From Geothrix sp. PMB-07 (GTDB lineage: Bacteria; Acidobacteriota; Holophagae; Holophagales; Holophagaceae): a stretch of 64,000 nt of DNA. The notes under the pieces were generated by a model. The model saw only the letters and a list, made by a program, of their open reading frames with translations. It searched no databases and was not told where the DNA came from. The DNA lies in NCBI RefSeq assembly GCF_030758935.1, contig NZ_CP132333.1, positions 3,286,992 through 3,350,991 of the forward strand. The letters run 5' to 3'. Of the stretch, positions 1-64,000 are shown piece by piece (position 1 is the stretch's first letter; each line of letters begins with the position of its first letter). The position numbers and the translations under genes were made by a program.

Positions 1-1
1 C

Positions 2-445
2 TACCAGGTGCTCCATGTCTGCTCGGACGACCACTCGCGGGCCTGCTACATGGAAGTGCTCCCGGACGAGAAGAAGGAGACCACTGCCTCATTCCTCCAG
101 AGGGCGCTGTTGCACTTCCAGGCCCGGGGCGTCACCGCCCGCAAGCTGCTGACCGACAACGGCTCGCCCTACCGGTCCAAGGCGTTCAAGGCCATGCGCG
201 AAGCCTTCGGCCTCACGCACAGCCGCACCCGCCCCTACCGCCCACGGACCAACGGCAAGGCCGAGCGGTTCATCCAGACGGCCCTGCGAGAGTGGGCCTA
301 CGGTCCCACCTGGCAGAACTCAGACGAAAGAAACCAGGCGCTCGGCGCCTGGCTCCACTTCTACAATCACCACAGGCCCCACAAGGCCTTAGGTGGTCAG
401 CCCCCGGTTACCCGGCTGGTCAACCTCGTTGGCACCGACATCTAG
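2..445 (+). CDS. IS481-family transposase, C-terminal part (cut by window edge)
   Basis: The reading frame is open at the left edge of the window, so the true start lies outside it. The 147 visible residues form the second half of an RNase H-like integrase core: LLTDNGSPY with the second catalytic Asp, a TRPYRPRTNGKAERF block with the catalytic Glu, then the conserved tail YNHHRPHKALGGQPPVTRL. That tail is typical of IS481 transposases. It would act in DNA transposition. The neighbour to the right is an unrelated IS3 element, so this sits in an IS cluster. A diverged remnant of the same family tail lies at about 10661-10760. Confidence 0.85.
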   Translation, partial: YQVLHVCSDDHSRACYMEVLPDEKKETTASFLQRALLHFQARGVTARKLLTDNGSPYRSKAFKAMREAFGLTHSRTRPYRPRTNGKAERFIQTALREWAYGPTWQNSDERNQALGAWLHFYNHHRPHKALGGQPPVTRLVNLVGTDI

Positions 446-586
446 TACACCAGGATGGGAGGGGTGCCTCCCACTTTTCCGGGGCACAAATGAAGCCTGA
501 CCCAAACCCCGAAAAATGGACCAGGGATGATGTGAAATTCGGGCCTTGGAGGGCACCCTAGAGGGAGCCCAGCCAAGGAGGCAGAG

Positions 587-853
587 ATGCCAAGGAAGGG
601 ACACAGCGAGGAGCAGATCGTCTTCGCCTTGAAGCAGGCAGAGAACGGGGCAAAGATCCCGGATATCTGCAGGAAGTTGGGGATCTCGGATCAGACCTTC
701 TACCGGTGGAAGCACCAGTTCGAGGGGCTCGGGGTCTCTGAGCTTCGAGAACTTCGGCAGCTTCGGGATGAGAACGCCCGGCTGAAGCGCTTGGTGGCAG
801 ACCTGAGCCTGGACAAGCACATCTTGCAGGAAGTGCTTTCAAAAAAAGTCTGA
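587..853 (+). CDS. IS3-family transposase OrfA (copy A)
   Basis: This 88-residue protein has the IS3 OrfA plan: an N-terminal HTH_Tnp_1 helix-turn-helix (KGHSEEQIVFALKQAE to ISDQTFYRWKHQF, residues about 4-45) and a C-terminal leucine-zipper stretch (LRQLRDENARLKRLVADL). It is almost identical to the protein at 2195-2461. A run of seven A then G (TCAAAAAAAGTC, about 838-848) just before its stop is the usual site for minus-one frameshifting into OrfB. A GGAGGCAGAG ribosome site precedes the ATG. Confidence 0.9.
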   Translation: MPRKGHSEEQIVFALKQAENGAKIPDICRKLGISDQTFYRWKHQFEGLGVSELRELRQLRDENARLKRLVADLSLDKHILQEVLSKKV

Positions 854-861
854 AGGCCGCG

Positions 862-1201
862 GTGCGACGTTCGCTGGTGGACTGGATCCAAAAGGGCTAT
901 GGGTTCAGTGAGCGTCGCGCCTGCGGCCTTGTGAGCATCTGCCGGACAAGCGTCCGGTATAGGCACAGGCGGGACTCGCAAATCCCTTTACGAATGCGGT
1001 TGAAGGAACTGGCGGCAGCCCGAGTGCGGTTCGGCTATCGGCGTCTGACGGTGTTACTACGGCGGGAGGGGTGGCACGTGAATGCGAAACGGGTCTATCG
1101 GATCTACAAGGAGGAGGGGCTGATGATCCGCACCAAACTGCGGAAGAAAATCGCACGGAGAAGGCCACTCATCGTAGAACGGGCCAAGGCCCCGAATCAG
1201 C
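862..1201 (+). pseudogene. IS3-family transposase OrfB (copy A), truncated
   Basis: The N-terminal 113 codons match the full OrfB of copy B (RRSLVDWIQKGYGFSERRAC, FGYRRLTVLL, HTH_21 region). The frame then leaves the family at 1201 and continues briefly into copy B's terminal sequence before a stop at 1254. The whole DDE integrase core is missing, so the product cannot catalyse transposition. Confidence 0.9.
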
Positions 1202-1301
1202 TGATCCGCCCCGGTTTTCTAGCGCAGGTTCAATGTGGAAGATCGGACCTCTGAGAGTCCCCTTGGCCAGTGTTTTAGGCCTTGGGAGCGGGTTGGTCGA
1301 A

Positions 1302-2186
1302 TCAGGATACGCCCTCACACAAACCAGGTGAATCAGGCAGGAGAAGGCCCGCCCCTCGGGGCGGGCCTTCTCCTGCGGGCGCGGGATTCTGGGCTGCGAA
1401 CTGGGCCGGTGTCTGGTCGTCCAGTGCGCTGTGTGGCCTGCGGTGGTTGTAGTCGTAGCGCCAGGCGGCCAGCTTGCCCCTGATTTCTGCCATGGACCGG
1501 AATATCTCCGTGTTCAGGCACTCATCCCTCAACCTGCCGTTGAAGCTCTCAATGAAGGCGTTCTCCGTGGGCTTCCCTGGCCGGATGAAGGCCAGGTGCA
1601 CGCCCCTGGCATCTGCCCAGGCGTCCATCACCTTCCCAGCGAATTCGCTTCCGTTGTCCACAGTGATCGATGTGGGCTTGCCCCGCTCCCGAACCGCCAA
1701 GTCCAGGACATCAGCCACATCGCTGCCATTCAACCTGGGCTTGCCCCGGATCGCCACGCATTCCCTCGTGAACTGGTCGACTACCGTCAGGATCCGGAAG
1801 GGTCTCCCATCATCAAGTCGGGCCGCCACGAAATCCATACTCCAGCGCTGATTCGGGGCCTTGGCCCGTTCTACGATGAGTGGCCTTCTCCGTGCGATTT
1901 TCTTCCGCAGTTTGGTGCGGATCATCAGCCCCTCCTCCTTGTAGATCCGATAGACCCGTTTCGCATTCACGTGCCACCCCTCCCGCCGCAGTAACACCGT
2001 CAGACGCCGATAGCCGAACCGCACTCGGGCTGCCGCCAGTTCCTTCAACCGCATTCGTAAAGGGATTTGCGAGTCCCGCCTGTGCCTATACCGGACGCTT
2101 GTCCGGCAGATGCTCACAAGGCCGCAGGCGCGACGCTCACTGAACCCATAGCCCTTTTGGATCCAGTCCACCAGCGAACGTCGCAC
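1302..2186 (-). CDS. IS3-family transposase OrfB (copy B)
   Basis: This 294-residue protein has an HTH_21 region (GYRRLTVLLRREG, VYRIYKEEGL) and a DDE integrase core: first Asp in WSMDFVAARL, second in ITVDNGSEF, Glu in ENAFIESFNGRLRDECL, and the usual end YDYNHRRPHSALDDQTPAQF. The last 30 or so residues are translated from a GC hairpin, and the natural stop follows it. It is normally made as an OrfAB fusion by minus-one slippage at the A7G run near the end of the preceding ORF. All catalytic residues are visible. Confidence 0.92.
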   Translation of the reverse strand: MRRSLVDWIQKGYGFSERRACGLVSICRTSVRYRHRRDSQIPLRMRLKELAAARVRFGYRRLTVLLRREGWHVNAKRVYRIYKEEGLMIRTKLRKKIARRRPLIVERAKAPNQRWSMDFVAARLDDGRPFRILTVVDQFTRECVAIRGKPRLNGSDVADVLDLAVRERGKPTSITVDNGSEFAGKVMDAWADARGVHLAFIRPGKPTENAFIESFNGRLRDECLNTEIFRSMAEIRGKLAAWRYDYNHRRPHSALDDQTPAQFAAQNPAPAGEGPPRGAGLLLPDSPGLCEGVS

Positions 2187-2194
2187 CGCGGCCT

Positions 2195-2461
2195 TCAGAC
2201 TTTTTTTGAAAGCACTTCCTGCAGGATGTGCTTGTCCAGGCTCAGGTCCGCGACCAGGCGCTTCAGCCGGGCATTCTCGTCCCGAAGCTGCCGGAGTTCC
2301 CGCAGCTCAGAGACCCCGAGCCCCTCGAACTGGTGCTTCCACCGGTAGAAGGTCTGGTCTGAAATTCCCAACTTCCGGCAGATGTCAGGGATCTTTGCCC
2401 CGTTCTCCGCCTGCTTCAACGCGAAGACGATCTGCTCCTCGCTATGTCCCTTCCTTGGCAT
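2195..2461 (-). CDS. IS3-family transposase OrfA (copy B)
   Basis: The 88-residue product is nearly identical to the OrfA at 587-853: an N-terminal HTH and a C-terminal leucine zipper that allows OrfA/OrfAB pairing. GGAGGCAGAG precedes the ATG. It lies 8 bases before OrfB on the same strand. Confidence 0.92.
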   Translation of the reverse strand: MPRKGHSEEQIVFALKQAENGAKIPDICRKLGISDQTFYRWKHQFEGLGVSELRELRQLRDENARLKRLVADLSLDKHILQEVLSKKV

Positions 2462-2550
2462 CTCTGCCTCCTTGGCTGGGCTCCCTCTAGGGTGCCCTCC
2501 AAGGCCCGAATTTCACATAATCCCTGGTCTGGTTTTCGGGTTTTGGGTCA

Positions 2551-2860
2551 CAAGCGGCTGGCAGCGCAGAAAGAGAGCACAGCCCTGGAAGGGCACCTGA
2601 TGTCCGACCATGTTCATATGCGAATCGCAATTCCACCAAAGTATGCAGTAGCGCAGGTGGTGGGATTCATCAAAGGGAAGAGCGCGATTCACTTGGCGCG
2701 GGTATACGGTGAGGCGCAGCTAAATTTCACAGAGCAGCATTTCAGGGCACGCGGATACTTGGTGTCGACAGTCGGACGAGATGAGCAGCAGATCAGGGCG
2801 TATATCCGAAACCAGGAAAAGGAGGAGGAACGCTTGGAAAAGCTGGAACTTTGGCGCTGA
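2551..2860 (+). pseudogene. IS200/IS605-family TnpA (Y1 transposase), 5' end lost
   Basis: The surviving 95 or so codons carry the HUH pair (MSDHVHMRIAIPP) and the catalytic tyrosine region (YIRNQEKEEER) of REP-type and IS200 single-strand transposases, plus the family blocks VVGFIKGKSAIHLAR and HFRARGYLVSTVGRDE. About 55 N-terminal residues of the usual 140-150 are missing. They are replaced by the tip of IS3 copy B. An open frame runs into the IS3 element from 2444, but that upstream part is not tnpA. Confidence 0.85.
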
Positions 2861-2937
2861 AGCCACCGTATAGGTGACTCCGATCAACTGGGGCCGCGTT
2901 AGCGACAGGTTCCCCGGGGCAACCATTACAAATGGAA

Positions 2938-2967
2938 GCAGGGGGATTTCACCCCCCTGCCCCTTTT
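2938..2967. terminator. Hairpin terminator between the tnpA remnant and an exported-protein gene
   Basis: GCAGGGGG and CCCCCTGC pair around a 7-base loop (2938-2960) and are followed by CCCCTTTTA on the plus strand. It could end transcription from the IS200/IS605 remnant. It also lies downstream of the minus-strand gene ending at 3095, so it may work both ways. The rest of 2861-3094 holds no gene that I can support. Confidence 0.55.
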
Positions 2968-3094
2968 ATAAAACTCCAGTTTTAGCCATAATTTTTTAGT
3001 TCCGGCTGAACATTCCTTGTTACGGGTTGACTTTCTTCTTGCGGTTGGCAATTGTCAAGAACCAAAAAGAGAAGGCCCTTGATCGGTGTTCAGC

Positions 3095-3580
3095 CTACCT
3101 CCGGGTTCTGACAATAGCTATCTTATATGGAATTCCAATATCACCTGAAACCACTAGAATGAGTGGTAATGGCTCCTTTTGCTCGTTGGTGAAGGTGAGG
3201 GCTTTATTCCTGGCAGAAATCGGCCAAGCGACCATACGTGCAATCTGAGAGCGGGCATTCAAGCTAGGAACTGGAGCGCCCGGGGCTTTGACAGTTCGGA
3301 GGCTTTGAACTAGCTGCCCGGACTGAAAGGATAATTTCCAGGAGATTGTTTCTCCCGGGCTTGCTATGAATCGGTATAGGCGTTGCCCGGCCCCTCCGGG
3401 ATCGTTTGGAGAAATGATCAATGTGGCCTCTTCAAGGAGGTTCGCATCATCAGGTACAGCAACGGCGGTCTCGCTGGAACCCAGCTCAGCCTTAGGATCC
3501 CTGATGTGTGTGTCGGAAGGTACCCCTTGTGAAAACAGAAGATCGCCCATCAGCAATAGCCCAAATATGGGAATGCGCAC
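3095..3580 (-). CDS. Small exported protein, function unknown
   Basis: I choose the GTG at 3580 because GGAGG lies five bases upstream of it. Starts further out have no ribosome site. The product has 161 residues: a hydrophobic signal sequence (RIPIFGLLLMGDLLFSQG) followed by a soluble, probably beta-rich domain (RLYRFIASPGETISWKLSF and LPLILVVSGDIGIPYKIAIVR). No catalytic motif is visible and I do not recognise the family. It lies downstream of the outer-membrane cassette, but a strong hairpin separates them, so it may be only weakly co-transcribed. Confidence 0.6.
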   Translation of the reverse strand: MRIPIFGLLLMGDLLFSQGVPSDTHIRDPKAELGSSETAVAVPDDANLLEEATLIISPNDPGGAGQRLYRFIASPGETISWKLSFQSGQLVQSLRTVKAPGAPVPSLNARSQIARMVAWPISARNKALTFTNEQKEPLPLILVVSGDIGIPYKIAIVRTRR

Positions 3581-3603
3581 GATAACCTCCATTGGCGCTG
3601 AAC

Positions 3604-3640
3604 ATAAAGAACACAGGGGACCTCCCCCTGTGTTCTTTAT
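3604..3640. terminator. 16-bp perfect-stem terminator after the outer-membrane cassette
   Basis: The arms ATAAAGAACACAGGGG (3604-3619) and its exact complement (3625-3640) flank a 5-base loop. The A-rich and T-rich ends make it a good intrinsic terminator in either direction. It starts nine bases after the stop of the minus-strand barrel gene ending at 3649. Confidence 0.75.
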
Positions 3641-3648
3641 AAAAACTT

Positions 3649-4326
3649 CTAGAACCGATACGTGATGCCAAAGTCGATCCAAGCTGGGTTGACCTTCTCA
3701 TCAATGCGGACAACTCCAGGCTTAGTCAACTTGCGGTCATCCAAAGCATAAGTGCTACCTAGAGATACAAATTGGTACCTTATCAGCAAGGTGACGCACT
3801 CATTCACCTCATAAGCGATGCCTGTGCGAAATCCAAATTTGATTTCTGCACCGTTCGAATGGGACGCCATTGAATTTGCGTTCGGATCAGAGTCATGTCC
3901 CAAGGTTAGCCATGGGTTACTGGTATGCCACTTGTTCAGTGAGAAGCCGGAAACGATCTTTAGAGCTTTGATTGGAGTGGGCACATAGATATCTCCAGCC
4001 AACTGAAAGCTCGACAAACTGGTGTCGACCCCAGATACCTTCGTGTCCTTGGTGGTGAACGGATCATCAGATACGAAGTGCCTCACGTTAGTAGTGGCTG
4101 CCCCCGGGAAATGGTGGTACGCGATCGAGGCACGGAAGGGGATCTCCGTGCCTCCTAATATGCCCTGGTAGCCCAGGTCGAGAGAAAAGGCGACTGGCCG
4201 ATCTGTGACTTTAGTCAAGCCATCAAGCCCCTTGATCACATTAAGACCGATTGAGAAAGGTGATTGGGCCAAAGCGGCGCTGGAGAGCGCGGCAAGAACC
4301 AGGATTGTGCGGGAAAAGGTGCGCAT
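3649..4326 (-). CDS. Outer-membrane beta-barrel protein (third gene of TonB cassette 1)
   Basis: The ATG at 4326 is preferred because GGAGA sits five bases upstream. The 225-residue product has a signal peptide (MRTFSRTILVLAALSSAALAQ), alternating amphipathic strands, and a C-terminal aromatic signature (WIDFGITYRF) typical of barrel proteins handed to the BAM machinery. No enzyme motif is seen. It follows the TonB receptor by 19 bases on the same strand, so it is almost certainly co-transcribed. A plausible role is an accessory porin or channel for the receptor's substrate, but this is inference. The second TonB cassette has a protein in the same position (56768-57460). Confidence 0.8.
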   Translation of the reverse strand: MRTFSRTILVLAALSSAALAQSPFSIGLNVIKGLDGLTKVTDRPVAFSLDLGYQGILGGTEIPFRASIAYHHFPGAATTNVRHFVSDDPFTTKDTKVSGVDTSLSSFQLAGDIYVPTPIKALKIVSGFSLNKWHTSNPWLTLGHDSDPNANSMASHSNGAEIKFGFRTGIAYEVNECVTLLIRYQFVSLGSTYALDDRKLTKPGVVRIDEKVNPAWIDFGITYRF

Positions 4327-4345
4327 GAAGGTCTCCATTGATCGA

Positions 4346-7300
4346 TCAGAACTTCAGGCCAATGCTGAAGCTCAAGGAGCGGGGAGAATCGTAGAAGTAG
4401 CTACCCTGGGCCTTAGGCGCTGACCCGAAACGAGTATCGCTCAGCCATAGGGTACTGTTGCCGTTATCTCCATTGTTAAAGCCATGGTAATAGCCATAGC
4501 GCACCTGTCGGTTTGTAACGTTGTCCACCATCAAATCACCAATGAAACGGGTGGTCTTGATGGAAATGGGAACTTCCCAGGAGATCTTTAGGTCCAAGCG
4601 GTAGTAATCGTTCTCGCGGTAGGCCCCACGGTCGGACCAGTACTGGGTGTAGGTCTTTTCATTGGTGGTTGCGACAGCAGGCGTGAAAGTAGCCTTACTC
4701 CAGTCGTAGGGAGCGGCAGCAGCAGCCGACCAATTGCTACCACTGTTGTATTTCAATGCTAATGCGTAGGTTATCCGACCAATCCCCATGGGCTGGATCG
4801 CCAGAAGCACTAGACGGGCTCGATGCTCAACGTTGTTGAGCAGTGGGCCAGTAGGGGAGTAATCCTGAGGGGTAAGACCCATGTCGCGTTTGATGCTACG
4901 GTTGTAGAGCAGGCCCTGGGCGCTATTATCCATGTATGTACCGCCGGATGAGTCACCGCCGTCATTGTTGCCGACAAGACGACTCCAGCCGTAGTTGCCC
5001 TGGAAGGTGAGGACACTGTTTAAGCGTTTCTCCCATTCAACCTCAATACCGTGGTAGACTCTTTTGAATATGTCGGTATTGTAGATATAGGTCTGAACTT
5101 GGCGAGAAGCAGGTCCAGCAGGATTAAGTGGGTTGGGTAGATCAATGTAGTTGGTGTCGTTGAGGTCGTGATCGATTGCCCAGAAATTACGGTAATCCCG
5201 GTAGACTAAGCCCAACCTGAACCAACTTCGGTCATCGAATGATCGCCGGTAGCCCAATTCAAGCTGGTAGACATAAGGGGCTGTTAAAGTGCCTCGAATT
5301 TGGTTTTGGCGCGAGTTATCACTGACACTATAGGCTGGGCCATAGTTGGAAGGGTCTACAAGTGCTGAAGTCGGCACCCAGGCCGCGGCTTGGTTAAGCA
5401 AACTAGGATCACCACTCAGTCCTGGCAACCCCACAGATTGCTTGTTCCAACCTCGCAGCACAGACAGAGCATTGGCCTTTTTAATGAAAAAGTCTGTGAA
5501 TCCAATGTTGATGTCGCTATTGAAGCGGGCGAAACTCATGTCGAGCAGGTGAAGGGAATCCCCCTTGACATCCCAGCGAATCTGGATTCGCGGGCTGGGT
5601 GCAGAAGATCTAGCAAGTTGTGCACCGTCTGTGTCGATCACCTTGAACATGTCATGGCGCCAACTTAAGAAGAGGTTCAGCTTGGGGCTGATTGTCCATT
5701 GGTCTGCCAAGTAAATAGCACTGTTCTGATTGGTTGAGACACCGTCTTTCCCGACCCATTGGAAAATCACAGGTGCGATGCCACTGTTTCCTGAGTTGCT
5801 TTGGCCATAGCCTTTAGCTCCTTGCCAATTCACGGCGGCAAAAAGCCACTCACCTGTGACCGGGTTGCGGAAACCGCCCCCAACACTGTTGACAAGCAGA
5901 TTTCTTCCCCCGCCCTGATCACCCGTAAAGCGGCGCGCCCTATAGTAGTCGATGCCAAGATCCACATCGTGGGTACCAGAAAACTCGAAAATACGCTTCA
6001 ATTCAATGCGGCCATTTGATGACCCACGTTCTTCAGGGATGGGGTTGTAGCCCGTACCCATGGTGGCGTAGCGCTGATAGGAAATCAGGGGACCCGCGGG
6101 CTTGTCGAAGACCATATATACCGCTTCGCCCGTTCCACCCCCACCAGTGTCACCTAATGGCCACGCAATGACGGAATTCTGGGACTCATAGGTGACCTGA
6201 AGGGATGTATTACTTCCAAAGAATCCGCGGTAGTTAATACCCCTGGCCTTCCAGGTATCCATCTGGTCCCCCAATTGCCGAAGGGCCAGCACGTAATTGG
6301 GCCTTCCAACTGTATTGGTAAAGCTCTCGCGATCATCAGTAACGTTCACTTCCACTGTGTGGTCAGCATGGGGACTGTACGTCAATTTGTACTCGAGGTA
6401 TCTTTGATCAGCAGTCCCTACATACGGCGCGCCCTGTGTGATCCCACCGGACCGCGGATCGCCCGCCCAGTAGAAGCCATTGCCCGGGCCGGCCAGGATC
6501 CACTGATCGAGGACGGGAATGGTCGACCGAGCTGGCCGACTATAGGTGTTAAGGTTTAATCCTTGGTCAGGGACGGTTCCTGGGAACCTGTCTAAGGGTT
6601 TGAAAATGCTGGCTACATTGAACCAGAGCATGTCCTTGATGATTGGCCCGCCAATAACGACCTGATAATTCCTGTTGAGGTTTTCCACTGAGCCGAACTG
6701 TTCATTCACGTTCCGCGCACTCCATGCGCTGGACCACAGACTGCTGCGAACGCTGCCTGTAAATGTGTTGCCTCCACTCTTGGTTGTCACATTGATCGAG
6801 CCACCAAGCGCCCTACCGTTTCGAGGGTGAAGGGGAGAGAGCACGACCTGAAGATCCTCGATGTTATCTGGAACCACTGTGGTTAGAGAGACCGAGTTCG
6901 AGACAGGATCGACAACATCTACTCCATTTTTTCGGAAGTTGGTGCTGTTGGTGGTACCGCCGCGGACCGAGTATCCGCCACCTCGCCCCGACACGATGCC
7001 CACCGACATGTCGGCTACACCACCATAGTCACGGTTCCCGGTGGGAAGAGCGATCAGGCGATCGCTGCCGATGCTGGTACCGGTGGTCGTTTCGCTCTTG
7101 GCAATCACGCCTGGAGCAGTGCCTTCAACGGCGACTAGAGCTTGTGCCTCAGGGATCTTCTTGAGTGTGATGTTTTGAACCAGAGTCGAATCCTGGCCGA
7201 TCCTTAAGTTTGTGGCACCTATGGTCAGGTAGTCGGTCCTATTGAATACCAAGGAATAATTCCCTGGTGGTAGGAGCGGTATGCGGTATTGGCCCTTTGA

Positions 7301-7486
7301 ATCGGACACAACGGTGCGCGACGCGATTAAGGTTGAGCTGGAGATCCGAATCGTGACCCCGGAAATTGGACGGTTCTGTTCATCCACAACGGTCCCAGAA
7401 ATGGCACCTGACATAACCTGAGCGGAGAGTGAGGCACCTCCTGCCAACAGCATGGCAAGGCCGCTTAAAAATCGCTTGGTATTCAT
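4346..7486 (-). CDS. TonB-dependent receptor, Oar-like, cassette 1
   Basis: The ATG at 7486 (product MNTKRFLSG) has AGG at a suitable distance; an ATG further out is less likely. The 1046-residue protein has a signal peptide (cleavage near ASLSAQ), a carboxypeptidase-regulatory-like domain (about residues 27-110: GTVVDEQNRPISGVTI to GQYRIPLLPPGNYSL), a plug region (about 125-235: GGYSVRGGTTNSTNFRKNGVDV and NGRALGGSINVTTKSGGN), and a long barrel ending SLSFSIGLKF. This plan is common in Acidobacteriota. It would import a large, probably carbohydrate, substrate across the outer membrane with TonB energy. It is a paralogue of the receptor at 53325-56750. The substrate is unknown. Confidence 0.9.
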   Translation of the reverse strand: MNTKRFLSGLAMLLAGGASLSAQVMSGAISGTVVDEQNRPISGVTIRISSSTLIASRTVVSDSKGQYRIPLLPPGNYSLVFNRTDYLTIGATNLRIGQDSTLVQNITLKKIPEAQALVAVEGTAPGVIAKSETTTGTSIGSDRLIALPTGNRDYGGVADMSVGIVSGRGGGYSVRGGTTNSTNFRKNGVDVVDPVSNSVSLTTVVPDNIEDLQVVLSPLHPRNGRALGGSINVTTKSGGNTFTGSVRSSLWSSAWSARNVNEQFGSVENLNRNYQVVIGGPIIKDMLWFNVASIFKPLDRFPGTVPDQGLNLNTYSRPARSTIPVLDQWILAGPGNGFYWAGDPRSGGITQGAPYVGTADQRYLEYKLTYSPHADHTVEVNVTDDRESFTNTVGRPNYVLALRQLGDQMDTWKARGINYRGFFGSNTSLQVTYESQNSVIAWPLGDTGGGGTGEAVYMVFDKPAGPLISYQRYATMGTGYNPIPEERGSSNGRIELKRIFEFSGTHDVDLGIDYYRARRFTGDQGGGRNLLVNSVGGGFRNPVTGEWLFAAVNWQGAKGYGQSNSGNSGIAPVIFQWVGKDGVSTNQNSAIYLADQWTISPKLNLFLSWRHDMFKVIDTDGAQLARSSAPSPRIQIRWDVKGDSLHLLDMSFARFNSDINIGFTDFFIKKANALSVLRGWNKQSVGLPGLSGDPSLLNQAAAWVPTSALVDPSNYGPAYSVSDNSRQNQIRGTLTAPYVYQLELGYRRSFDDRSWFRLGLVYRDYRNFWAIDHDLNDTNYIDLPNPLNPAGPASRQVQTYIYNTDIFKRVYHGIEVEWEKRLNSVLTFQGNYGWSRLVGNNDGGDSSGGTYMDNSAQGLLYNRSIKRDMGLTPQDYSPTGPLLNNVEHRARLVLLAIQPMGIGRITYALALKYNSGSNWSAAAAAPYDWSKATFTPAVATTNEKTYTQYWSDRGAYRENDYYRLDLKISWEVPISIKTTRFIGDLMVDNVTNRQVRYGYYHGFNNGDNGNSTLWLSDTRFGSAPKAQGSYFYDSPRSLSFSIGLKF

Positions 7487-7516
7487 GGTTAACCTCATGT
7501 TCATCAGCTATCGGGA

Positions 7517-8242
7517 TTAGAAACGGAAGATGTAGGCCAAATCGAGGTGCAAGATCGAGTGCTTCTGTTCAACCAGCCCGTCCCCCTGAAAGAACGGCTT
7601 TCTGGCTGACCCGGCACCCAGAACCAATGGCGCGCCCGGGGTATGAACAAACTTCAGCGAGGTATAGCTCTGAGCCAGAACATTGAACTCGAGGCCGGAA
7701 TCGCGTGAAACATCCCAGCGCACTCCAACGAAGGGGCTAATTCCATACGCACTCTTGGTGGGAGTTCCATTGAAGGAGTCGTCATACCTCCCGGACACCG
7801 TATCCTGCCACTCGCCAACGTATTCGTGGGTGAACCTGGCGCCTCCCGCCTGAAGTCCGCCCTGTAAATACAGGCCATCCGAGAACACGGGATGCGCATA
7901 ACCTAGCCGGAAAACAACGCCGCTAAGGCTGTTTCGGCGGCTGTCAGCCCCATAGTCTGGCGACCTCTCCCCAGGGAAAGGGGAGCCTGCGCTGACCTGA
8001 TACTGATTGCCCGACTTCCATTGATAGCCAAGCTCCGCGCTGATGCGGCCCGATCCTAATGAGTGGAAGGCGCCCACTGTAACAGCTGCCAACGCGCCAC
8101 CGAGACGATCCGGATCTGAGAGCCCGTAACCCGCACGTAGTTTGAACTCGGCACCATAAGGCAGAGTTTCATGCTCTGCACCATAGAGGGCGCCTAAAGC
8201 CATCATGGCAAAGGCCGCGCAACGTGAAAAATGGGTGGACAT
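7517..8242 (-). CDS. Outer-membrane beta-barrel protein (first gene of TonB cassette 1)
   Basis: The ATG at 8242 follows AGGAGGTTAA, a near-perfect ribosome site. The 241-residue product has a short signal peptide (CAAFAMMALGALYGAE) and many amphipathic beta strands, and it ends HLDLAYIFRF with the terminal aromatic of barrel proteins. It is the promoter-proximal gene of the cassette, 30 bases before the TonB receptor. No family assignment is possible by eye. The same barrel-receptor-barrel order recurs at 52462-57460. Confidence 0.8.
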   Translation of the reverse strand: MSTHFSRCAAFAMMALGALYGAEHETLPYGAEFKLRAGYGLSDPDRLGGALAAVTVGAFHSLGSGRISAELGYQWKSGNQYQVSAGSPFPGERSPDYGADSRRNSLSGVVFRLGYAHPVFSDGLYLQGGLQAGGARFTHEYVGEWQDTVSGRYDDSFNGTPTKSAYGISPFVGVRWDVSRDSGLEFNVLAQSYTSLKFVHTPGAPLVLGAGSARKPFFQGDGLVEQKHSILHLDLAYIFRF

Positions 8243-8655
8243 TTAACCTCCTTGGATAGTGGAAGTGGGTATTTGGTTCCTGCAGGACTGGAAGATAAGC
8301 GAACCTCGATTTGGTTTTAAAACGTGATACATTACATTCATTAAATATTCAGGAAATACATGATGCTACTTGCATTGTTTTGTTTCAAAGGATCAATTGT
8401 CCGTGTGGCCTGGGTGATTCCGCCCAGTGATGAACAAGTTTCAAGAAAAATCTTATGAAAATCTGATGCATCACATGCCGTGCGTCAATACTTTTTTTGT
8501 TTTCCCTTCCCGTTAACCTGGGAGGTCCCCATGCGACCACCCTCTAATGGGGTGTAAGTCGGTGACGTGCAGCCAGTGCGGATGGGGTAGCCTGGGCTTT
8601 GGAATTCCCTTGCCGGGATTTGTCGCCCGTTGTCGATGCAGAGGTCACATCAGCC
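8243..8655. promoter_or_regulatory. Divergent control region between TonB cassette 1 and the GntR regulator
   Basis: This 413-base AT-rich gap separates two divergent transcription units. It contains a perfect 10-bp palindrome TGATGCATCA (8464-8473), a candidate half of a GntR-type operator. Near 8531 there is GGAGG, five bases, then ATG opening an eight-codon frame (MRPPSNGV, ending 8557), better spaced than the ribosome site of the regulator itself. Whether this short frame is a leader peptide is not shown by the sequence. No riboswitch was recognised. Confidence 0.4.
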
Positions 8656-9378
8656 ATGCGAATGAAAAAAGCCCCTCAGCCCGGAAACCCGTCCACCTTC
8701 ATGGAGGCACCGATCCTGCAGACCCAGTCGCTGAGAGAGCAGGTGTATGACTACCTCCGCACTGAGCTCAACCAGGGGCGACTTCAACCGGGGGCCTTCT
8801 TCGACACGGGAGCTTTAAGCCAGCAGCTAGGAGTCAGCCGCACACCATTGAGGGATGCCTTGTTGCAACTCGAAGCCGAGGGCCTCGTGGAAATCCTGCC
8901 GCGTCGCGGCTTCCGGGTGAAGACTCTTACATTGGAGGAGATCCGCCACATTTACCAGGTGGTGGGGGCTCTGGAGTCCGCAGCCATAGCCTCCACGGGT
9001 GCCGCGTTCACCAAGGCTGATCTCGCCAAGATGAAGGCTTCGAACAAGGTGATGATCCAGGCAATCAAATCGGAGGACTACGCCCTTTACTACGACCATA
9101 ACACTGCTTTCCACAGTGTTTTCCTGGACCGCTGCGCCAACCCGCACCTCACCGCACTGGTGCAGTCTTACAAGCACCGGCTTTATTACTGGCCACTTCG
9201 AAAGGTGTTCCTTAAGGCCTGGGAGGAGCGCTCCGTAAAAGAACACGAGCAGTTGATAACGCTGCTGGAAGCCGGTGACGTGCAGGAGGCGGTGGCATAC
9301 CACAGGGATGTGCACTGGTCCTTTGAAAACCAGGAAGCCTTCATCCGCATTTACTATTTCACGGATCGACCAGATTGA
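8656..9378 (+). CDS. GntR-family transcriptional regulator, FadR/FCD subfamily
   Basis: The 240-residue product (from ATG 8656; an alternative start is 8701) has a winged helix (about residues 26-90: LREQVYDYLRTELNQGRL, LSQQLGVSRTPLRDALLQLE, GLVEILPRRGFRV) and an all-helical FCD ligand-binding domain (about 95-230) with the metal-site-like pattern D.. H..FH and HEQLITLLEAGD. FCD regulators usually sense small organic or sugar acids. It is divergent from TonB cassette 1, so control of that cassette and of itself is the natural guess. Its ribosome site is weak, and a small upstream frame precedes it. Confidence 0.85.
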   Translation: MRMKKAPQPGNPSTFMEAPILQTQSLREQVYDYLRTELNQGRLQPGAFFDTGALSQQLGVSRTPLRDALLQLEAEGLVEILPRRGFRVKTLTLEEIRHIYQVVGALESAAIASTGAAFTKADLAKMKASNKVMIQAIKSEDYALYYDHNTAFHSVFLDRCANPHLTALVQSYKHRLYYWPLRKVFLKAWEERSVKEHEQLITLLEAGDVQEAVAYHRDVHWSFENQEAFIRIYYFTDRPD

Positions 9379-9676
9379 CCGGATGGGCGTGCCGTCTCGG
9401 GTTCGCCTCGCAGGCACCTGATTCCAGCCACGGAGGATCAGGAACGGGATCGCACTGCCCCCGTATTAGCATTAAAGTAGGTGGAGAATGAGGCAATACC
9501 TCCTGGCACCCTCCCAGAGATTAGGGTATTTCCTGTCAGACAATCTACCGGTGGAAGCGCTAGGTAGTCGGCCCTGAACAAGTCACAGGTTTAGATTCGG
9601 CAAGGATTTAAGGGAACTTAAGGCATATCTGGTACACCAGAAAGTGAGGGGAGACCCCCGATTTTCCGGTGTACGG
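9379..9676. other. Non-coding gap with short IS-like scraps
   Basis: No gene is seen. A short stretch (about 9543-9580) reads like part of an IS3 OrfA (a tRNA-free match to the TCTACCGGTGGAAGC block) followed by TAGTCGGCCCTGA. That 13-mer also occurs at about 21188 and, reversed, at about 10659-10672. It probably marks the edge of an old element. Confidence 0.35.
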
Positions 9677-10402
9677 ATGAAGCCAAAACCGAGGCGTACG
9701 ACGAGCGAGCAGCCGGTGATCGGCTGGAAGCTGGACTTGGCGCTGGACCCGAACCACGAGTTGGTGCGGCTGGCGGCGGTAATTCCCTGGGAGGACCTGA
9801 CGGCGGAATTCGGCCGCCTGTATGTGCCGGACCTCGGGCGTCCTGGCATTCCGGTCCGGTTGATGGCGGGCCTGCACCTGCTGAAGCACACCTACGGGCT
9901 GTCGGATGAGCAGGTGGTGAAGGGGTGGGTGGAGAACCCCTACTGGCAGCATTTCTGTGGCGAGGAGTTCTTCCAGCACCACTTCCCGATCCATCCCTCG
10001 CAGATGACGCGCTGGCGGGGCCGCATCGGCGAGAAGGGGGTGGAGGAGCTGCTTCAGGCCACGATCAGCGCTGGGAAAGCCACGGGCACCATCACGGAGC
10101 GGAGCTTCGAAAAGGTCATCGTGGACACGACGGTGCAGCCGAAGGCGATCCAGCACCCGACAGACGCGAGACTGTATCGGAAGGTCGATGCCGCCATGCT
10201 GAGGATCGCGGAAGCCGAGGGCATCAGGCTCCGCCAGAGCTACCGCAAGCTCATGGAGTGGGGTTTCCGAAAGCACGAAGGGCATGCGAAGGCCCGGCAG
10301 TTCAAGCGGGCCAGGAAGGTGCTCCGCAGTCTGAAGACCATAGCCGGAAGGGTGCAGCGGGATGTGGAGCGGAAGCTCATGTCAGGCGACATCAGAAACT
10401 GA
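9677..10402 (+). pseudogene. IS5-family transposase (IS1182/ISL2-like), C-terminus lost
   Basis: The 241 remaining residues show the N-terminal DUF772-type region (VRLMAGLHLLKHTYGLSDEQVVKGWVENPYWQHFCGEEFFQ) and the first catalytic Asp (VIVDTTVQPKAIQHPTDA). The family normally has about 450 residues with two more catalytic residues. Here the frame ends at 10402 inside sequence that looks like the terminal repeats of an IS21 element (TGACCCCCT repeated at about 10402 and 10423), so it was most likely cut by that insertion. Confidence 0.8.
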
Positions 10403-10640
10403 CCCCCTGGCGACACGAAATCTGACCCCCTAAGGAAGGGGGTAAGTGATGGAAGTGGAGAGGCAGGATCCTGGCAACCGGGGACCGGAGGCCACGATGC
10501 TGGGTGAGGGGGCAGTGGCGCAGGTATTCGCGTTGAGGGCCTTGGGGTGGGGAGCAAAGCGGATCTCCCTGGAGATGGGCGTGTCCCGGAATGCGGTCCG
10601 GGATTGGCTGAGGGCGGGCGAAGGCCGCCGGTATCCGTCT
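10400..10640 (+). pseudogene. IS21-family left end with IstA N-terminal fragment
   Basis: Two TGACCCCCT repeats and AAGGAAGGGGG precede a frame from 10446. Its product contains a resolvase/IS21-like helix-turn-helix (VAQVFALRALGWGAKRISLEMG then VSRNAVRDWLRAGEG). The frame loses the IstA pattern after about 10632. No IstA catalytic core or IstB ATPase follows, so only the left end of the element survives. Confidence 0.65.
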
Positions 10641-10911
10641 GATCTGGCCCCAATGTGTTTCTCAGGGCCGACTACAATCACCACCAGCCTCATTCGGCCA
10701 TAGGAGGTCAGCCCACCAGTCACACGGCTGAACACCCCCATTGGCAACGACAGGGAGCGAATGCCACGAACCCTCTTCAATGGGCGAGGAAGGCCGAATC
10801 TTCAGAACCGCCCCTTCGTTTATGCCATCCTTTGGAAGCACCCTGAATTGACCAACCCTCTTCCAAGGCCAGATCGTCCAAATCCGAACTGCATAAGAAA
10901 TCCGGGCCAGG
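10641..10911 (+). other. Mosaic of IS fragments
   Basis: Positions 10645-10671 match, reversed, sequence at about 21190-21217. From 10661 the translation reads DYNHHQPHSAIGGQP, and after a frame change PVTRLNTPIGND, the tail of an IS481-type transposase. At 10782-10845 the translation GRPNLQNRPFVYAILWKH resembles the N-terminal block of the IS427-type transposases at 11996 and 21548. These pieces are too short to work and mark repeated insertion and deletion here. Confidence 0.5.
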
Positions 10912-11241
10912 TCAAGGTATGGGGATTATCACTCGGAAAGCTGTTCCGAATCCAGGCTGACTGTCCACTTCAATATTCCCAGAATGTTGATCGACAAGTC
11001 CCTTGACAATACTCAAACCAAGGCCCCAGCCCTCAATCAAATCCCCGGCTTGAGCCTGAGTAAAGGCCTGAAAAATGGTGGCAATTTCTTCAGGTTTCAT
11101 ACCTCGCCCGGTGTCACGGGTTTCTAGGATCCATTTACCATCCCGTTCCCAGGAATGCACCTCAATGGAACCTTCCTTTGTGAATTTTAATGCATTTCCG
11201 ACCAAATTCAGAAGAATCTGCTGAAGGGCTAGGGTGTGTTT

Positions 11242-11736
11242 TCAAAGTCGGAGCCAGGTAAGGACACAGGCAATGGCGACCATGGCGCTGTAGTTGCGCA
11301 TGGTTTTGTCGTAACGGGTAGCGAGGCTTCGGTATTGTTTGAGCTTCGCGAACAGGTTCTCGACGGCGTGGCGGGCCTTGTAGAAATGCTTATCGAAGGC
11401 GGCTGGATCCTTCCTGCATGGATGAGGTGGAACAACTGCCTCTGCTCCAATAGACGCGATCTGATCCCGGCAGGACTTTCCGTCGTAGGCACGATCACCG
11501 AGAACAGCCCCGGCCTCCCGGCCCATTAATAGGCTTCCGAGTTGCTTGCTCTCGTGCGACTGGCCTGGTGTCAGCACGAAATCGACGGGGTTGCCGTGGG
11601 CATCCCCGATCAGGTGGACTTTGGTCGAGAAACCGCCGCGCGAGCGGCCAAGCCCTTGGATGTAGGTCCCCCTTTTGCACCAGCCGCATGCTGATGGGCG
11701 CGGATAACGGTTCCGTCGACCATGACCCATTCGCAA
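11242..11736 (-). CDS. IS427-type transposase, second ORF
   Basis: The frame overlaps the end of the first ORF. From about 11680 it gives the family sequence YIQGLGRSRGGFSTKVHLIGD, LGDRAYDGKSC (second catalytic Asp) and the signature YKARHAVENLFAKLKQYR, which holds the Y-2-R-3-E-6-K motif and the catalytic Glu. It ends VLTWLRL. The usual product is a fusion made by frameshifting at AAAAGGGGG (11676-11668 on the minus strand). This copy has no disabling change that I can see. Confidence 0.85.
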   Translation of the reverse strand: MRMGHGRRNRYPRPSACGWCKRGTYIQGLGRSRGGFSTKVHLIGDAHGNPVDFVLTPGQSHESKQLGSLLMGREAGAVLGDRAYDGKSCRDQIASIGAEAVVPPHPCRKDPAAFDKHFYKARHAVENLFAKLKQYRSLATRYDKTMRNYSAMVAIACVLTWLRL

Positions 11737-11996
11737 TCCGCTTCACCTCGAAGGGCTTCGAGGACCCGCTGCCAGACTCCGCTCCGATTCCACCGATTGA
11801 AGCGCGTGAAGACCGTGTTCCAAGGTCCGAAGGATTCAGGCAAATCTCTCCAGGGCGCTCCCGTTCTGTGCTTCCAGAGGATCGCTTCAACGATGGGGCG
11901 ATTGTCCAGGCGAGGGCGCCCCATTCCACCCTGCTCGCTCGGCAGCAGAGGCTCTAGCCTGGCCCACATTCGTTCAGTCAGAAAAGTTCTCGCCAC
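11610..11996 (-). CDS. IS427-type transposase, first ORF
   Basis: The N-terminal half of the transposase: RTFLTERMWARLEPLLP, the DUF4096 block GRPRLDNRPIVEAILWKH, TGAPWRDLPESFGPWNTVFTRFNRW, and the first catalytic Asp in WVMVDGTVIRAHQHAAG. The frame runs out of family sequence at the AAAAGGGGG slip site and continues only as a short tail. It is nearly identical to 21548-21934. Confidence 0.88.
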   Translation of the reverse strand: MARTFLTERMWARLEPLLPSEQGGMGRPRLDNRPIVEAILWKHRTGAPWRDLPESFGPWNTVFTRFNRWNRSGVWQRVLEALRGEADCEWVMVDGTVIRAHQHAAGAKGGPTSKGLAARAAVSRPKST

Positions 11997-13729
11997 GCTC
12001 TACCTCAACGTCATACCCATGAGGTACCGCAGTTAGGCAATTTGTACAACCCCTTACGTCCATTTGCCTTTCTTGACTTTGAAAACAGGCCCTAGTGGGT
12101 CACCCAATATGCGAACATCCCTAGACGAAGGTGTTTCTTGATAGTGAAAACGTATCCCAACTGCTTCTGCCCGAATTTTAAAACCATCAACTAATCCCTC
12201 GATAGCTTGTGAAGGCACTATAAGGCGTAACCTCGAGGCTGGTAATACATGCTGTAATCTCGAAGCATCAAGGAGTCGACCCGCCAACTGTTCCAAACGT
12301 TTCGCCTCCATTTTGATAATACCAAGCATACGATCATTAAATACAACAGTCTCACCATCTATGCTTTGTACAATTAGCGAAATTGAAGTAAGAGGTCCAC
12401 GTAGATCATGGACAATCCCAAGTGTATGTTGAATTCGTGCCTCAAGTGTTTTTCGGATTTGTGTGTGCGCGTCTTCTATTTCCCTGTTTTTTTGAAGCAA
12501 GCGTTCAGTACGACGGCCAACCTCAATCTCAAGAGAGTGGTTCCTCTTCTGAAGAATCGTAATTCTCCACCGCCATACAACAATCAAAGTGGCAAGAACT
12601 GATATCACTCCTAGTGCTTGTAATGCGAGCCGGTTGTATGACTTCTGTTGTAATCGTGACGCGAATGAATGTCCACTGATTCCATCCATGGTCAAACAGG
12701 CTAAAAAGCGGTACCCGCTCATTTGCAAATTCATTATATTAGGCATATTGCCGATAATCATCTCAGTTGACTGGCTGCCAATTCCCTTAACAATATATTG
12801 AACACGAGGGCTAAAAATACGCAGTGGCATGAGCATGCCTTGGAGGAAGTTTAAATTCTCGAGGTGAGCAAAAACATCTACTGCTGGCAGCGACAGAACC
12901 ACTGAATAAGGAGAGGGTGATGAAATCAGTTCAGTAAGGTCATTTAGGCGGTAGAGTCCGTTAGTAAACCCAATCCAAAGTCTCTGAATTCTGTTAGCGA
13001 ATTCATTATAATGATTCACGGATCGCCAAAAATGATCCACAACAGCCTCAAAGCCCGCTCTCTCCCGAGCCGTAATGCCCATTAGGAAATGAATATTCTT
13101 AATGATCAGCATACCGTGAATATACCGGAAAGTATCGTCCCTAAAGGCGTGCAAATTCCTCAAATTAAGGTTACGCAGCCATATGTTTTCAAATAAGTTA
13201 TAGACCGCCGGAGTATACGGAACCGAGAACACACTCATGTCCTCCAACCGGTGAATTACTATGTCAGCACTATTAAATAGTGGGGAATGAAATGCGCTGT
13301 AATTGTCATTAACATTCATCGTCAAAAATTCATTTACTTTAGTAGGGAACAGTTTTTCACTCCAAACCACTATTGCATATGCGCAATAATTCCAACAATT
13401 ATAATCATCGACAAGTTCAGGATATAATCGTGTTGAAACCAATGATATTCTCGGGGTGGCGGCGAAATCAATTCGCCGCCATCTAGGTTTAAAATTGAAA
13501 ATAATATCATTATTATAAATTTTAACACACCTAATCGGTCCATACTTGTATCGGCAAGGGCCCCATAAGATGCAACATAAAAATCCACTTATCAAAATTT
13601 TTACAATCCCTACAAACATGCCAAATTCTCCGACGTGGACTAAAGTCTGTGGAATCTCCCCCTATATCACTCCCAAATTCATCTTGTTATCAATTAGTGC
13701 CAATTTCTAAACACCTAATCCTATCGTTA

Positions 13730-16700
13730 CTATTTGATGGCAGAATCCAATGGAACTACAACTAATTCTGATGATAAACCGTCCCATAACGTGATTTCCA
13801 ATCGATCCGTATCAGCATATTGATTATTTAGCAGGAATTCCCAGTTATTACTAGTGATTTCTAATGCCAATATTCGCCGTCTTCCACCTTGACACAACTC
13901 TATTGATGCCGCCTTAATACAATTGGACCAACTCAAAACAAGTCGGTCATTTATAATTTTCCAACTCAAGGCCAATCGTCTATTATTAGCACCAACCGCA
14001 GAATCTCCCATGGTCGAATCCCGAATAGCAGATGGAGAGAACCTGACGCCACCATAACCACTAGACCAAACCCCATCCTTGGCCGTAAGTCGGTGATCTC
14101 CGCTCCAGATATCGATTGACTCGGGTAATGCTGTCTCCAAGAATTGCTCAAAAAAATGAATTTCAGAGGGTTGACAGTCTGGAATATTACTACCCTTAAT
14201 TATCCTTTTCACAACGGAACCATCTAAGAATTTCACAACCATAGTATATTTAGACTCAGCCACTTTTTTCTGCTTTGAGGTTGACTCAGAAGATAGAAAT
14301 TTATGAATATTAAGCACCCTATAGCTATCGTCATCAATGTTTATAATACCAGCGATCATCAATGTAGCTGCCACGCGCTCGCCGGAGTCGGGAATCGCAC
14401 TTAAGCTATGGCCCACACCTGCTGCAGGGTGAGTTTTCCACCCTTGTGGATAGGTTTCCTCTAAGTACTGTCGAGATTTATTCCAACTAAAATCCGACAA
14501 AAAGAGTCTTGGGCTGCAATATGACATATAATCATCTGCGAGCAATGTACTGGCTATCGGCACGACATTACCGTCAAAAGGGTTCCTAAAAATAGGTGCC
14601 GCCGGATCCAAAAAATCATAAAGCCTTCCATTATAGGCCGTGGGGTAATCACTCATGATACTGAGTGGCAGACTACAAGCAGATGCACCTCTGACATGGC
14701 CCAAATTAAAGTTATGGCTCAATTCGTGCATCATTACACCAGCGCAACTATAATCACCGCGAGGGCTCAGATTAAATATTCCACCATAGTCACCAGAAAT
14801 GTTGGCGCTACCAGGTGAATAGCCAATACCCCCTCCGTCTGGAGAATAATAGACACCGCTATATATAACCCCCTCTCCGGGGGCCTCAATCTCTTTCACC
14901 AGCGCCATGTCGTATAGCGCCGCTCCATTTGCAGAGAATGGAATTAATATTGTATTTTGACCATTAGCACTCCCGACCTGTAATGGTTCAGGTCTTACCG
15001 AAATACGGATATCATCAGCTACTACAGGGATTGTCATTCTAATCGATTCACGATATTGTTCAATTGTTGGCATAGATGGAACCAAGGTTTTTGACTGAGT
15101 CCTTAAATCTACCAACACGATATCAGGCGGATCGACCGGCAGACCTACAGTGGGTGTCACCTCCATTTGACTACTCTTACCAGTATTCAAAGAGTCGGGG
15201 TCAGTAACCACGACTACCCGAAGCCCTTGGTTCACCCATTCCTTAGGTATTATGGCTGAAAAAGCATTTCCATGTATGCTTCTTGTGTCATACGATAACG
15301 TAGCATTATTCGCAAGTTGCGGCAGAAGAGTTGGGCCTCCTGTCAACGGAAGGTCGCCCTTAAAAGTTAAGCCGTTAAATATCTTGGCTAATAGAACCTT
15401 CGGAGGAGTTACACCTGCTTGTGTTGAAACTAGATATGCGCGCACAACTGCGTCTATTCCAGGAACCAATCTTTGGTAAGGAGATCCTACTTGGGTGTGC
15501 ATTATTCTTTGTCCAACATCAACTCCGGCGATACGGGCATCTCCGCACCCATCGCGAGCCACATAACCGACAACAGTCCATCCCTGATAAGGCGTCAGGA
15601 CCTTTATTTGTCCTCCACAACCAATTCCTGGCGGGACCTGAAAGGAAAGCAGATTCGAATAGCCTCCGTCCGGGATTGATACCGAGTTCCCTGCAATCTG
15701 AAGGCCAGTTATCAACCCCAGATTCTTGCCGGGAACTTCTACATTTTGTCCGATGCCGCTACGATAAACTCGACTTGGGTCACTCGCGGTTGCCCTTTCT
15801 TTGACTATCAGACTGGGCATCGGTCCAGTGGCCACATCGTCAGGACCACGATCACCAAGGATCACGATAGTGCCAGTTGAAGCATTCTGAGGCACCAAAA
15901 AGGGTAAATTTTGCCCAATTTTTGACAAATCGATTGGATCAACCACAACCTCTACACCATTAGCAAACCTAATTTTAAGGTTAGTCGTAAAGGCCAAAAA
16001 ATTAGCCAGATACGGCCTTTCCCCCCATGCAATTGCCCCCGAATAAAGTCCACCAATTGAACCGTTATTGGGGTCTGTAAATATCATTTTGTGAACAACC
16101 TTCCATGATTGCGTCGTTTCCATTTGATGCCCATTTGAATGCACAAGAACAATCGGTTTATTCACATAGCCCCTTCCTCCCTGCCAATAATACGGCAAAG
16201 CAAAGGTTACTGATGTCTCAGTTCTTGAAGTAATGGTCAATGGCTTACCATTGTGGGATGCTGATACAAGGTCCCTGAAACCACTTCCGACCAAGGTTAT
16301 CACAGCTGGCTGATCCTGAGCATGCCAACTGTGATAACTCCATTCATTTGAAAAACTATCTACCCTGAATAAGGGAGTAATACTCAATACTTGATCAGAT
16401 AAAACCACGGTTTTACTTGAAGCAAACTCAATTTTTGATGAAATTGTAGATGGAGGTACTGTGAATGATATTTGGTCATCCCCCCCTCCTTTTTGAGTTA
16501 CAACATCAATACCTGCAATCATAATTTTGGTAACCGAGGTCAACCCTATCCCACGCACTGTGACAATATCGCCTTGCCTTGCCGAAAGAGGTGAAATGGA
16601 ATCGATCCGAAATGGTGCAACCCTGACAAATACCACCTCACTATCGATTGAACCAAATGTGTTTGATACCTTTACCCATATCAGGCCATCTGATTTTTTT

Positions 16701-17827
16701 ATTAGATCTTCACCTTGCAATGTCAATTGAGGTGATGTGGCACCAGGAATTGCGGTTGGTTCCACATCAAATGAGTCAGGCCTGTAATACCATTGATAGG
16801 AAAGCTCTGGAGCACCCACTGCTAAAATAGAAAGAGTTGCCCTCCCACCGTAAGGAGCCGTTACCGGTGCGGGTTGTGCAGTGATGCTCGGTGCCCCCAA
16901 TGCACTTGTAACAGTAAGTACCGCCGCGTTGCTCGTGACACTCCCTATGCTGTTGCTCACTGTCACCGTGAAACTGGCACCATTGTCAGCGCTCGTTGTC
17001 ACAGCCATGGTGTAGTTGGCCGAGGTCGCCCCGCTGATAATTGTTCCATTGCGCTTCCACTGGTAGCTCAGGGGCGCAGTGCCACTCGCCACCACGCTGA
17101 GGTTTCCAGGCTGACCTGACGTAACGATCTGATCTCGAGGTTGTGTAGTGATGCTCGGCGCCTCCGATGTACTTGTAACGGTAAGTACCGCCGCGTTGCT
17201 CGTGACACTCCCTATGCTGTTGCTCACTGTCACCGTGAAACTGGCACCATGGTCAGCGCTCGTTGTCACAGCCATGGTGTAGTTGGCCGAGGTCGCCCCG
17301 CTGATAATTGTTCCATTGCGCTTCCACTGGTAGCTCAGGGGCGCAGTGCCACTCGCCACCACGCTGAAGTTTCCAGGCTGACCTGACGTAACGATCTGAT
17401 CTCGAGGTTGTGTAGTGATGCTCGGTGCCTCCGATGCGCTTGTAACGGTAAGTCCCGCCGCGTTGCTCGTGACACTCCCTATGCTGTTGCTCACTGTCAC
17501 CGTGAAACTGGCACCATTGTCAGCGCTCGTTGTCACAGCCATGGCGTAGTTGGCCGAGGTCGCCCCGCTGATAATTGTTCCATTGCGCTTCCACTGGTAG
17601 CTCAGGGGCGCAGTGCCACTCGCCACCACGCTGAAATTTCCAGGCTGACCTAAGGTAACGATCTGATCCCGAGGTTGTGTAGTGATGATCGGTGCTACCG
17701 TGCTGGGCATTCCACTTTTGCTGGCAGTGCCCCCCCCACCACAATCAACCGACACAAATGCCGTTGACAGGATGGCCAGCACAAGGAATGCAATGGACCT
17801 CGAATTGAAACCGACTGTTTTATTCAT
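13730..17827 (-). CDS. Large secreted lipoprotein with Ig-like repeats and a metzincin zinc-protease domain
   Basis: This 1365-residue protein starts with a hydrophobic signal and a possible lipidation Cys (residue 29, in FVSVDCGGGG; Asp before Cys is unusual). Three near-identical Ig-like modules of 89 residues follow (about 46-312, each with PLSYQWKRNGTIISGATSANY), then a fourth diverged one and IPT/TIG-like segments (ISPLSARQGDIVTVRGIGL). Near residue 1035 it has HELSHNFNLGH, the metzincin zinc site, then SIMSDY, a likely Met-turn. It would be anchored or displayed outside the cell and cleave proteins. A minus-strand TATAAT lies at 17850-17845. It is divergent from the LytS/LytTR genes, which may control it. 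The gene is AT-rich relative to the window. Confidence 0.85.
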   Translation of the reverse strand: MNKTVGFNSRSIAFLVLAILSTAFVSVDCGGGGTASKSGMPSTVAPIITTQPRDQIVTLGQPGNFSVVASGTAPLSYQWKRNGTIISGATSANYAMAVTTSADNGASFTVTVSNSIGSVTSNAAGLTVTSASEAPSITTQPRDQIVTSGQPGNFSVVASGTAPLSYQWKRNGTIISGATSANYTMAVTTSADHGASFTVTVSNSIGSVTSNAAVLTVTSTSEAPSITTQPRDQIVTSGQPGNLSVVASGTAPLSYQWKRNGTIISGATSANYTMAVTTSADNGASFTVTVSNSIGSVTSNAAVLTVTSALGAPSITAQPAPVTAPYGGRATLSILAVGAPELSYQWYYRPDSFDVEPTAIPGATSPQLTLQGEDLIKKSDGLIWVKVSNTFGSIDSEVVFVRVAPFRIDSISPLSARQGDIVTVRGIGLTSVTKIMIAGIDVVTQKGGGDDQISFTVPPSTISSKIEFASSKTVVLSDQVLSITPLFRVDSFSNEWSYHSWHAQDQPAVITLVGSGFRDLVSASHNGKPLTITSRTETSVTFALPYYWQGGRGYVNKPIVLVHSNGHQMETTQSWKVVHKMIFTDPNNGSIGGLYSGAIAWGERPYLANFLAFTTNLKIRFANGVEVVVDPIDLSKIGQNLPFLVPQNASTGTIVILGDRGPDDVATGPMPSLIVKERATASDPSRVYRSGIGQNVEVPGKNLGLITGLQIAGNSVSIPDGGYSNLLSFQVPPGIGCGGQIKVLTPYQGWTVVGYVARDGCGDARIAGVDVGQRIMHTQVGSPYQRLVPGIDAVVRAYLVSTQAGVTPPKVLLAKIFNGLTFKGDLPLTGGPTLLPQLANNATLSYDTRSIHGNAFSAIIPKEWVNQGLRVVVVTDPDSLNTGKSSQMEVTPTVGLPVDPPDIVLVDLRTQSKTLVPSMPTIEQYRESIRMTIPVVADDIRISVRPEPLQVGSANGQNTILIPFSANGAALYDMALVKEIEAPGEGVIYSGVYYSPDGGGIGYSPGSANISGDYGGIFNLSPRGDYSCAGVMMHELSHNFNLGHVRGASACSLPLSIMSDYPTAYNGRLYDFLDPAAPIFRNPFDGNVVPIASTLLADDYMSYCSPRLFLSDFSWNKSRQYLEETYPQGWKTHPAAGVGHSLSAIPDSGERVAATLMIAGIINIDDDSYRVLNIHKFLSSESTSKQKKVAESKYTMVVKFLDGSVVKRIIKGSNIPDCQPSEIHFFEQFLETALPESIDIWSGDHRLTAKDGVWSSGYGGVRFSPSAIRDSTMGDSAVGANNRRLALSWKIINDRLVLSWSNCIKAASIELCQGGRRRILALEITSNNWEFLLNNQYADTDRLEITLWDGLSSELVVVPLDSAIK
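16880..17690 (-). repeat. Three tandem 267-bp repeats encoding Ig-like modules
   Basis: The same sequence recurs with an exact 267-bp period (for example the blocks beginning near 16874, 17141 and 17408). The copies differ by only a few bases, so the expansion is recent or kept uniform by recombination. The period is 89 codons, so gain or loss of a unit keeps the frame. Confidence 0.92.
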
Positions 17828-18314
17828 ACAATCTTAGATTCCTTATTATAGAGACCATAATCACGGTCATCACATTTCATTAGGTCTAAAACTGCCCAAC
17901 TCTGATCGTATTCAAGAAACCAAGAGGATCGACGAGAGGGTTGAAAGGAGGCGGCCGAAATGACATAATTCAAGGCCAAAGTGGTCATATTCGCACGGCA
18001 ACCGAACTATAGGATGCATCAAGGATTACCGGAAAGTTGCCTTAATCTCACAAATATTCCCCCAAATAACAACTTAAGTTGGCACATTTAAATCCTCATC
18101 AAAATTCACCGCAGAATTTAACCACTTGGCCGACCCAATTCGCCATTTCACCAGAAAAACAATCTAACATTGCCGACATTCAGGATAGTAACCTTTAGGC
18201 GTTATCTTAAGGTGCGCCAACAAGTCAAAACTGAAGAATCAATTCTGATAAACATCAATCAATTCATTGCAGCTTTCATCAATTTGCAATATAACTTAGT
18301 GAACAGGGATCAGT
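17828..18314. promoter_or_regulatory. AT-rich divergent promoter region between the protease and the sensor genes
   Basis: It contains no gene. For the plus-strand sensor operon there is TTGCAG (18267-18272), a 17-base spacer and TATAAC (18290-18295), with AGGGATC before the ATG at 18315. For the minus-strand protease gene there is TATAAT at 17850-17845 with a poor -35. I could not make out convincing LytTR-type direct repeats by eye. Confidence 0.5.
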
Positions 18315-19364
18315 ATGTTGCAACCTACTCAGCAAAACACAATTATTAAAAAAACTAAACCAACCGATGATTTGCAAGATTTCATAGTAAAAAGAGCAAT
18401 CTCCCTCAACCGATGGGGATTTTTGGGAATCATAACCATCATATACTGTGGATTTCATTATATCTTTTTAGAGTGCCTACCAGATATTGAATCTATAATA
18501 ATTGTTTTTTCATTGTTATTATTATCAATATTTGCCTCGACCATACCATGGCAGGGCCACAAATCGAGTAACGTATTCAAATCAATAAGGACCATTAGTG
18601 GAAAGATATTGTTATATGCCAGTATTTACACTATCCCTGTCACGATTGCTGAATACCTAGGCTCAAGGCTCTCAAACGGCGATCCAGACAGTATAAATAC
18701 AATGTTGTTTGGTAATTTTTTTTCATCGATTTTAGTATTTCTAACGATTGGTTATTGCATAGCATTTTTCGAGAATGAATCAAATAAAATGTCCTCCAGT
18801 ACTAACGAAACAAGGGCGTTCGAATGGGCAAATCATGGTAAAAATCTCCCTCCCGGCATGTTAATAGACGTCATCGAACGCCAACTTAATGAAAGAAACC
18901 ACAGACATACAAAAGACGCCCTAATTACGATTTCAAATCTTTATACATCATGGCTACTAAATTTCAATTCTCCTCTTATAACTGTTGACGAAGAATTTGA
19001 ATTCTTAAAAAAATATCTTACCATAGTCAGAAAATTTTTCAACAAAACAATCAATATTCAATGGGTCATTGAAGAGGGAGCTTTATGCCACCGAATTCCG
19101 CCACTTATTTTACATCCAATTATTGAGACACTCATAGACTCAGGCTATACTTCCCTTGAAATACATCTTAAAATAGAAGCCTATCATACTGGTGGCCTGC
19201 TTGAAATTTGGACACCTAAAAGCGGGAAAATAATTATCAGCCACCCAATTTGGGTTGATACAACAAAGCGACTTCAAGCAGTATTTGGGAAATCCGATTA
19301 TATCCTTTTAGGAGATACAATCAATGACAAGTTTATCATATCGATAGGAACTATTTCAAGATGA
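18315..19364 (+). CDS. LytS-like membrane protein with degenerate kinase core
   Basis: The 349-residue product has about four membrane segments (residues 33-165, for example WGFLGIITIIYCGFHYIFL and LFGNFFSSILVFLTIGYCIAFF) and a cytoplasmic part laid out like the His_kinase/HATPase of LytS proteins. It lacks the key residues. Where LytS has the phospho-acceptor block with Pro-His-Phe-Leu, this reads LPPGMLID (His replaced by Gly). Where the N box has Asn, this reads LHPIIETLIDSG. DEEFEFLKKYLTIVRKFF matches the conserved middle block. It overlaps the next gene, a kinase with intact motifs, by four bases. I infer a pseudokinase partner or sensor. Confidence 0.7.
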   Translation: MLQPTQQNTIIKKTKPTDDLQDFIVKRAISLNRWGFLGIITIIYCGFHYIFLECLPDIESIIIVFSLLLLSIFASTIPWQGHKSSNVFKSIRTISGKILLYASIYTIPVTIAEYLGSRLSNGDPDSINTMLFGNFFSSILVFLTIGYCIAFFENESNKMSSSTNETRAFEWANHGKNLPPGMLIDVIERQLNERNHRHTKDALITISNLYTSWLLNFNSPLITVDEEFEFLKKYLTIVRKFFNKTINIQWVIEEGALCHRIPPLILHPIIETLIDSGYTSLEIHLKIEAYHTGGLLEIWTPKSGKIIISHPIWVDTTKRLQAVFGKSDYILLGDTINDKFIISIGTISR

Positions 19365-20434
19365 CTACACCTGACATAACTACAATATTTATAGAAAGAA
19401 GCAGGCAGCCAATCGTTTTGGGGATTACAATTTTAATTACATTTGTAATTTTTTATTTTGAATTGAAAACAAGTTCATTTAATTATAGGTTTTTATTCAA
19501 ATTTATAATAAGGTTCTTATTATTGATATTTCACATACATGCGTTAGCTTTATTTTCCCCCCTCCCATGGCTTTGGAGCGGGGACAGTTCTTTACGCCCC
19601 AGTCTACTCAAAGGCTTCACACAAAGTTTAATTTTTTCATCAGCAATTTTTCTTATAAACCTACTTCGCAGTTATACCTCAATAAAAGAACTTACAATTA
19701 TCATCCAAACATACTCAAAATCCAATACACAAGCGAAGGCAACAGCTATTTCAATATGTATATCAATACTCATGATTTTAGTATATTGTGCGATCGGCTA
19801 TATTTTGGCACGTTTCGAACTATTAAGACTGCTAAAAAACAAAGCCCATGCTCAGGCCAGCGAAGTGGCATGGGCCCCACTAAATGCTCAGGTTACACCT
19901 CATATGTTACTAAACTGCCTTAATGGGATAATCGAATTAATGAATTCGAGCCCAATCGACGGTTATGAGGCTATGATAAAATTAGTTGAGTTCCATCGTC
20001 TTTTTGAAAAATTAAGCACTCGCAGACGCATACCGATTTCGCTAGAGTACGAGCTACTACTTAAATATATTGAAGTCGAAAAAATTCGTTACAAATCGAA
20101 TTTAAATATTGAAATAGCGATTGATCCAGCAACACGTGAGATTCAAATTCCACCTTTGATTATTCAACAACTACTGGAAAATGCAATCAAGCACGGAGAT
20201 TTCGATAGACATGGAATTAAACAGATAAAAGTATCCATTATATACAGAGAATCGCAAATAACGAGTGAAATTATCAATCTCTCCCTAGCCCCTTTTGGTT
20301 CGCATGGAAATGGAATCGGGCTCATGAACATTAAAGGTAGACTTCAAATAGCTTATGAGGGTCTTGCAAATTTTAAAATTGAACACCTAGACGGCTGGGT
20401 CTATGCTAAAATTTCGTTTCCGAGGACAATCTGA
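19361..20434 (+). CDS. LytS-family sensor histidine kinase
   Basis: The 357-residue product has about four membrane helices (residues 15-155) and a LytS-type kinase core: phospho-acceptor His in NAQVTPHMLLNCLNGI (about residue 180), the block ISLEYELLLKYIEVEKIRY, N box IPPLIIQQLLENAIKHGD, and glycine box GNGIGLMNIKGRL. It should autophosphorylate and pass phosphate to the LytTR regulator encoded directly after it (stop and start are adjacent, TGAATG). The signal is unknown. The gene is AT-rich like its neighbours. Confidence 0.88.
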   Translation: MTTPDITTIFIERSRQPIVLGITILITFVIFYFELKTSSFNYRFLFKFIIRFLLLIFHIHALALFSPLPWLWSGDSSLRPSLLKGFTQSLIFSSAIFLINLLRSYTSIKELTIIIQTYSKSNTQAKATAISICISILMILVYCAIGYILARFELLRLLKNKAHAQASEVAWAPLNAQVTPHMLLNCLNGIIELMNSSPIDGYEAMIKLVEFHRLFEKLSTRRRIPISLEYELLLKYIEVEKIRYKSNLNIEIAIDPATREIQIPPLIIQQLLENAIKHGDFDRHGIKQIKVSIIYRESQITSEIINLSLAPFGSHGNGIGLMNIKGRLQIAYEGLANFKIEHLDGWVYAKISFPRTI

Positions 20435-21172
20435 ATGTCACTCAAAGCTCTAATTGCCGACGATGAGCCCATTGCAAGACAACGACTAGTACGATTGCTA
20501 ATGGAGGCCGATTGCGAAGTAATCGGTGAAGTAAAAAGTGGCTATGAACTAATCACCTGGGCCCCAAAAATGTCAGAAATAGATGCATTATTTTTAGATG
20601 TTCAAATGCCCGGCTTAACTTCATTCGAGGCCCTTGCAGAGCTACCAAATTTCCCTCGCGTTGTTTTTATAACAGCATATACGCATTACACATTGCAGGC
20701 CTTTGAGCTCGCGGCCATCGATTACATTATTAAACCGGTCACAGCCGAGCGCCTCTCAAAAACCCTAGTCAGGCTATCTAAACTAAACCATAACAAACCA
20801 GAAACCAACATTCAAAGCAATGACACTAAAATTTCACCTCTTCGGGAGCACAAAATTGCTATCAAGGCTGGTAGTGGATTGCTGTTTGTCGATATAAAAC
20901 GAGTTTCATATTTTGAAGTAGATTCTGACACCGTTTATGCGATAACTACAGACAAATTCCGAACCACGTGGAGAACTCTCAAAGAGGTAGAACTTTCCCT
21001 TCCCGAGGAGAAGCTTATTCGAATTCATCGCCATTTATTGATAAGGCCCAATATGATTATTGGCTTCCGACTTGGAATCGGAGGGCGTGGAAAAATCAAG
21101 ATGGTGGGAGGTTCCGAGTTACTGGTAAGTCGAAAGTCATTACCGCTTATTAAATCCGCTTTAGGACTATAG
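20435..21172 (+). CDS. LytTR-family response regulator
   Basis: The 245-residue product has a receiver domain (acidic pair ADDEP at 8-12, phospho-acceptor Asp 55 in LFLDVQMPG, Thr in FITAYT, Lys in IIKPV) and a C-terminal LytTR DNA-binding domain (about 140-243: IAIKAGSGLLFVDIKRVSYFEVD, FRTTWRTLKEVE, IRIHRHLLIRPNMI). LytTR proteins bind spaced direct repeats upstream of exported-protein and adhesion genes. The likely targets here are the divergent Ig-repeat protease and its own operon; this is inferred from position only. Confidence 0.92.
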   Translation: MSLKALIADDEPIARQRLVRLLMEADCEVIGEVKSGYELITWAPKMSEIDALFLDVQMPGLTSFEALAELPNFPRVVFITAYTHYTLQAFELAAIDYIIKPVTAERLSKTLVRLSKLNHNKPETNIQSNDTKISPLREHKIAIKAGSGLLFVDIKRVSYFEVDSDTVYAITTDKFRTTWRTLKEVELSLPEEKLIRIHRHLLIRPNMIIGFRLGIGGRGKIKMVGGSELLVSRKSLPLIKSALGL

Positions 21173-21187
21173 TTTATTCTTCACTCA

Positions 21188-21316
21188 TTAGTCGGCCCTG
21201 AGAAACACATTGGGGCCAGCCTGATGTTTGAGGGAGGCGATCAGAGCCCTGACCACCCGCCTCGCCTCGCCTGTGAGCAGACGCAAAAGAACCCTGAGGT
21301 AGGCCAGGATCTTCCG
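21188..21316. other. Remnant of an unidentified element
   Basis: This segment begins with TAGTCGGCCCTGAGAAACAC, part of which recurs at about 9567 and, reversed, at about 10645-10672. On the minus strand it can be read as a short transposase-like tail (LRVLLRLLTGEARRVVRALI), but I cannot place the family. It sits between the LytTR gene and an IS3 fragment. Confidence 0.4.
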
Positions 21317-21449
21317 TGATCCAAAACCCGAAAACCAGACCAGGGATGATGTGAAATTCGGGCCTTGGAGGGCATCCTTAGGGGAGCCCAGCCAAGGAGG
21401 CAGAGATGCCGAGGAAGGGACGCAACGAGGAGCATATCCACCTATCTTC
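21317..21449 (+). mobile_element. IS3-family fragment (left end, same element as copies A and B)
   Basis: The tip TGATCCAAAACCCGAAAACC starts at 21317. The sequence follows copy B through the leader and the first codons of OrfA (MPRKGRNEEHI at 21406 onward). It then diverges a few bases before the CTAG that flanks the IS427-type element. The rest of the IS3 element is missing. Confidence 0.85.
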
Positions 21450-21451
21450 TA

Positions 21452-22311
21452 GGGCTTGTTTTCAAAGTCAAGAAAGGCAAATGGACGTAAGGGGTTGTAC
21501 AAATAGCCTAACTGCGGTACCTCATGGGTATGACGTCGAGGTAGAGCGTGGCGAGAACTTTTCTGACTGAACGAATGTGGGCCAGGCTAGAGCCTCTGCT
21601 GCCGAGCGAGCAGGGTGGAATGGGGCGCCCTCGCCTGGACAATCGCCCCATCGTTGAAGCGATCCTCTGGAAGCACAGAACGGGAGCGCCCTGGAGAGAT
21701 TTGCCTGAATCCTTCGGACCTTGGAACACGGTCTTCACGCGCTTCAATTGGTGGAATCGGAGCGGAGTCTGGCAGCGGGTCCTCGAAGCCCTTCGAGGTG
21801 AAGCGGATTGCGAATGGGTCATGGTCGACGGAACCGTTATCCGCGCCCATCAGCATGCGGCTGGTGCAAAAGGGGGACCTACATCCAAGGGCTTGGCCGC
21901 TCGCGCGGCGGTTTCTCGACCAAAGTCCACCTGATCGGGGATGCCCACGGCAACCCCGTCGATTTCGTGCTGACACCAGGCCAGTCGCACGAGAGCAAGC
22001 AACTCGGAAGCCTATTAATGGGCCGGGAGGCCGGGGCTGTTCTCGGTGATCGTGCCTACGACGGAAAGTCCTGCTGGGATCAGATCGCGTCTATTGGAGC
22101 AGAGGCAGTTGTTCCACCTCATCCATGCAGGAAGGATCCAGCCGCCTTCGATAAGCATTTCTACAAGGCCCGCCACGCCGTCGAGAACCTGTTCGCGAAG
22201 CTCAACAATACCGAAGCCTCGCTACCCGTTACGACAAAACCATGCGCAACTACAGCGCCATGGTCGCCATTGCCTGTGTCCTTACCTGGCTCCGACTTTG
22301 AAAACACACCC
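21452..22311 (+). mobile_element. IS5-family element (IS427 group), copy 2
   Basis: It is about 860 bp and nearly identical to copy 1 at 11232-12091, in the opposite orientation. CTAG flanks both ends (21449-21452 and 22311-22314). The termini are GGGCTTGTTTTCAAAGTC and the complement of GGGTGTGTTTTCAAAGTC. The two copies could support inversion of the 11-22 kb segment by homologous recombination. Its transposase is damaged by a one-base deletion. Confidence 0.9.
21548..21934 (+). CDS. IS427-type transposase, first ORF (copy 2)
   Basis: The product is the same length as the first ORF of copy 1 and nearly identical (GRPRLDNRPIVEAILWKH, first catalytic Asp in WVMVDGTVIRAHQH), with Trp for Arg in FTRFNWWNRSG. 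It overlaps the second ORF at the AAAAGGGGG slip site (about 21868-21876). Confidence 0.87.
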   Translation: MARTFLTERMWARLEPLLPSEQGGMGRPRLDNRPIVEAILWKHRTGAPWRDLPESFGPWNTVFTRFNWWNRSGVWQRVLEALRGEADCEWVMVDGTVIRAHQHAAGAKGGPTSKGLAARAAVSRPKST

Positions 22312-22314
22312 TAG
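21808..22314 (+). pseudogene. IS427-type transposase, second ORF (copy 2), frameshifted
   Basis: It matches copy 1 through LGDRAYDGKSCWDQIASIGAE and YKARHAVENLFAKL. Then one A is missing (CTCAACAATACC here, CTCAAACAATACC in copy 1, near 22200-22210). The frame changes, the Lys of the Y-R-E-K signature and the true C-terminus are lost, and the frame ends inside the terminal repeat. This copy probably cannot move by itself but could be moved by copy 1. Confidence 0.85.
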
Positions 22315-22396
22315 TCCGTGGAGTTCATGTGATTGACAATATTCAAGACATCCTGAAGAAGGTCGAAAGGGAAATACTTTCCGAGGAGATATTTGC

Positions 22397-23977
22397 ATGC
22401 TGGCAAACCTTAGGCTTGGGCGTCGCCTTGGACTCGCTTTTAGCTTGTTGTTGCTCCTCCTTGCCCTTAGTTCAGGGTTTGCCATTTTTGAGTTCAATAG
22501 CTTGGGAGGGACCTTTAACAAGGTGGTGAATTTGTACGGCAAAGAGGATGACCTTGCCAGCAATATCGAGATTGAGGTTCAGAACATCCAGCTAGCCATT
22601 CGGACATTGCTCGTGGCCGAGAGCGCTGCCGACATCGCTTCAAGCAAAGCCCAAATTAACCAGTCTCGTCAGGTGTATGCAGAGGCAATCGCAACGCTTG
22701 AAAAGATCGTTCTATCCCCTGAGGCCAAGGAACGCTTAAAAAAAATCGAAATGGGAGCCATCAGCGCGCGCCAGTGGAACAACAAGGTTCTGGCGTTAAT
22801 CGAACAAGGGAATCGGAAGGAGGCCATCGCTCTCCTCATGGGCGACGCTAAACAAGCCAACCAGGCTTGGATGCAAGACCTTCAGCAACTGCGTGAGTTC
22901 ACGGGCGCCCAGATGAAAAAGCGCTACGAGGAGGGTGAAGCCGCTCGCCAGTTCAGCCTCATGGCTCTGATAATCATCGCCCTCACGGCGATCGCTTTCG
23001 GCATAGTAGCTTCGGTCTTTATTTCAAGAAGCATCACCAAACCCGTGGATCGCTTCATGTCTGCACTGTATGAGGTCTCAAATGGAGACCTCTCTGTGGA
23101 GGTCTCTATTGAATCCAAGGACGAGATTGGCCAGTTGGGGGATTTGCTTAACCAAACGATTTCCAAGCTTCGCGCCACTATCAGATCGGTAGCGGACAGC
23201 GCCGTCTCTGTCGCCAGTGGAGCTACGGAGCTATCAGCATCCTCCGATCAACTAGCAGCGACCACGGAGGAGATTGCCCGGAGCGGGGAGGTCATCCACG
23301 GGGCGACCGAGTCTGTGGCGGCAGCCGTCACTGAGTTCTCAGCAAGCGTCCAGCAGGTTGCAGCAAACGTCCGAGTATCCATTGGCCATTCAGAAAAAGC
23401 CGTGGAGGCAACCAGTGCCGGCGCAAGAACGGGCGAGTCCATGGCCCAGGGTATGACTCGAATCCAACAAACCACTCTGAACATCGCAAAAGCTGTGCAG
23501 GTGATTCAAGATATCGCCCGGCAAACAAACTTACTAAGTCTTAATGCCGCGATTGAGGCTGCAAAGGCTGGGGCAATGGGAAAGGGATTCTCTGTCGTCG
23601 CTGAGGAGGTTCGGAAGCTGGCTGAACGAAGCCGGCAGGCAGCCATCGAGATCGAAGGCCTGCTCGGGGAGAGCCAGTCAGCGGTGGCGGAAGGACACGA
23701 GGCAGTCATGGATACAAAAGAGCGCCTTGTCAGTATTCAGCAGGCGATTGGGGCCATGGCAAGCATGGTCCTGGAGATTGGATCGGCCACAGATGAGCAG
23801 GCACGAACCTCTGGCGAAGTGGCGCGCCGCGTCGATGACGTGACACGTGAGATAGGCCAAAACGCCGCAGCCAGCCACGAAATGTCTGCGTCAGTCCAAG
23901 AGATCGCCCGAACAGCCCAGGATCTTGCTTCGGTGTCGGAAAGCCTATCCCAAATTCTGAGGGGGTTTAAAGTTTAG
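22397..23977 (+). CDS. Methyl-accepting chemotaxis protein
   Basis: The 526-residue chemoreceptor has a first membrane helix (about 9-32), a periplasmic four-helix-bundle-like sensor (about 33-190), a second helix ([22 protein letters not shown]), a HAMP domain (about 213-265: [23 protein letters not shown]), and a long cytoplasmic coiled coil. The signalling tip is [21 protein letters not shown] to [16 protein letters not shown]. It would control CheA/CheW signalling. The ligand cannot be told. GAGGAG lies eight bases before the ATG. It is flanked by IS pieces on both sides, and no che genes are nearby. Confidence 0.93.
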
Positions 23978-24014
23978 ATGTCGCGGCCAAAGTGACTATT
24001 CAGCCTGAGGGTGG

Positions 24015-24195
24015 TGATCCGCCCCGGTTTTCTATCGCAGGTTCAATGTGGAAGATCGGACCTCTGAGGGTCCCCTTGGCCAGTGTTTTAGGCCTTGGGA
24101 GCGGGTTGGTCGAATCAGGATACGCCCTCACACAAACCGGGTGAATCAGGCAGGAGAAGGCCCGCCCCGAGGGGCGGGCCTTCTCCTCTGGGCGT
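24015..24195 (-). mobile_element. IS3-family fragment (right end, same element as copies A and B)
   Basis: From the tip TGATCCGCCCCGGTTTTC the sequence follows 1202-1385 with few changes, including the GC-rich hairpin (24153-24186), then diverges. It is the last 180 bp of an element in minus orientation. The hairpin could end transcription of the chemoreceptor gene that stops 38 bases upstream. Positions 24196-24421 hold nothing that I can identify. Confidence 0.75.
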
Positions 24196-24421
24196 TGGCG
24201 GTTTAACATATAAACGCTGATCTAACAGCTCTTGCTCGCCCATTGCTTCTCAGTCGAGGCCCTTGGAGAGGGATCAAGGCAAGCGTGCGACCTCCGGGCC
24301 AGCCGGAGCGAATTGCATCTAGCACTTCGAGAGTCCAAAAGTAGCTCCGGGGTGTCCGATTGGTGGACCTTTTGTAGACCAGCCCCAACAGTTGGGCCGG
24401 GCACGTAAGAATTATTGAGAT

Positions 24422-24721
24422 TTAACGAGTGAATCGAAGAATCAGCTCCTTCAGTATTGTCCGAAGCTGAGCAGCTGATTGGGCCTCCAGATGTCGATCA
24501 ATGATTTCTGTGAGGGGAGGGCTCGGAGCCTTCGTTGCTCCTTTTGTCTCCAGCAGCTTCATACAACTGATGAGAACGTCCCCAGGCGGGACGACTTGTC
24601 CCCGCTCGTATTTCGAGATGAGGCTCTGGCCGCGCCCCAACTCCGCAGCAAGTTCCTGCTGCGTCCATCCATGTTTCTTTCTGGCTCTGCGGACGAGTGA
24701 GGCAATGGTCTGAGGGTTCAT
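24422..24721 (-). CDS. Small XRE-family repressor
   Basis: The 99-residue product has one Cro/C1-type helix-turn-helix (residues about 5-55: IASLVRRARKKHGWTQQELAAELGRGQSLISKYERGQVVPP) and a short helical tail (LTEIIDRHLEAQSAAQLRTILKELI), probably for dimerisation. It is divergent from the glycosylase operon, and a palindrome overlaps that operon's promoter. I infer it is the operon's repressor and also controls itself. Small XRE proteins in this position are common for defence and toxin-antitoxin loci. Confidence 0.85.
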   Translation of the reverse strand: MNPQTIASLVRRARKKHGWTQQELAAELGRGQSLISKYERGQVVPPGDVLISCMKLLETKGATKAPSPPLTEIIDRHLEAQSAAQLRTILKELILRFTR

Positions 24722-24763
24722 GTGTCGTCGCAGTCTCCATGGGAATTCAGGTCGAAATCATTC

Positions 24764-24803
24764 TTGACACGACTTTTTTAAAAATCTAGTCTTAAAATGA
24801 CTA
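24764..24803 (+). promoter_or_regulatory. Promoter with overlapping palindromic operator for the glycosylase operon
   Basis: TTGACA (24764-24769), a 17-base spacer and TAGTCT (24787-24792) form a sigma-70-like promoter. The palindrome TAGTC-TTAAAAT-GACTA (24787-24803) covers the -10 and the likely start point, an ideal place for repression by the divergent XRE protein. GGGAGCGGAAC precedes the ATG at 24820. Confidence 0.65.
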
Positions 24804-24819
24804 AACTAGGGAGCGGAAC

Positions 24820-25560
24820 ATGCAGAGAATTTCCGCATCAGTGAATGGAGAGAGGCTGGAGAAATGGCTTCCCGACGCAGACGAAGAGGTGATGCCTGGG
24901 GTGCCTTGGGGCCAGAGCCACGTCCTCTTTACACCGGCCTTCTGGGCCGCTTGTGCTTGGCAGCAAAAATCTAGACCAAGCCATCCGCCCAACTATCGGA
25001 CTGGCGAGACCCTTTTGGAAGAGGTTGTCTTTTGTCTCCTCAGTGGCCACGGCGTCTCTGCCGAAATGGCCCGCGCGGCTTTTGATCACCTTAAGCAGCA
25101 CGGTGTGTTCCATATGACCCCAACGGAAGAGGAGGTCTCAGACCTCTTGAGGCAGCGCCATTCGTGCGGTGATCGAAAGATGCGATACCGGTTCCCCAAT
25201 AGGCGAGGGGCCTATATCGCTGAAGCCATTCGGGCCATTCATCAGAAGATGCCCCTTCCAATCGGCGGACATGAGCTTCGCGACTGGCTCATGACCCTGC
25301 CGGGAGTTGGCCCAAAGACCGCGAGTTTCATCGTGAGGAACTGGTGTGACTGCGATGACGTTGCGGTAATTGACATTCACATCCAACGAGCCGGTGTCGC
25401 AGCAGGAGTTTTTGAAAAGAATATGCTCCCAGAGCGGCACTATTTCGCGATGGAGCGAAGGTTTCTGGCGTTTGCAACCGCACTTGGCGAAAAGGCCTCC
25501 TTACTCGACCTGTTGATGTGGTCCTGCATGAGAAGTGCGGGGACGCTGGCATTTCTCTAA
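24820..25560 (+). CDS. HhH-GPD DNA glycosylase/AP lyase, OGG-like
   Basis: The 246-residue product carries a helix-hairpin-helix (LPGVGPKTASFIVRNW) with the catalytic Lys (K166) of bifunctional OGG-type enzymes and the catalytic Asp (D185 in VAVIDIHIQR). The N-terminal half (GETLLEEVVFCLLSGHGVSAEMARAAF) is the usual helical glycosylase fold. It lacks the iron-sulfur Cys cluster of EndoIII and MutY. Such an enzyme excises a damaged or modified base and nicks the strand. It is the first gene of a likely four-gene operon with a QueC-like enzyme and a PfkB-deoxyribosyltransferase fusion, so a role on modified purines, in host or phage DNA, is likely. OGG-like Cap11 proteins occur in type IV CBASS. 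Confidence 0.85.
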   Translation: MQRISASVNGERLEKWLPDADEEVMPGVPWGQSHVLFTPAFWAACAWQQKSRPSHPPNYRTGETLLEEVVFCLLSGHGVSAEMARAAFDHLKQHGVFHMTPTEEEVSDLLRQRHSCGDRKMRYRFPNRRGAYIAEAIRAIHQKMPLPIGGHELRDWLMTLPGVGPKTASFIVRNWCDCDDVAVIDIHIQRAGVAAGVFEKNMLPERHYFAMERRFLAFATALGEKASLLDLLMWSCMRSAGTLAFL

Positions 25561-25654
25561 GCACGACCGCTGCGTAAGAGGAATTTGATTAACCTATTTT
25601 TTGATTGACGATGCAATCTGGCGCGAGCACCCTCGTCCCATCTGGAGGTTCACG

Positions 25655-25999
25655 ATGGGCAAAGGGGAGTATTCCTCTCCGAGTTATTCATTAACTGGTG
25701 GCGGGGGAGTGCACTCTGGGGGCGGAGATAGTTGCGATTTGGAGTGCGTGGTCACTATCCAAAATCCAAACCTGTCCGTGCTTTCGGGCGTTAGCAAAGG
25801 CTCAATCCTTCAAGTAAAGCTGAAAACCCAGGACAAGCAGACGATTATATCGGTGGAATTCCTCGGCCGCCTGGCCGGTGCCATCGTTCCTGATCCACTT
25901 CCAGACTTCCTTCGCTGCCTTCAAAAGGGGGTGGCTTACAAAGCCATTGTATTGGTGAAAGATGGCGAGTTCGTCGAAGTGAAGATTCAGAGGGCATAA
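25655..25999 (+). CDS. Small protein with Met-Gly-Lys-Gly start and Gly-rich N-terminus, unknown function
   Basis: The ATG at 25655 follows GGAGG at six bases, so earlier in-frame starts are rejected. The 114-residue product begins MGKGEYSSPSYSLTGGGG, a flexible Gly/Ser-rich tail, then a compact, probably beta-rich domain (about 28-114: CDLECVVTIQNPNLSVLSGV, GSILQVKL, VEFLGRLAGAIVPDPLPDFLRCLQKGVAYKAIVLV). Removal of Met would expose an N-terminal Gly. It overlaps the next gene by one base. It has no recognisable catalytic motif. Its place beside a QueC-like enzyme makes it a candidate substrate or adaptor for that enzyme, which is speculation. Confidence 0.8.
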   Translation: MGKGEYSSPSYSLTGGGGVHSGGGDSCDLECVVTIQNPNLSVLSGVSKGSILQVKLKTQDKQTIISVEFLGRLAGAIVPDPLPDFLRCLQKGVAYKAIVLVKDGEFVEVKIQRA

Positions 26000-27198
26000 T
26001 GATTCATGTCGCTGGCGGATTGTATATTGAGACATGTATGGATCCGTCAACTCGGGGGGTATTTGGGTCTGGAGGGCGAGCTGCTGCGGCCCTCGTAAGC
26101 CAGGCGGGCCCGGTGATTTTGCACTCCTATATATCTACGCCTGCACTTCCACATGCTCAAGCTCTAGCGGGTTCTTTCGGATTTGAGTTGAGGCGGACAG
26201 ATTGTTCAATCGCTATTCAGTTCGACTATCTACATAGCCTGGCGACTCCAAGAGTAAACCCACCTCTCCACAAAATCACCTTGCACACTCCATTAATCGT
26301 CGATGGAGAAGTCATCCTGCGCTTCGGATTTCTTGAGGGATCCGCAATAGTTCAAGGGAAGCGGGTGGTCTATGATCCACAGTCACCTTTTAACGCAGAG
26401 CCGTTCTGGAACAATGGCTCTGTGGCTGAGAGCCTCGTCATCGTGGCGAATGAATCCGAGACCATACAACTCGGTCATGAACCTGATGCCCTCTCATCTG
26501 CAAGAAAAATCACGCGTGAGCACAGCAATACAGCTGTCATCGTCAAGATGGGAAGTCGAGGGTGCTACGTCGTTACGAAATCCGATGAGACTCTTATCCC
26601 TGCCTACCAGACGGGAAGAGTCTATGGCATTGGGTCTGGGGACATTTTTAGTACTGCGATCGCCTTATGTTGGGGACGTGATGAAAAGGATCTCGTTGAT
26701 GCTGCGACATTCGCATCGATGGCTGCCGCTCGTTACTGCCATACTCGATCCCTTTCTTTGATTCAGCACGCGGAACTACTTAAAACTGGACTGAGCCCCG
26801 TACTTCCCATCGATCCAGGTCATAAGGTTTATCTAGCTGGCCCCTTCTTCAACATTGCACAGCGCTGGCTTGTAGAAGAGACACGCGATCAGCTGATGAA
26901 ACAGGGACTGAATGTATTCTCTCCTCTTCATGATGTAGGAATTGGCCCTGGATTGGACATAGCAGAGAAGGATCTTCGTGGCCTGGAGGAATGTGATCGA
27001 GTTCTCGCCTTGTTAGACGGCGCAGATCTAGGAACCGTATTTGAGATTGGTTATGCACGGAAGCTGGGGATCCCCGTCATTGCCTTGGTTCAACAACTTA
27101 CTGATGAGCAACTCAAAATGGTTCTCGGGAGTGGCTGTGAAATTGCCCCCGATCTAGCCACGGCCATCTATCGGACAGCATGGAGTAAGAAGGGCTAA
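25999..27198 (+). CDS. PfkB-family kinase fused to a nucleoside 2-deoxyribosyltransferase
   Basis: Two domains in 399 residues. Residues 1 to about 260 are a ribokinase/PfkB-like kinase (opening MIHVAGGLYIETC, C-terminal motif GIGSGDIFSTAIALCWG near 212 with the catalytic Asp; the usual second motif residue Ala is Ser here). Residues about 273-395 are a nucleoside 2-deoxyribosyltransferase (KVYLAGPFFNIAQRWLVEETRDQL, FSPLHDVG, and DLGTVFEIGYARKLGIPVIAL with the likely nucleophile Glu near 348). The fusion could make or salvage an unusual nucleoside by exchanging its base and phosphorylating the sugar. TAATG coupling joins it to the upstream gene. The QueC-like gene starts one base after its stop. 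Confidence 0.85.
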   Translation: MIHVAGGLYIETCMDPSTRGVFGSGGRAAAALVSQAGPVILHSYISTPALPHAQALAGSFGFELRRTDCSIAIQFDYLHSLATPRVNPPLHKITLHTPLIVDGEVILRFGFLEGSAIVQGKRVVYDPQSPFNAEPFWNNGSVAESLVIVANESETIQLGHEPDALSSARKITREHSNTAVIVKMGSRGCYVVTKSDETLIPAYQTGRVYGIGSGDIFSTAIALCWGRDEKDLVDAATFASMAAARYCHTRSLSLIQHAELLKTGLSPVLPIDPGHKVYLAGPFFNIAQRWLVEETRDQLMKQGLNVFSPLHDVGIGPGLDIAEKDLRGLEECDRVLALLDGADLGTVFEIGYARKLGIPVIALVQQLTDEQLKMVLGSGCEIAPDLATAIYRTAWSKKG

Positions 27199-27199
27199 T

Positions 27200-27668
27200 T
27201 TGAACAGAGCGCTCTTACTATCGGGTGGCCATGATTCGATCGCGATTGCTTATCGGGATCGCCCGGAATGGGCTGTGACCATCGATTACGGTCAGATCCC
27301 GGCCGAGGCAGAAATCCATGCTTCGTCTGCTTTGTGCAAAGAGTTGAAGATTCCTCACGTAATTCTCAAGGTTGATTGCCAAGCTCTAGGAGTCGGTGAT
27401 CTGGCTGGGACGCCTCCCTTGTCGATCTCACCAATGGATGCGTGGTGGCCATTTCGAAATCAATTGCTCGTCACTCTTGCTGCGTCAAGAATGTTGAGAG
27501 AGGGTGTTCATGAAATCCTGATAGGCACTGTTCGAGAAGATCACTGCTTTGCTGATGGTCGCGCGGAATTTGTTCGGGCCATGAATCTGCTTCTTTCGAT
27601 GCAGGAAGGGGGCATAACACTCACTGCCCCCGGTGGCCTGTCCCCTCCAAATAGAGCCAAGCTAAATG
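27200..27668 (+). pseudogene. QueC-like ATP-dependent enzyme, truncated by an IS3 element
   Basis: TTG at 27200 is the likely start, one base after the previous stop. About 155 residues remain: the PP-loop LLSGGHDSIAIAY, IDYGQIPAEAEIHASSALCKEL, the QueC block WWPFRNQLLVTLAASRM, IGTVREDHCFADGRAEFVRAMNLLLSM, and APGGLSPPNRAK. QueC makes 7-cyano-7-deazaguanine; relatives serve in type IV CBASS (Cap9) and Qat systems (QatC). The C-terminal part, where QueC has its Cys zinc site, is gone because the leader of an IS3 element starts at about 27668. The frame then runs on in the wrong reading frame of the transposase to 27880. The operon may have had more genes beyond this point. Confidence 0.85.
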
Positions 27669-28904
27669 TTAAGGTCCACTCCAAAGGAGTCGGATCCAAT
27701 GAGGACAAGCAAGTTCACCGAGGAGCAGATCGTGGGGCTTCTCAGAGAGGCGGAGAAGGGGGAGCAGACGGTCGATGCCCTCTGCCGGGCCCGTGGGATC
27801 ACGGCGCAGACCTTCTATCGATGGCGAAAGAAGTATGGCGGAGTCGAGGTTTCCGATGTCCGGCACATGCGGCAGCTTGAGAAGGAGAACGCCCAGCTCA
27901 AGCGCCTTCTGGCAGAACGGGAGCTGGATATCGCAGCCCTGAAAACGGTTCTCCGAAAAAAATGAGTGGCGCGTCGCAGCGAAAGGAGGGGGCGGCATAC
28001 CTGACGGCCACCGGCTTCTCCCAGCGGCGCGCTGCCCGGGCCATGGGCCTGAGCCGTTCCTATGTCCGGTATTCACGCCGGGTGAAACTGGATGGGCTGG
28101 ACGAGCGGATCGTCCAGCTTGCCCATGCCAACCCCCGCTATGGCCACCGGCGCGTCTGGGCCCTCCTGAGGCGGCTCCAGCTCCGGGTGAACCTGAAACG
28201 GGTCCACCGGGTTTTCAAAGCCCATGGCCTCCAGGTCCGGCGGCGTCCCAAAAAGCACCTCCGGACCGGCCAGCATGTGCCGATGAAATCCGGGTATCCC
28301 AACCAGGTCTGGTCCTACGACTTCGTCCACGACAGCTGCCTGAACGGCGAGGTCGTGAAGTGCCTGACGCTCACCGACGAGTTTACGAAGGAGGCGTTGG
28401 TCATCGAAGTGGCCTCCTCCTTCAAGGCCGAGGAGGTCATGCAGGTCCTCAAACGCTTGTTCCAGACCCGGGGATGGCCCGCATTCCTGCGCAGTGACAA
28501 CGGCCCCGAGTTCATCGCCCATGACCTCCAGGTCTGGCTGATGGCCACCGGTGCCCAGACCTTCTACATCCCCCCGGGCTCGCCCTGGGCCAACGGCGTG
28601 GCCGAGAGCTTCAACAGCAAGTTCCGGGACGAATGCCTGAACATGGAGGCCTTCTCCAGCCTGGCTGAGGCCAAGGTCATCGTCGAAGCCTGGCGCCGTC
28701 GCTACAACGAGGAGCGCCCGCACAGCAGCCTGGGCTACCTCACCCCAACCGAGTTCCGCTGCACCATTGAACTGGCTCAGCTCGGTCTCCCTGCGACGGG
28801 GGCTCTGCCCCCGGACCCCCGGGATTTATCGCTTTGGGCACCCCCGGTGGAGGCCAACGCCCTGACAGAAAAGGCCAGGGCGTTTCCCCTGGCCAACACC
28901 GTCC
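27669..28904 (+). mobile_element. IS3-family element (second type), right end replaced
   Basis: It holds OrfA and OrfB of an IS3 element different from copies A and B. The left boundary is approximate (near AAGGTCCACTCCAAAG). The right end cannot be seen because the terminal repeat of another IS3 element starts at 28905 and supplies the stop codon of OrfB. It truncates the QueC-like gene. Confidence 0.75.
27699..27965 (+). CDS. IS3-family transposase OrfA (second type)
   Basis: The 88-residue product (MRTSKFTEEQIVGLLREAEKG) has the HTH_Tnp_1 fold and a zipper (LEKENAQLKRLLAERELDIAALKTVL). The start at 27699 follows GGAGTCGGATCC; an upstream in-frame start is less likely. A run of seven A at its end overlaps the OrfB start and is the expected frameshift site. 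Confidence 0.9.
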   Translation: MRTSKFTEEQIVGLLREAEKGEQTVDALCRARGITAQTFYRWRKKYGGVEVSDVRHMRQLEKENAQLKRLLAERELDIAALKTVLRKK

Positions 28905-28924
28905 TGACGTGCCCCCGAGATTAG
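27962..28924 (+). CDS. IS3-family transposase OrfB (second type), altered C-terminus
   Basis: The product has HTH_21 (RYGHRRVWALLRRLQLRVNLKRVHRV) and a complete DDE core: VWSYDFVHDSC, FLRSDNGPEFIAHDL, and GVAESFNSKFRDECLNMEAF with the catalytic Glu, then ERPHSSLGYLTPTEF. The last residues (TCPRD) and the stop come from the terminal repeat of the adjacent element at 28905. The catalytic core is intact, so activity cannot be excluded. Confidence 0.88.
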   Translation: MSGASQRKEGAAYLTATGFSQRRAARAMGLSRSYVRYSRRVKLDGLDERIVQLAHANPRYGHRRVWALLRRLQLRVNLKRVHRVFKAHGLQVRRRPKKHLRTGQHVPMKSGYPNQVWSYDFVHDSCLNGEVVKCLTLTDEFTKEALVIEVASSFKAEEVMQVLKRLFQTRGWPAFLRSDNGPEFIAHDLQVWLMATGAQTFYIPPGSPWANGVAESFNSKFRDECLNMEAFSSLAEAKVIVEAWRRRYNEERPHSSLGYLTPTEFRCTIELAQLGLPATGALPPDPRDLSLWAPPVEANALTEKARAFPLANTVLTCPRD

Positions 28925-28930
28925 GTCCAA

Positions 28931-29821
28931 TCAGGATGAGCCTACTGGGTTGAAAAGGATCTCGTTGGGATTCGCGGAAGGAGCCGTAGGCGACTGGAGT
29001 GAATCCCAACGACGCGCTGCTTCGATGGGAGTTATTCCGCCCAGAGGGCCATGGGGCCTGTAGTGATTGTAATCATGACGCCAGTCTTCCGTGATGATTC
29101 GAACTTCTCGCAGGCTGGCGAACCAATGCTCATTGAGGCATTCGTCTCTGAACCGTCCGTTAAAACTCTCGCAGGTCCCGTTTTGCATCGGCTTTCCGGG
29201 TTGGATGAGATGGTGCTCGATGCCTTGTTGGTGGCGCCACTGATCGAAGATTCGACTGGTGAACTCGGGACCATTGTCCGTTACAAGGATCTCTGGGCGG
29301 CCCCGCTCATCAATGATCCGTTCCAGCACTCGAGCCACCCGAAGGCTGGGAAGACTTGTGTCCACTTCAATGGCCAGGCATTCCCGCGTGAAGGTATCCA
29401 CAACGTTCAGTGTCCGGATCGAACGGCCATCGGCCAGGGCATCCGAGGTGAAGTCCATGGCCCATTGCTCATTCGGCCGGGTCGGAACTCGCAGTTCTCT
29501 CCGCATTCCCCCCTTTAGCCGCTTTCGAATTCGTTTCCGAACCGACAGGCCCTCCTCCTTGTAGAGCCGGTAGATCCGCTTCACATTCACGGGGAAGGCC
29601 TCCCGGCGAAGCAGCATATGCAGCCGCCGATAGCCGAACCGCTTCCGTTCCCCAGCCAGCTCTATCAACCGCTTGCGTAGCTCCGTCCAATCCACGCGGG
29701 TGCTCGGTCGGCGGTAAGCCGATCTCGTCACCCCGAGCAGGATGCAGGCCCGGCGCTCGCTCACGAACTGGCCTTGCACCAGCTCTCGAACGGCCTGCTT
29801 TCGTGCGCCGGACCTCACCAT
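28931..29821 (-). CDS. IS3-family transposase OrfB (third type)
   Basis: The 296-residue product has HTH_21 ([26 protein letters not shown]) and a full DDE core: [46 protein letters not shown], then [20 protein letters not shown]. It overlaps OrfA at a run of seven A (about 29820-29828), consistent with programmed frameshifting. No damage is seen. Confidence 0.92.
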
Positions 29822-30081
29822 TTTTTTGATAGAAGGTGCTTCATCCCCTCAATCTCCAACTCCCGCTTTCCCAAGAGCCGCAGCAGCTGCGCATTCTCCT
29901 GCTCCAGTTGCTTCAGCCGACGAGCGTCAGAGACCTCCATCCCCCCAAACTTCGCCTTCCATCGGTGGAATGTTTGTTTGGAAATCCCCAAATCACGGCA
30001 TAAATCCGGAACCTTCTCTCCAGCCTCATGCCGTTTCAATGCTCGGATGATCTGTTCCTCTGAAAATTGTTTGGCCTGCAA
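29815..30081 (-). CDS. IS3-family transposase OrfA (third type)
   Basis: The 88-residue product has the OrfA helix-turn-helix ([34 protein letters not shown]) and a zipper ([29 protein letters not shown]). The start is a TTG at 30081 with AAAGGAGGACAAG directly upstream. Confidence 0.9.
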
Positions 30082-30144
30082 CTTGTCCTCCTTTGGACAG
30101 GGGCAGTCTCATTCTCGCTGGACCTATTTCTCGGGGGCACGTCA

Positions 30145-31108
30145 ACAACCGACTGCCCCTACCTCTCGTGCCGGATCCGGCAGAACAGCAATTCTCAAGC
30201 TCCGTGAATTCGCCGGACCTTGTCGGCCCAATGAGCACAGGGAGTTTTGTGCCGAAGGGGCGCTTGAATACCCGATAACACCGATTCAGAGTTTTGGCCG
30301 CCATCAGGTTCTTCAGGGGGGTGACCTCTCCTGAATGGCTCCTGACGATATCCATCACTTTCTTCAGGCCAAGCGCTGCGGCGGTTATGGTGGTCGAATC
30401 CAACCTGGCCAATGTTTTATGAATCTCTTCCTCGATCTCGAATGCTCGGATCTGGGACAGGAGCCTTTCGCGGCGCTCGACCCAGTGTTCTCGGTCAGCA
30501 ATCACTTGGATGCCTGCCGGTAGGACCCCAAGAGCCTGTGCAACTTCCTCAATGGAGGGACGGAGGATCTCTCTTCCCCCACCATCTCGTCTTGGGATCC
30601 CTAAGAAATAATAGGACTTGGCGCTTTCATAAGAGACCAGACCTGGCAAGTCAGGGTCCGGCAATGGACATGAAGCTTCAACCAGTGGGCACCCCCGTCG
30701 CACCCACTCCTTTCGGGCTTGCTGGGATCCGAGCCCCCATCGGTTGAGGTATTTCTGGACGGTCGGCGAACTGATCCTGACTCCCAATTCGGTGAGTTGT
30801 TTCGCCAGCGACAGGCAGCCCGCCTGTGGATCCCTCCTCACATGCTCGATGAGGGCCGACCTGATGGCGGCATTGACTTTTGGTGGCCGGCCGGGTGATG
30901 GCTTGCGAGGACAATCCTCTAGCCCCAACATCCCCGAAGCGGCATATCGTTTCTTCCACAGATAGAAGGTCGGCCGTGTAACTCCAGCACGCTGACAGAC
31001 CTCCGTCACAGACCCGATCACGTCTGCCTCCTGAAGCACGCGGTGGCGCTCGAGAGATCGAGGGGTGGGATCTGTTCCGAGGAGGTTGCGTTGGTGCTTA
31101 GGGAGCAT
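30145..31108 (-). pseudogene. HTH protein with unrecognised C-terminal domain, 3' end cut by IS
   Basis: About 320 native residues remain. Residues about 20-125 look like the double helix-turn-helix of IS481/IS630-type transposases (VTEVCQRAGVTRPTFYLWKKRYAASG, GRPPKVNAAIRSALIEHV, ISSPTVQKYLNRWGL). The rest (SYESAKSYYFLGIPRRDGG, LPAGIQVIADREHWVERRERLLSQIRAFEIEEEIHKTLARLDS, ALGLKKVMDIVRSHSGEV) shows no DDE motif and I do not recognise it. From 30144 the frame continues into the terminal repeat of the IS3 element to 30026. It could be a transposon accessory gene or a regulator. Confidence 0.6.
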
Positions 31109-31555
31109 GAGAGTGAAGCAAGAATGTAAAATTATATTATTTAACAGCCACGATTAATTTATATTTTTTTAACTATTTTAATTTTCAATATTTAAATGTA
31201 AAATCAAGCCTCAATCAGAAAGGCCACGCGAGGTCTTTTGGCTGAAACAGAGCCAATTTGCTTCGCCAGTGCCTCAGTGCTCTCCACTGCTCTGGTGGTG
31301 TCTATGTCTGAATTCCTACCAGCAAAACGCCTTGAAAAATCAAGGCGTTTCTTGTTTTTTATCGACTCATAATTTCAAACAGTTGCTCACTTACTCCGAA
31401 TTCAGGCATTGCCACCTATAGACGAGCATGTACTTCCTATAGTCCATCGCCCGATGGATTTTTTGGTCTGGAGGTCTTCCCCTCTGGTCTTCCAGGTGTC
31501 CCACCTGTGAGGGCTGCCACTCAATGTTTGGTGGCCCGCGTCCTCTCCTCGCCGT
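31109..31555. other. AT-rich gap with one orphan terminator
   Basis: No gene, tRNA or clear attachment site is seen in these 447 bases. The first 100 or so are very AT-rich and could hold the promoter of the minus-strand HTH gene. A strong plus-strand terminator lies at 31325-31360, although no plus-strand gene precedes it. This suggests that a gene to its left was lost. Confidence 0.5.
31325..31360 (+). terminator. Intrinsic terminator without an upstream gene
   Basis: AAACGCCTTGA (31325-31335) pairs with TCAAGGCGTTT (31340-31350) around AAAA and is followed by a T-rich tract to 31360. It points rightward on the plus strand. Confidence 0.8.
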
Positions 31556-32152
31556 TCAGTCCGCCCAATCCGGCAGGTCGAATTCCGTCTCATCCACAAA
31601 GAGAAAATCCCGTTGGACCTGTCTGAAGTTCGCCACAAAGCGACCATAGTCGTCGGACATGGCACTCATGCTGTTGGCATCGAGAGCAAGCCGGAACCGC
31701 TCAAGTAGCCGTTTCGGGTCCACGAGCCCCCGACTTGCCATCGCCTCGATGTCGGCCACATCGTTGGCCTTGAACCGCTTCAGCTTGCTCACGACCACAT
31801 CCACGATATCGAGAATTTCGACATAGAAGTATTTCAGCTTCGCATTCAGGTCGTCGGCTGGATGGTAGATGGCGGGTTTCGGCAGGAACGGAATGCCAGA
31901 GCGCACGATGTCCAAATAGACTCGGTGTCGAATTGCCAGCGGGGTCCCCTCGCCACCGAGCTTCTGCAATCGCCTCTGGACTTCCTCAGAAAGGGCGGCG
32001 ATCTCCAGCACATCACCGTCCTTCGTGGCTCGCGCATAGTCCGACTGAAGCATGAGTGCCACAGACCCGATGACCCTGAGAGTAATCCGGTCCCCCTCGG
32101 GGCCCTTCCATGCCCTATCCAGGTCCAGGAAAAGAGCTTCAACGGGCGACAT
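31556..32152 (-). CDS. Nucleotidyltransferase-like protein (DUF6036/AbiEii type), putative toxin or antitoxin
   Basis: The 198-residue product has the minimal-nucleotidyltransferase opening: Gly-Ser in RVIGSVALMLQSDYARATKDGDVLE, with the D.D-type metal pair in KDGD. Later blocks (DDLNAKLKYFYVEILDIVDVVVSKLKRFKANDVADIEAM) match DUF6036/AbiEii-like proteins, which are toxins in type IV-like abortive-infection pairs. It overlaps the upstream XRE gene by 14 bases, so the two are translationally coupled. Function as a toxin that modifies tRNA or protein is an inference from the family and pairing. Confidence 0.7.
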   Translation of the reverse strand: MSPVEALFLDLDRAWKGPEGDRITLRVIGSVALMLQSDYARATKDGDVLEIAALSEEVQRRLQKLGGEGTPLAIRHRVYLDIVRSGIPFLPKPAIYHPADDLNAKLKYFYVEILDIVDVVVSKLKRFKANDVADIEAMASRGLVDPKRLLERFRLALDANSMSAMSDDYGRFVANFRQVQRDFLFVDETEFDLPDWAD

Positions 32153-32924
32153 CGGCAGCCTTCAGGGCTTCAAGAAAATCGGTCGGTTGGAGATTGGAGA
32201 TGATGTGCCATCGCTTGGAGATCTCCGAGGAATGCTTTCTGATGTTGGCCTTGGTCTGCTCGCTGAGATTCCTAGATCCGATCAGGTCCTCGTAGTAGCT
32301 GTCGAGGGTACGATGACGATGCGACTCAACCCAGGACAGAAAATCCGTGAGTGAACGCTCCGCACTTCGAAGCGCCAGGGTCTCCTGTCGCGAAAGATCC
32401 CCCTTTAGCGACTCCTGCACCGCAGCGAGTGTATTTTCGGCCAGCCAGCCCAGACGGGCCTCTAGGCCGACATTTGAGAGGTGTACCCACAGCCGGGTCC
32501 ACCCCAACCACTTTGAAGATCGGACCACCACAGGGGCCAGAGCCGCCAGGTGCCGTGGCACATCCCCACTCACCAAGACCTCGCGGATCAACTGATCCAC
32601 CTTCTCCAAATCCTCGCTTGGGAACACCCCTTCATTCGGGGCGAGATGAGTCGCTCCCAGCCGGAGCAATGCGTTCTGAAGCTCGTCTACAACGTCGCCC
32701 TTCTTCTGCACGAAGGCAGAGGCCGGGACATTGAAGATCCTGAGGATCTCCAGGAACTGCTCCGCGGTGAACGAACCCTTCCCGTTCTCAATCTCGGAAT
32801 ATCGCCCCTGTGAGAGGCCTAAACGCTTCGCCAGCTCGCTCTGGGTAAGCCGCCGTTCCTTTCGGAGCTCAGCGACTTTATCCGATATGTATTTCCTGCT
32901 TTTACTTGTTTTATTGTTTTCCAT
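32139..32924 (-). CDS. XRE-family regulator with long C-terminal domain, partner of the nucleotidyltransferase
   Basis: The 261-residue product starts with a Cro/C1 helix-turn-helix (about residues 12-68: VAELRKERRLTQSELAKRLGLSQGRYSEIENGKGS) and continues with a mostly helical domain I do not recognise (LQNALLRLGATHLAP, SKWLGWTRLWVHLSNVGLEARLGWLAENTLAAVQ). It is encoded first in a two-gene unit, and a palindrome lies just upstream. Both fit an autoregulated toxin-antitoxin or abortive-infection module. Confidence 0.8.
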   Translation of the reverse strand: MENNKTSKSRKYISDKVAELRKERRLTQSELAKRLGLSQGRYSEIENGKGSFTAEQFLEILRIFNVPASAFVQKKGDVVDELQNALLRLGATHLAPNEGVFPSEDLEKVDQLIREVLVSGDVPRHLAALAPVVVRSSKWLGWTRLWVHLSNVGLEARLGWLAENTLAAVQESLKGDLSRQETLALRSAERSLTDFLSWVESHRHRTLDSYYEDLIGSRNLSEQTKANIRKHSSEISKRWHIISNLQPTDFLEALKAADVAR

Positions 32925-32931
32925 ATTTGCC

Positions 32932-32951
32932 TTCCGATATTTTTATCGGAA
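32932..32951. promoter_or_regulatory. Palindrome upstream of the XRE/nucleotidyltransferase pair
   Basis: TTCCGAT (32932-32938) and ATCGGAA (32945-32951) are exact inverted repeats with a six-base AT spacer, eight bases upstream of the start codon. It is a good candidate operator for autoregulation by the XRE protein. Positions 32952-33294 hold no gene that I can support. Confidence 0.6.
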
Positions 32952-33294
32952 TGGCTATAACTTGTGTCCGTTTCATTGTTTTGTCAATGGTTATTTATTT
33001 TTTGATCATCAGGCATGCAGACTGAACCAGTCTACCAAGCCAACACCCCTGCAACCCGATTTCACCTGAACTCTCGAGCCCTTCCCAGCAGTCCGCCCAG
33101 TTTTGCAACTTCAGACCCCCTTCCTTCCGGTTCTTCCGTCTCCCCCCTTCCGCCCGGAAATCGCTTCAATTCCGGAGATTTGACCCGATCCGGAAGTCAC
33201 TGCTACTTCCGGCCGGAAGAGCTGTGGGGAAGGCTCTGGGCGGCGATCAGGCCGACTTCGGACAGATTCAATTCCCGTAGCCAACCCCTCTTTC

Positions 33295-34926
33295 TCAGGT
33301 CAGTGAGAGTTTTGTCCCATGGGCCTTTCGGATTTGACGCATCTGGCCAAACCTCGGAAGCGGCGGCCTTTTGGTCCATCTTGGGTCATCTCCATGTTTC
33401 GCCAAGAGATCGGCCAAGCGAGCCTTTTGCCGCGGGCTCGCATCCGGATCCACTTCCAGAGCCCAATTGGGTTGACCTGGAGTGACTGGAGGCACGAAGC
33501 GGAGCCCAAAGCAGGCCAGGGCCTCGGAGTAATCCAGTTCCACTGTGGATGCCAGGTGCTTCCGGAACCAGTCTTGAAGGTTTGAACCCGCCACTTCCTC
33601 AGCGGCGGCGCGAAACTGGATTTCCGTGAAGCCATGCCTCCCGCTGAATCGGTGAAAGGCCAGCCGCATGAGATCGTCCAGGCTCCGCTTGCCCCTGCTG
33701 GCCATCCGGATGCGTGCATCGAGCAGGAAGCCCACCACTGGCCCCTTCACATAATAGCTGACGCCTTTGTTCGGATCTCCGCCGACACCGGAGCCGCCCT
33801 CCTCCCAGACGTCGAGCGAGGCCTGCTCCAGAGTCTGTTTGAGGCGGCCTGGCGTCTGCTGCAGGCGCCGGATCGCGCCACTGAGCTCTGCGAGGAAGTC
33901 ATCCCGAGTTCCCAACCCTGCGCGGACAGCCATCACCGGCCCGTAATACGTGGTCAGTCCCTCGGCCACCCAGAGCCCCGCGGTCCTTGGCGGATGCTCG
34001 TAGTCGAAGGGACCCAGTTCCAGGGGCCGCAGGCGCTTGACGTTGTAGCCATGGAAGAATTCATGGCTGACATACGAATACCAGTGGAAATCGGCCCCGG
34101 TCGCGCCAGGGGGCGGCGGCATGGAGCTGAGCATCGCCGAGTTCTGATGTTCCAATCCCCCGGCGCCGGGACCGAAGACATTGAGAAACACGTATTTTCG
34201 ATATGGAAGCAATCCCCAAAACTGAAGGTTCTCCTTCACCAGGGCGACGAGTTTCTCACTGGCCCGAGCACCATCCCACGTGCCAAAGGCGCCGATGTCC
34301 ACCAACTCATGAGGGATCCCCGCCACCTTGAAAGCATGCGTGGAGAAGGTCCCCGCAACCAAGGGGCAATCGAGCAGGGTGTCGTAGTCCGGCGCTGTGA
34401 AATGGCCGGGTCTTCCGTCCTGCGCGGCATCCAGACCCGTGGCGCATTGCGTCCACCCTGCGGGAAGATCCAGCCACACGTCATAGTGCCGGTTCGTAAA
34501 GGGGAGCGGTGTGATGAAGGTGGCAGGGCCACTCAGAATGGCCAAATGTTCGGTCACCAGGTTTGTGGTGACGAAATGGGAGGGGCAATCCAACCGGTAG
34601 AACAACTCTATCTCGCGGGCATCCCCTGCATGCACGCGCCACCGGTTCGGGGCTGGATGCTCCACCAGCATTGGCTTGCCCGCCAACCCCGTGGCGGAGA
34701 GACCCTGCACCCGTGCCGCCAAATCCTGGAGCGCATAGTAGCCGGGCGACCACCGGGGCATCATCAAATCGACGACCTCCTGGCCTTCCGTGGGAATGCG
34801 GACATTCACCTCGGCCTTGTGATCCTTCGGATTGGGAATCCGGATCGTATAGGTGATTCCATCCCGGGCCCAGGCCATGACCGAGCCGAGCAGAACAAGC
34901 CAGATGAGCCGTCGAATGACGCGCAT
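33295..34926 (-). CDS. Exported M61-family metallopeptidase
   Basis: The 543-residue product has a signal peptide (LIWLVLLGSVMAWA), an N-terminal beta-rich M61 domain (YTIRIPNPKDHKAEVNVRIP to PRWSPGYY), and the gluzincin catalytic site SHEFFHGYNVKRLRP (about residue 283), followed by the third zinc ligand Glu in GLWVAEGLTTYYGPVMA (about 316). The family, glycyl-aminopeptidase type, trims small N-terminal residues from peptides. The usual C-terminal PDZ domain is not evident. GGAGG lies four bases before the ATG. Position next to hydroxyproline genes suggests peptide supply, but this is inferred. Confidence 0.88.
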   Translation of the reverse strand: MRVIRRLIWLVLLGSVMAWARDGITYTIRIPNPKDHKAEVNVRIPTEGQEVVDLMMPRWSPGYYALQDLAARVQGLSATGLAGKPMLVEHPAPNRWRVHAGDAREIELFYRLDCPSHFVTTNLVTEHLAILSGPATFITPLPFTNRHYDVWLDLPAGWTQCATGLDAAQDGRPGHFTAPDYDTLLDCPLVAGTFSTHAFKVAGIPHELVDIGAFGTWDGARASEKLVALVKENLQFWGLLPYRKYVFLNVFGPGAGGLEHQNSAMLSSMPPPPGATGADFHWYSYVSHEFFHGYNVKRLRPLELGPFDYEHPPRTAGLWVAEGLTTYYGPVMAVRAGLGTRDDFLAELSGAIRRLQQTPGRLKQTLEQASLDVWEEGGSGVGGDPNKGVSYYVKGPVVGFLLDARIRMASRGKRSLDDLMRLAFHRFSGRHGFTEIQFRAAAEEVAGSNLQDWFRKHLASTVELDYSEALACFGLRFVPPVTPGQPNWALEVDPDASPRQKARLADLLAKHGDDPRWTKRPPLPRFGQMRQIRKAHGTKLSLT

Positions 34927-35019
34927 TGGGCCTCCGATTTCAATCTCTCAACACCAGAAAAATCATGTCCAGCGCGGTGTTCCTTTGCAGGCATTCAGAA
35001 AGATGCCGCGCGGTTCTGA

Positions 35020-36999
35020 TCAGCCGAGCACAGTCTTTGCGACCTGCACCACCTGGTTCACCGTGAGGCCGAACTGCTCGAAGAGGATGTCTGCCGGGGC
35101 GCTGGCTCCGAAATGGTCCAGGCCAATGCAGGCGCCCCTGTTTCCGGTGTACCTCTGCCATCCGGTGGTGACGCCCGCCTCGATGGAAACCCTCGCAGTG
35201 ACAGCATCCGGAAGCACCTCTGCCTTGTATGCGGGGCTCTGGGCTTCGAACAGTTCCCAGCAGGGCATGGACACCACCCGGGTGGGCACACCCTCCGCTT
35301 CAAGAACCTTGCGAGCTTGAACCGCCAAGTGGACTTCCGAACCCGAGGCCAGGAGCAGGACCCGGGGAGCGGCGCTGGCCTCCTCCAGAACATAGGCGCC
35401 CTTGGCAGCGCCCTTGGCCCTTTCCGCATCCAATGTGGGCAGTTTCTGGCGGGTGAGCGCCAGCCCCACGGGGCCATCGCCTTTCGACATCGCAATGGCC
35501 CAGGCCTGGGCTGTCTCGTTGGCATCGGCGGGACGAATCATGGTGAAGCCCGGGATGAGGCGCATGCTCATCATTTGTTCAATGGGCTGATGGGTAGGGC
35601 CATCTTCGCCCACCCCGATGGAATCATGCGTCCACACGTAGGTGACCGGGATCTTCATGAGCGAGGCCAAGCGTGCGGTGGGGCGCATATAGTCGCAGAA
35701 GATGAAGAAGGTGGCACCGAAGGCCTTCACGCCGCCGTGGAGGCTCATGCCATTCAGCACTGCGCCCATGGCGTGTTCGCGAATGCCGAAGTGGAAGTTC
35801 CGCCCGCTCTCTCGCGGGCCGAAATCGCCGCCGTCCTTCAGGTGCGTGTTGTTGGAGGGGGCCAGATCGGCGCTGCCGCCGATGAGATTGGGGATGGCCG
35901 CCGCCAGTGCATTGAGGACCTTGCCACTGGCCTCGCGCGTGGCAATGGCGTCGTTTGTGGAGAAGCTGGGCAGGGCCTTCTGCCACTGCGTAGGCAGCTC
36001 TCCATTCAGGAACGCCTCATACTCGGCGGCAAGCTCCGGGAAGGCTTTCCGGTAGGCCTCGAAGCGGGCTTCCCAATCGCTTTCGGCCTCGGCGCCCCGG
36101 GGGCCGCACTGGCCGCGCCAATGGGCGAGGGCCTCGGCTGGAACAGGGAACTGAATCTCGGGATCGAAGCCCAGAATCGTCTTGGTGGCGCGGATTTCCC
36201 CATCCCCCAACGGAGCGCCGTGAGCGTGGTGAGTGTCCTTCTTGCTGGGGGCGGGGAACCCGATGACTGTGGTGCAATCGATGAGGGTTGGTCGGCCGCA
36301 GGCGGGTTCCTGGAAGGCCTTCACCAGTGCCTCCACATCTTCGCCGTCAGCCACTTTCAGCACCCGCCAGCCCATGGCTTCGAAGCGAGCGGGAACGTTT
36401 TCGCTCCAGGCCAAGTCTGTGCGGCCCTCGATGGTGATCCGGTTGTTGTCCCAAAGCACAGTGAGCTTTTCGAGGCCCAGATGCCCCGCAAGGCTGGCGG
36501 CCTCGTAGGCAACGCCTTCCATCAGGCAACCGTCGCCGGCAAAGGCGAAGGTGCGATGGTTCACGACATCATGGCCGGGGCGGTTGAAGCGGTCGGCCAG
36601 CCAGCGTTCGGCGATGGCCATGCCCACCGCGTTGCCGATGCCCTGACCCAGGGGACCGGTGGTGGTTTCGATGCCCACGGTGTGGCCGAACTCCGGATGG
36701 CCGGGAGTCTTGGAGTCCCACTGGCGGAAGGCTTTCAGATCATCCAGCTCCAGTCCATAGCCCGCGAGGTAGAGCAGGCTGTAGATGAGCATGGAGGCAT
36801 GGCCGCAGGACAGTACGAAGCGATCACGATCGGGCCACTTGGGGTTGGCGGGGTTGTGCTTCATGACCTTTGCCCACAGGGCATAGGCCGCAGGCGCCTG
36901 GGCCATGGGTGTGCCGGGATGGCCGCTGTTCGCCTTCTGCACGCCATCCATGGCGAGGCAGCGGATCGTGTCGATGCAGCGTTTGTCGAGGTTGGTCAT
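35020..36999 (-). CDS. tkt: Transketolase
   Basis: The 659-residue enzyme is of normal length. Visible are the N-terminal block DGVQKANSGHPGTPM, thiamine-diphosphate site GDGCLMEGVAYEAASLAGHLGLEKLTVLWDNN, the pyrimidine-binding region DYMRPTARLASLMKIPVTYVWTHDSIGVGEDGPTHQP, and the C-terminal domain. It interconverts pentose, triose and tetrose phosphates in the cytoplasm, which is needed after L-arabinose enters as xylulose-5-phosphate. The ATG at 36999 follows AGGAG. A palindrome at 37340-37370 upstream is shared with araD and the second TonB cassette, tying it to the arabinose regulon. Confidence 0.96.
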   Translation of the reverse strand: MTNLDKRCIDTIRCLAMDGVQKANSGHPGTPMAQAPAAYALWAKVMKHNPANPKWPDRDRFVLSCGHASMLIYSLLYLAGYGLELDDLKAFRQWDSKTPGHPEFGHTVGIETTTGPLGQGIGNAVGMAIAERWLADRFNRPGHDVVNHRTFAFAGDGCLMEGVAYEAASLAGHLGLEKLTVLWDNNRITIEGRTDLAWSENVPARFEAMGWRVLKVADGEDVEALVKAFQEPACGRPTLIDCTTVIGFPAPSKKDTHHAHGAPLGDGEIRATKTILGFDPEIQFPVPAEALAHWRGQCGPRGAEAESDWEARFEAYRKAFPELAAEYEAFLNGELPTQWQKALPSFSTNDAIATREASGKVLNALAAAIPNLIGGSADLAPSNNTHLKDGGDFGPRESGRNFHFGIREHAMGAVLNGMSLHGGVKAFGATFFIFCDYMRPTARLASLMKIPVTYVWTHDSIGVGEDGPTHQPIEQMMSMRLIPGFTMIRPADANETAQAWAIAMSKGDGPVGLALTRQKLPTLDAERAKGAAKGAYVLEEASAAPRVLLLASGSEVHLAVQARKVLEAEGVPTRVVSMPCWELFEAQSPAYKAEVLPDAVTARVSIEAGVTTGWQRYTGNRGACIGLDHFGASAPADILFEQFGLTVNQVVQVAKTVLG

Positions 37000-37419
37000 C
37001 AACGACTCCTGGAGGAGAGTAGGAAGGCTGGAACCGGAGAAGGGCCGGACAGGGCATTCACTGCCTTCGTAGCGGGCTGGCCAGGCGGGAAGCGCAGTCC
37101 GTTCATGCCAGGAACGCCTCCGTCAGCGAACAAGGAGCTACGATCCGTCTGCCCCACCCCACCAAGAACGTCATGCAATATCCTGATGGTTGGCGAGCGC
37201 CTTGAGGCCCCGCTGAGAGCCCTGGGTTCGAAGGATCGTTGCAGGGTGTCGCACGCCTGACGCCGATGGTGATGAGGCCAGGCCCCTGAACAGCCCCACC
37301 AGCATCAGGGAGTGGCCAGTTCGTGTCCAGCAAAATGATACCGATTTCTGAAATCGGTTTCTGAAACCAAATTCATCTCCGTCTTCAGCCCGCCACCGTC
37401 GCGATGACCCCCTGGACAT
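37000..37419 (-). promoter_or_regulatory. Upstream region of transketolase with double operator
   Basis: This 420-base gap holds no gene. At 37340-37358 the sequence ACCGATTTCTGAAATCGGT is a perfect 19-bp palindrome, and a second overlapping one (ATCGGTTTCTGAAACC, 37353-37368) follows. The same motif occurs at 44812-44830 and 52229-52247. It lies about 340 bases before the start codon, so transcription must begin well upstream of tkt. Confidence 0.75.
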
Positions 37420-38169
37420 TCAACTGCGGGCCCACTTCCGGTAGGCAGCCGGGCTTAAGCCGGTGACCTGCTTGAACTGGCGAGTGAGCGCCGCCTGATC
37501 GCAGAAGCCTGTGTCCACGGCGATGGCGGAGATCGGAAGGTCCGTATCCGACAGGGCCTCTGCCGCAGCCTGGATGCGAACTTTCATGACGTACTGGCCG
37601 GGGCTGAGGTGGAAGACCTTCCTGATGCGCCGCTCAAACTGAACCGCGGAGAGCCCGGCCATGGCCGCCAACTGTTCGAGCCTGAGCCCTTCGGCGAAGT
37701 GGCCGTGGATGTGATCCACCGCCGCCGCGAAAGGGGCATCAATGAGACCGGTCCGGCTAGGTTCGGGCAGGTCCGTGCTGAGGCAGGCCAGGGCGATCAC
37801 GCTGCCGCTGTGATCTCTGATGGGCACCTTCTGGGTAAGGCACCAGCCAGGGCGACGGTTCGGATAGAGGGTGAGGTCCAACGCATCCACGATGGGGCCT
37901 CCGGTCCGCAGCAGCCTCGCATCCTGGTCCGCATAGCGCCGGGCCATCTCCGGAGGCCAGAGGTCAAACACCGTCTTTCCCATGGCCGCCTGCTTCGAGG
38001 GCAGGCCGCAGCGCTCGACGCCGCTCTGGCTCATGGCCAAGTAGCGCCCTGCGGTGTCCTTCACAGTGAAGACAGCCTGGTTCAGCCGGTCGAAGAGCGC
38101 CTCCACGAAATCGAGGCTCCCCACCTGGCTCAGCAAGGCATCCAGGCTCGATTCGCGAAAGGGTGGCAT
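37420..38169 (-). CDS. AraC-family regulator with N-terminal PAS domain
   Basis: The 249-residue product has a PAS-like domain (about 18-130: LFDRLNQAVFTVKDTAGRYLAMSQSG, GKTVFDLWPPEMARRYADQD, RRPGWCLTQKVPIRDHSGSVIALACLSTDL) and a C-terminal AraC helix-turn-helix pair (about 150-247: LRLEQLAAMAGLSAVQFERRIRKVFHLSPGQYV, ISAIAVDTGFCDQAALTRQFKQVTGLSPAAYRKW). It is divergent from the hydroxyproline operon. PAS-AraC regulators in this position commonly control hydroxyproline catabolism, so it probably responds to hydroxyproline or an intermediate. Confidence 0.88.
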   Translation of the reverse strand: MPPFRESSLDALLSQVGSLDFVEALFDRLNQAVFTVKDTAGRYLAMSQSGVERCGLPSKQAAMGKTVFDLWPPEMARRYADQDARLLRTGGPIVDALDLTLYPNRRPGWCLTQKVPIRDHSGSVIALACLSTDLPEPSRTGLIDAPFAAAVDHIHGHFAEGLRLEQLAAMAGLSAVQFERRIRKVFHLSPGQYVMKVRIQAAAEALSDTDLPISAIAVDTGFCDQAALTRQFKQVTGLSPAAYRKWARS

Positions 38170-38257
38170 GTCCGTAGTCTAGCCGCGGCCTTGTGATCTT
38201 TCGCCGCGCGCAGGGGGGGAATCGCACAAGACCGGCACGGCAACCGGGCAGAAGATT

Positions 38258-39232
38258 GTGTTCAAACAAGGAACCCCATTGGAACCTGCGACTCGCATCC
38301 ACGTTTTCGATAGCCATACGGGAGGCGAACCCACCCGTGTGGTCCTGGAGGGTGGCCCCGATCTCGGCTCCGGCCCCCTGAGTGAACGACAAACAAAGCT
38401 TCAAAGGGACCACGCGGCCTGGCGTCGGGCCCTGGTTTGCGAACCCCGGGCCTCGGAGGTGCTGGTGGGCGCCCTGGTGGTGCCACCCCATGTGCCGGAC
38501 TGCAATCTTGGCGTGATCTTCTTCAACAACGTGGGGGTTCTTGGCATGTGCGGCCACGGCACCATGGGGGTGGTGGAGACCCTGCGGCATGCTGGAAAGC
38601 TCCAGCCGGGGCGCCTGCGCATCGACACGCCCGTGGGTGTGGTAGAGGCGGAGCTTCTCGAAGATGGAAGCGTCCTGGTGATCAACGTGCCGGCCCGTCG
38701 CTGCCTCCGGCAGGTTCCCCTGCAGGTGCCGGGCCTGGGCCTCGTGCACGGTGACGTGGCCTGGGGCGGAAATGGGTTCTTCCTCGTGGATGACCACGGC
38801 CTCGACCTGCGGAGGGAACAGCTGCCAGCCCTGATGGGGGCCGCATCGGCGATCCTCCAGGAACTGGAGCGTCAGGGGCTGAGCCACCAGGTGGGCTTCG
38901 AGGTCAACCACGTGGAACTCACGGGCCCGGCCGCGGATCCCGCCAACCATGGCCGGAATTTCGTCCTATGTCCTGGGCTGGAGTGGGATCGCAGCCCGTG
39001 CGGCACAGGAACCTCTGCCAAGCTCGCCTGCCTCCTGGATGAAGGCAAACTGGCGGAGGGCCAGATCTGGCGCCAGGAGAGCCTCATCGGCTCCGTCTTC
39101 AAGGGGTGGATGGCCCGACGGGATGGCCTTTTGCTGCCGCACATCCAGGGACGGGCGCACATGACCGCGGAAGCCACCCTGATCCTCGATCCCAGTGATC
39201 CCTTCGTAGCGGGCTTCTCCCGTGGCGCCTGA
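38258..39232 (+). CDS. 4-hydroxyproline 2-epimerase (proline racemase family)
   Basis: The 324-residue product has both catalytic cysteines of the two-base epimerases, C98 in GMCGHGTMG and C248 in RSPCGTGTSAKLA. This separates it from trans-3-hydroxyproline dehydratases, which have Thr at one site. It should convert trans-4-hydroxy-L-proline to cis-4-hydroxy-D-proline, the first step of the pathway encoded by the next five genes. The start is a GTG at 38258. The stop overlaps the next gene by 11 bases. It is divergent from the PAS-AraC regulator across 88 bases. Confidence 0.92.
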   Translation: MFKQGTPLEPATRIHVFDSHTGGEPTRVVLEGGPDLGSGPLSERQTKLQRDHAAWRRALVCEPRASEVLVGALVVPPHVPDCNLGVIFFNNVGVLGMCGHGTMGVVETLRHAGKLQPGRLRIDTPVGVVEAELLEDGSVLVINVPARRCLRQVPLQVPGLGLVHGDVAWGGNGFFLVDDHGLDLRREQLPALMGAASAILQELERQGLSHQVGFEVNHVELTGPAADPANHGRNFVLCPGLEWDRSPCGTGTSAKLACLLDEGKLAEGQIWRQESLIGSVFKGWMARRDGLLLPHIQGRAHMTAEATLILDPSDPFVAGFSRGA

Positions 39233-40340
39233 TGTCGTGATCGTGGGCGGAGGCATCGTGGGCTGCGCCTGTGCGCTGGCCCTCGCGCAAAAAGGTTGCC
39301 GCGTGACCCTGCTGGAGGCCGAAGGATGGGGCCATGGCGCCACCGGCGCAGCCATGGGACATCTGGTGATCCTGGACGGCTCACCGGAGGAGCTGGCCCT
39401 TTGCCGCCTCGGTCAGGAACGCTGGAAGGAGCTGGCTCCCGGACTGGGAACCCCCCTTGAGATGGACGTTTGCGGCACCCTCTGGGTAGCCGCCGACGAT
39501 GAAGAGATGGAGCTGGTCCGACCGCGGTGCGAGGCTTACCGGGCGGCTGGGATTCAGGCGGAACTGCTGGATGCGGCTGCGCTCCGCGAACTCGAGCCCT
39601 GCCTCGCATCCAACCTGGCCGGAGGCATGCTTGTGCCCGGGGATGCCGTGATCTACCCGCCCGCCGGGGCCCGGCTGCTGGCAGAGGCTGCGGCCTTTGC
39701 CGGGGCCGACCTGCAGCGCGGTCATCGCGTGGTGGGTCTCGAACGCGGCGGCCTTCGACTGGAGGATGGCACCCGGCTGCCTTCCGGCTGCGTGGTGCTT
39801 GCCGCGGGGAGCGACTCCACGCGCCTGCTGCCCGACCTGCCGCTGGTGAAACGGAAGGGGCACCTGGCCATCACAGACCGCCGTCCCGGCTTCCTAAAGC
39901 ATCAGTTGGTGGAACTGGGCTACCTGAAATCCGCCCACGCTTCTCAGGAAGACAGTGTGGCTTTCAACCTGCAGCCCCGCCCCAACGGCCAGCTCCTGCT
40001 GGGCTCCAGCCGCCAGTTCGGGGATGAATCGCCTGATCTCCGCCCCCAGCTTTTCCAGCGCATGATCCACAGGGCCCTGAGCTATGTTCCCGGCCTGGCG
40101 GAAGTGCCCGTGCTGCGAACCTGGACGGGCTTCCGTCCCACAACGCCGGATCACCGTCCCCTGATCGGCCCCTGGCCCCATCACCGGGGCGTGCTCCTCG
40201 CCTGTGGCCATGAGGGGTTGGGCATCACCACCGCCCCGGCCACGGCGGAGCTGGTCGTGGCCCAGGTCCTGGGACTGGAGCCGCCCCTTGATCCGACGCC
40301 CTACCTGCCCAGCCGCTTTGCGGAGGCGACCCATGCCTAG
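39222..40340 (+). CDS. FAD-dependent D-amino-acid oxidase family protein (hydroxy-D-proline dehydrogenase subunit)
   Basis: The 372-residue DAO-family flavoprotein has the Rossmann FAD motif VVIVGGGIVGCACALALAQKG at the start and the C-terminal block LRTWTGFRPTTPDHRPLIGPWPHHRGVLLACGHEGLGITTAPATAELV. With the next two gene products it forms the usual three-part cis-4-hydroxy-D-proline dehydrogenase: this catalytic subunit, a small ferredoxin-like subunit and an FAD/NAD oxidoreductase. The product would be 1-pyrroline-4-hydroxy-2-carboxylate. A GTG start at 39222 overlaps the epimerase gene. Confidence 0.9.
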   Translation: MAPDVVIVGGGIVGCACALALAQKGCRVTLLEAEGWGHGATGAAMGHLVILDGSPEELALCRLGQERWKELAPGLGTPLEMDVCGTLWVAADDEEMELVRPRCEAYRAAGIQAELLDAAALRELEPCLASNLAGGMLVPGDAVIYPPAGARLLAEAAAFAGADLQRGHRVVGLERGGLRLEDGTRLPSGCVVLAAGSDSTRLLPDLPLVKRKGHLAITDRRPGFLKHQLVELGYLKSAHASQEDSVAFNLQPRPNGQLLLGSSRQFGDESPDLRPQLFQRMIHRALSYVPGLAEVPVLRTWTGFRPTTPDHRPLIGPWPHHRGVLLACGHEGLGITTAPATAELVVAQVLGLEPPLDPTPYLPSRFAEATHA

Positions 40341-40560
40341 GCTGTGGGTGGATGGCCTGCCCGTTCAAGTGGCCGAAGGAGCTCGAATCACTTCAGCCTT
40401 GGGCCTGCCGCCCGTGGCTTGCCGGGATCTCTCCGGCGCCCCCCGAGGGCCTTTGTGCGGCATCGGGCAATGCTTTGAGTGCCGCCTGCAGGTGGATGGA
40501 CGCGACGTCCTGGCCTGCCTGCTTGTGGCGCAGGAAGGCATGCAGGTGCGCCGTGGCTGA
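40333..40560 (+). CDS. Small (2Fe-2S)-binding subunit of the hydroxyproline dehydrogenase
   Basis: The ATG at 40333 overlaps the previous stop by eight bases. The 75-residue product has a plant-ferredoxin-like cluster motif: LCGIGQCFECRLQVDGRDVLACL (Cys-4-Cys-2-Cys and a fourth Cys). It would pass electrons between the DAO-type subunit and the next oxidoreductase. Small proteins of this size and place are standard in hydroxyproline operons. Confidence 0.9.
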   Translation: MPRLWVDGLPVQVAEGARITSALGLPPVACRDLSGAPRGPLCGIGQCFECRLQVDGRDVLACLLVAQEGMQVRRG

Positions 40561-41803
40561 GCGCCTCCTTGTCGTAGGCGCAGGCCCGGCCGGCATCGCG
40601 GCCGCCGTCAGTGCCGCGAAGACCGGCATGGCCGTGACGTTGGTCGATGCCCAGCCTGAACCCGGCGGCCAGATCTGGCGCGGGCAGTGGGGCAACCCCG
40701 TGTATCCCTCCGCGCGGTTCTGGCTCGCCGCCCTCCGCAGCAGCAGTGTCTGTCTTCGGATGTCCCGCCGGGTCGTCGCGGCTCCCGCATCCGGTTGGCT
40801 CGGCTTGACGGGTCCGACGGGTGCCGAAAGATTCGGCTACGACAAGCTGATTCTGGCCACTGGTGCCCGCGACCGCTTCCTGCCCTTCCCGGGTTGGACC
40901 CTGCCGGGCGTCTGCGGGGCCGGTGGCTTGCAGGCCCTGGAGAAGGGAGGGCTCGATGTGCGCGGGAAACGGATCGTCGTGGGTGGCAGCGGCCCTCTGC
41001 TCCTGGCTGTGGCCACGCATCTGCGCCGCCGGGGCGCCCACATCCTTGCGGTGGCTGAGCAGGCCTCGGCGGCCTCGCTGCGCGGCCTGTTCCCGGAACT
41101 GCTGCGGCGCCCTCGCCTGCTGCTACAGGGGCTCCCGGCCTTGAGCCTGCCTCTGCAATCGGGTGCCTGGGTCACCCGGGCCGCAGGGAAGCATCAGCTC
41201 CGGGAGGTTCATCTCCAGACTCCACGAGGTCTCCGGGTCCTAGAGGCCGATTTTCTGGCCGTCGGATATGGGCTGGTTCCCGACCTCGAGCTGCCACGTT
41301 TGCTGGGCTGCGACACCACACCCAATGGCGTCTGCGTGGATGAAGGACAGCGAACCTCGGTGCCGGGTGTTTTCGCGGCGGGCGAACCGACAGGCATCGG
41401 CGGCGTGGATAAGGCTTTGGCGGAGGGCCGCGCCGCTGGACTCTGGGCCGCCGGTCTTGAAGCAGAGGCCAGGCTGCTGGCGAGGGATATCCGCAAAGGG
41501 AGGGCCTGGGCCACCGCCCTCGCCTCGGCCTTCGCCCTTCGCCCCGAACTGCGACGGCTCGCCACTCCCGAGACCCTCCTCTGCCGCTGCGAGGATGTGC
41601 CCATGGGCGACCTCCTGCCCTTCACGCAAGGGCGCGATGCCCGCCTGCACGCCCGCTGCGGCATGGGCCGATGCCAGGGACGGATCTGCGGGCCCGCCGC
41701 GGAATTCCTCTTCGGCTGGTGCCCAGGCGGCCCCCGCCAACCCCTCTCCCCCACGACCTTCGCCGACCTCGTCGGCCTTCTTTCACCACCGGAGCAACCA
41801 TGA
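40553..41803 (+). CDS. FAD/NAD-dependent oxidoreductase subunit of the hydroxyproline dehydrogenase
   Basis: I choose GTG at 40553 (product begins AERLLVVGAGPAGIAAAVSAAKTG), overlapping the ferredoxin-like gene by eight bases. The 416-residue product has an FAD site at residues 5-25, a second nucleotide site (RGKRIVVGGSGPLLLAVATHL), the FAD closing motif VPGVFAAGEPTGIGGVDKALAEGRAAG, and a C-terminal Cys-rich BFD-like cluster region (LLCRCEDV, ARCGMGRCQGRIC). This is the layout of the large subunit of heteromeric D-hydroxyproline or opine dehydrogenases at the membrane. Confidence 0.9.
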   Translation: MAERLLVVGAGPAGIAAAVSAAKTGMAVTLVDAQPEPGGQIWRGQWGNPVYPSARFWLAALRSSSVCLRMSRRVVAAPASGWLGLTGPTGAERFGYDKLILATGARDRFLPFPGWTLPGVCGAGGLQALEKGGLDVRGKRIVVGGSGPLLLAVATHLRRRGAHILAVAEQASAASLRGLFPELLRRPRLLLQGLPALSLPLQSGAWVTRAAGKHQLREVHLQTPRGLRVLEADFLAVGYGLVPDLELPRLLGCDTTPNGVCVDEGQRTSVPGVFAAGEPTGIGGVDKALAEGRAAGLWAAGLEAEARLLARDIRKGRAWATALASAFALRPELRRLATPETLLCRCEDVPMGDLLPFTQGRDARLHARCGMGRCQGRICGPAAEFLFGWCPGGPRQPLSPTTFADLVGLLSPPEQP

Positions 41804-42687
41804 ATCCCTTCCAGGGCGTCCTGCCCGCCATCACCACCCCTTTCCACACTGATGGATCTGTGGACCACGAAGCCCTCGAGGCTCATGCCCGCTGGATGCT
41901 GAGCCAGGGTTGCGGCGGCCTCGTTCCCTGCGGATCGCTGGGCGAGGGCGCCACGCTGGATTTCGAGGAAAAGGTGGCCGTCCTCCGGACCTGTGTGAAG
42001 GCCGCCGAAGGCAGGCCCGTGATTCCCGGCATCGCGGCGCTGTCCACCGCCGAGGCGGTGCGCCTGGCCCAGGCGGCCGAGGCTGCGGGGGCGAAAGGGT
42101 TGATGGTGCTACCGCCCTATGTCTACGTGGGCGACTGGACAGAGATGCGCGCCCACATGAGCGCGGTCATCCGCGCGACGCCCCTGCCCTGCCTGCTCTA
42201 CAACAATCCGGTGGCCTACAAGGTGGACTTCGTACCTGAGCACATCGCCGAACTGGCGGCCCTGCATCCCAACCTGCTGGGGGTGAAGGAGAGCAGCACC
42301 GACGCCCGCCGCATCGCCGGCATCCTCGCCCTCATTGGTGACCGCCTCGCTCTGGGAGTCGGCGTCGATGACTGCCTCATGGAAGGCGTGGCCATGGGCG
42401 CCTCTTTCTGGATCGCGGGTCTGGTGAACGCCTTCCCCAAAGAGAGCGTGGAGCTCCTGAACCTCGCCCTGGCTGGAAAGCGCGACGAGGCCTTCCGCCT
42501 CTATGCCTGGTTCCTGCCTCTGCTCCGCATGGATACGGTGCCGAAGTTCGTGCAGCTCATCAAGCTCGTGCAGCAGGAGATGGGTTGGGGCAGCGAACGC
42601 ATGCGGGCGCCTCGGGCGATTTTGGCAGGGGCCGAGCGTGAGACAGCACTGGCCGAGCTTGCTCAGGCGTTGGCCCATCGCCCCTGA
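41800..42687 (+). CDS. Dihydrodipicolinate synthase family: 1-pyrroline-4-hydroxy-2-carboxylate deaminase
   Basis: The ATG at 41800 follows GGAG and shares ATGA with the previous stop. The 295-residue class I aldolase-fold protein has the Schiff-base Lys (K163 in LLGVKESSTDA) and Tyr (Y134 in LLYNNPVAYKVDF), plus GSLGEGATL near the N-terminus. In hydroxyproline operons this family deaminates 1-pyrroline-4-hydroxy-2-carboxylate to 2-oxoglutarate semialdehyde. Dihydrodipicolinate synthase itself is less likely given the context. Confidence 0.9.
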   Translation: MNPFQGVLPAITTPFHTDGSVDHEALEAHARWMLSQGCGGLVPCGSLGEGATLDFEEKVAVLRTCVKAAEGRPVIPGIAALSTAEAVRLAQAAEAAGAKGLMVLPPYVYVGDWTEMRAHMSAVIRATPLPCLLYNNPVAYKVDFVPEHIAELAALHPNLLGVKESSTDARRIAGILALIGDRLALGVGVDDCLMEGVAMGASFWIAGLVNAFPKESVELLNLALAGKRDEAFRLYAWFLPLLRMDTVPKFVQLIKLVQQEMGWGSERMRAPRAILAGAERETALAELAQALAHRP

Positions 42688-42753
42688 AGATCCTTCCTAC
42701 CCCGAACGCTACGTTCCATATCCCGCTTTTCTCAACGTCCAGGGGGTTCTCCC

Positions 42754-44325
42754 ATGATTCACGGCTTCTCCCTCATCGGCTCCGCTTCTGGAGGAGCCAA
42801 CGGCACCACCTTCCAGGCGCAGAACCCGGCCTCTGGCGAACGGCTGGATCCGCCCTTCCATTCCGCCTCCGATGCCGAGGTGGACCGCGCCGTGGAACTG
42901 GCCAGAGCAGCGGGCCCCGTCTTGGAGGCCGCTCCCAGGGAAGCGCGTTCGGCCCTTCTGCGGCGCATCGCCGAAGGCCTGGAAGAAGCTGCTGGCGAGC
43001 TGGTGCCCAGGGTGATGGCCGAGACCGCCCTGCCTGAACCCCGGGTGCGGGGCGAGCTGGCCCGCACCTGCGGCCAACTGCGCCTCTTCGCCGATGTCGC
43101 CGCAGAGGGCTCCTGGGTGGAGGCGCGCCTCGACTCGGGGAACCCTGACCGGACACCGCTGCCCAAGCCGGATCTGCGCTCCATGCTGCAACCTCTGGGT
43201 CCAGTGGCTGTCTTCGGCGCTTCCAACTTCCCCCTGGCCTTTGGCGCCGTGGGAGGGGACACCGCCTCGGCCTTCGCCGCCGGATGCCCGGTGGTGGCCA
43301 AGGCCCACCCGTTGAATCCTGGCACCAGCGAACTGGTGGCCCAGGTGGTACAGGCCGCCTTGCTCGGCGTCGGCCTTCCCGCCGGAGCCTTCAGCCTGCT
43401 CTTCGATGCGGGCCATGGGGTGGCCCGGCGCCTGGTCGAACACCCAGCCATCCGCGCCGTGGGTTTCACGGGTTCCTTCCATGGTGGGATGGCCCTTCTG
43501 GAATTGGCCCGGAATCGGCCCGATCCCATCCCCGTCTTCGCGGAGATGGGAGCAGCCAACCCCGTGGTGGCGCTTCCGGGAGCCCTGGCGGCTCGAGGTG
43601 CCGCCCTGGGCCAGACACTGGCGGCTTCGGTGCTCAACGGTGTGGGCCAGTTCTGCACCTGTCCGGGGATCATCCTCGCGGTCCAAGGCCCCGGTTTCCA
43701 GGCTCTGCGTAGCAGTCTGGCGGAAGCAATGGCCGCCGCCGCCCCCGCTCCCATGCTGGGTGAAGGCCTCGCCCGCTCCTACCGCCTGGGACTGGAACGG
43801 CACCTGTCTGCGGGCGCTGTGCCTGTCTTTTCGTCGCAACCATCCCAGGGCTGCTTCGGCGCGCCGGCGCTCATGGAAACATCTGGCCAGGAACTGCTCA
43901 GGCTTCCGGGTCTGACGGAAGAGGTCTTCGGCCCCACCGCATTGCTCGTGGCCTGTGCAGACGAGACCGAGCGGGAGCGCGCGATCGCGGCCTTGCCCGC
44001 CCAGCTCACGGCCACCCTGTGGATGGAACCCGAAGACGAGGCGCTGGCAGTGCGGCTGCTTCCCTCCCTGCGCCGTCTTGCGGGACGGGTGCTTTTCAAC
44101 GGCGTTCCCACAGGAGTGGAGGTCGGACATGCCATGGTGCATGGGGGCCCCTGGCCCGCCACCAGCGCGCAGCAGGCCACCAGCGTGGGCACCCGCGCCA
44201 TCACCCGCTGGACCCGTCCCATCTGCTACCAGGACGCGCCTGAAACCCTGCTGCCCCTGGAGCTGCAAGCGGGCAATCCCCTTGGCATATGGAGGCTTTA
44301 CGACGGGGTGTTCGGTCGCCGCTGA
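42754..44325 (+). CDS. 2-oxoglutarate semialdehyde dehydrogenase
   Basis: The 523-residue aldehyde dehydrogenase has the nucleophile Cys 301 (NGVGQFCTCPG), general base Glu 264 (VFAEMGAANP), and cofactor region (GFTGSFHGGMALL). The sequence type (LQPLGPVAVFGASNFPLAFGAVGGDTASAFAAGCPVVAKAHP) is that of the 2-oxoglutarate-semialdehyde dehydrogenases, which are longer than the classical family. It makes 2-oxoglutarate for the TCA cycle, the last step of the pathway starting at 38258. Confidence 0.92.
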   Translation: MIHGFSLIGSASGGANGTTFQAQNPASGERLDPPFHSASDAEVDRAVELARAAGPVLEAAPREARSALLRRIAEGLEEAAGELVPRVMAETALPEPRVRGELARTCGQLRLFADVAAEGSWVEARLDSGNPDRTPLPKPDLRSMLQPLGPVAVFGASNFPLAFGAVGGDTASAFAAGCPVVAKAHPLNPGTSELVAQVVQAALLGVGLPAGAFSLLFDAGHGVARRLVEHPAIRAVGFTGSFHGGMALLELARNRPDPIPVFAEMGAANPVVALPGALAARGAALGQTLAASVLNGVGQFCTCPGIILAVQGPGFQALRSSLAEAMAAAAPAPMLGEGLARSYRLGLERHLSAGAVPVFSSQPSQGCFGAPALMETSGQELLRLPGLTEEVFGPTALLVACADETERERAIAALPAQLTATLWMEPEDEALAVRLLPSLRRLAGRVLFNGVPTGVEVGHAMVHGGPWPATSAQQATSVGTRAITRWTRPICYQDAPETLLPLELQAGNPLGIWRLYDGVFGRR

Positions 44326-44383
44326 GGGATTCTCCCGTGGAGCATTCGGGGTAAGAAAGGCGAAGCGATCCTGCCGTTCGTGT

Positions 44384-44665
44384 ATGGTCGACGAAATGGA
44401 GGCTGGATTGTCACACGTCGAAAACCTGCTGGGCTCCGCAGCTGCATTGTGCACCACCCTGAGCTTTGTCCCCCAGACCATCAAGATTATTCGAGAGCGC
44501 CAAACGGCAGGTATCTCCCTGGTGATGTATTCCCTGTTCACCCTGGGCATTCTCCTCTGGACCATCTATGGCGTCCTCATCCATAGCGCCCCGGTCTACC
44601 TCGCCAATGGCGCCACCCTGCTCCTCGCTGGCACCATCCTCGCCATGAAGATCAAGTTCGGGTAA
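44384..44665 (+). CDS. SemiSWEET sugar transporter
   Basis: The product of about 93 residues (ATG 44384; ATG 44396 is an alternative, neither with a good ribosome site) has three membrane helices and the PQ-loop motif FVPQTIKIIRERQTAGISLVMYSLFTLGILLW, then VYLANGATLLLAGTILAMKIKFG. SemiSWEETs work as dimers for facilitated sugar transport in the inner membrane. It lies between the hydroxyproline operon and araD, 58 bases after the dehydrogenase gene. Substrate is unknown; an arabinose or arabinoside role is only suggested by place. Confidence 0.85.
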   Translation: MVDEMEAGLSHVENLLGSAAALCTTLSFVPQTIKIIRERQTAGISLVMYSLFTLGILLWTIYGVLIHSAPVYLANGATLLLAGTILAMKIKFG

Positions 44666-44779
44666 ACAGCCCGCCGAAGCCGACCGGGCGCAGTCCCGAA
44701 GGCCTTCTCTAGATGAGTCTTGGCCAGAAGCCGCAAGCCTGCGCGGTTTCTGGCCATCCGAATATTTTCAACAGGATGC

Positions 44780-44830
44780 TTGACCCCTCTGCGGTGGATC
44801 AGTAGATTGGTATCGGTTTCTGAAACCGAT
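44780..44830 (+). promoter_or_regulatory. Promoter and palindromic operator of the arabinose operon
   Basis: TTGACC (44780-44785), a 17-base spacer and TAGATT (44803-44808) form a promoter. The perfect 19-bp palindrome ATCGGTTTCTGAAACCGAT (44812-44830) covers the expected start point, so the bound protein should repress. The same motif is upstream of tkt and of the second TonB cassette. The binding protein is not obviously encoded in this window; the half-site style suits a LacI-type repressor. Confidence 0.75.
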
Positions 44831-44918
44831 TTCATTCATAATTCGAACCTGCTCCACCCACCTGGTTTTAGGTGGGATTTTCTCTGTTTTTCCGGCCCTT
44901 CGCCGGTAAGAGGCAAGC

Positions 44919-45614
44919 ATGAGTGCGTACAAAGACCTGAAGATCGCCGCATGGAACGCCAACATGCAGCTCAAGCATGACGGCCTCGCCATACAGACCT
45001 TCGGGAATGTCAGCGCCTTCGACCCGACCGCCGGGGTTTTCGCCATCAAGCCGAGTGGTGTTCCCTACGCTCAGATGCGGCCCGCCGACATGGTCGTGGT
45101 GGATCTGGATGGCCGGGTGGTGGAAGGCAGCCTGCGCCCCTCTTCCGACACCAAGACCCATGCGGTCCTATTCAGGAACATTCCCAACATCCGGGGGGTC
45201 GCGCACACGCATTCCACCCACGCCGTGGCCTGGGCCCAGGCCCAGCGCGCCATCCCACTCCTCGGAACCACGCACGCGGACCAGTTTCCGGCGCCAGTCC
45301 CCGTGACCCCCCTCCTTTCGGATGCAGCCATCCAGGGCGATTACGAGGAGGAGACCGGCAAGCTCATCCTCGAAACCCTGGCTGCTCTGCCAGGGCCGCA
45401 TCCCGAAATGATCCTGGTGGGTGGGCACGGCCCCTTCACCTGGGGATCCACCCCCATGCAGGCCGTCCAAAACAGCGGCGTGCTGGAGGAGATCGCCCGA
45501 ATGGCCCTGCTGACGATGCAGATCAACCCGAACATCGCGCCCCTGAAAGCAACCCTCGTGCAGAAGCATTTCCAGCGGAAGCACGGCAAGAACGCCTATT
45601 ACGGCCAGGAATGA
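44919..45614 (+). CDS. araD: L-ribulose-5-phosphate 4-epimerase
   Basis: The 231-residue class II aldolase/epimerase has the zinc ligands in GVAHTHSTHAVAWAQ and GGHGPFTWG, and the phosphate-binding N-terminus (GNVSAFDPTAGVFAIKPSGVPY, RPSSDTKTH). It converts L-ribulose-5-phosphate to D-xylulose-5-phosphate, the last step of bacterial L-arabinose catabolism. It is the first gene of the ara operon behind the palindrome-controlled promoter. AGAGG precedes the ATG. Confidence 0.96.
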   Translation: MSAYKDLKIAAWNANMQLKHDGLAIQTFGNVSAFDPTAGVFAIKPSGVPYAQMRPADMVVVDLDGRVVEGSLRPSSDTKTHAVLFRNIPNIRGVAHTHSTHAVAWAQAQRAIPLLGTTHADQFPAPVPVTPLLSDAAIQGDYEEETGKLILETLAALPGPHPEMILVGGHGPFTWGSTPMQAVQNSGVLEEIARMALLTMQINPNIAPLKATLVQKHFQRKHGKNAYYGQE

Positions 45615-45621
45615 GACACCC

Positions 45622-47319
45622 ATGACCATCTACGCAATCGGATTGGATTTTGGCACCAACAGCTGCCGCGCCTTGCTGGTGGACCTCCACACAGGGGAAG
45701 AGAAGGCCACCGAGGTATTCAACTACCCCTCGGGACACGCCGGTATCATCACCCATCCCAAGGATCCGCATCTCGCCAGGCAGAATGCCTCGGACTACCT
45801 GCTGGGAATCGAAACGACCGTGCGCTCCGTGCTGGCCCAGGCCCAGGACAGCGACCCCGCCTTCGATCCGGAATACGTCGTGGGGCTCGGCATCGACACC
45901 ACGGGCAGCAGTCCCATGCCCATCGATGAACAGGGGAATCCCCTCAGCCTCGACCCGCGATTCAAGGAAGATCCCGCCGCCTACGTCTGGCTCTGGCGCG
46001 ACCACACCTCCTTCGAGGAAGCCGGTCAGATCACGGAACTCGCAGCCAGGATCCGCCCGCAGTACCTCGCGCAGGTCGGCGGAACCTACAGCTCAGAGTG
46101 GTTCTGGAGCAAGATTCTGCACTGCCGCCGCACGGCGCCTGATGTGTTCGAGGCCGCCGCCACCTGGGTGGAGATCTGCGACTGGCTTCCGGCCGTACTC
46201 ACGGGAAACCAGAAGCCAACCCAGATCGTGCGGGGCATCTGCTCCGCAGGCCACAAGGCCATGTTCAACCCAAAGTGGGGCGGCCTGCCCGATGCGGATT
46301 TCCTCGGCCAGCTTGACCCGGCGCTGGCCAGCCTGCGCGCTCGCCTGTTCACGGAGGCGCACCCTGCCGATCACCAAGCGGGCGGACTCTGTCCGGAATG
46401 GGCTGCGCGCCTGGGCCTCCGGGCTGGCGTTGCCGTGGCGGTTGGCGCCTTCGATGCCCACATGGGAGCGGTGGGCGCGGGCGTGACCGAGGGCAGTCTC
46501 GTGAAGATCATGGGAACCTCCACCTGCGACATCATGGTTTGGCCCAATGGAATGCCCCTGGCCAACATTCCCGGCGTCTGCGGCATCGTGGACGGTTCGG
46601 TGGTACCCGGCTACTTCGGCATCGAAGCCGGCCAATCCGCGGTGGGCGACCTGTTCCTGTGGTTCGTGCGCAACCTCGTCCCCGACAGCCTGGGCGCCGG
46701 TCTCGACGAGAAATTCAAAACCCTTGGTGAATTGGCCTCCCAGCAAACGCCAGGCGAAAGCGGCCTCCTGGCCCTGGATTGGAACAACGGGAACCGCACC
46801 GTCCTCGTGGATGCCCGTCTGACCGGACTCCTCCTGGGACAGACCCTCCACACGCAGCCCCATGAAATCTACCGGGCCCTCATCGAAGCCACCGCTTTCG
46901 GAGCCCTCACCATCATCGAGCGCATCGAGGATTACGGTGTGCCCATCCGGGAAGTGGTGAACTGCGGTGGGCTGGCGGCCAAGAACGCCTTCCTCATGCA
47001 GACCTATGCGGACATCACCGGACGGCCCATGAAGATCGCGCGCAGCGAACAGACGCCCGCACTCGGTGCCGCCTTGTTCGGAGCCATGGCCGCCGGCGCC
47101 TTCCCCTCCATCCGAAAGGCCCAGGAATGCCTGTGTGGAATCCGCAAGGTCTACCAGCCCAATCCGGAGGCCCACGCCGTCTACCGTGACCTTTACCAGC
47201 TCTACCGCCAACTCCATGACGGTTTCGGGACTCCATCCTGGAACGGCTCCATGGCCAACGTCATGAAAGAACTCCTCACCATCCGTGACCAGCAGTGCCA
47301 ACGCCAGGAGCAAGCATGA
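45622..47319 (+). CDS. araB: Ribulokinase
   Basis: The 565-residue FGGY-family kinase has the phosphate motif [15 protein letters not shown] at the start, [15 protein letters not shown], and the C-terminal FGGY part ([39 protein letters not shown]). The length matches AraB. It phosphorylates L-ribulose. It starts eight bases after araD and overlaps araA by four bases (ATGA), so the three are translationally linked. Confidence 0.96.
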
Positions 47320-48809
47320 TCGACTTGAAACAGCAGGAAATCTGGTTCGTCACCGGAAGCCAGCACCTCTATGGACCGAGCACCCTGGAGAAGGTGGCCT
47401 CCAACTCCCAGGAAATCGCCCAGGCCCTGGACGCCTCACCGAGCATCCCCGCCAAGGTGGTTTTCAAATCGGTGCTCACCACGCCCGACGCCATCACAGC
47501 CCTGTGCGAGGAGGCCAATTGCACCCCGGCCTGTGTGGGTCTGGTGCTTTGGATGCACACCTTCTCTCCAGCGAAGATGTGGATCCGCGGGCTGTCCGTG
47601 CTGAGGAAACCCTTCCTGCACCTGCACACCCAGCACAACCGTGATGTGCCTTGGGCCACCATCGACATGGATTTCATGAACCTGAACCAGGCCGCCCACG
47701 GCGATCGGGAATTTGGTTTCATCGCCACCCGCATGCGCAAGGAGCGGAAGGTGGTGGTGGGCCATTGGACGGAAGCTGCGGTCCAGGAAGAAGTCGGCGT
47801 CTGGGCCCGGGCTGCCTGTGCCTGGCAAGATGCGCAGGGCGCCCGAATCGTCCGGTTCGGCGACAACATGCGCGAAGTGGCGGTGACCGAAGGCGACAAA
47901 GTGGAGGCTCAGATCCGGCTCGGCTACTCCGTGACGGCCCACGCCATGGGCAGCCTTTCGGCCGCAGTCAAATCCGTGAGTGACGCCGAAGTGGAGCGTC
48001 TCTGCCGCGAATTCGACGGCCAGTACGAGCTCATGCCCTGCCTTCGACCCGGTGGCGAACGGCGGGCCTCGCTTCAAGAATCCGCCCGCATTGAGCTGGG
48101 CCTGCGCGGCTTCCTGGTCGCGGGCGGCTTCAAGGGCTTCACCACCAATTTCGAGGACCTGCATGGCCTCAGTCAGCTGCCGGGGCTGGCCGTGCAGCGC
48201 CTTATGGCGGACGGCTACGGCTTCGGCGCCGAAGGCGATTGGAAGACGGCCGCCCTGGTCCGGGCCATGAAGGTCATGGGTTCCGGCCTGCCCGGAGGCA
48301 CCTCCTTCATGGAGGACTACACCTATCACCTCGATCCTTCGGCCCCTCAAGTGCTCGGCGCCCATATGCTAGAGGTCTGCGCTTCCATCGCAGACACGCC
48401 TCGTCCCTCCCTGGAAATCCACCGCCTGGGCATCGGCGGCAAGGATGATCCGCCGCGCCTCGTCTTTGGCACTCCATCGGGTCCCGCTGTGAACGCTTCT
48501 CTCATCGACATGGGCAACCGCTTTCGCATGATCGTCAGCATCCTGGATGTGGTGAAGCCCCAGCATGCCCTGCCCCACCTTCCGGTGGCCCGCGCCCTGT
48601 GGGTGCCCCGGCCAAGCCTGAAGGTGGCGGCTGCTGCCTGGATCTACGCCGGCGGCGCCCACCACGCAGCCTTCAGCCAGGCCGCCCTCGCCCCCCACAT
48701 CGAAGACTTCACCGCCATGGCAGGCATCGAGTACCTCTGCATCGACGAGAACACGCGCATTCCCGACTTCAAGAACCAGCTCCGCTGGAACGAGGCTTCC
48801 TACCGCTAA
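47316..48809 (+). CDS. araA: L-arabinose isomerase
   Basis: The 497-residue product (ATG 47316 after AGGAGCAAGC) has the family start [13 protein letters not shown] and the metal and substrate residues in [32 protein letters not shown] and [11 protein letters not shown]. It converts L-arabinose to L-ribulose and needs a divalent metal. The gene order araD-araB-araA followed by a transporter is a complete intracellular arabinose route. Confidence 0.97.
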
Positions 48810-48857
48810 CTGGCTTCCACCTTCCCCCCACCCCGGCCCCCATCGAAGGGATCCACC

Positions 48858-50690
48858 ATGTTCCTCACCCTCCTCACCGGCGATCCGACCCAGGCCCTGC
48901 CTCAGTCGCGGTCTGCCTTACAGACTTTTGACTGGCTGGTGATCGGCCTCTACTTCAGCGTCCTCCTCGCCGTGTCCTGGTGGGTGATTCGGAAAAACCG
49001 CGAGACCACGGATGACTACTTCCTGGCGGGCAGGAACCTCAGCTGGTGGATCATCGGCGCCTCCATTTTCGCTTCCAACATCGGATCCGAGCACGTCGTG
49101 GGCCTGGCAGGCTCTGGGGCCACAGATGGCGTGGCGATGGCCCACTACGAGCTGCACGCCTGGTGCCTCTTGGTTCTGGCCTGGGTGATGGTTCCCTTCT
49201 ACATGCGGAGCCGGGTCTACACCATGCCGGAATTTTTGGAGAAGCGCTTCTCACCGGCTTCGCGCTGGATGCTTTCCATCGTCTCCCTGGTCCTGTACGT
49301 GCTCTCCAAGGTGGCGGTCGGCATCTTCGCCGGGGGCGTGGTCTTCGGCTTCCTGCTTCCAGAGATGCACCTGAACCTCGGCTTCATCTACCTGGACAGC
49401 TTCTGGGTGGGCTGCCTCACTCTCCTGCTGCTCACCGGCATCTACACCGTCATCGGCGGCATGCGTGCCGTGGCCTACACCGAGACCATCCAGGTGGTGG
49501 TGCTCATCCTCGGCTCCCTGCTCGTCACGGTGCTGGGGCTTCACAAACTAGGTGGCTGGCAGGCGCTCCACAACGCCCTTCCCGCGGACATGTTCAACCT
49601 CTGGAAGCCCATGGTGCCCCACGGGGTCCAAAGCACCTGGGCGCCGGTCATCGAGGCCAACCAGTCGGGCGTGGTCACTCGCATGGCCTGGTATTTCAAT
49701 GGGCACTACCCCTGGCTGGGCATGATCGTCTGCGCCCCGGTCATCGGCCTGTGGTACTGGTGCACCTGCCAGTACATCGTCCAGCGCACCCTTGGCGCCA
49801 AGAATGAACAGCACGCCCGTCGTGGCTCCATTTTCGCCGCCCTGCTCAAGCTTCTTCCGGTGTTCATCTTCATCATCCCCGGCATGATCTGCTTCGCCCT
49901 CGCCAAGAGCGGCACCGTCCCGGCCCTCAACGGCATGATCGACGCTTCTGGACAGCCCGTGCGCTCGCAACTGCAATACGCCTTCCCCTCCATGGTCGCC
50001 CACGTGCTTCCTGTCGGCGTCCGGGGCCTGGTGGTCGCGGGCCTCATCGCCGCCTTGATGAGCTCCCTGGCTGGCGTCTTCAATGCCAGCTCCACCCTGT
50101 TCACCCTCGACTGCTACGCGAAGATGCGGCCCCAGGCCGGTCAGGTTTCCCTGGTGCGCATGGGCCGGATCGCCACCATGGTCATGGTTCTCATCGGTAT
50201 CCTCTGGATTCCCGTCATCAAGGGCTCCCATGGGCTCTACGACTACCTGCAATCGGTCCAGGGCTATCTGGCGCCTCCCATCTTCGTGGTGTTCTTCCTG
50301 GGCATCTACTGGAAGCGACTCAACGCGAAGGGTTGCCTGGCGGCGCTCACGGTGGGCTTCATTCTTGGCTTGTTCCGGCTCGCCGTGGACACTCCCGGCG
50401 CCCTGATCCACGGTTTCACTTATACGCCGGGCTCCTGGCTTTGGATCATCAATCACATCTACTTCCAGTATTTCAGCATGATCATCCTCGTGGTCAGTGC
50501 CCTCGCCATGGTGGTGGTCAGCTACCTCACCAAAGCACCGGATGAAGCGCAGCTCGTGGGCCTCACCTTCAGCACCATCACGAGCGAGCAGGGGGCTGAA
50601 AGCCGCAGTTCCTGGAGCCGCCGCGATGTGGCGGTCTCTGTCCTGGTCGTGGCGCTGATCGCCGCCGCCTACCTGTATTTCCGAGGCTGA
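48858..50690 (+). CDS. Sodium:solute symporter (SSS family), probable L-arabinose transporter
   Basis: The 610-residue inner-membrane protein has about 14 membrane helices. SSS features include DYFLAGRNLSWWIIGASIFASNIGSEHVVGLAGSG (the helix-1 sodium and sugar region), GGMRAVAYTETIQVVVLI, and a helix with ALMSSLAGVFNASSTLFTLD (the sodium-site serines). It resembles SGLT-type sugar symporters. It sits 48 bases after araA, so arabinose or arabino-oligosaccharide import driven by sodium is the likely role. Confidence 0.9.
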   Translation: MFLTLLTGDPTQALPQSRSALQTFDWLVIGLYFSVLLAVSWWVIRKNRETTDDYFLAGRNLSWWIIGASIFASNIGSEHVVGLAGSGATDGVAMAHYELHAWCLLVLAWVMVPFYMRSRVYTMPEFLEKRFSPASRWMLSIVSLVLYVLSKVAVGIFAGGVVFGFLLPEMHLNLGFIYLDSFWVGCLTLLLLTGIYTVIGGMRAVAYTETIQVVVLILGSLLVTVLGLHKLGGWQALHNALPADMFNLWKPMVPHGVQSTWAPVIEANQSGVVTRMAWYFNGHYPWLGMIVCAPVIGLWYWCTCQYIVQRTLGAKNEQHARRGSIFAALLKLLPVFIFIIPGMICFALAKSGTVPALNGMIDASGQPVRSQLQYAFPSMVAHVLPVGVRGLVVAGLIAALMSSLAGVFNASSTLFTLDCYAKMRPQAGQVSLVRMGRIATMVMVLIGILWIPVIKGSHGLYDYLQSVQGYLAPPIFVVFFLGIYWKRLNAKGCLAALTVGFILGLFRLAVDTPGALIHGFTYTPGSWLWIINHIYFQYFSMIILVVSALAMVVVSYLTKAPDEAQLVGLTFSTITSEQGAESRSSWSRRDVAVSVLVVALIAAAYLYFRG

Positions 50691-50716
50691 TCCTCCTCCT
50701 CCCCCACGGAGCCCCT

Positions 50717-51403
50717 TTGAGCCCTCTCGGCCCCATCGATGCGGTGATGTTCGATCACGACGGCACCCTTGTCGACTCCATTCCTGCCGTGATTTCGGCC
50801 TCCAACGGGGTTCTGTGGGAGAGGGGCCTGGACAAGGCGACCCCCGACCAGATTGTCGCGGGCATGGTCCATCCCACAGCCAAACGGCTGGGCCTGCTCA
50901 CAGGCATAGACAGTCCCGCAGCCCAGGAGAACATGGCCCACCGCTACAGCCAATTGGCCCTGCACCATTCGGATCTGGCGGACCTCTATCCGGGCGTAAG
51001 GCAGGCAGTGGAGGCCCTTGCGAATCGGGGCTTGCTCCTCGGGGTGGTCAGCAACAGCCGCGGAGCCTTTATCCGCGCCATTCTCCATCGTCTTGGTGTG
51101 GCGGACTGCTTCACGGCGATGATCGGCGAGGATGACATGCCTGCGCCAAAGCCCGATCCAAGGGGGCTCCTTGCCGCCCTGGGCGCCATTCCCCCGGGCC
51201 GGGCGATCTATGTGGGTGACAGTTCCGCCGATCTGCAGACGGCCCGGAACGCCGGGGTTCGCGCCATCGGCGTGACCTGGGGCACCCACTCACGTTCTGA
51301 ATTGGAACCTCTGGGCTTCGACGCCCTGGTGGATTCTCCCCAAGCCTTGGCCGACCTGATTCCAGACCGGCCCTCCCTCCATCTCCCCGAGCCTCTGCCC
51401 TGA
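50717..51403 (+). CDS. HAD-family phosphatase
   Basis: The 228-residue product has all four HAD motifs: [10 protein letters not shown] with the nucleophile Asp, VVSNSRGAF, the Lys in PAPKPDPRG, and [12 protein letters not shown]. The cap domain is helical, as in phosphoglycolate or sugar-phosphate phosphatases. A TTG start at 50717 follows GGAGCCCC. In the arabinose operon it may clear a toxic or dead-end sugar phosphate; the substrate is not shown by the sequence. Confidence 0.85.
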
Positions 51404-51428
51404 GGCTGGTCCTGCCCAGGAACCGAAT

Positions 51429-52076
51429 ATGAAATTTTTCATCGATACCGCCAATGTCGCCGAGATCCAACGGATCAGCGCCTGGAGCATCCTTGACGGC
51501 GTCACCACCAATCCCAGCCTCATCGCCAAGGAATCCGGCCGCCCCTTCGAGGCGATCATCGAGGAGATCTGCGGCATTGTGGATGGCCCCATTTCCGCCG
51601 AAGTGATTGCCCTGGATGCCCCTGGAATGATCGAAGAGGGCCGGAAGCTGGCGAAGATCCATCGGAACATCGTGGTGAAGGTTCCCTTGACTGCCGAAGG
51701 GCTCAAGGCCACGCACGCTTTCAAAAGTGAGGGCATCAAGACCAACGTGACCCTCTGCTTCAGCGCGACCCAGGGCCTGATGGCCGCCAAGGCCGGAGCC
51801 ACCTATGTTTCACCCTTCATCGGCCGACTGGATGACATCAACCTGCCGGGGATGGAGCTCATCTCGGAATTGACCGCCATCTTCGCCACCCACGGCCTGC
51901 CCACCCATGTTCTGGCAGCCTCCATCCGCAGCCCCAGGCACGTGACGGATGCCGCCCTGGCCGGTGCCCAAGTGGCGACGATCCCCACCAAAGTGTTCGA
52001 CCAGATGCTGTTCCATCCCCTGACCGAGAAGGGCATCGAAGGCTTTCTCGCGGACTGGAAGAAAAGCGGAAGGTGA
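51429..52076 (+). CDS. Transaldolase (short, TalC/FSA type)
   Basis: The 215-residue product belongs to the short decameric transaldolase/fructose-6-phosphate aldolase family: [25 protein letters not shown], Schiff-base Lys 84 in [38 protein letters not shown]. Transaldolase or fructose-6-phosphate aldolase cannot be separated with certainty by eye. Together with tkt at 35020-36999 it would feed arabinose-derived pentose phosphate into glycolysis. Confidence 0.9.
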
Positions 52077-52461
52077 TGCCCTGAACACCGCCTGTTCCGA
52101 ACCATGACGGAGAATTCTGCAAGCAGGAATCACGGCGTGGGAACTTAAGGGAAACCGAAAACAACACCGGCCAAAAAAATATGTAAAAAGCCTATTGACC
52201 AGGCGACATGTTCGAGCGCAATAATGTAACCGATTTCAGAAACCGATTGCAGCTTGCGAGATCCTTTCCAGCCGAATACCTCTGGCGCTTCATCCCCTGC
52301 GGATAAAGCGCCACGAGATCTTGCGTCTTGTCATTGCGAATTCCAGTGGGTGTCCAGCCCACTGCTTGCGCGAGTCCCGACCAACTCCAGTCCTGATGGC
52401 GGCCACCCAAACGGTCCCGTTGTCCCCTTCTCCTCCACCCCACCCACTTCGGAGGTACCAC
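52077..52461 (+). promoter_or_regulatory. Upstream region of TonB cassette 2 with shared operator
   Basis: TTGACC (52195-52200) is followed after about 17-19 bases by an AT-rich -10 (around 52218-52225) and the operator ACCGATTTCAGAAACCGAT (52229-52247), an imperfect palindrome of the tkt/araD type. This repeats the araD promoter layout. No gene is seen in the 385 bases. GGAGG precedes the ATG at 52462. Confidence 0.7.
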
Positions 52462-53286
52462 ATGACCACCCGCGTTCGAACCGCGGCTATCTGCCTTGCG
52501 CTGGCGGCAGGCATGGCCCTGCCCATCAAGGCGCAAACCATGCCTGATCTTTCCTTCAAGATCCGGGCAGGCAATCTCTCGGGCCCCGTTGCCAAAGACT
52601 CATTGGGCAACCGGACCATGGGCTTCGGCTTAGAAGCCGCCTTTCCCCTCAGCAAGGGGCGCCTGACCACAGAACTGACCTACGACGTGTTCAACGGCTA
52701 CCGTCGCGACACCACGCAGTACGGCCCTGCCTACTACACACCCAACCAGGATCCATGGAATCCCAGCAGTGTCTCACAGACCTATTTCGACGGAACCAAC
52801 ACCCATCCCGTCGTAATCAACCCCGATTTCTCCCTGCAAGGCGAGTCGATGACCTTCAAGGGCCTTGGGCTGAAGGTGGGCTATCAGGCTGCGCTTCCTT
52901 TCTCCTGGGCCGAGGGCTGGGACTGGCAGGCAGGCTTGAGCCTCGACTACCGGCAGACCCACCACGAAATCTTCATGACGTTGACGCCGGGCTACTACGA
53001 CTCGGCCCACACCTTCCAAGTGATTCCCCGCATCAGCGGCTACGGTGACTGGAACTACTACGAAGGCGCCAACTACTCGAAGGACGTGAAGAAGGTTCAG
53101 CCGGGCGCCTTTGCCGGTGTGAGCACGACCTTCTCCGACATCTTCCGGCTGGAGTTGAACCTCAGAGAGACCACCTTCAACGGCATCTACTACCACCCCT
53201 TCTCCACGACCGGCGCGGCGCCCAAGTACACCGAGTCCAGCAAGACCGGACTTGTGCTTGAAGTCGCCTTGGGCGTCCGGCTCTGA
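52462..53286 (+). CDS. Outer-membrane beta-barrel protein (first gene of TonB cassette 2)
   Basis: The ATG at 52462 follows GGAGGTACCAC; earlier in-frame starts have no such site. The 274-residue product has a signal peptide (TAAICLALAAGMALPIKAQ), amphipathic strands (FKIRAGNLSG, GRLTTELTYDVFNGY, GLGLKVGYQAAL) and a C-terminal strand VLEVALGVRL. Like the protein at 7517-8242 it precedes a TonB receptor. The shared operator upstream ties it to arabinose use. It may form or stabilise an outer-membrane pore for arabinan fragments (inference). Confidence 0.82.
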   Translation: MTTRVRTAAICLALAAGMALPIKAQTMPDLSFKIRAGNLSGPVAKDSLGNRTMGFGLEAAFPLSKGRLTTELTYDVFNGYRRDTTQYGPAYYTPNQDPWNPSSVSQTYFDGTNTHPVVINPDFSLQGESMTFKGLGLKVGYQAALPFSWAEGWDWQAGLSLDYRQTHHEIFMTLTPGYYDSAHTFQVIPRISGYGDWNYYEGANYSKDVKKVQPGAFAGVSTTFSDIFRLELNLRETTFNGIYYHPFSTTGAAPKYTESSKTGLVLEVALGVRL

Positions 53287-53324
53287 CCCGCGGCCACCCG
53301 GATCCCAACCAAGGAGACATCCCC

Positions 53325-56300
53325 ATGCGCCCATTCACTCGTTTCTCAACCCTCACCCTCGCCCTTGTCGGCGTCACCTCCCTGATGGCCCAGGAAACCG
53401 TCGGGACCCTTGTCGGCTCTATCACGGACCAGAAGACGGGCAAACCCCTCCAAGGTGTCCGTCTCATCCTGCGGTCCCCCAAGATCCTCAGCGACCGGAC
53501 GGTCATCAGCGATGCCGATGGAAACTACCGCATCCCCCTCCTGCCGAACGGCGAATACGCCCTGAGTTGTTCCAAGGACGGTTACGTATCCGGCACGGTC
53601 AAATGCTTTGTCAGCCCGGGCCAGACCATCCGTCAGAACATGCGCGTTGCGCCTATCCAAACAGAAGTCCAGGGCGCCGTGGTGCAGGTGATTGCCGCGG
53701 CCTCCCAGATCGACAAGACCGAGACCAGTACCCAGTCCGTCTATTCCATGGACACTCTCACGGCCCTGCTTCCGGCATCGGATCTCCTTTCCATAACCTC
53801 AATCGCTCCAGGTGTGGTGACAGATGGCAACGACCAAGGCACCACGGTGCACATCCGCGGCGGCAATACGGTGGGTGGCAAGTTCCTGGTAAACGGCATG
53901 TCCGCCGGCGACGCCGGATGGGGCAACTTCAAAGGCAACCAGCTGATGGTCACGGACATGATCGAGTCCGTGTCCCTCATCCAATCGCCCCTTAATGCCC
54001 GCTATGGCAACACCGAAAGCGGCATGATTTCCTACGTCACCACCCGCGGGACCAATGAGTTCAAAGGCAGCGTGCGCGCGAACTACGGGCGCTCGACCCT
54101 AGGCGCCACGGGAGATCCGGGCTACCCCGGTCGCCAGGTGGCCCGGTTCGGAAGCGACTGGAACACCCACCAGATTTCCCCGACCGATGACGCCATCGAC
54201 CGCTCCTACGAAGCCACACTGAGCGGCCCACTCTGGAAGGATCACATCACCTTCGCCTGGGGCGGCCGATTCAAGCCCACCAAGAGCAGTCAAAATTTCG
54301 TGCCCCGCTGGTGGTCGGACTACAACGGCGGCAGCAGCTCCATCAGCCACGATTATGCCAATTCAACGGACGGCACCCTGTTCGTCACTCCTGGCGGCGC
54401 CCAGATCCGCAAGGCGAATCTCTGGGACCAGGGCAAAACCTACAAGACAAGCCAGGAAGATACGTTCAACCAGTACTCCGTGTTCTACCAGATCACGCAG
54501 GATCAGACCCTGGAATGGTCCTACTCCCAGGCGAGAAGTGCCCTCACGGACATGTACAACCGTGACTGGAATGCTTCCATCAGCTCTGGCCTTTACGGGA
54601 ACACCGGTGAAGCCAACCGGGTCTGGAACCTCGGCTACAAAGGCGTCTTTGGTACCCACCTGGTGGAAGCTCGTCTGGCGCGCCATACCAGCGAAACCAT
54701 CGTCCCGCCTAGCAGCGGCTACCTGATCACTTCGGGATCGAACCGCACCTGGGAGAATGGCAACTATAGCAACGGCGCCAGTAGCATTCCCGGTGCCTTC
54801 CTTCACCCAGGCAGCGCCAGCGCGCCAGGCGCGTGGTATCCCTACACCAACCTCTTGGAAGCCCGGAAGAGGCAGGGCTGGACGCGGGATGAGGCTGTGG
54901 CCGGCAGCCCTTATGACCAGGGCGACAAGAAATCCAATACCACCTTCTATGTCAACGTTCAGTCCTTGCTCGGCGACCATCAGATCGACTGGGGTCTTAA
55001 CTACGAACGCACGGATTGGGACACCTCCACCGGCGCGGCTCCCCGTCAGTTCTATACCCCGGGCGGCCAGATCTCTCCGGACCTGACGGCGACCGACATC
55101 CTCTATCCCACAGGTTATACGGGGGCCTTGTTGGACCCTTCAGCCTATGCCGGCAAGTGGGTCATGTGGGCAGCCCATGCCAACCTGACCAGTCTCTGGC
55201 CCGGAACCACGGATGCCGTGTCAGCGAGCCGCCCCTATGCCTACCAGTGGTACGGGGGCGCCAGCATGCGGAACTTCATGGGCCCGGAAAGTGGCAGCTT
55301 CAACCAACCCACCACCAGCCTCTATGTCAATGATCGCTGGACCTTGAACTCCAACTTCTCCGTCATGGGCGGCCTGCGCTTTGATCGGTTCCAGCTGGGT
55401 GACGACAAGGGCAGCGTCCTGGCCTACAACATCCTCACGCCCCGCTTCGAGTTCAAATGGGACCTCGGCGGCGATCAGAAGCGACTCCTCAGCTATTCCT
55501 TCGGCCGCTTCCACAACCGCATTCCGGCGGCGATGTACATGGCCTTCGTCCACCGCCGGAAACCCTACATCGCCAATTACAGCTGGGACCCCACCACCAA
55601 TGGGCTGCCCTACGACGGCTCCAACCTGGCCAACAATGGCTTTACGCTGGCCAGCACCCAGGAACTGCTGAATCCCGCCAACTACACTTACTTCCGAAGC
55701 CTCTGGTCGCCGGATTTCATCAAGCTCGACCCCAACTTCAAAGCGGAATACTCCGACGAGCACAGCATCTCCTTCCGTCGCGCCTACGACAACGGGTCCA
55801 ACATCCGGTTCACCCTGGTGCGGCGTGACTGGAAAAACAACTACCAATGGCTGGCGGACCCCTACCAGTACTCCGTCAACAACGCCTACACCAATGGAAC
55901 CACTGTCACCAGCTACCGCAACCTGCTGGCCAACGATCCGGGCCTGTACCACGACTACACGGCGGCGGAGATCGAGTGGGACTTCAAGCTCTCGCCGCGC
56001 CTGACCTTTGGCGGCAACTACAACTACAGCCGCAACCACCAGAACCTGCAGTACTGGTCCGCCCAGTCCAACCTGCGGGTGGACAACATCGGAACCAACC
56101 ACTGGGTATGGGGCCTGCGGTGGGAAGACCTCTGGAAGCGCTTCGGGTACAGCACCGAAGACATCACCGAACCGAGCCTCACCATCAATCAGGTGACCAA
56201 TTTCTGGCTCACCTACGACCTCAGCCACGGCGCCGTGAAATCCTCACTCGTGCTCCGAGGCAAATACACCGCCGGAAGCACCTGGACCCAGCAGGAGCAG

Positions 56301-56750
56301 TGGGACCTGAATCCCTACTCTGCCGAATACCAGGCCGTGATGGCTCATGCCCCCGCCAATTACGCCACCACCAACATGATCAATGGTGGCGCGGGAACCT
56401 ACATCTTCAAAGCCCAGCGCGGCACATCGGTCGGTGGCTTCCAGTACCCCGACGCCTTTGAACTGAATCTCCGTTACAACCTGGAAATCCCCATCGGCCC
56501 CCTGGTCCGCTGGTGGATGGGGGTGGAAGTCTCCAATCCCTTCAACCACGTCTACACCCAGAACCAGGTGGGTAACAACGACGCGACCTTGCACATGGGC
56601 CAGAACCTCGCCGATGGAAGCCAGGCCACGAATTTCTACGGCAAGAACGGCTACTTCATGGATCCATCGACCATGCAATACCGGGGGCCCTACTACGCCG
56701 GGATGCCCGGAGGACGCTACTTCACGGTTGAAACCGGAATCAAGTTCTGA
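53325..56750 (+). CDS. TonB-dependent receptor, Oar-like, cassette 2 (probable arabinoside importer)
   Basis: The 1141-residue product has a signal peptide (LTLALVGVTSLMAQ), a carboxypeptidase-regulatory-like domain (about 27-110: GSITDQKTGKPLQGVRLIL to GNYRIPLLPNGEYAL), a plug (about 130-240: GTTVHIRGGNTVGGKFLVNGM, NARYGNTESGMISYVTTRGTN) and a barrel ending FTVETGIKF. It is a paralogue of the receptor at 4346-7486. GGAGA precedes the ATG. Downstream arabinofuranosidases and the arabinose-type operator upstream make plant arabinosides or arabino-oligosaccharides the likely cargo. Confidence 0.92.
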   Translation: MRPFTRFSTLTLALVGVTSLMAQETVGTLVGSITDQKTGKPLQGVRLILRSPKILSDRTVISDADGNYRIPLLPNGEYALSCSKDGYVSGTVKCFVSPGQTIRQNMRVAPIQTEVQGAVVQVIAAASQIDKTETSTQSVYSMDTLTALLPASDLLSITSIAPGVVTDGNDQGTTVHIRGGNTVGGKFLVNGMSAGDAGWGNFKGNQLMVTDMIESVSLIQSPLNARYGNTESGMISYVTTRGTNEFKGSVRANYGRSTLGATGDPGYPGRQVARFGSDWNTHQISPTDDAIDRSYEATLSGPLWKDHITFAWGGRFKPTKSSQNFVPRWWSDYNGGSSSISHDYANSTDGTLFVTPGGAQIRKANLWDQGKTYKTSQEDTFNQYSVFYQITQDQTLEWSYSQARSALTDMYNRDWNASISSGLYGNTGEANRVWNLGYKGVFGTHLVEARLARHTSETIVPPSSGYLITSGSNRTWENGNYSNGASSIPGAFLHPGSASAPGAWYPYTNLLEARKRQGWTRDEAVAGSPYDQGDKKSNTTFYVNVQSLLGDHQIDWGLNYERTDWDTSTGAAPRQFYTPGGQISPDLTATDILYPTGYTGALLDPSAYAGKWVMWAAHANLTSLWPGTTDAVSASRPYAYQWYGGASMRNFMGPESGSFNQPTTSLYVNDRWTLNSNFSVMGGLRFDRFQLGDDKGSVLAYNILTPRFEFKWDLGGDQKRLLSYSFGRFHNRIPAAMYMAFVHRRKPYIANYSWDPTTNGLPYDGSNLANNGFTLASTQELLNPANYTYFRSLWSPDFIKLDPNFKAEYSDEHSISFRRAYDNGSNIRFTLVRRDWKNNYQWLADPYQYSVNNAYTNGTTVTSYRNLLANDPGLYHDYTAAEIEWDFKLSPRLTFGGNYNYSRNHQNLQYWSAQSNLRVDNIGTNHWVWGLRWEDLWKRFGYSTEDITEPSLTINQVTNFWLTYDLSHGAVKSSLVLRGKYTAGSTWTQQEQWDLNPYSAEYQAVMAHAPANYATTNMINGGAGTYIFKAQRGTSVGGFQYPDAFELNLRYNLEIPIGPLVRWWMGVEVSNPFNHVYTQNQVGNNDATLHMGQNLADGSQATNFYGKNGYFMDPSTMQYRGPYYAGMPGGRYFTVETGIKF

Positions 56751-56767
56751 GGCATGAGGAGACTCAC

Positions 56768-57460
56768 ATGAAACGAACCACCATCATGATTGCGGGGCTG
56801 GCATTGTCCGCCGCCGCGACTCCCCTCTTGGCAGGGGAACCGCTCAACCTCTACGTGAAGGGCGGCCTGGTCAGCAGCCAAGGCGACACCCGGGATATGA
56901 CCAACAAGGGCCATGGCTACACCCTCGAGCTCGGCTACATGGGGGCACCTGCCTCCTGGGATGGCTTGCAATACCGCGTCTACGGCGGCATGGTGACCAT
57001 TCCTGGCGATTCCGGCTTCAGCCCCTGGCTGCGGGTTGACCGCGGCAATGGCAGCGAGACCATTCCCTACTCCACCTACCAGGCTCTGACGCCCAGCCAG
57101 CAGAGCGGCATGACCGTCTTCGAGCGGAAGTTCTCCTACGATGTGCGGGGCAATTTCTTTGGCTTCGACATGATCCACTCAGTCAAGGTCGGAAACATCC
57201 CCTTCAACGTCTTCCTCGGCCCTTCGCTGCACCAGTGGTTCGTGACGCGCGTGAATCCGAATGAGGCGCAGGGGGACCGGAACTGGCGCGCCGGGTGGCG
57301 CGTGGGCCTCGGCTATCCCGTCGCCAAGAACGTCGAGGTGAACCTGACCTATGTCTTCACCGAGTGGCGCTCCAAGGATGCCGCCACCATGCCCTACGAA
57401 AAAGGTGGTAACCCCAGCCGTCCTGCCTACCTGACGCTGGCGGGCGCCTACCGCTTCTAA
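56768..57460 (+). CDS. Outer-membrane beta-barrel protein (third gene of TonB cassette 2)
   Basis: The 230-residue product has a signal peptide (IMIAGLALSAAATPLLAGE), barrel-like strands (LNLYVKGGLVSSQGDTRDM, GWRVGLGYPVAKNVEVNLTYVF) and a C-terminal PAYLTLAGAYRF. GAGGAGACTCAC precedes the ATG, and it lies 17 bases after the receptor. It holds the same place as the protein at 3649-4326. A hairpin directly after its stop may reduce transcription into the glycosidase genes. Confidence 0.82.
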   Translation: MKRTTIMIAGLALSAAATPLLAGEPLNLYVKGGLVSSQGDTRDMTNKGHGYTLELGYMGAPASWDGLQYRVYGGMVTIPGDSGFSPWLRVDRGNGSETIPYSTYQALTPSQQSGMTVFERKFSYDVRGNFFGFDMIHSVKVGNIPFNVFLGPSLHQWFVTRVNPNEAQGDRNWRAGWRVGLGYPVAKNVEVNLTYVFTEWRSKDAATMPYEKGGNPSRPAYLTLAGAYRF

Positions 57461-57472
57461 CTGGCCTCAAAA

Positions 57473-57512
57473 TGACGGGGAGGGCCTTCCGCCCTTCCCG
57501 TCAGCTCTCTTT
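57473..57512 (+). terminator. Hairpin between TonB cassette 2 and the glycosidase genes
   Basis: TGACGGGGAGGGC (57473-57485) pairs with GCCCTTCCCGTCA (57491-57503) with one mismatch, followed by GCTCTCTTT. It lies 12 bases after the barrel gene and 22 bases before the arabinofuranosidase gene, so it could be a full or partial terminator that sets the ratio of transporter to enzyme. Confidence 0.65.
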
Positions 57513-57533
57513 GAACTGGCCTCCTTTGGCCGG

Positions 57534-59558
57534 ATGACAAGGCTGCCTGTGAGACTCATCCGATTCGCCTCCCTCCTTGCCGTGGTGGCCAGCATTCCCT
57601 GGCTGGGCGCCCAACTCCCGGACAAAGGCCAGCGCGTTCCCACGGCCACCCTCACCGTGGACGCTCGAAATCCCGGTGCAGCCATCAACCCCGCCATGTG
57701 GGGTGTTTTTTTTGAAGACATCAATTTCGCAGCGGATGGGGGGCTCTGGGCGGAGTTGGTGAAGAACCGCTCCTTCGAGTTTCCCAATCGTCTCCAAGGT
57801 TGGTACGAAGTCCGCCGCAAGCAGGCGCGCGGCACCATGACCATCCTGGATGAGAAACCAGCCATTCCGGAGAATCCCCACTTCCTCCGGCTGCAGTCCC
57901 AGGACCCCGGCGAAGGCTACGGCGTCGGCAACGAGGGCTTCCGAGGGATGGGAATCAAGGCCGGAGAGGCTTTGCGTTTGACCCTTTGGGCCCGGCGGGG
58001 GGCGGGTGCACCGGTGAACCTCCGTGCAACCCTTCGAGGGGCTGAAAACCGCATCCTGGCCGGGGGGCAGGTGCGGGTCGACAGTCCCGTCTGGGCCCAT
58101 TTTGATTTGCTGCTCTCTCCTGCGAACACCGATCCGGGGGGTCGCCTGGAGCTGACCCTGGAAGGCCCTGGCCAGGTGGATCTCGACGCCGTCTCCCTGA
58201 TGCCCATGGCGGCAACGCATGGCTTCCGCCCCGACCTGATGCGCCTTCTGGCCGACCTGAAACCCGGCTTCGTGCGCTTTCCCGGAGGCTGCGTGGTGGA
58301 AGGGCACGACCTCGCCAACCGGTATCAATGGAAGCGCACGGTGGGACCGGTCGACGCCCGACGTCCCATGCCCAACCGCTGGCTTGACAACCTGGCGGGC
58401 GAGGGCCGCTTCGCCGCGGACTACCAGCAGTCCTTCCAGCTTGGCTTCTTCGAGTTCTTCCAGCTCTGTGCCGATCTGGGCGCAGAGCCGCTGCCAGTGC
58501 TCAGCTGCGGCATGGCCTGCCAGTTCGAGACGAGCGAGATGACGCCCCTCGACCAGCTGGAACCCTTCATCCAGGATGCCCTCGACCTCATCGAGTTCGC
58601 CAACGGCGCTCCCACCACCCCCTGGGGCAAGGTGCGGAGGGACATGGGCCATGAAGCCCCCTTCGGCCTGAAGTTCCTCGCCGTGGGGAACGAGCAATCA
58701 GGACCGGAATACCTGGATCGCTTCAGCCGCTTTGAGCAGGCCATCAAGGCGAAGCATCCGCAGATCCAGATCATCGGCAGCGCCGGACCGTGGATGGGCG
58801 GGGAGGATTTCGACACCCTCTGGGCCGGTCTCCGGGCCCGGAAGGCCGACCTGGTGGACGAGCACTACTACGCGCCTCCATCCTGGTTCTTCAACAACGC
58901 CCATCGCTACGACAGCTACCCGCGCACCGGCCCCAAGGTGTTCGCGGGAGAATACGCCGCCCACCCCGAGCGGCCTGCACCGGGGGCGCCAAGGCCCAAT
59001 TCCTGGGAAGCCGCTTTGTCCGAGGCCGCCTTCATGACCGGCCTCGAGCGCAACGCCGACGTGGTGCGCCTGGCCTCGTACGCGCCGCTCCTCGCCTGCG
59101 TGGATGCCTGGCAATGGTCCCCGAACCTCATCTGGTTCGACAGCCTCCAGTCCTCACCGACACCTTCGTATTGGGTGCAGCAGCTCTTCTCCCGGAACAG
59201 GGCCAGCCGGGTGCTGCCAGTGGAGCTGACACTCACCTCCTCCGCCACTGCCACCGCAGGCCTCTACACCACTGCCGCGCTGGACGAAACCACCCACGAG
59301 GTGGTCCTCAAAGTGGTCAATGCCGGCCGACGCCCCGCGGAGCTTGCGCTGCGGGTCCGGGGAGCCCAGCCTCTGACTGGAAAGGGTCGGCTCACAGTGC
59401 TCAGCGCCGGCCTGGCCGATGAAAACCTCGTCGGCGCGCCGCCCAAGGTCACACCTGCCACCACCGACATCGACATTCCAGGGCCTGAGTTCACCCGGGC
59501 CTTCCCTGCCCAATCCTTGACCATCCTGCGCCTTCCCCTCGTGAAAGAGACCCCGTGA
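57534..59558 (+). CDS. Exported alpha-L-arabinofuranosidase, GH51 family
   Basis: The 674-residue product has a signal peptide (RFASLLAVVASIPWLGAQ), an N-terminal part with a carbohydrate-binding-like jelly roll (about 90-215), a catalytic barrel with acid/base Glu in FLAVGNEQSGPEY (about 388) and nucleophile Glu in VFAGEYAAHPE (about 472), and a C-terminal beta domain. INPAMWGVFFEDINFAADGGLWAELVKNRSFEF is the GH51 opening. It removes alpha-linked L-arabinofuranose from arabinan, arabinoxylan or arabinogalactan. Its stop overlaps the next start by four bases (GTGA). Confidence 0.92.
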   Translation: MTRLPVRLIRFASLLAVVASIPWLGAQLPDKGQRVPTATLTVDARNPGAAINPAMWGVFFEDINFAADGGLWAELVKNRSFEFPNRLQGWYEVRRKQARGTMTILDEKPAIPENPHFLRLQSQDPGEGYGVGNEGFRGMGIKAGEALRLTLWARRGAGAPVNLRATLRGAENRILAGGQVRVDSPVWAHFDLLLSPANTDPGGRLELTLEGPGQVDLDAVSLMPMAATHGFRPDLMRLLADLKPGFVRFPGGCVVEGHDLANRYQWKRTVGPVDARRPMPNRWLDNLAGEGRFAADYQQSFQLGFFEFFQLCADLGAEPLPVLSCGMACQFETSEMTPLDQLEPFIQDALDLIEFANGAPTTPWGKVRRDMGHEAPFGLKFLAVGNEQSGPEYLDRFSRFEQAIKAKHPQIQIIGSAGPWMGGEDFDTLWAGLRARKADLVDEHYYAPPSWFFNNAHRYDSYPRTGPKVFAGEYAAHPERPAPGAPRPNSWEAALSEAAFMTGLERNADVVRLASYAPLLACVDAWQWSPNLIWFDSLQSSPTPSYWVQQLFSRNRASRVLPVELTLTSSATATAGLYTTAALDETTHEVVLKVVNAGRRPAELALRVRGAQPLTGKGRLTVLSAGLADENLVGAPPKVTPATTDIDIPGPEFTRAFPAQSLTILRLPLVKETP

Positions 59559-61903
59559 AAGCCATCATTCCCTTCTGCCTGTTCACCATCCTGGCCCCAG
59601 CCCAGGTGGCCCGGCCCATCCAGCCGGTCATCGCCGATGTGGCGCGGCCCCTGCCGCTCCAGTCGGTCCGTCTCACCGGCGGCCCGCTCAAGCATGCCCA
59701 AGACCTGGACGCCGTGTACCTGCTCAGCCTGGAACCGGACCGCATGCTGGCGAACTTCCGCAAGCGCGCCGGTCTTCCGCCCAAGGCCGAGCCCTATGGT
59801 GGCTGGGACGGCGACGGCAAGAACCTCTCCGGCCACATCCTGGGCCACTACCTGTCCGCCATCAGCCTGATGGGCAGCGCCACCGGCGACGCCCGGTTCA
59901 AAGCCCGGGTGGACTACATCCTGTCCGAGCTCAAGGTGGTCCAGGATAAGCAGGGCGATGGCTACCTGGGCGCCCTGGAGCAGGGCAAGGAGCGCTTCGA
60001 GGAGGTGGCCCGCGGCGACATCCGATCCGGGGGCTTCGACCTCAATGGCCTCTGGTCGCCGTGGTACGTCCAGCACAAGATCTACGCCGGATTGAGGGAT
60101 GCCTATCGCTGCACCGGGAACCCCCTGGCGCTCGCCATCGAGATCAAGTTCGCCGCCTGGGCGGAGCGCACCCTCGCTGGGTTGAACGACGCCCAGCTCC
60201 AGAAAATGCTCAATACGGAGTTCGGCGCCATGAACGAGGTGCTGGCGGATCTCTACGCCGATACCGGCGATCGGCGGTGGCTGGATCTCTCCTACAGATT
60301 CGAGCACACCGCGGTGCTGGAGCCCCTGAAGCGGCATCAGGACAAGCTCAGCGGGCTGCACGGCAACACGCAGGTGCCCAAGCTCATGGGCAACCTGGCC
60401 CGCTATGCCTACACCGGGGATTCCGGAGACGGCTTCGCGGCTTCATTTTTCTGGGATCGCGTGGTGCAGCATCACACCTTCGCCACCGGAGGGCACGGCA
60501 AGAACGAATACTTCTTCGACGCCGACCACATGTCCGACAGCGTCGATGGCCGCACGGCGGAGACCTGCAACGTCTACAACATGATCAAGATGGCCAGGAA
60601 GCTCTTCGCCCTCCGCCCCGATCCCTTCTACGCGGAGTTTCACGAACGGGCCCTGTTCAACCACATCCTCGCCTCGATGGATCCCCAGGACGGCCGCACC
60701 TGCTACATGGTGCCCGTGGGCCGTGGCGTGCAGCATGAATACCAGGATATGGAGCACGACTTCACCTGCTGCGTGGGCTCCGGCATGGAGAGCCATGCCC
60801 TGCACGCCTTCGGCATCTACTACGAGGCTGGAAACCGGCTCTGGGTCAACCTCTACACACCCACCACGGCGAATTGGGAATCGGCCGGCGTGTCGGTGGC
60901 CACGGCCACCGATCTGCCTCTGGGCGACCAGGCCACCCTGACCTTCACCGTGAAGAGCCCCAAGGCCTTCACCCTGAACCTGCGCCGCCCCGCCTGGGCC
61001 CAGGAAGGCTTCCAGGTGGAGGTCAACGGAGAAAAGCTGCCATCGTTGGCCAAGGCCGGGGCCTACGTGGAGATCACCCGCACCTGGAAGAGCGGCGATG
61101 TGGTTCGCCTGCTCATGCCCAAAAAACTGCGGCTCGAGGCCCTGCCGGACAATCCACGTCGGGCCGCCATCCTCTGGGGCCCTCTGGTGCTGGCCGGGAA
61201 CCTTGGGCCCGAGGAGAACTTCGAGACCTGGAAGGAAGGCAATGTACCGGTCCTGGTGGCTGCGGAGCGGCCCCTCGACCAATGGATCAAACCTGTTCCC
61301 GGGAAGCTCGGCCAGTTCCGCACGGAGGGCGCAGGCAATCCCCACGAGGTGGACCTGGTTCCCTTCTTCCAGCTGCACCGCCGCTCCTACGCCGTGTATT
61401 TCGACCTGTTCACGCCCAAGGAATGGCAGGCGCGGTCCGCTGAGTATGCCGCGGCCGCAGAACGCCAAAGGCGGCTCCAGCTGGCCACCGTGGCCTACGC
61501 GCAACCCGGAGAGATGCAGCCGGAACGGGATTTCAACTTCAAGGGCGAGGGTCTGATTCTCGAGGAGATGCGCCGAATCCAGGGCCGCCCCTTCCGCCAT
61601 GCGAAGCAGTGGTTCTCCTTCGACCTGCCCGTGGACGCGACCCATCCCACCGCGGTCGTCCTGACCTATTTCCAGGATGAATGGCGCAAGCGCACGTTCC
61701 GCATCCTGGTGGACGGCCAGAAGGTGGCCGACGAGGTCATCGAGCGGGGCGGCATTCCGCACTTCTTCGATCGGGAATACGCCGTGCCCCAGGCCCTGGT
61801 CCAGGGCAAGAAATCGGTCACCGTCCGCATCGAGGCGACCCCTGACAGTGAAACGCCCGCCATCTTCGGCGTCAGGACCATCCGCGCGGATGCCCAACGC
61901 TGA
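59555..61903 (+). CDS. Exported beta-L-arabinofuranosidase-like enzyme, GH127/GH146 type
   Basis: The 782-residue product (GTG 59555) has a short signal sequence, then an alpha/alpha-barrel of the DUF1680 type: QSVRLTGGPLKHAQDLDAVYLL, GWDGDGKNLSGHILGHYLSAISLM, AETCNVYNMIKMARKLF with the acid/base Glu region, and FTCCVGSGMESHALHAFG with the zinc-bound catalytic Cys (about 404). Beta domains follow. This type removes beta-linked L-arabinofuranose, found on hydroxyproline residues of extensins and in pectic side chains. GH146 fits better than classical GH127 by its CCVGSG motif, but the split cannot be certain by eye. Confidence 0.88.
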   Translation: MKAIIPFCLFTILAPAQVARPIQPVIADVARPLPLQSVRLTGGPLKHAQDLDAVYLLSLEPDRMLANFRKRAGLPPKAEPYGGWDGDGKNLSGHILGHYLSAISLMGSATGDARFKARVDYILSELKVVQDKQGDGYLGALEQGKERFEEVARGDIRSGGFDLNGLWSPWYVQHKIYAGLRDAYRCTGNPLALAIEIKFAAWAERTLAGLNDAQLQKMLNTEFGAMNEVLADLYADTGDRRWLDLSYRFEHTAVLEPLKRHQDKLSGLHGNTQVPKLMGNLARYAYTGDSGDGFAASFFWDRVVQHHTFATGGHGKNEYFFDADHMSDSVDGRTAETCNVYNMIKMARKLFALRPDPFYAEFHERALFNHILASMDPQDGRTCYMVPVGRGVQHEYQDMEHDFTCCVGSGMESHALHAFGIYYEAGNRLWVNLYTPTTANWESAGVSVATATDLPLGDQATLTFTVKSPKAFTLNLRRPAWAQEGFQVEVNGEKLPSLAKAGAYVEITRTWKSGDVVRLLMPKKLRLEALPDNPRRAAILWGPLVLAGNLGPEENFETWKEGNVPVLVAAERPLDQWIKPVPGKLGQFRTEGAGNPHEVDLVPFFQLHRRSYAVYFDLFTPKEWQARSAEYAAAAERQRRLQLATVAYAQPGEMQPERDFNFKGEGLILEEMRRIQGRPFRHAKQWFSFDLPVDATHPTAVVLTYFQDEWRKRTFRILVDGQKVADEVIERGGIPHFFDREYAVPQALVQGKKSVTVRIEATPDSETPAIFGVRTIRADAQR

Positions 61904-61936
61904 GTTCTGATTCCCTCCCCGTTCTGGAGCAGCCCC

Positions 61937-64000
61937 ATGCTTTTCACCAAGCCCCACAACCTGCCTTCCCCCTGGAGGGTCCTGGGCCCCGCCCTGGTCC
62001 TCTGCACCACCTTCGCCCTCGCCGCGGACTACCCGGTCAAGCCCGTGCCCTTCACCTCCGTGCGCATCACGGGAGGCTTCTGGCAGCCCCGCCAGGAGGT
62101 GAACCGAAAAGTGACCCTGCCCTTCGCCTTCGAGCAATGCGAGGCCACCGGGCGCATCAAGAACTTCGACCAGGCCGCCGAGGTGCTGCGGCGCCGGGCC
62201 GCCGGGGAGAAGGACTTCCAGATGCAGCCCCTCACCGAGTACACCTTCGACGACTCGGACGCCTACAAGAGCATCGAGGGCGCCGCCTACGCCCTGAGCC
62301 TCCAGCGGGACCCCGCGCTCGAGGCCCTCTGCGACGGCATCATCACCCGCATCGCCGCGGCCCAGGAGCCGGACGGCTACCTGTACACCTGGCGCACCAT
62401 GCACCCGGATTCACCGGCCCATCCCTGGATCCACGAGAAGCGCTGGCTCAATGACCCCGACCTCAGCCACGAGCTGTACAACCTGGGCCATCTCTACGAG
62501 GCAGGCACGGCCTACTATCAGGCCACGGGCAAGCGGGCCCTGCTGGATGTCTGCCTGAAGAGCGCCGAGCTCCTCTGGAAAAATTTCGGCAAGGGCGACC
62601 TCAAGATCGCCCCCGGCCACCAGGTGGTGGAGATGGGCCTGGCCAAGCTCTACCGGATCACGGGTGACGAGCGCTGGATCAAGCTCGCCAAGTTCTTCCT
62701 GGACGTGCGCGGCCCCGGTGGCGACACCTATGCCCAGATGCACAAGCGGGTGGTGGACCAGGACGAGGCCGTGGGCCACGCCGTGCGGGCCGGCTACATG
62801 TACTCAGGCATGGCCGACGTGGCCGCCCTCACCGGCGATCCCAGCTACATGAAGGCCATCACCCGGATCTGGGACAACGTGGTGGGCCGCAAGCTCTACA
62901 TCACCGGCGGCATCGGCGCCCGGGGGTCGGGCGAGGCCTTCGGCGATGACTACGAACTGCCCCAGCGCGCCTACAACGAGACCTGCGCCGCCATCGCCAA
63001 CCTCATGTGGAACCACCGCATGTTCCTCATGACCGGCGAATCCAAGTTCATGGACGTCTTCGAGCGCACCCTCTACAACGGCTTCCTCAGCGGCGTCTCC
63101 CTCAGCGGCGACCGCTTCTTCTATCCCAATCCGCTGGTCTACGACGGCAAGAGCCGGAACAACCATGGGCACGCAGGTCGGGCCCCCTGGTTCGGCTGCG
63201 CCTGCTGCCCTCCCAACGTTCTGCGCACCCTGGCGGCCCTGTCGGGCTACATGTACGCCGTGAAGGACGACCGCCTCTTCGTGAACCTCTACGCCCAGAG
63301 CCAGGCCACCACGGAGGTGGCAGGCACCTCCGTGACCCTGAGCCAGACCACGGATTATCCGTGGTCTGGGCGCATCCGCATGGGCGTGGATCCGGCGAAG
63401 CCCGGCGCCTTCAGCCTCTGCATCCGCATTCCCGGCTGGACCCAGGGCCAGCCCCTGCCCAGCGACCTCTACGCCTACCGGGATGCCAAGACGGGCCTCG
63501 GTCCCTGGACTGTCTCCGTCAACGGCAAGGCGGTCCCCGCCGAACTGCGCGATGGCTACGCCATCCTGACGCGCACGTGGCGCCAGGGTGACCGGGTGGA
63601 CGTGGATCTGCCCATGCCCGTGCGGACGGTCGTGGGCAACGCGCATGTGGCGGCCACCCGGGGCCGTGTCGCCCTGGAGCGGGGCCCGATGGTCTACTGC
63701 CTGGAAGGCAGCGACAACGGCGGCGACATCTTCGATGTGGCGGTGCCCGCCCTCCAGAACGTGAAGCCCGTGAGCCGACCCGGTTTCCTGGGCGGTGTGA
63801 CCGTGCTGGACATCCAGGGCGCCCACCGCGTCTCCCGACTCAAGGAGGGCGGCACCACCTCCACCCGCGCCACCGTGACCGCCATTCCCTACTTCGCCTG
63901 GGCCAACCGCGGGCCCTCGCCCATGCAGGTCTGGCTGCCCACCGAGGAAAAGGATGTGCCCCTGCCGCCCAAGCCGACGCTGGCTTCTGAAAGCAAGGTG
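61937..64000 (+). CDS. Exported beta-L-arabinofuranosidase, GH127 type (cut by window edge)
   Basis: The frame from ATG 61937 (GGAGCAGCCCC upstream) stays open for 688 codons to the window end, so the 3' part is outside. The product has a signal peptide (VLGPALVLCTTFALAADYP), then VRITGGFWQPRQEVNRKVTLPFAFEQCEATGRIKNFD, QMHKRVVDQDEAVGHAVRAGYMYSG, YNETCAAIANLMWNHRMF with acid/base Glu, and WFGCACCPPNVLRTLAALSGYMY with the zinc-bound Cys pair (about 423) as in bifidobacterial HypBA1. It should release L-arabinose from beta-1,2-arabino-oligosaccharides on hydroxyproline. The next residues would complete the C-terminal beta domains. Confidence 0.92.
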   Translation, partial: MLFTKPHNLPSPWRVLGPALVLCTTFALAADYPVKPVPFTSVRITGGFWQPRQEVNRKVTLPFAFEQCEATGRIKNFDQAAEVLRRRAAGEKDFQMQPLTEYTFDDSDAYKSIEGAAYALSLQRDPALEALCDGIITRIAAAQEPDGYLYTWRTMHPDSPAHPWIHEKRWLNDPDLSHELYNLGHLYEAGTAYYQATGKRALLDVCLKSAELLWKNFGKGDLKIAPGHQVVEMGLAKLYRITGDERWIKLAKFFLDVRGPGGDTYAQMHKRVVDQDEAVGHAVRAGYMYSGMADVAALTGDPSYMKAITRIWDNVVGRKLYITGGIGARGSGEAFGDDYELPQRAYNETCAAIANLMWNHRMFLMTGESKFMDVFERTLYNGFLSGVSLSGDRFFYPNPLVYDGKSRNNHGHAGRAPWFGCACCPPNVLRTLAALSGYMYAVKDDRLFVNLYAQSQATTEVAGTSVTLSQTTDYPWSGRIRMGVDPAKPGAFSLCIRIPGWTQGQPLPSDLYAYRDAKTGLGPWTVSVNGKAVPAELRDGYAILTRTWRQGDRVDVDLPMPVRTVVGNAHVAATRGRVALERGPMVYCLEGSDNGGDIFDVAVPALQNVKPVSRPGFLGGVTVLDIQGAHRVSRLKEGGTTSTRATVTAIPYFAWANRGPSPMQVWLPTEEKDVPLPPKPTLASESKV

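Follow-up and report, generated by a model that had tools for sequence, protein, structure and literature searches.

A mobile QueC-based operon that probably joins a nucleobase to a protein N-terminus, and its interrupted copy in Geothrix sp. PMB-07

One antiviral defence system has been shown to attach nucleobases to the N-terminus of a protein, and the same has been proposed for a second. Type IV CBASS consists of the QueC-like Cap9, the TGT-like Cap10, the OGG-like Cap11 and a CD-NTase with an MGGS N-terminus, and Cap9 modifies an N-terminal Gly according to PMC11996544 and PMC13279940. The Qat system contains an ATPase (QatA), QatB with an MGTS N-terminus, a long QueC-like protein (QatC) and QatD; for the QatB-QatC pair, a tail lodged in the active site has been reported. 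QueC proteins of cluster 4 have a PfkB-NDT neighbour in about 89% of cases, for which purine salvage has been suggested; the accessible text of PMC13329287 makes no mention of a small protein, an oxidase or an OGG glycosylase. A literature search, with subscription journals and most preprints outside it, returned nothing else on the gene set described here, nor on its substrate, fold or oxidase.

The window examined is a 64,000-nucleotide stretch of contig NZ_CP132333.1 of Geothrix sp. PMB-07. The locus has the following features, numbered from the first nucleotide of the window.

24422 to 24721, minus strand: XRE-type repressor, divergent from the operon (Pfam HTH_31, 2.5e-13)
24764 to 24795, no strand: imperfect palindrome in the gap that separates the XRE and OGG-like genes (two arms of 17 nt that overlap, with 71% complementarity)
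24820 to 25560, plus strand: OGG/AGOG-like HhH-GPD DNA glycosylase (Pfam Ogg-HhH, 3.3e-18; PDB OGG/AP lyase, 8.7e-9)
25655 to 25999, plus strand: small MGKG protein, a disordered Gly-rich tail on a HIRAN-like predicted domain
25999 to 27198, plus strand: PfkB-type kinase fused to a nucleoside 2-deoxyribosyltransferase, NDT (Pfam Nuc_deoxyrib_tr, 1.5e-17; PfkB, 2.2e-10)
27200 to 27633, plus strand: QueC-like ligase, cut by an insertion sequence after about 144 residues (Pfam QueC, 9.8e-15; TTG start)
27634 to 28904, plus strand: first insertion sequence, which cut QueC (left end from other genomic matches)
28905 to 30144, minus strand: second insertion sequence, standing where the first should finish (perfect inverted repeats of 16 bp at its termini)

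The sequence-only reading had described an XRE repressor and four tightly packed genes, and both family matches and gene spacing bear this out. All five genes listed above, from the repressor to the QueC-like gene, are real; the PfkB-NDT start overlaps the small-protein stop by 1 base, and QueC starts 1 base further on. A palindrome over a divergent promoter had also been described. The inverted repeat is there as a weak candidate, at 71%. A search of the interval from the XRE to the OGG-like gene for a sigma-70-like promoter gave none. A divergent HTH gene likewise precedes OGG at a Roseivivax locus. Lys166 and Asp185 of the glycosylase are kept in 85/85 relatives, and PfkB-NDT keeps Asp215 in 95/96 and Glu349 in 94/96. 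Among the five window genes there was no match to a CD-NTase, nor to a TGT in Pfam, and the small protein had no curated family above cut-off.

Native sequence had been assumed up to 27668. Eight other genomic matches to 27600-27800 were found, of which seven begin at 27634 and one at 27630 (99%), so the left end of the insertion sequence was placed at 27634 and the native end of QueC at 27633. We take the element at 27634-28904 to be IS3-type, judging by its ORFs. It is 1438 bp long elsewhere, and its last 167 bp are missing from the window copy. QueC of intact relatives has about 200 residues, and the third lost here is the part holding the conserved cysteines. Because the insertion sequence cuts QueC at 27633, the window copy is a remnant, and the locus is an inactivated copy of a mobile operon. 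No further QueC remnant was detected in the same genome, where the search gave its canonical QueC plus one match of 26 bits. A relative's oxidase found no match there at E values up to 1, in a search without a positive control.

Relatives of this QueC numbered 246 among 84,980 species genomes, and the best 80 by similarity were surveyed as loci. Small protein, PfkB-NDT and QueC occur in that order in 73/80, so the arrangement is more than chance. A flavin oxidase is present in 79/80, OGG in 73 and Dam in 26. The recurring operon is thus small protein, NDT, QueC, oxidase, OGG and Dam, with neither CD-NTase nor TGT as a member. A TGT, CD-NTase and effector had been supposed lost beyond the insertion sequences; instead the surveyed relatives continue with the rest of QueC and, in 79/80, a SagB/ThcOx-like oxidase downstream of it. 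The prediction of a recurring cluster that lacks a CD-NTase and follows a principle related to that of Qat and type IV CBASS agrees with the surveyed loci, and homologues standing singly among housekeeping genes were not the pattern.

The operon is also carried on plasmids. QueC of this type was identified in 24 plasmid records, and PfkB-NDT was present in 24/24. A side form, read from four plasmid records among the 13 numbered H25-H37, combines a TIR-TGT, QueC and an OGG-like lyase with a TIR protein whose sequence begins MGGG in 4/4; a TGT domain was seen only in this form, in the one protein scanned (L033). Searching viral contigs (IMG/VR) with QueC produced 7 loci, one with QueC alone at a contig end. 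Two further IMG/VR scans added no contig, and IMG/VR searched with PfkB-NDT gave none. Among phage records 2/50,697 matched PfkB-NDT, neither across more than 80% of it.

The QueC relatives keep Tyr20, Gln22, Glu28, Arg76, Asn77, Asp109 and four Cys in 96-100/100. They share the motifs YGQ(x)6E and CH(x)5CxxCxGCxK and the PfkB-NDT neighbour with cluster 4 as given in the accessible text of PMC13329287, and the operon's QueC belongs to that group. It falls outside canonical QueC: the fragment scored 51.7 bits and an intact relative 68.8 against NCBIfam TIGR00364, whose cut-off is 150.3. A profile (A2) matched Cap9 (2.1e-14) and QueC (6e-15) about equally, favouring neither kinship. In Cap9 the residue aligned to Asp109 is the Asp of the YxDC stretch. 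A GSG[DE][LM]xG stretch is common to Cap9 and the operon's QueC and absent from two solved QueC. Where Cap9 has a Tyr that stacks on CDG, the operon's enzyme has His.

The small protein is the probable substrate of an N-terminal conjugation. Its Gly-rich tail mostly begins M-S-G in relatives, and MGKG in the window copy. With starts picked blind to residue 2, M[STGC]G was present in 76/96 distinct small proteins compared with 4/410 other operon proteins. Position entropies were taken over 90/96 distinct small proteins with motif-guided starts. In the predicted structure of the window protein 87/114 residues have a pLDDT of at least 90, and the N-terminal tail is disordered; QueC's partner thus combines a disordered tail with a fixed small-residue N-terminus. 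By predicted fold the remainder resembles HIRAN domains, a DNA-binding type. The model matched 3k2y (Z 11.2) and HLTF HIRAN (Z 8.0-8.5), the next unrelated structures scoring about 5, with the tool's warning that Z near 8 may reflect a common arrangement. For 54 members, the Pfam listing down to an E value of 1 did not include HIRAN.

Residue 2 was tabulated at the motif M[STGCA][GSK], so that other residues could not appear, with motif-guided starts and copies that are related rather than independent. Among the 82 copies that carry the oxidase and whose start could be read, it was Ser in 79 and Thr in 3; among the 12 copies without oxidase, it was Ser in 8, Gly in 3 and Cys in 1. Residue-2 Gly was associated with oxidase status (Fisher 0.0016, kinship ignored), and 2/3 Gly loci are haloarchaeal. 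Outside the table are the window copy, which has Gly 2 but has lost its downstream part, L099, which lies at a contig end, and four loci whose start could not be placed (L061, L094, L098 and L105).

The oxidase belongs with SagB/ThcOx by fold, predicted FMN site and active-site Tyr. Its structure model fits best on ThcOx (Z 24.2 over 222 residues), with three other nitroreductase-family structures (Z 18.7-19.9) falling between ThcOx and BmdC, and its profile matches SagB/ThcOx at 1.2e-15. The active-site Tyr is present in 38/38 and the Lys before it in 20/38. Scores for the curated azoline-oxidase family TIGR03605 were 38.8 and 35.9 bits, below the cut-off of 78.4.

By analogy, the operon is probably a mobile QueC-based system that joins a nucleobase to a protein N-terminus. 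Removal of Met would expose residue 2 of the small protein. The QueC-like enzyme would then use ATP to activate a nucleobase bearing a carboxylate, for which 7-carboxy-7-deazaguanine (CDG) is the likeliest candidate, and couple it to the residue-2 amine, as Cap9 does on its CD-NTase. These two steps together are fairly likely; the predominance of Ser at residue 2 and the His in place of the Cap9 Tyr speak against them. It is somewhat less likely than not that NDT would put the protein-bound base in place of that of a deoxynucleoside and PfkB would phosphorylate the sugar, filling the role held by the TGT-like Cap10 in CBASS. It is somewhat unlikely that at a Ser or Thr residue 2 the new amide would be cyclised to an oxazoline, which the flavin oxidase would convert to an oxazole. 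That the tagged HIRAN-like protein would act with the glycosylase on foreign or damaged DNA is less likely again. The most detailed version is improbable as a whole. Here an oxazole would link 7-deazaguanine to the Ser/Thr at the N-terminus of the HIRAN-like protein, QueC both ligating and cyclising with ATP, a cyclisation that would replace the ancestral nitrile-forming step; the oxidase would finish the ring, NDT-PfkB would yield a protein-linked deoxynucleotide, and the protein, fixed to DNA at, for example, glycosylase-opened sites, would block viral replication.

Dependence of the operon on hosts that make CDG was expected and rejected, there being no enrichment of QueD. The survey covered 50 genomes, 49 belonging to the 80 loci and one being the Geothrix genome itself, and the QueD family PF01242 was present in 36/50. 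Among Pseudomonadota, assigned by record titles, it was present in 26/39 operon genomes and 232/299 drawn from the phylum, two operon genomes lying inside the drawn set. The 14 genomes without QueD comprise 8 with a canonical QueC and six without (G297, G298, G309, G320, G330 and G339), three of the six being metagenome bins. Since six of 50 operon genomes have neither, CDG may not be the substrate. The Vut_1 family was above cut-off in 15/18 genomes searched.

PADLOC models at 1e-15 gave 110 names around the operon (120/626 ORFs) and 36 around QueD in 20 operon-bearing genomes (120/232 ORFs), the ORFs being picked by length; these counts are of models, many redundant, rather than proteins, and prove little. 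Analogy, plasmid carriage and neighbours make defence likely, and we consider an antiviral role for the operon a good prospect. An immune or nucleoside-modification system had been suggested from the sequence. The immune part is thus retained as likely, and protein-nucleobase conjugation is the likelier chemistry than nucleoside modification, because the small protein is the probable modified substrate.

Three other explanations were weighed. DNA base modification or restriction, with the enzymes making a 7-deazapurine deoxynucleotide for DNA that the glycosylase removes, or whose absence marks foreign DNA, is improbable. In its favour, each of NDT, kinase, OGG and Dam has DNA bases or deoxynucleosides as its target, and the Dam-type gene of 26/80 loci and a gene annotated as restriction endonuclease near 3 plasmid copies would be partners. 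However, Dam is missing from most loci, the main form has no enzyme of its own for insertion into DNA, and the M-S-G tail with its Ser/Thr is unexplained. Purine or 7-deazapurine salvage is the published reading for cluster 4. The QueC-like enzyme and PfkB-NDT would make or recycle a modified nucleoside, with the small protein as accessory or chaperone, and a queuosine-precursor-type (Vut/YhhQ-type) transporter gene lies near the operon in 6 loci, a point that counts for N-terminal conjugation as well. We regard salvage as rather improbable, as it leaves the N-terminal motif, the ThcOx-like oxidase, the plasmid carriage and the missing QueD enrichment unexplained. A type IV CBASS decayed by loss of CD-NTase, TGT and effector would account for QueC-like and OGG-like genes alike in kind and for the profile match to Cap9, but is very improbable and largely refuted by intact relatives, which carry a different, fixed gene set: 14 annotated main-form plasmid loci have no CD-NTase among their named proteins, and the window's glycosylase has no match among PADLOC models.

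If N-terminal conjugation is correct, QueC-based joining of nucleobase to protein would be a general immune chemistry with swappable substrates (CD-NTase, QatB, HIRAN-like, TIR), and QueC cluster 4 would gain a likely substrate. It could connect RiPP azole chemistry with antiviral immunity, and a system using NDT-PfkB instead could help explain the transglycosylase and glycosylase of type IV CBASS.

With type IV CBASS the operon has in common a QueC-like enzyme of the same family as Cap9 next to a protein whose N-terminal motif of small residues is fixed, an OGG-like gene, and a transglycosylase-type enzyme, which is TGT in CBASS and NDT in the operon. It differs in having neither CD-NTase nor TGT-like Cap10, their places being taken by the HIRAN-like putative substrate and PfkB-NDT, and in adding the azoline-oxidase-like gene; part of Cap9 searched against plasmids at 1e-8 gave no match. 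Residue 2 is mostly Ser in the operon's small proteins and Gly in the Cap9 and Qat substrates. As in Qat, the partner of QueC has a disordered N-terminal tail with a fixed motif. However, none of QatA, QatB, long QatC and QatD recurs in the operon, whose QueC is without the QatC extensions and keeps an Asp where QatC has Thr; QatB is helical and unrelated to the fold of the small protein. That predicted fold is like the HIRAN domains of HLTF, Rad5 and Hachiman HamB, with no HIRAN family among the Pfam matches listed. The oxidase shares fold and profile with the SagB/ThcOx/McbC azoline oxidases of RiPP pathways, whereas the operon has no identified YcaO-type cyclodehydratase and offers a single candidate residue, placed terminally on a protein that is folded.

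The operon in the window is best read as a candidate QueC-based system for N-terminal protein modification, with its small protein as putative substrate. The gene content here is XRE, an OGG-type glycosylase, a 114-residue protein, a PfkB-NDT fusion and a QueC-like fragment, and the tight packing claimed in the sequence-only reading was borne out for these genes. The QueC-like gene retains only about its first 144 codons and is interrupted at 27633; other genomic matches start at 27634 (n = 7) or 27630 (n = 1). The element cutting QueC is 1438 bp long in two fetched copies, and the window copy lacks the last 167 bp. Because QueC is cut and no further QueC remnant was found in a search of the Geothrix genome, the window copy is dead. 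The genome also encodes canonical QueC and QueD-family genes. Other features of the window are as follows.

28905-30144, second element, 16-bp terminal repeats
31556-32924 (-), directly beyond the IS elements, DUF6036 nucleotidyltransferase adjoining an HTH gene; possible toxin-antitoxin or defence pair
57534-61903 (+), arabinofuranosidase pair near a TonB plug-domain protein, sodium symporter and sugar kinase; ordinary sugar use

The recurring cluster that the sequence-only reading had proposed to look for was found in relatives. A draw of 297 same-phylum genomes yielded only one other near-full-length fusion match (45% identity). At least 80% of the PfkB-NDT length was matched in 37 plasmid records, and these included all 24 records with this QueC type at 1e-15. 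QueC relatives numbered 246 across 84,980 species genomes, and 7 viral contigs carried one. The best 80 of the 246, from Pseudomonadota, Bacteroidota, myxobacteria and other hosts, were scored with profiles made from plasmid copies and locus L002. QueC was identified in 80 loci, a nitroreductase-like gene in 79, PfkB-NDT in 77, the small protein in 74 and Dam in 26. Small protein, NDT and QueC were in order on the same strand in 73/80. OGG was likewise present in 73/80, on the operon strand in 38 and the opposite strand in 35. In three haloarchaeal plasmids the same profiles matched only the small protein, NDT and QueC. Operon parts occur twice within loci L037, L102, L111 and L124; NDT and QueC of the first L111 copy are fragmented.

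No family matched the small protein above its curated cut-off. With starts picked from Shine-Dalgarno and codon alone, M[STGC]G began 76/96 distinct small proteins vs 4/410 other operon proteins. With motif-guided starts, a biased step, residue 2 of 90 small proteins was Ser (82), Gly (4), Thr (3) or Cys (1), and residue 3 was Gly in 87/90. The tail beyond is variable. In the AlphaFold2 model the tail has low confidence, and 87/114 residues reached pLDDT of at least 90. The best structural match of the domain was 3k2y (Foldseek 6e-4, Z 11.2), followed by HLTF HIRAN (E ∼0.02–0.1, Z 8.0–8.5), Hachiman HamB (Z 7.1) and Rad5 (Z 7.0), all for a predicted model; below these matches, scores were ≤5.1. 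Cys27 and Cys88 are conserved in 91/93 and 93/93. The haloarchaeal small proteins are longer than the others and seem to hold the domain twice; that of L038 has a long Gly/acid-rich tail ahead of the domain.

L021, 6363-6998, haloarchaeal small protein
L032, 5339-5998, haloarchaeal small protein
L038, 4910-5998, haloarchaeal small protein

Among 100 aligned QueC copies, numbered from the chosen L039 start, Arg76, Asn77 and Asp109 are invariant (100 each), Tyr20 and Glu28 are kept in 98 and Gln22 in 96. Cys 160, 167, 170 and 173 are each kept in 97–98.

The oxidase profile, made from the gene downstream of QueC, matched ThcOx/CyaGox (1.2e-15), BmdC (3e-10) and McbC (0.03) in the PDB. Its model (pLDDT 96) matched ThcOx with Z 24.2 over 222 residues, then three other nitroreductase-family structures (Z 18.7–19.9), BmdC (Z 16.7), McbC (Z 14.6) and others (10.8–13.8). 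The sole NCBIfam match, TIGR03605 (SagB), fell under its cut-off. BmdC is described as oxidising thiazolines and as having a Tyr close to FMN in its active site (PMC8795117); one oxidase Tyr is invariant (38/38) and preceded by Lys in 20/38. Using motif-guided starts, residue 2 of the small protein is Ser (79) or Thr (3) where the oxidase is present, and Ser (8), Gly (3) or Cys (1) where it is absent. In microcin-type pathways Ser or Cys attacks an amide in an ATP-driven step, giving an azoline that a flavin enzyme then oxidises (PMC4979651), and the second step of QueC likewise spends ATP on an amide (PMC13329287). The QueC-like enzyme might itself cyclise the amide.

PfkB Asp215 (95/96) and NDT Glu349 (94/96), which we take to be catalytic, are kept, as are glycosylase Lys166 and Asp185 (85/85). 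A dGTPase gene lies near the operon in 4/14 annotated main-form plasmid loci; in Moraxella (L029) it overlaps the QueC end, at the place of the oxidase in other operons. Deoxyguanosine from dGTPase could be the donor for base exchange.

L023, 11346-12710, dGTPase
L029, 7780-9270, dGTPase
L035, 3382-4749, dGTPase
L134, 9260-10681, dGTPase

The substrate base may come from outside the cell, or may be something other than 7-carboxy-7-deazaguanine (CDG), because operon hosts are not enriched for QueD (26/39 operon-bearing Pseudomonadota vs 232/299 drawn), 6/50 operon genomes lack both the QueD family and canonical QueC, and 6 loci have a gene of the Vut/YhhQ queuosine-precursor transporter type close to the operon (L022, 9363-10040; also L039, L042, L062, L101 and L079). 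These loci are all alphaproteobacterial. They include Microvirga (G306), which lacks canonical QueC, and Pseudohalocynthiibacter (G297), which belongs to the six genomes without either the QueD family or canonical QueC. The QueD results weigh against the conjugation reading, and a PADLOC comparison of operon surroundings is weak evidence.

What looks like a further QueC-based system was found on four Rhizobiaceae plasmids, taken from 13 such records.

L033, L034, L155 and L156, about 6000-10400, PfkB-NDT fusion, TIR protein, OGG-like lyase, QueC and second TIR protein, in that order

The NDT half is degenerate in the two rows aligned. In L033, the one such locus scanned, the first TIR protein carries a TGT domain at its end and the second is ThsB-like. 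The second starts MGGG in 4/4 and is likely the substrate, combined with CBASS-like TGT and OGG parts.

This QueC group is already known as cluster 4, with a PfkB-NDT neighbour in about 89% and a suggested role in purine salvage (PMC13329287). The literature searched yielded no account of the small protein with its motif and fold, of the oxidase or of a conjugation role.

Cap9, the QueC-like enzyme of type IV CBASS, couples CDG to the glycine at the N-terminus of its CD-NTase (PMC11996544; PMC13279940). Qat depends on the N-terminus of QatB (MGTS), which is disordered and for which the same modification is proposed; Met is generally cleaved off ahead of a small residue (both PMC13279940). Conjugation is proposed here since, in the operon too, the protein next to the QueC-like enzyme has a disordered tail and begins with a fixed motif. 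The Asp of the Cap9 YxDC stretch aligns with Asp109 of operon QueC; the stacking Tyr of Cap9 is replaced by His. QatC, by contrast, has Thr at both positions (PMC13279940).

Follow-up and report, generated by a model that had tools for sequence, protein, structure and literature searches.

A widespread family of small proteins, hitherto undescribed in the portions of the literature available, is encoded together with a PfkB kinase-nucleoside 2-deoxyribosyltransferase (PfkB-NDT) fusion, a QueC-like enzyme and, usually, an OGG-like glycosylase. We consider it reasonably likely, on sequence and structure evidence, that members of this family serve as acceptors of QueC-type conjugation at their N-termini. 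The reading is built from the anatomy of the small protein, the conservation of its start, its linkage to QueC, its fold, the integrity of catalytic motifs, and the mobile and defence context of the cassette.

The window, by which we mean the whole 64,000-nucleotide stretch analysed from Geothrix sp. PMB-07, contains one copy of the cassette in the order HTH regulator (minus strand), OGG-like glycosylase, small protein, PfkB-NDT fusion, and a QueC-like gene cut by an IS3-type transposase.

24422-24721, minus strand: XRE-type HTH regulator, divergent; position matches that in the Roseivivax locus (L007)
24820-25560, plus strand: OGG-like HhH DNA glycosylase/lyase (PF22175, E 3e-18; LPGVGPKTASF...IDIHI)
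25644-25648, plus strand: Shine-Dalgarno sequence GGAGG, 6 nt upstream of the ATG, read directly
25655-25999, plus strand: small protein, 114 aa, candidate acceptor, with a HIRAN-like domain after a disordered tail
25655-25732, plus strand: disordered tail, residues 1-26, MGKGEYSSPSYSLTGGGGVHSGGGDS; pLDDT 50-60 in residues 1-20
25736-25996, plus strand: predicted HIRAN-like beta domain, residues 28-114 (AlphaFold2, Foldseek, VIA-align)
25999-27198, plus strand: PfkB kinase-nucleoside 2-deoxyribosyltransferase fusion (PF05014, E 1.5e-17; PF00294, E 2e-10)
27200-27661, plus strand: QueC-like gene, PF06508 cluster 4, truncated (PF06508, E 9e-15)
27666-28924, plus strand: IS3-type transposase ORFs (27666-27965 and 27962-28924; IS3 family transposase similarity) interrupting QueC

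The first-pass annotation of this DNA had fixed the start of the small gene by its strong GGAGG, and that assignment holds: the ORF, whose product begins MGKGEYSSPSYSLTGGGGVHSGGGDSCDL, is a real gene, and its stop overlaps the start of the PfkB-NDT gene at 25999. The same annotation placed the gene beside a QueC-like gene. Such a gene does lie downstream, but it is not adjacent, the fusion gene standing between the two. The envisaged architecture of a flexible tail followed by a compact domain was borne out by an AlphaFold2 model (49-sequence alignment; mean pLDDT 85.7), in which residues 1 to about 26 were of low confidence and residues 28-114 formed a compact beta domain with pLDDT mostly above 90. 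When compared with known structures by VIA-align, this domain gave Z-scores of 11.1 to 3k2y, 8.5 to the HIRAN domain of HLTF, and 7.0 to HamB of the Hachiman system; a score near 8 is middling on its own by the aligner's own warning, and most of the top ranks were HIRAN chains. Foldseek returned a probability of 1.0 for 3k2y and for most HLTF chains. A search of 18 members of the small-protein family with the Pfam HIRAN profile gave no match with an E-value of 1 or below, so the likeness is one of fold, and the domain is, as modelled, HIRAN-like. No family in PADLOC or Pfam scored above its cut-off against the small protein, and RsgI_N and PUA_4 were rejected as identities since their matches were weak and mutually inconsistent. 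Two cysteines, C27 (25733-25735), just before the HIRAN-like domain, and C88 (25916-25918), are invariant across the family alignments.

The window copy of the cassette is damaged. The active-site Lys and Asp motifs of the OGG-like glycosylase are present, as are both catalytic motifs of the PfkB-NDT fusion (GSGDIF and GTVFEIGYA). The QueC-like protein is cut after about residue 144-154 by the IS3 insertion; it retains the ATP loop, YGQ, PxRNQ and the guanine-edge Asp, and has lost the zinc-binding C-terminus, no remnant of which was found within the 27-36 kb interval of the window. Because the insertion cut QueC short of its zinc site, the sequence points to a decayed remnant that is probably inactive. 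A third QueC-like match in the host genome reads as argininosuccinate synthase and was set aside. Homologues of the small protein were absent from the other 99 genomes of genus and phylum relatives, 46 of them of the same genus, and the window locus therefore looks horizontally acquired. As had been stated at the outset, the operon lacks a CD-NTase: its genes matched HTH, OGG, PfkB-NDT and QueC families instead. Nor did the window operon include a TGT, a KAP ATPase (QatA), a TatD nuclease (QatD) or an extended QatC. Downstream of the IS elements, at 31556-32924, lie a DUF6036 nucleotidyltransferase gene and an HTH gene in a toxin-antitoxin-like arrangement.

Intact relatives were recovered by tblastn with the PfkB-NDT fusion, which detected homologues of full length on proteobacterial, cyanobacterial and haloarchaeal plasmids, and by a genome scan that gave 281 confirmed relatives, of which 80 were kept. 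Across about 98 related loci, from Proteobacteria to haloarchaea, the small protein was present in 97, QueC in 97, and the OGG-like gene in 90; in 97 of the 98, QueC lay directly downstream of the kinase fusion. That the domain family recurs in this position in 97 of 98 loci indicates that the small protein is not a chance ORF. Linkage was also apparent from the opposite direction. All seven weak matches to the small protein fell at PfkB-NDT homologue loci, and of 23 matches in 20 genomes, 22 lay at the operon already recovered or at a second copy inside it, the latter occurring in two genomes (G106 and G107); the remaining match (G102) lay 1.2 kb from a second cassette-type QueC. A close-relative search of viral contigs with the small protein alone gave no match, and the phage collection contained no full-length kinase-NDT. 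The NDT catalytic motif was found in 93 of 99 main-type kinase fusions.

Several loci depart from the common arrangement. Two small proteins accompany two kinase-fusion genes in eight Alphaproteobacterial loci (L057, L058, L060, L067, L074, L080, L084 and L095), where the NDT motif is absent from the second kinases and the PfkB motif from nearly all of them. In three haloarchaeal loci (L015, L017 and L022) the small protein starts MGGG or MCGGG and carries two tandem copies of the domain, and that of L017 has a very long acidic tail. A SagB-like dehydrogenase gene directly follows QueC in 67 loci (including L018, 6292-6966, and L020, 6292-6972), with a match to TIGR03605 at E 1e-11, below the cut-off. 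Multiubiquitin/ThiF/DUF6527 conjugation genes adjoin the cassette in a Rhizobium locus (L009, 7175-9472) and a Synechocystis locus (L014, 971-3779).

The start of the small protein is conserved while the length of the linker varies, single-domain tails being mostly about 15-45 residues long. This is the pattern that the first-pass annotation had proposed to look for in an alignment, although the invariant element is not the MGKG of the window copy. The family consensus reads M-[S/G/A]-G-[S/G]; among 41 cluster representatives (clustering at 50% identity), only the window copy has Lys at position 3. In most of the 18 plasmid loci and of the genome loci, the small protein starts with MSGSG, MSGGG or a close variant, and the haloarchaeal proteins start with MGGGG, MGGGS or MCGGG. 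Of the 41 clusters, 38 have Gly at position 3; at position 2, 30 have Ser, 6 Gly, 4 Ala and 1 Thr. Entropies are 0.44 bits at position 3, 1.19 bits at position 2, and about 3 bits by positions 8-12. Nominal binomial P values were 4e-23 for Gly at position 3 and 4e-20 for Ser at position 2, the clusters not being independent. Since starts in the 41-cluster set were chosen by motif in most rows, the cleaner figure is a motif-blind count, in which an ATG counted as a start if its Shine-Dalgarno match was at least 4 nt long: M[SGATC]G was present in 57 of 60 such starts, compared with 17 of 453 background ORFs (3.8%), 1 of 52 kinase genes and 0 of 52 OGG genes of the cassette. All of the second residues seen in the family are permitted by the rule for Met removal. 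The terminal residue that would be exposed is usually Ser, and the earlier expectation of an N-terminal Gly thus fails as a family rule.

The QueC-like enzymes of the relatives, about 197 aa in length, have the ATP loop, the RN motif, the guanine-edge Asp and the zinc-binding Cys residues. They match exactly the C-terminal signature of PF06508 cluster 4, CH(x)5CxxCxGCxK (C169, H170, C176, C179, G181, C182 and K184), and their invariant Y29, G30, Q31 and E37 correspond to YGQ(x)5E, printed in PMC13329287 as YGQ(x)6E. A model of a full-length relative was most similar to QueC (2pg3, TM 0.67) and to the Cap9-CdnD complex (9nto, TM 0.69). In Cap9 the residue pair that binds the base is Y115 and D117 (PMC13279940). 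A profile alignment places a His and an invariant Asp at these positions in the cassette QueC, and among the relatives there is little or no variation at the Asp matching D117 or at the zinc ligands. His thus takes the place of the base-stacking Tyr of Cap9, and Gly that of the Cys of YxDC, which suggests that the substrate of the cassette enzyme may differ from that of Cap9.

A set of sister operons on Rhizobiaceae plasmids bears on the relation between QueC and its partner. In these four operons (L023, 4501-8895; L024; L025; L026) the genes encode PfkB, TIR-TGT, OGG, QueC and a TIR protein; the last is ThsB-like, follows QueC directly, and starts MGGGSSGSWSRLG or MGGGGGG, both of the MGGG type; a TIR protein of this type is present in a Rhizobium etli cassette. 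None of the four PfkB proteins has the NDT catalytic motif. An intact TIR-TGT gene is annotated in three of the operons and not in L024, the L023 copy having been tested against Pfam, and TGT was found only in the sister operons. A wide search of 297 genomes of the order of G107 gave one further operon of this kind. Hence, the partner of QueC is either the small protein or the TIR protein, with the same type of N-terminal motif in both cases, and TGT is present where NDT is missing. We infer from this exchange that NDT and TGT occupy the same slot, acting on a base-protein conjugate. By their gene content, the four operons resemble a CBASS-like set in which the TIR protein would replace the CD-NTase. 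A literature search on HIRAN with QueC, and on QueC with TIR, glycosylases and conflict systems, returned nothing relevant.

Cassettes are located on plasmids and integrative elements. The cassette occurs in 10 of 5426 E. coli genomes, in a form almost identical to the one on a Citrobacter plasmid. E. coli KMi029 has it between ssb and yjcB, in the company of integrases, a dGTPase and Gabija (GajA, E 1.5e-256; GajB, E 9e-151); the cassette of this strain is intact, occupies about 4345591-4349767 of NZ_CP147109.1, and comprises genes for the small protein, PfkB-NDT, QueC, a SagB-like protein, OGG and a DNA adenine methylase. The ssb-yjcB integrative element with cassette, Gabija and dGTPase spans 8960-21069 of locus L149, and the same site in L148 holds different cargo. 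PADLOC was applied to the near flanks and to 20 matched control stretches, a comparison that is qualitative only: the top 25 families of each set included CBASS cyclase with capP, type I REase, IetA, PbeA and PD-Lambda-5 in the flanks, and mainly reverse transcriptase, RtcR and Mads-type families, along with DrmC and a Cas1 model, in the controls. The setting on plasmids and integrative elements with Gabija and dGTPase favours defence over salvage, and the cassette is probably an anti-phage system.

Most cassette hosts have QueD. Both QueD and canonical QueC were absent in 4 of 30 hosts checked for both families (Pseudoruegeria, G106; Pleomorphomonas, G107; Mesorhizobium, G367; Aggregatibacter, G427), a count to which draft assemblies with missing genes could contribute; G106 and G107 also gave no match to the one QueE model tried. 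These four hosts suggest that the base may not be host-made CDG. If their absences are right, the base may be salvaged, phage-supplied or different from CDG.

The first-pass annotation referred to work on type IV CBASS in which a base is attached to a protein N-terminus, and this is indeed on record: Cap9 attaches a deazaguanine to the N-terminus of the CD-NTase (PMC11996544). In the qat system the QatB tail (MGTS) sits in the active site of QatC, the chemistry of which has not yet been reconstituted (PMC13279940). The acceptor proposal draws support from anatomy, as the small protein shares the pattern of these known or proposed QueC acceptors (CD-NTase, MGGS; QatB, MGTS). It also fits the conservation of the family start, the linkage to QueC, and the exchange with a TIR protein of the MGGG type. 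Counting against it are the replacement of Tyr by His in the base site and of the YxDC Cys by Gly, the four hosts without QueD and canonical QueC, the usual Ser at the terminus in place of Gly, and the Lys at position 3 of the window copy. What does not carry over is the window pair itself, which is not expected to work because its QueC is truncated. By the general rule, Met removal would expose Ser or Gly at the tip of the flexible tail. By analogy with Cap9, the tail would enter the active site of the QueC-like enzyme, where a guanine-like base would have its carboxylate activated by ATP and be taken up by the N-terminal amine as an amide. NDT is a base-exchange enzyme, and the attached base may next receive a sugar and a phosphate from the NDT domain and the PfkB kinase, the fusion filling the slot of the TGT enzyme in CBASS and the sister TIR operons. 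The HIRAN-like domain may act as a sensor or as a DNA-docking part, and the OGG-like enzyme might act on DNA or reverse the tag; binding to 3-prime DNA ends is a characteristic of HIRAN domains. Taken to its full extent, the proposal would define another class of immunity based on protein conjugation by QueC: the acceptor would usually begin with Ser, the base would be other than host-made CDG, the NDT-kinase would build sugar and phosphate on the protein-bound base, and a HIRAN-like, DNA-end-binding protein would carry a covalent nucleotide. In hosts lacking the pathway, phage or the environment could even supply the base. We put this complete version forward tentatively and think it rather unlikely in all its parts.

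Other explanations account for some of the same observations. PMC13329287, in the part available, suggests a role in purine salvage for cluster 4 and reports a PfkB-NDT neighbour in its operons; that part contains no mention, for cluster 4, of the small protein, the OGG-like gene or a protein acceptor. In a scheme of purine or deazapurine salvage by the QueC-like enzyme, NDT and kinase, the small protein would be an accessory subunit. PfkB and NDT do act on nucleosides, their motifs are intact, and the described neighbourhood agrees; however, the small protein is found as regularly as QueC, conservation is far higher at its first residues than along the remainder of the tail, which a metabolic subunit would not need, and the cassettes occupy mobile and defence-island settings. 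We therefore hold salvage to be unlikely. The tail could instead be a docking or inhibitory peptide that plugs the QueC site non-covalently and is freed on infection, with the HIRAN-like domain sensing DNA ends. Such a peptide would leave the same sequence pattern, and the QatB tail lies in the QatC site although no QatC chemistry has been reconstituted (PMC13279940), but the same geometry yields a covalent product in CBASS (PMC11996544), and we give this explanation a low probability similar to that of salvage.

The chemistry might also be RiPP-like, with cyclisation and oxidation of the Ser/Gly-rich tip and the SagB-like dehydrogenase serving as the oxidase. The frequency of Ser at positions 2 and 4, and the gene that follows QueC in 67 loci with its TIGR03605 match below cut-off, would fit, but Ser is not invariant (Gly, Ala and Thr occur), the SagB-like gene is missing from many loci, and QueC is not known to act as a cyclodehydratase; this makes the idea very unlikely. 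Finally, the conserved start could follow secondarily from the low complexity of a Gly/Ser tail or from the needs of translation initiation. Tails are rich in these residues, with Gly at 20% and Ser at 11%, yet these levels are far from the 38 of 41 clusters with Gly at position 3 and 30 of 41 with Ser at position 2, and the synonymous codons at position 3 vary, all four Gly codons being in use. A by-product of this kind is hardly credible. Conjugation to the small protein remains the reading that we prefer. In the literature found, type IV CBASS is the only system in which conjugation of a nucleobase to a protein N-terminus has been demonstrated, and it has been proposed for Qat. If the preferred reading is true, this chemistry would be an immune strategy of general use, with exchangeable acceptors (CD-NTase, QatB, TIR and HIRAN-like proteins) and a range extending to haloarchaea and E. 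coli; QueC cluster 4, so far unassigned, would become directly testable in function, as an intact cassette is present in E. coli.

Type IV CBASS carries an OGG-like gene, and the cassette resembles that system in combining a QueC-like enzyme, an OGG-like gene and a partner with an N-terminal motif of small residues and Gly, MGGS in the CD-NTase. It differs in that the window operon has an NDT-kinase and neither CD-NTase nor TGT (Cap10), in the HIRAN-like candidate acceptor, and in the replacement of Tyr by His at the base site. With qatABCD the cassette shares a small-domain partner that has a long disordered tail and a conserved N-terminal motif and is encoded beside a QueC-family enzyme. QatC, in contrast, is about 400 aa with extensions and a Thr/Thr base site, whereas the cassette QueC is 197 aa and keeps the Asp; QatB is helical, whereas the small-protein domain is beta, and the cassette is without KAP ATPase and TatD nuclease. 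PF06508 cluster 4 has in common with the cassette the PfkB-NDT operon neighbour and the CH(x)5CxxCxGCxK signature, the latter in the relatives and not in the window copy. The domain of the small protein shares its predicted fold with HIRAN domains (HLTF, Rad5 and the C-terminal part of Hachiman HamB) and differs from them in having no Pfam HIRAN match, in its two invariant Cys residues, and in being free-standing with an N-terminal tail.
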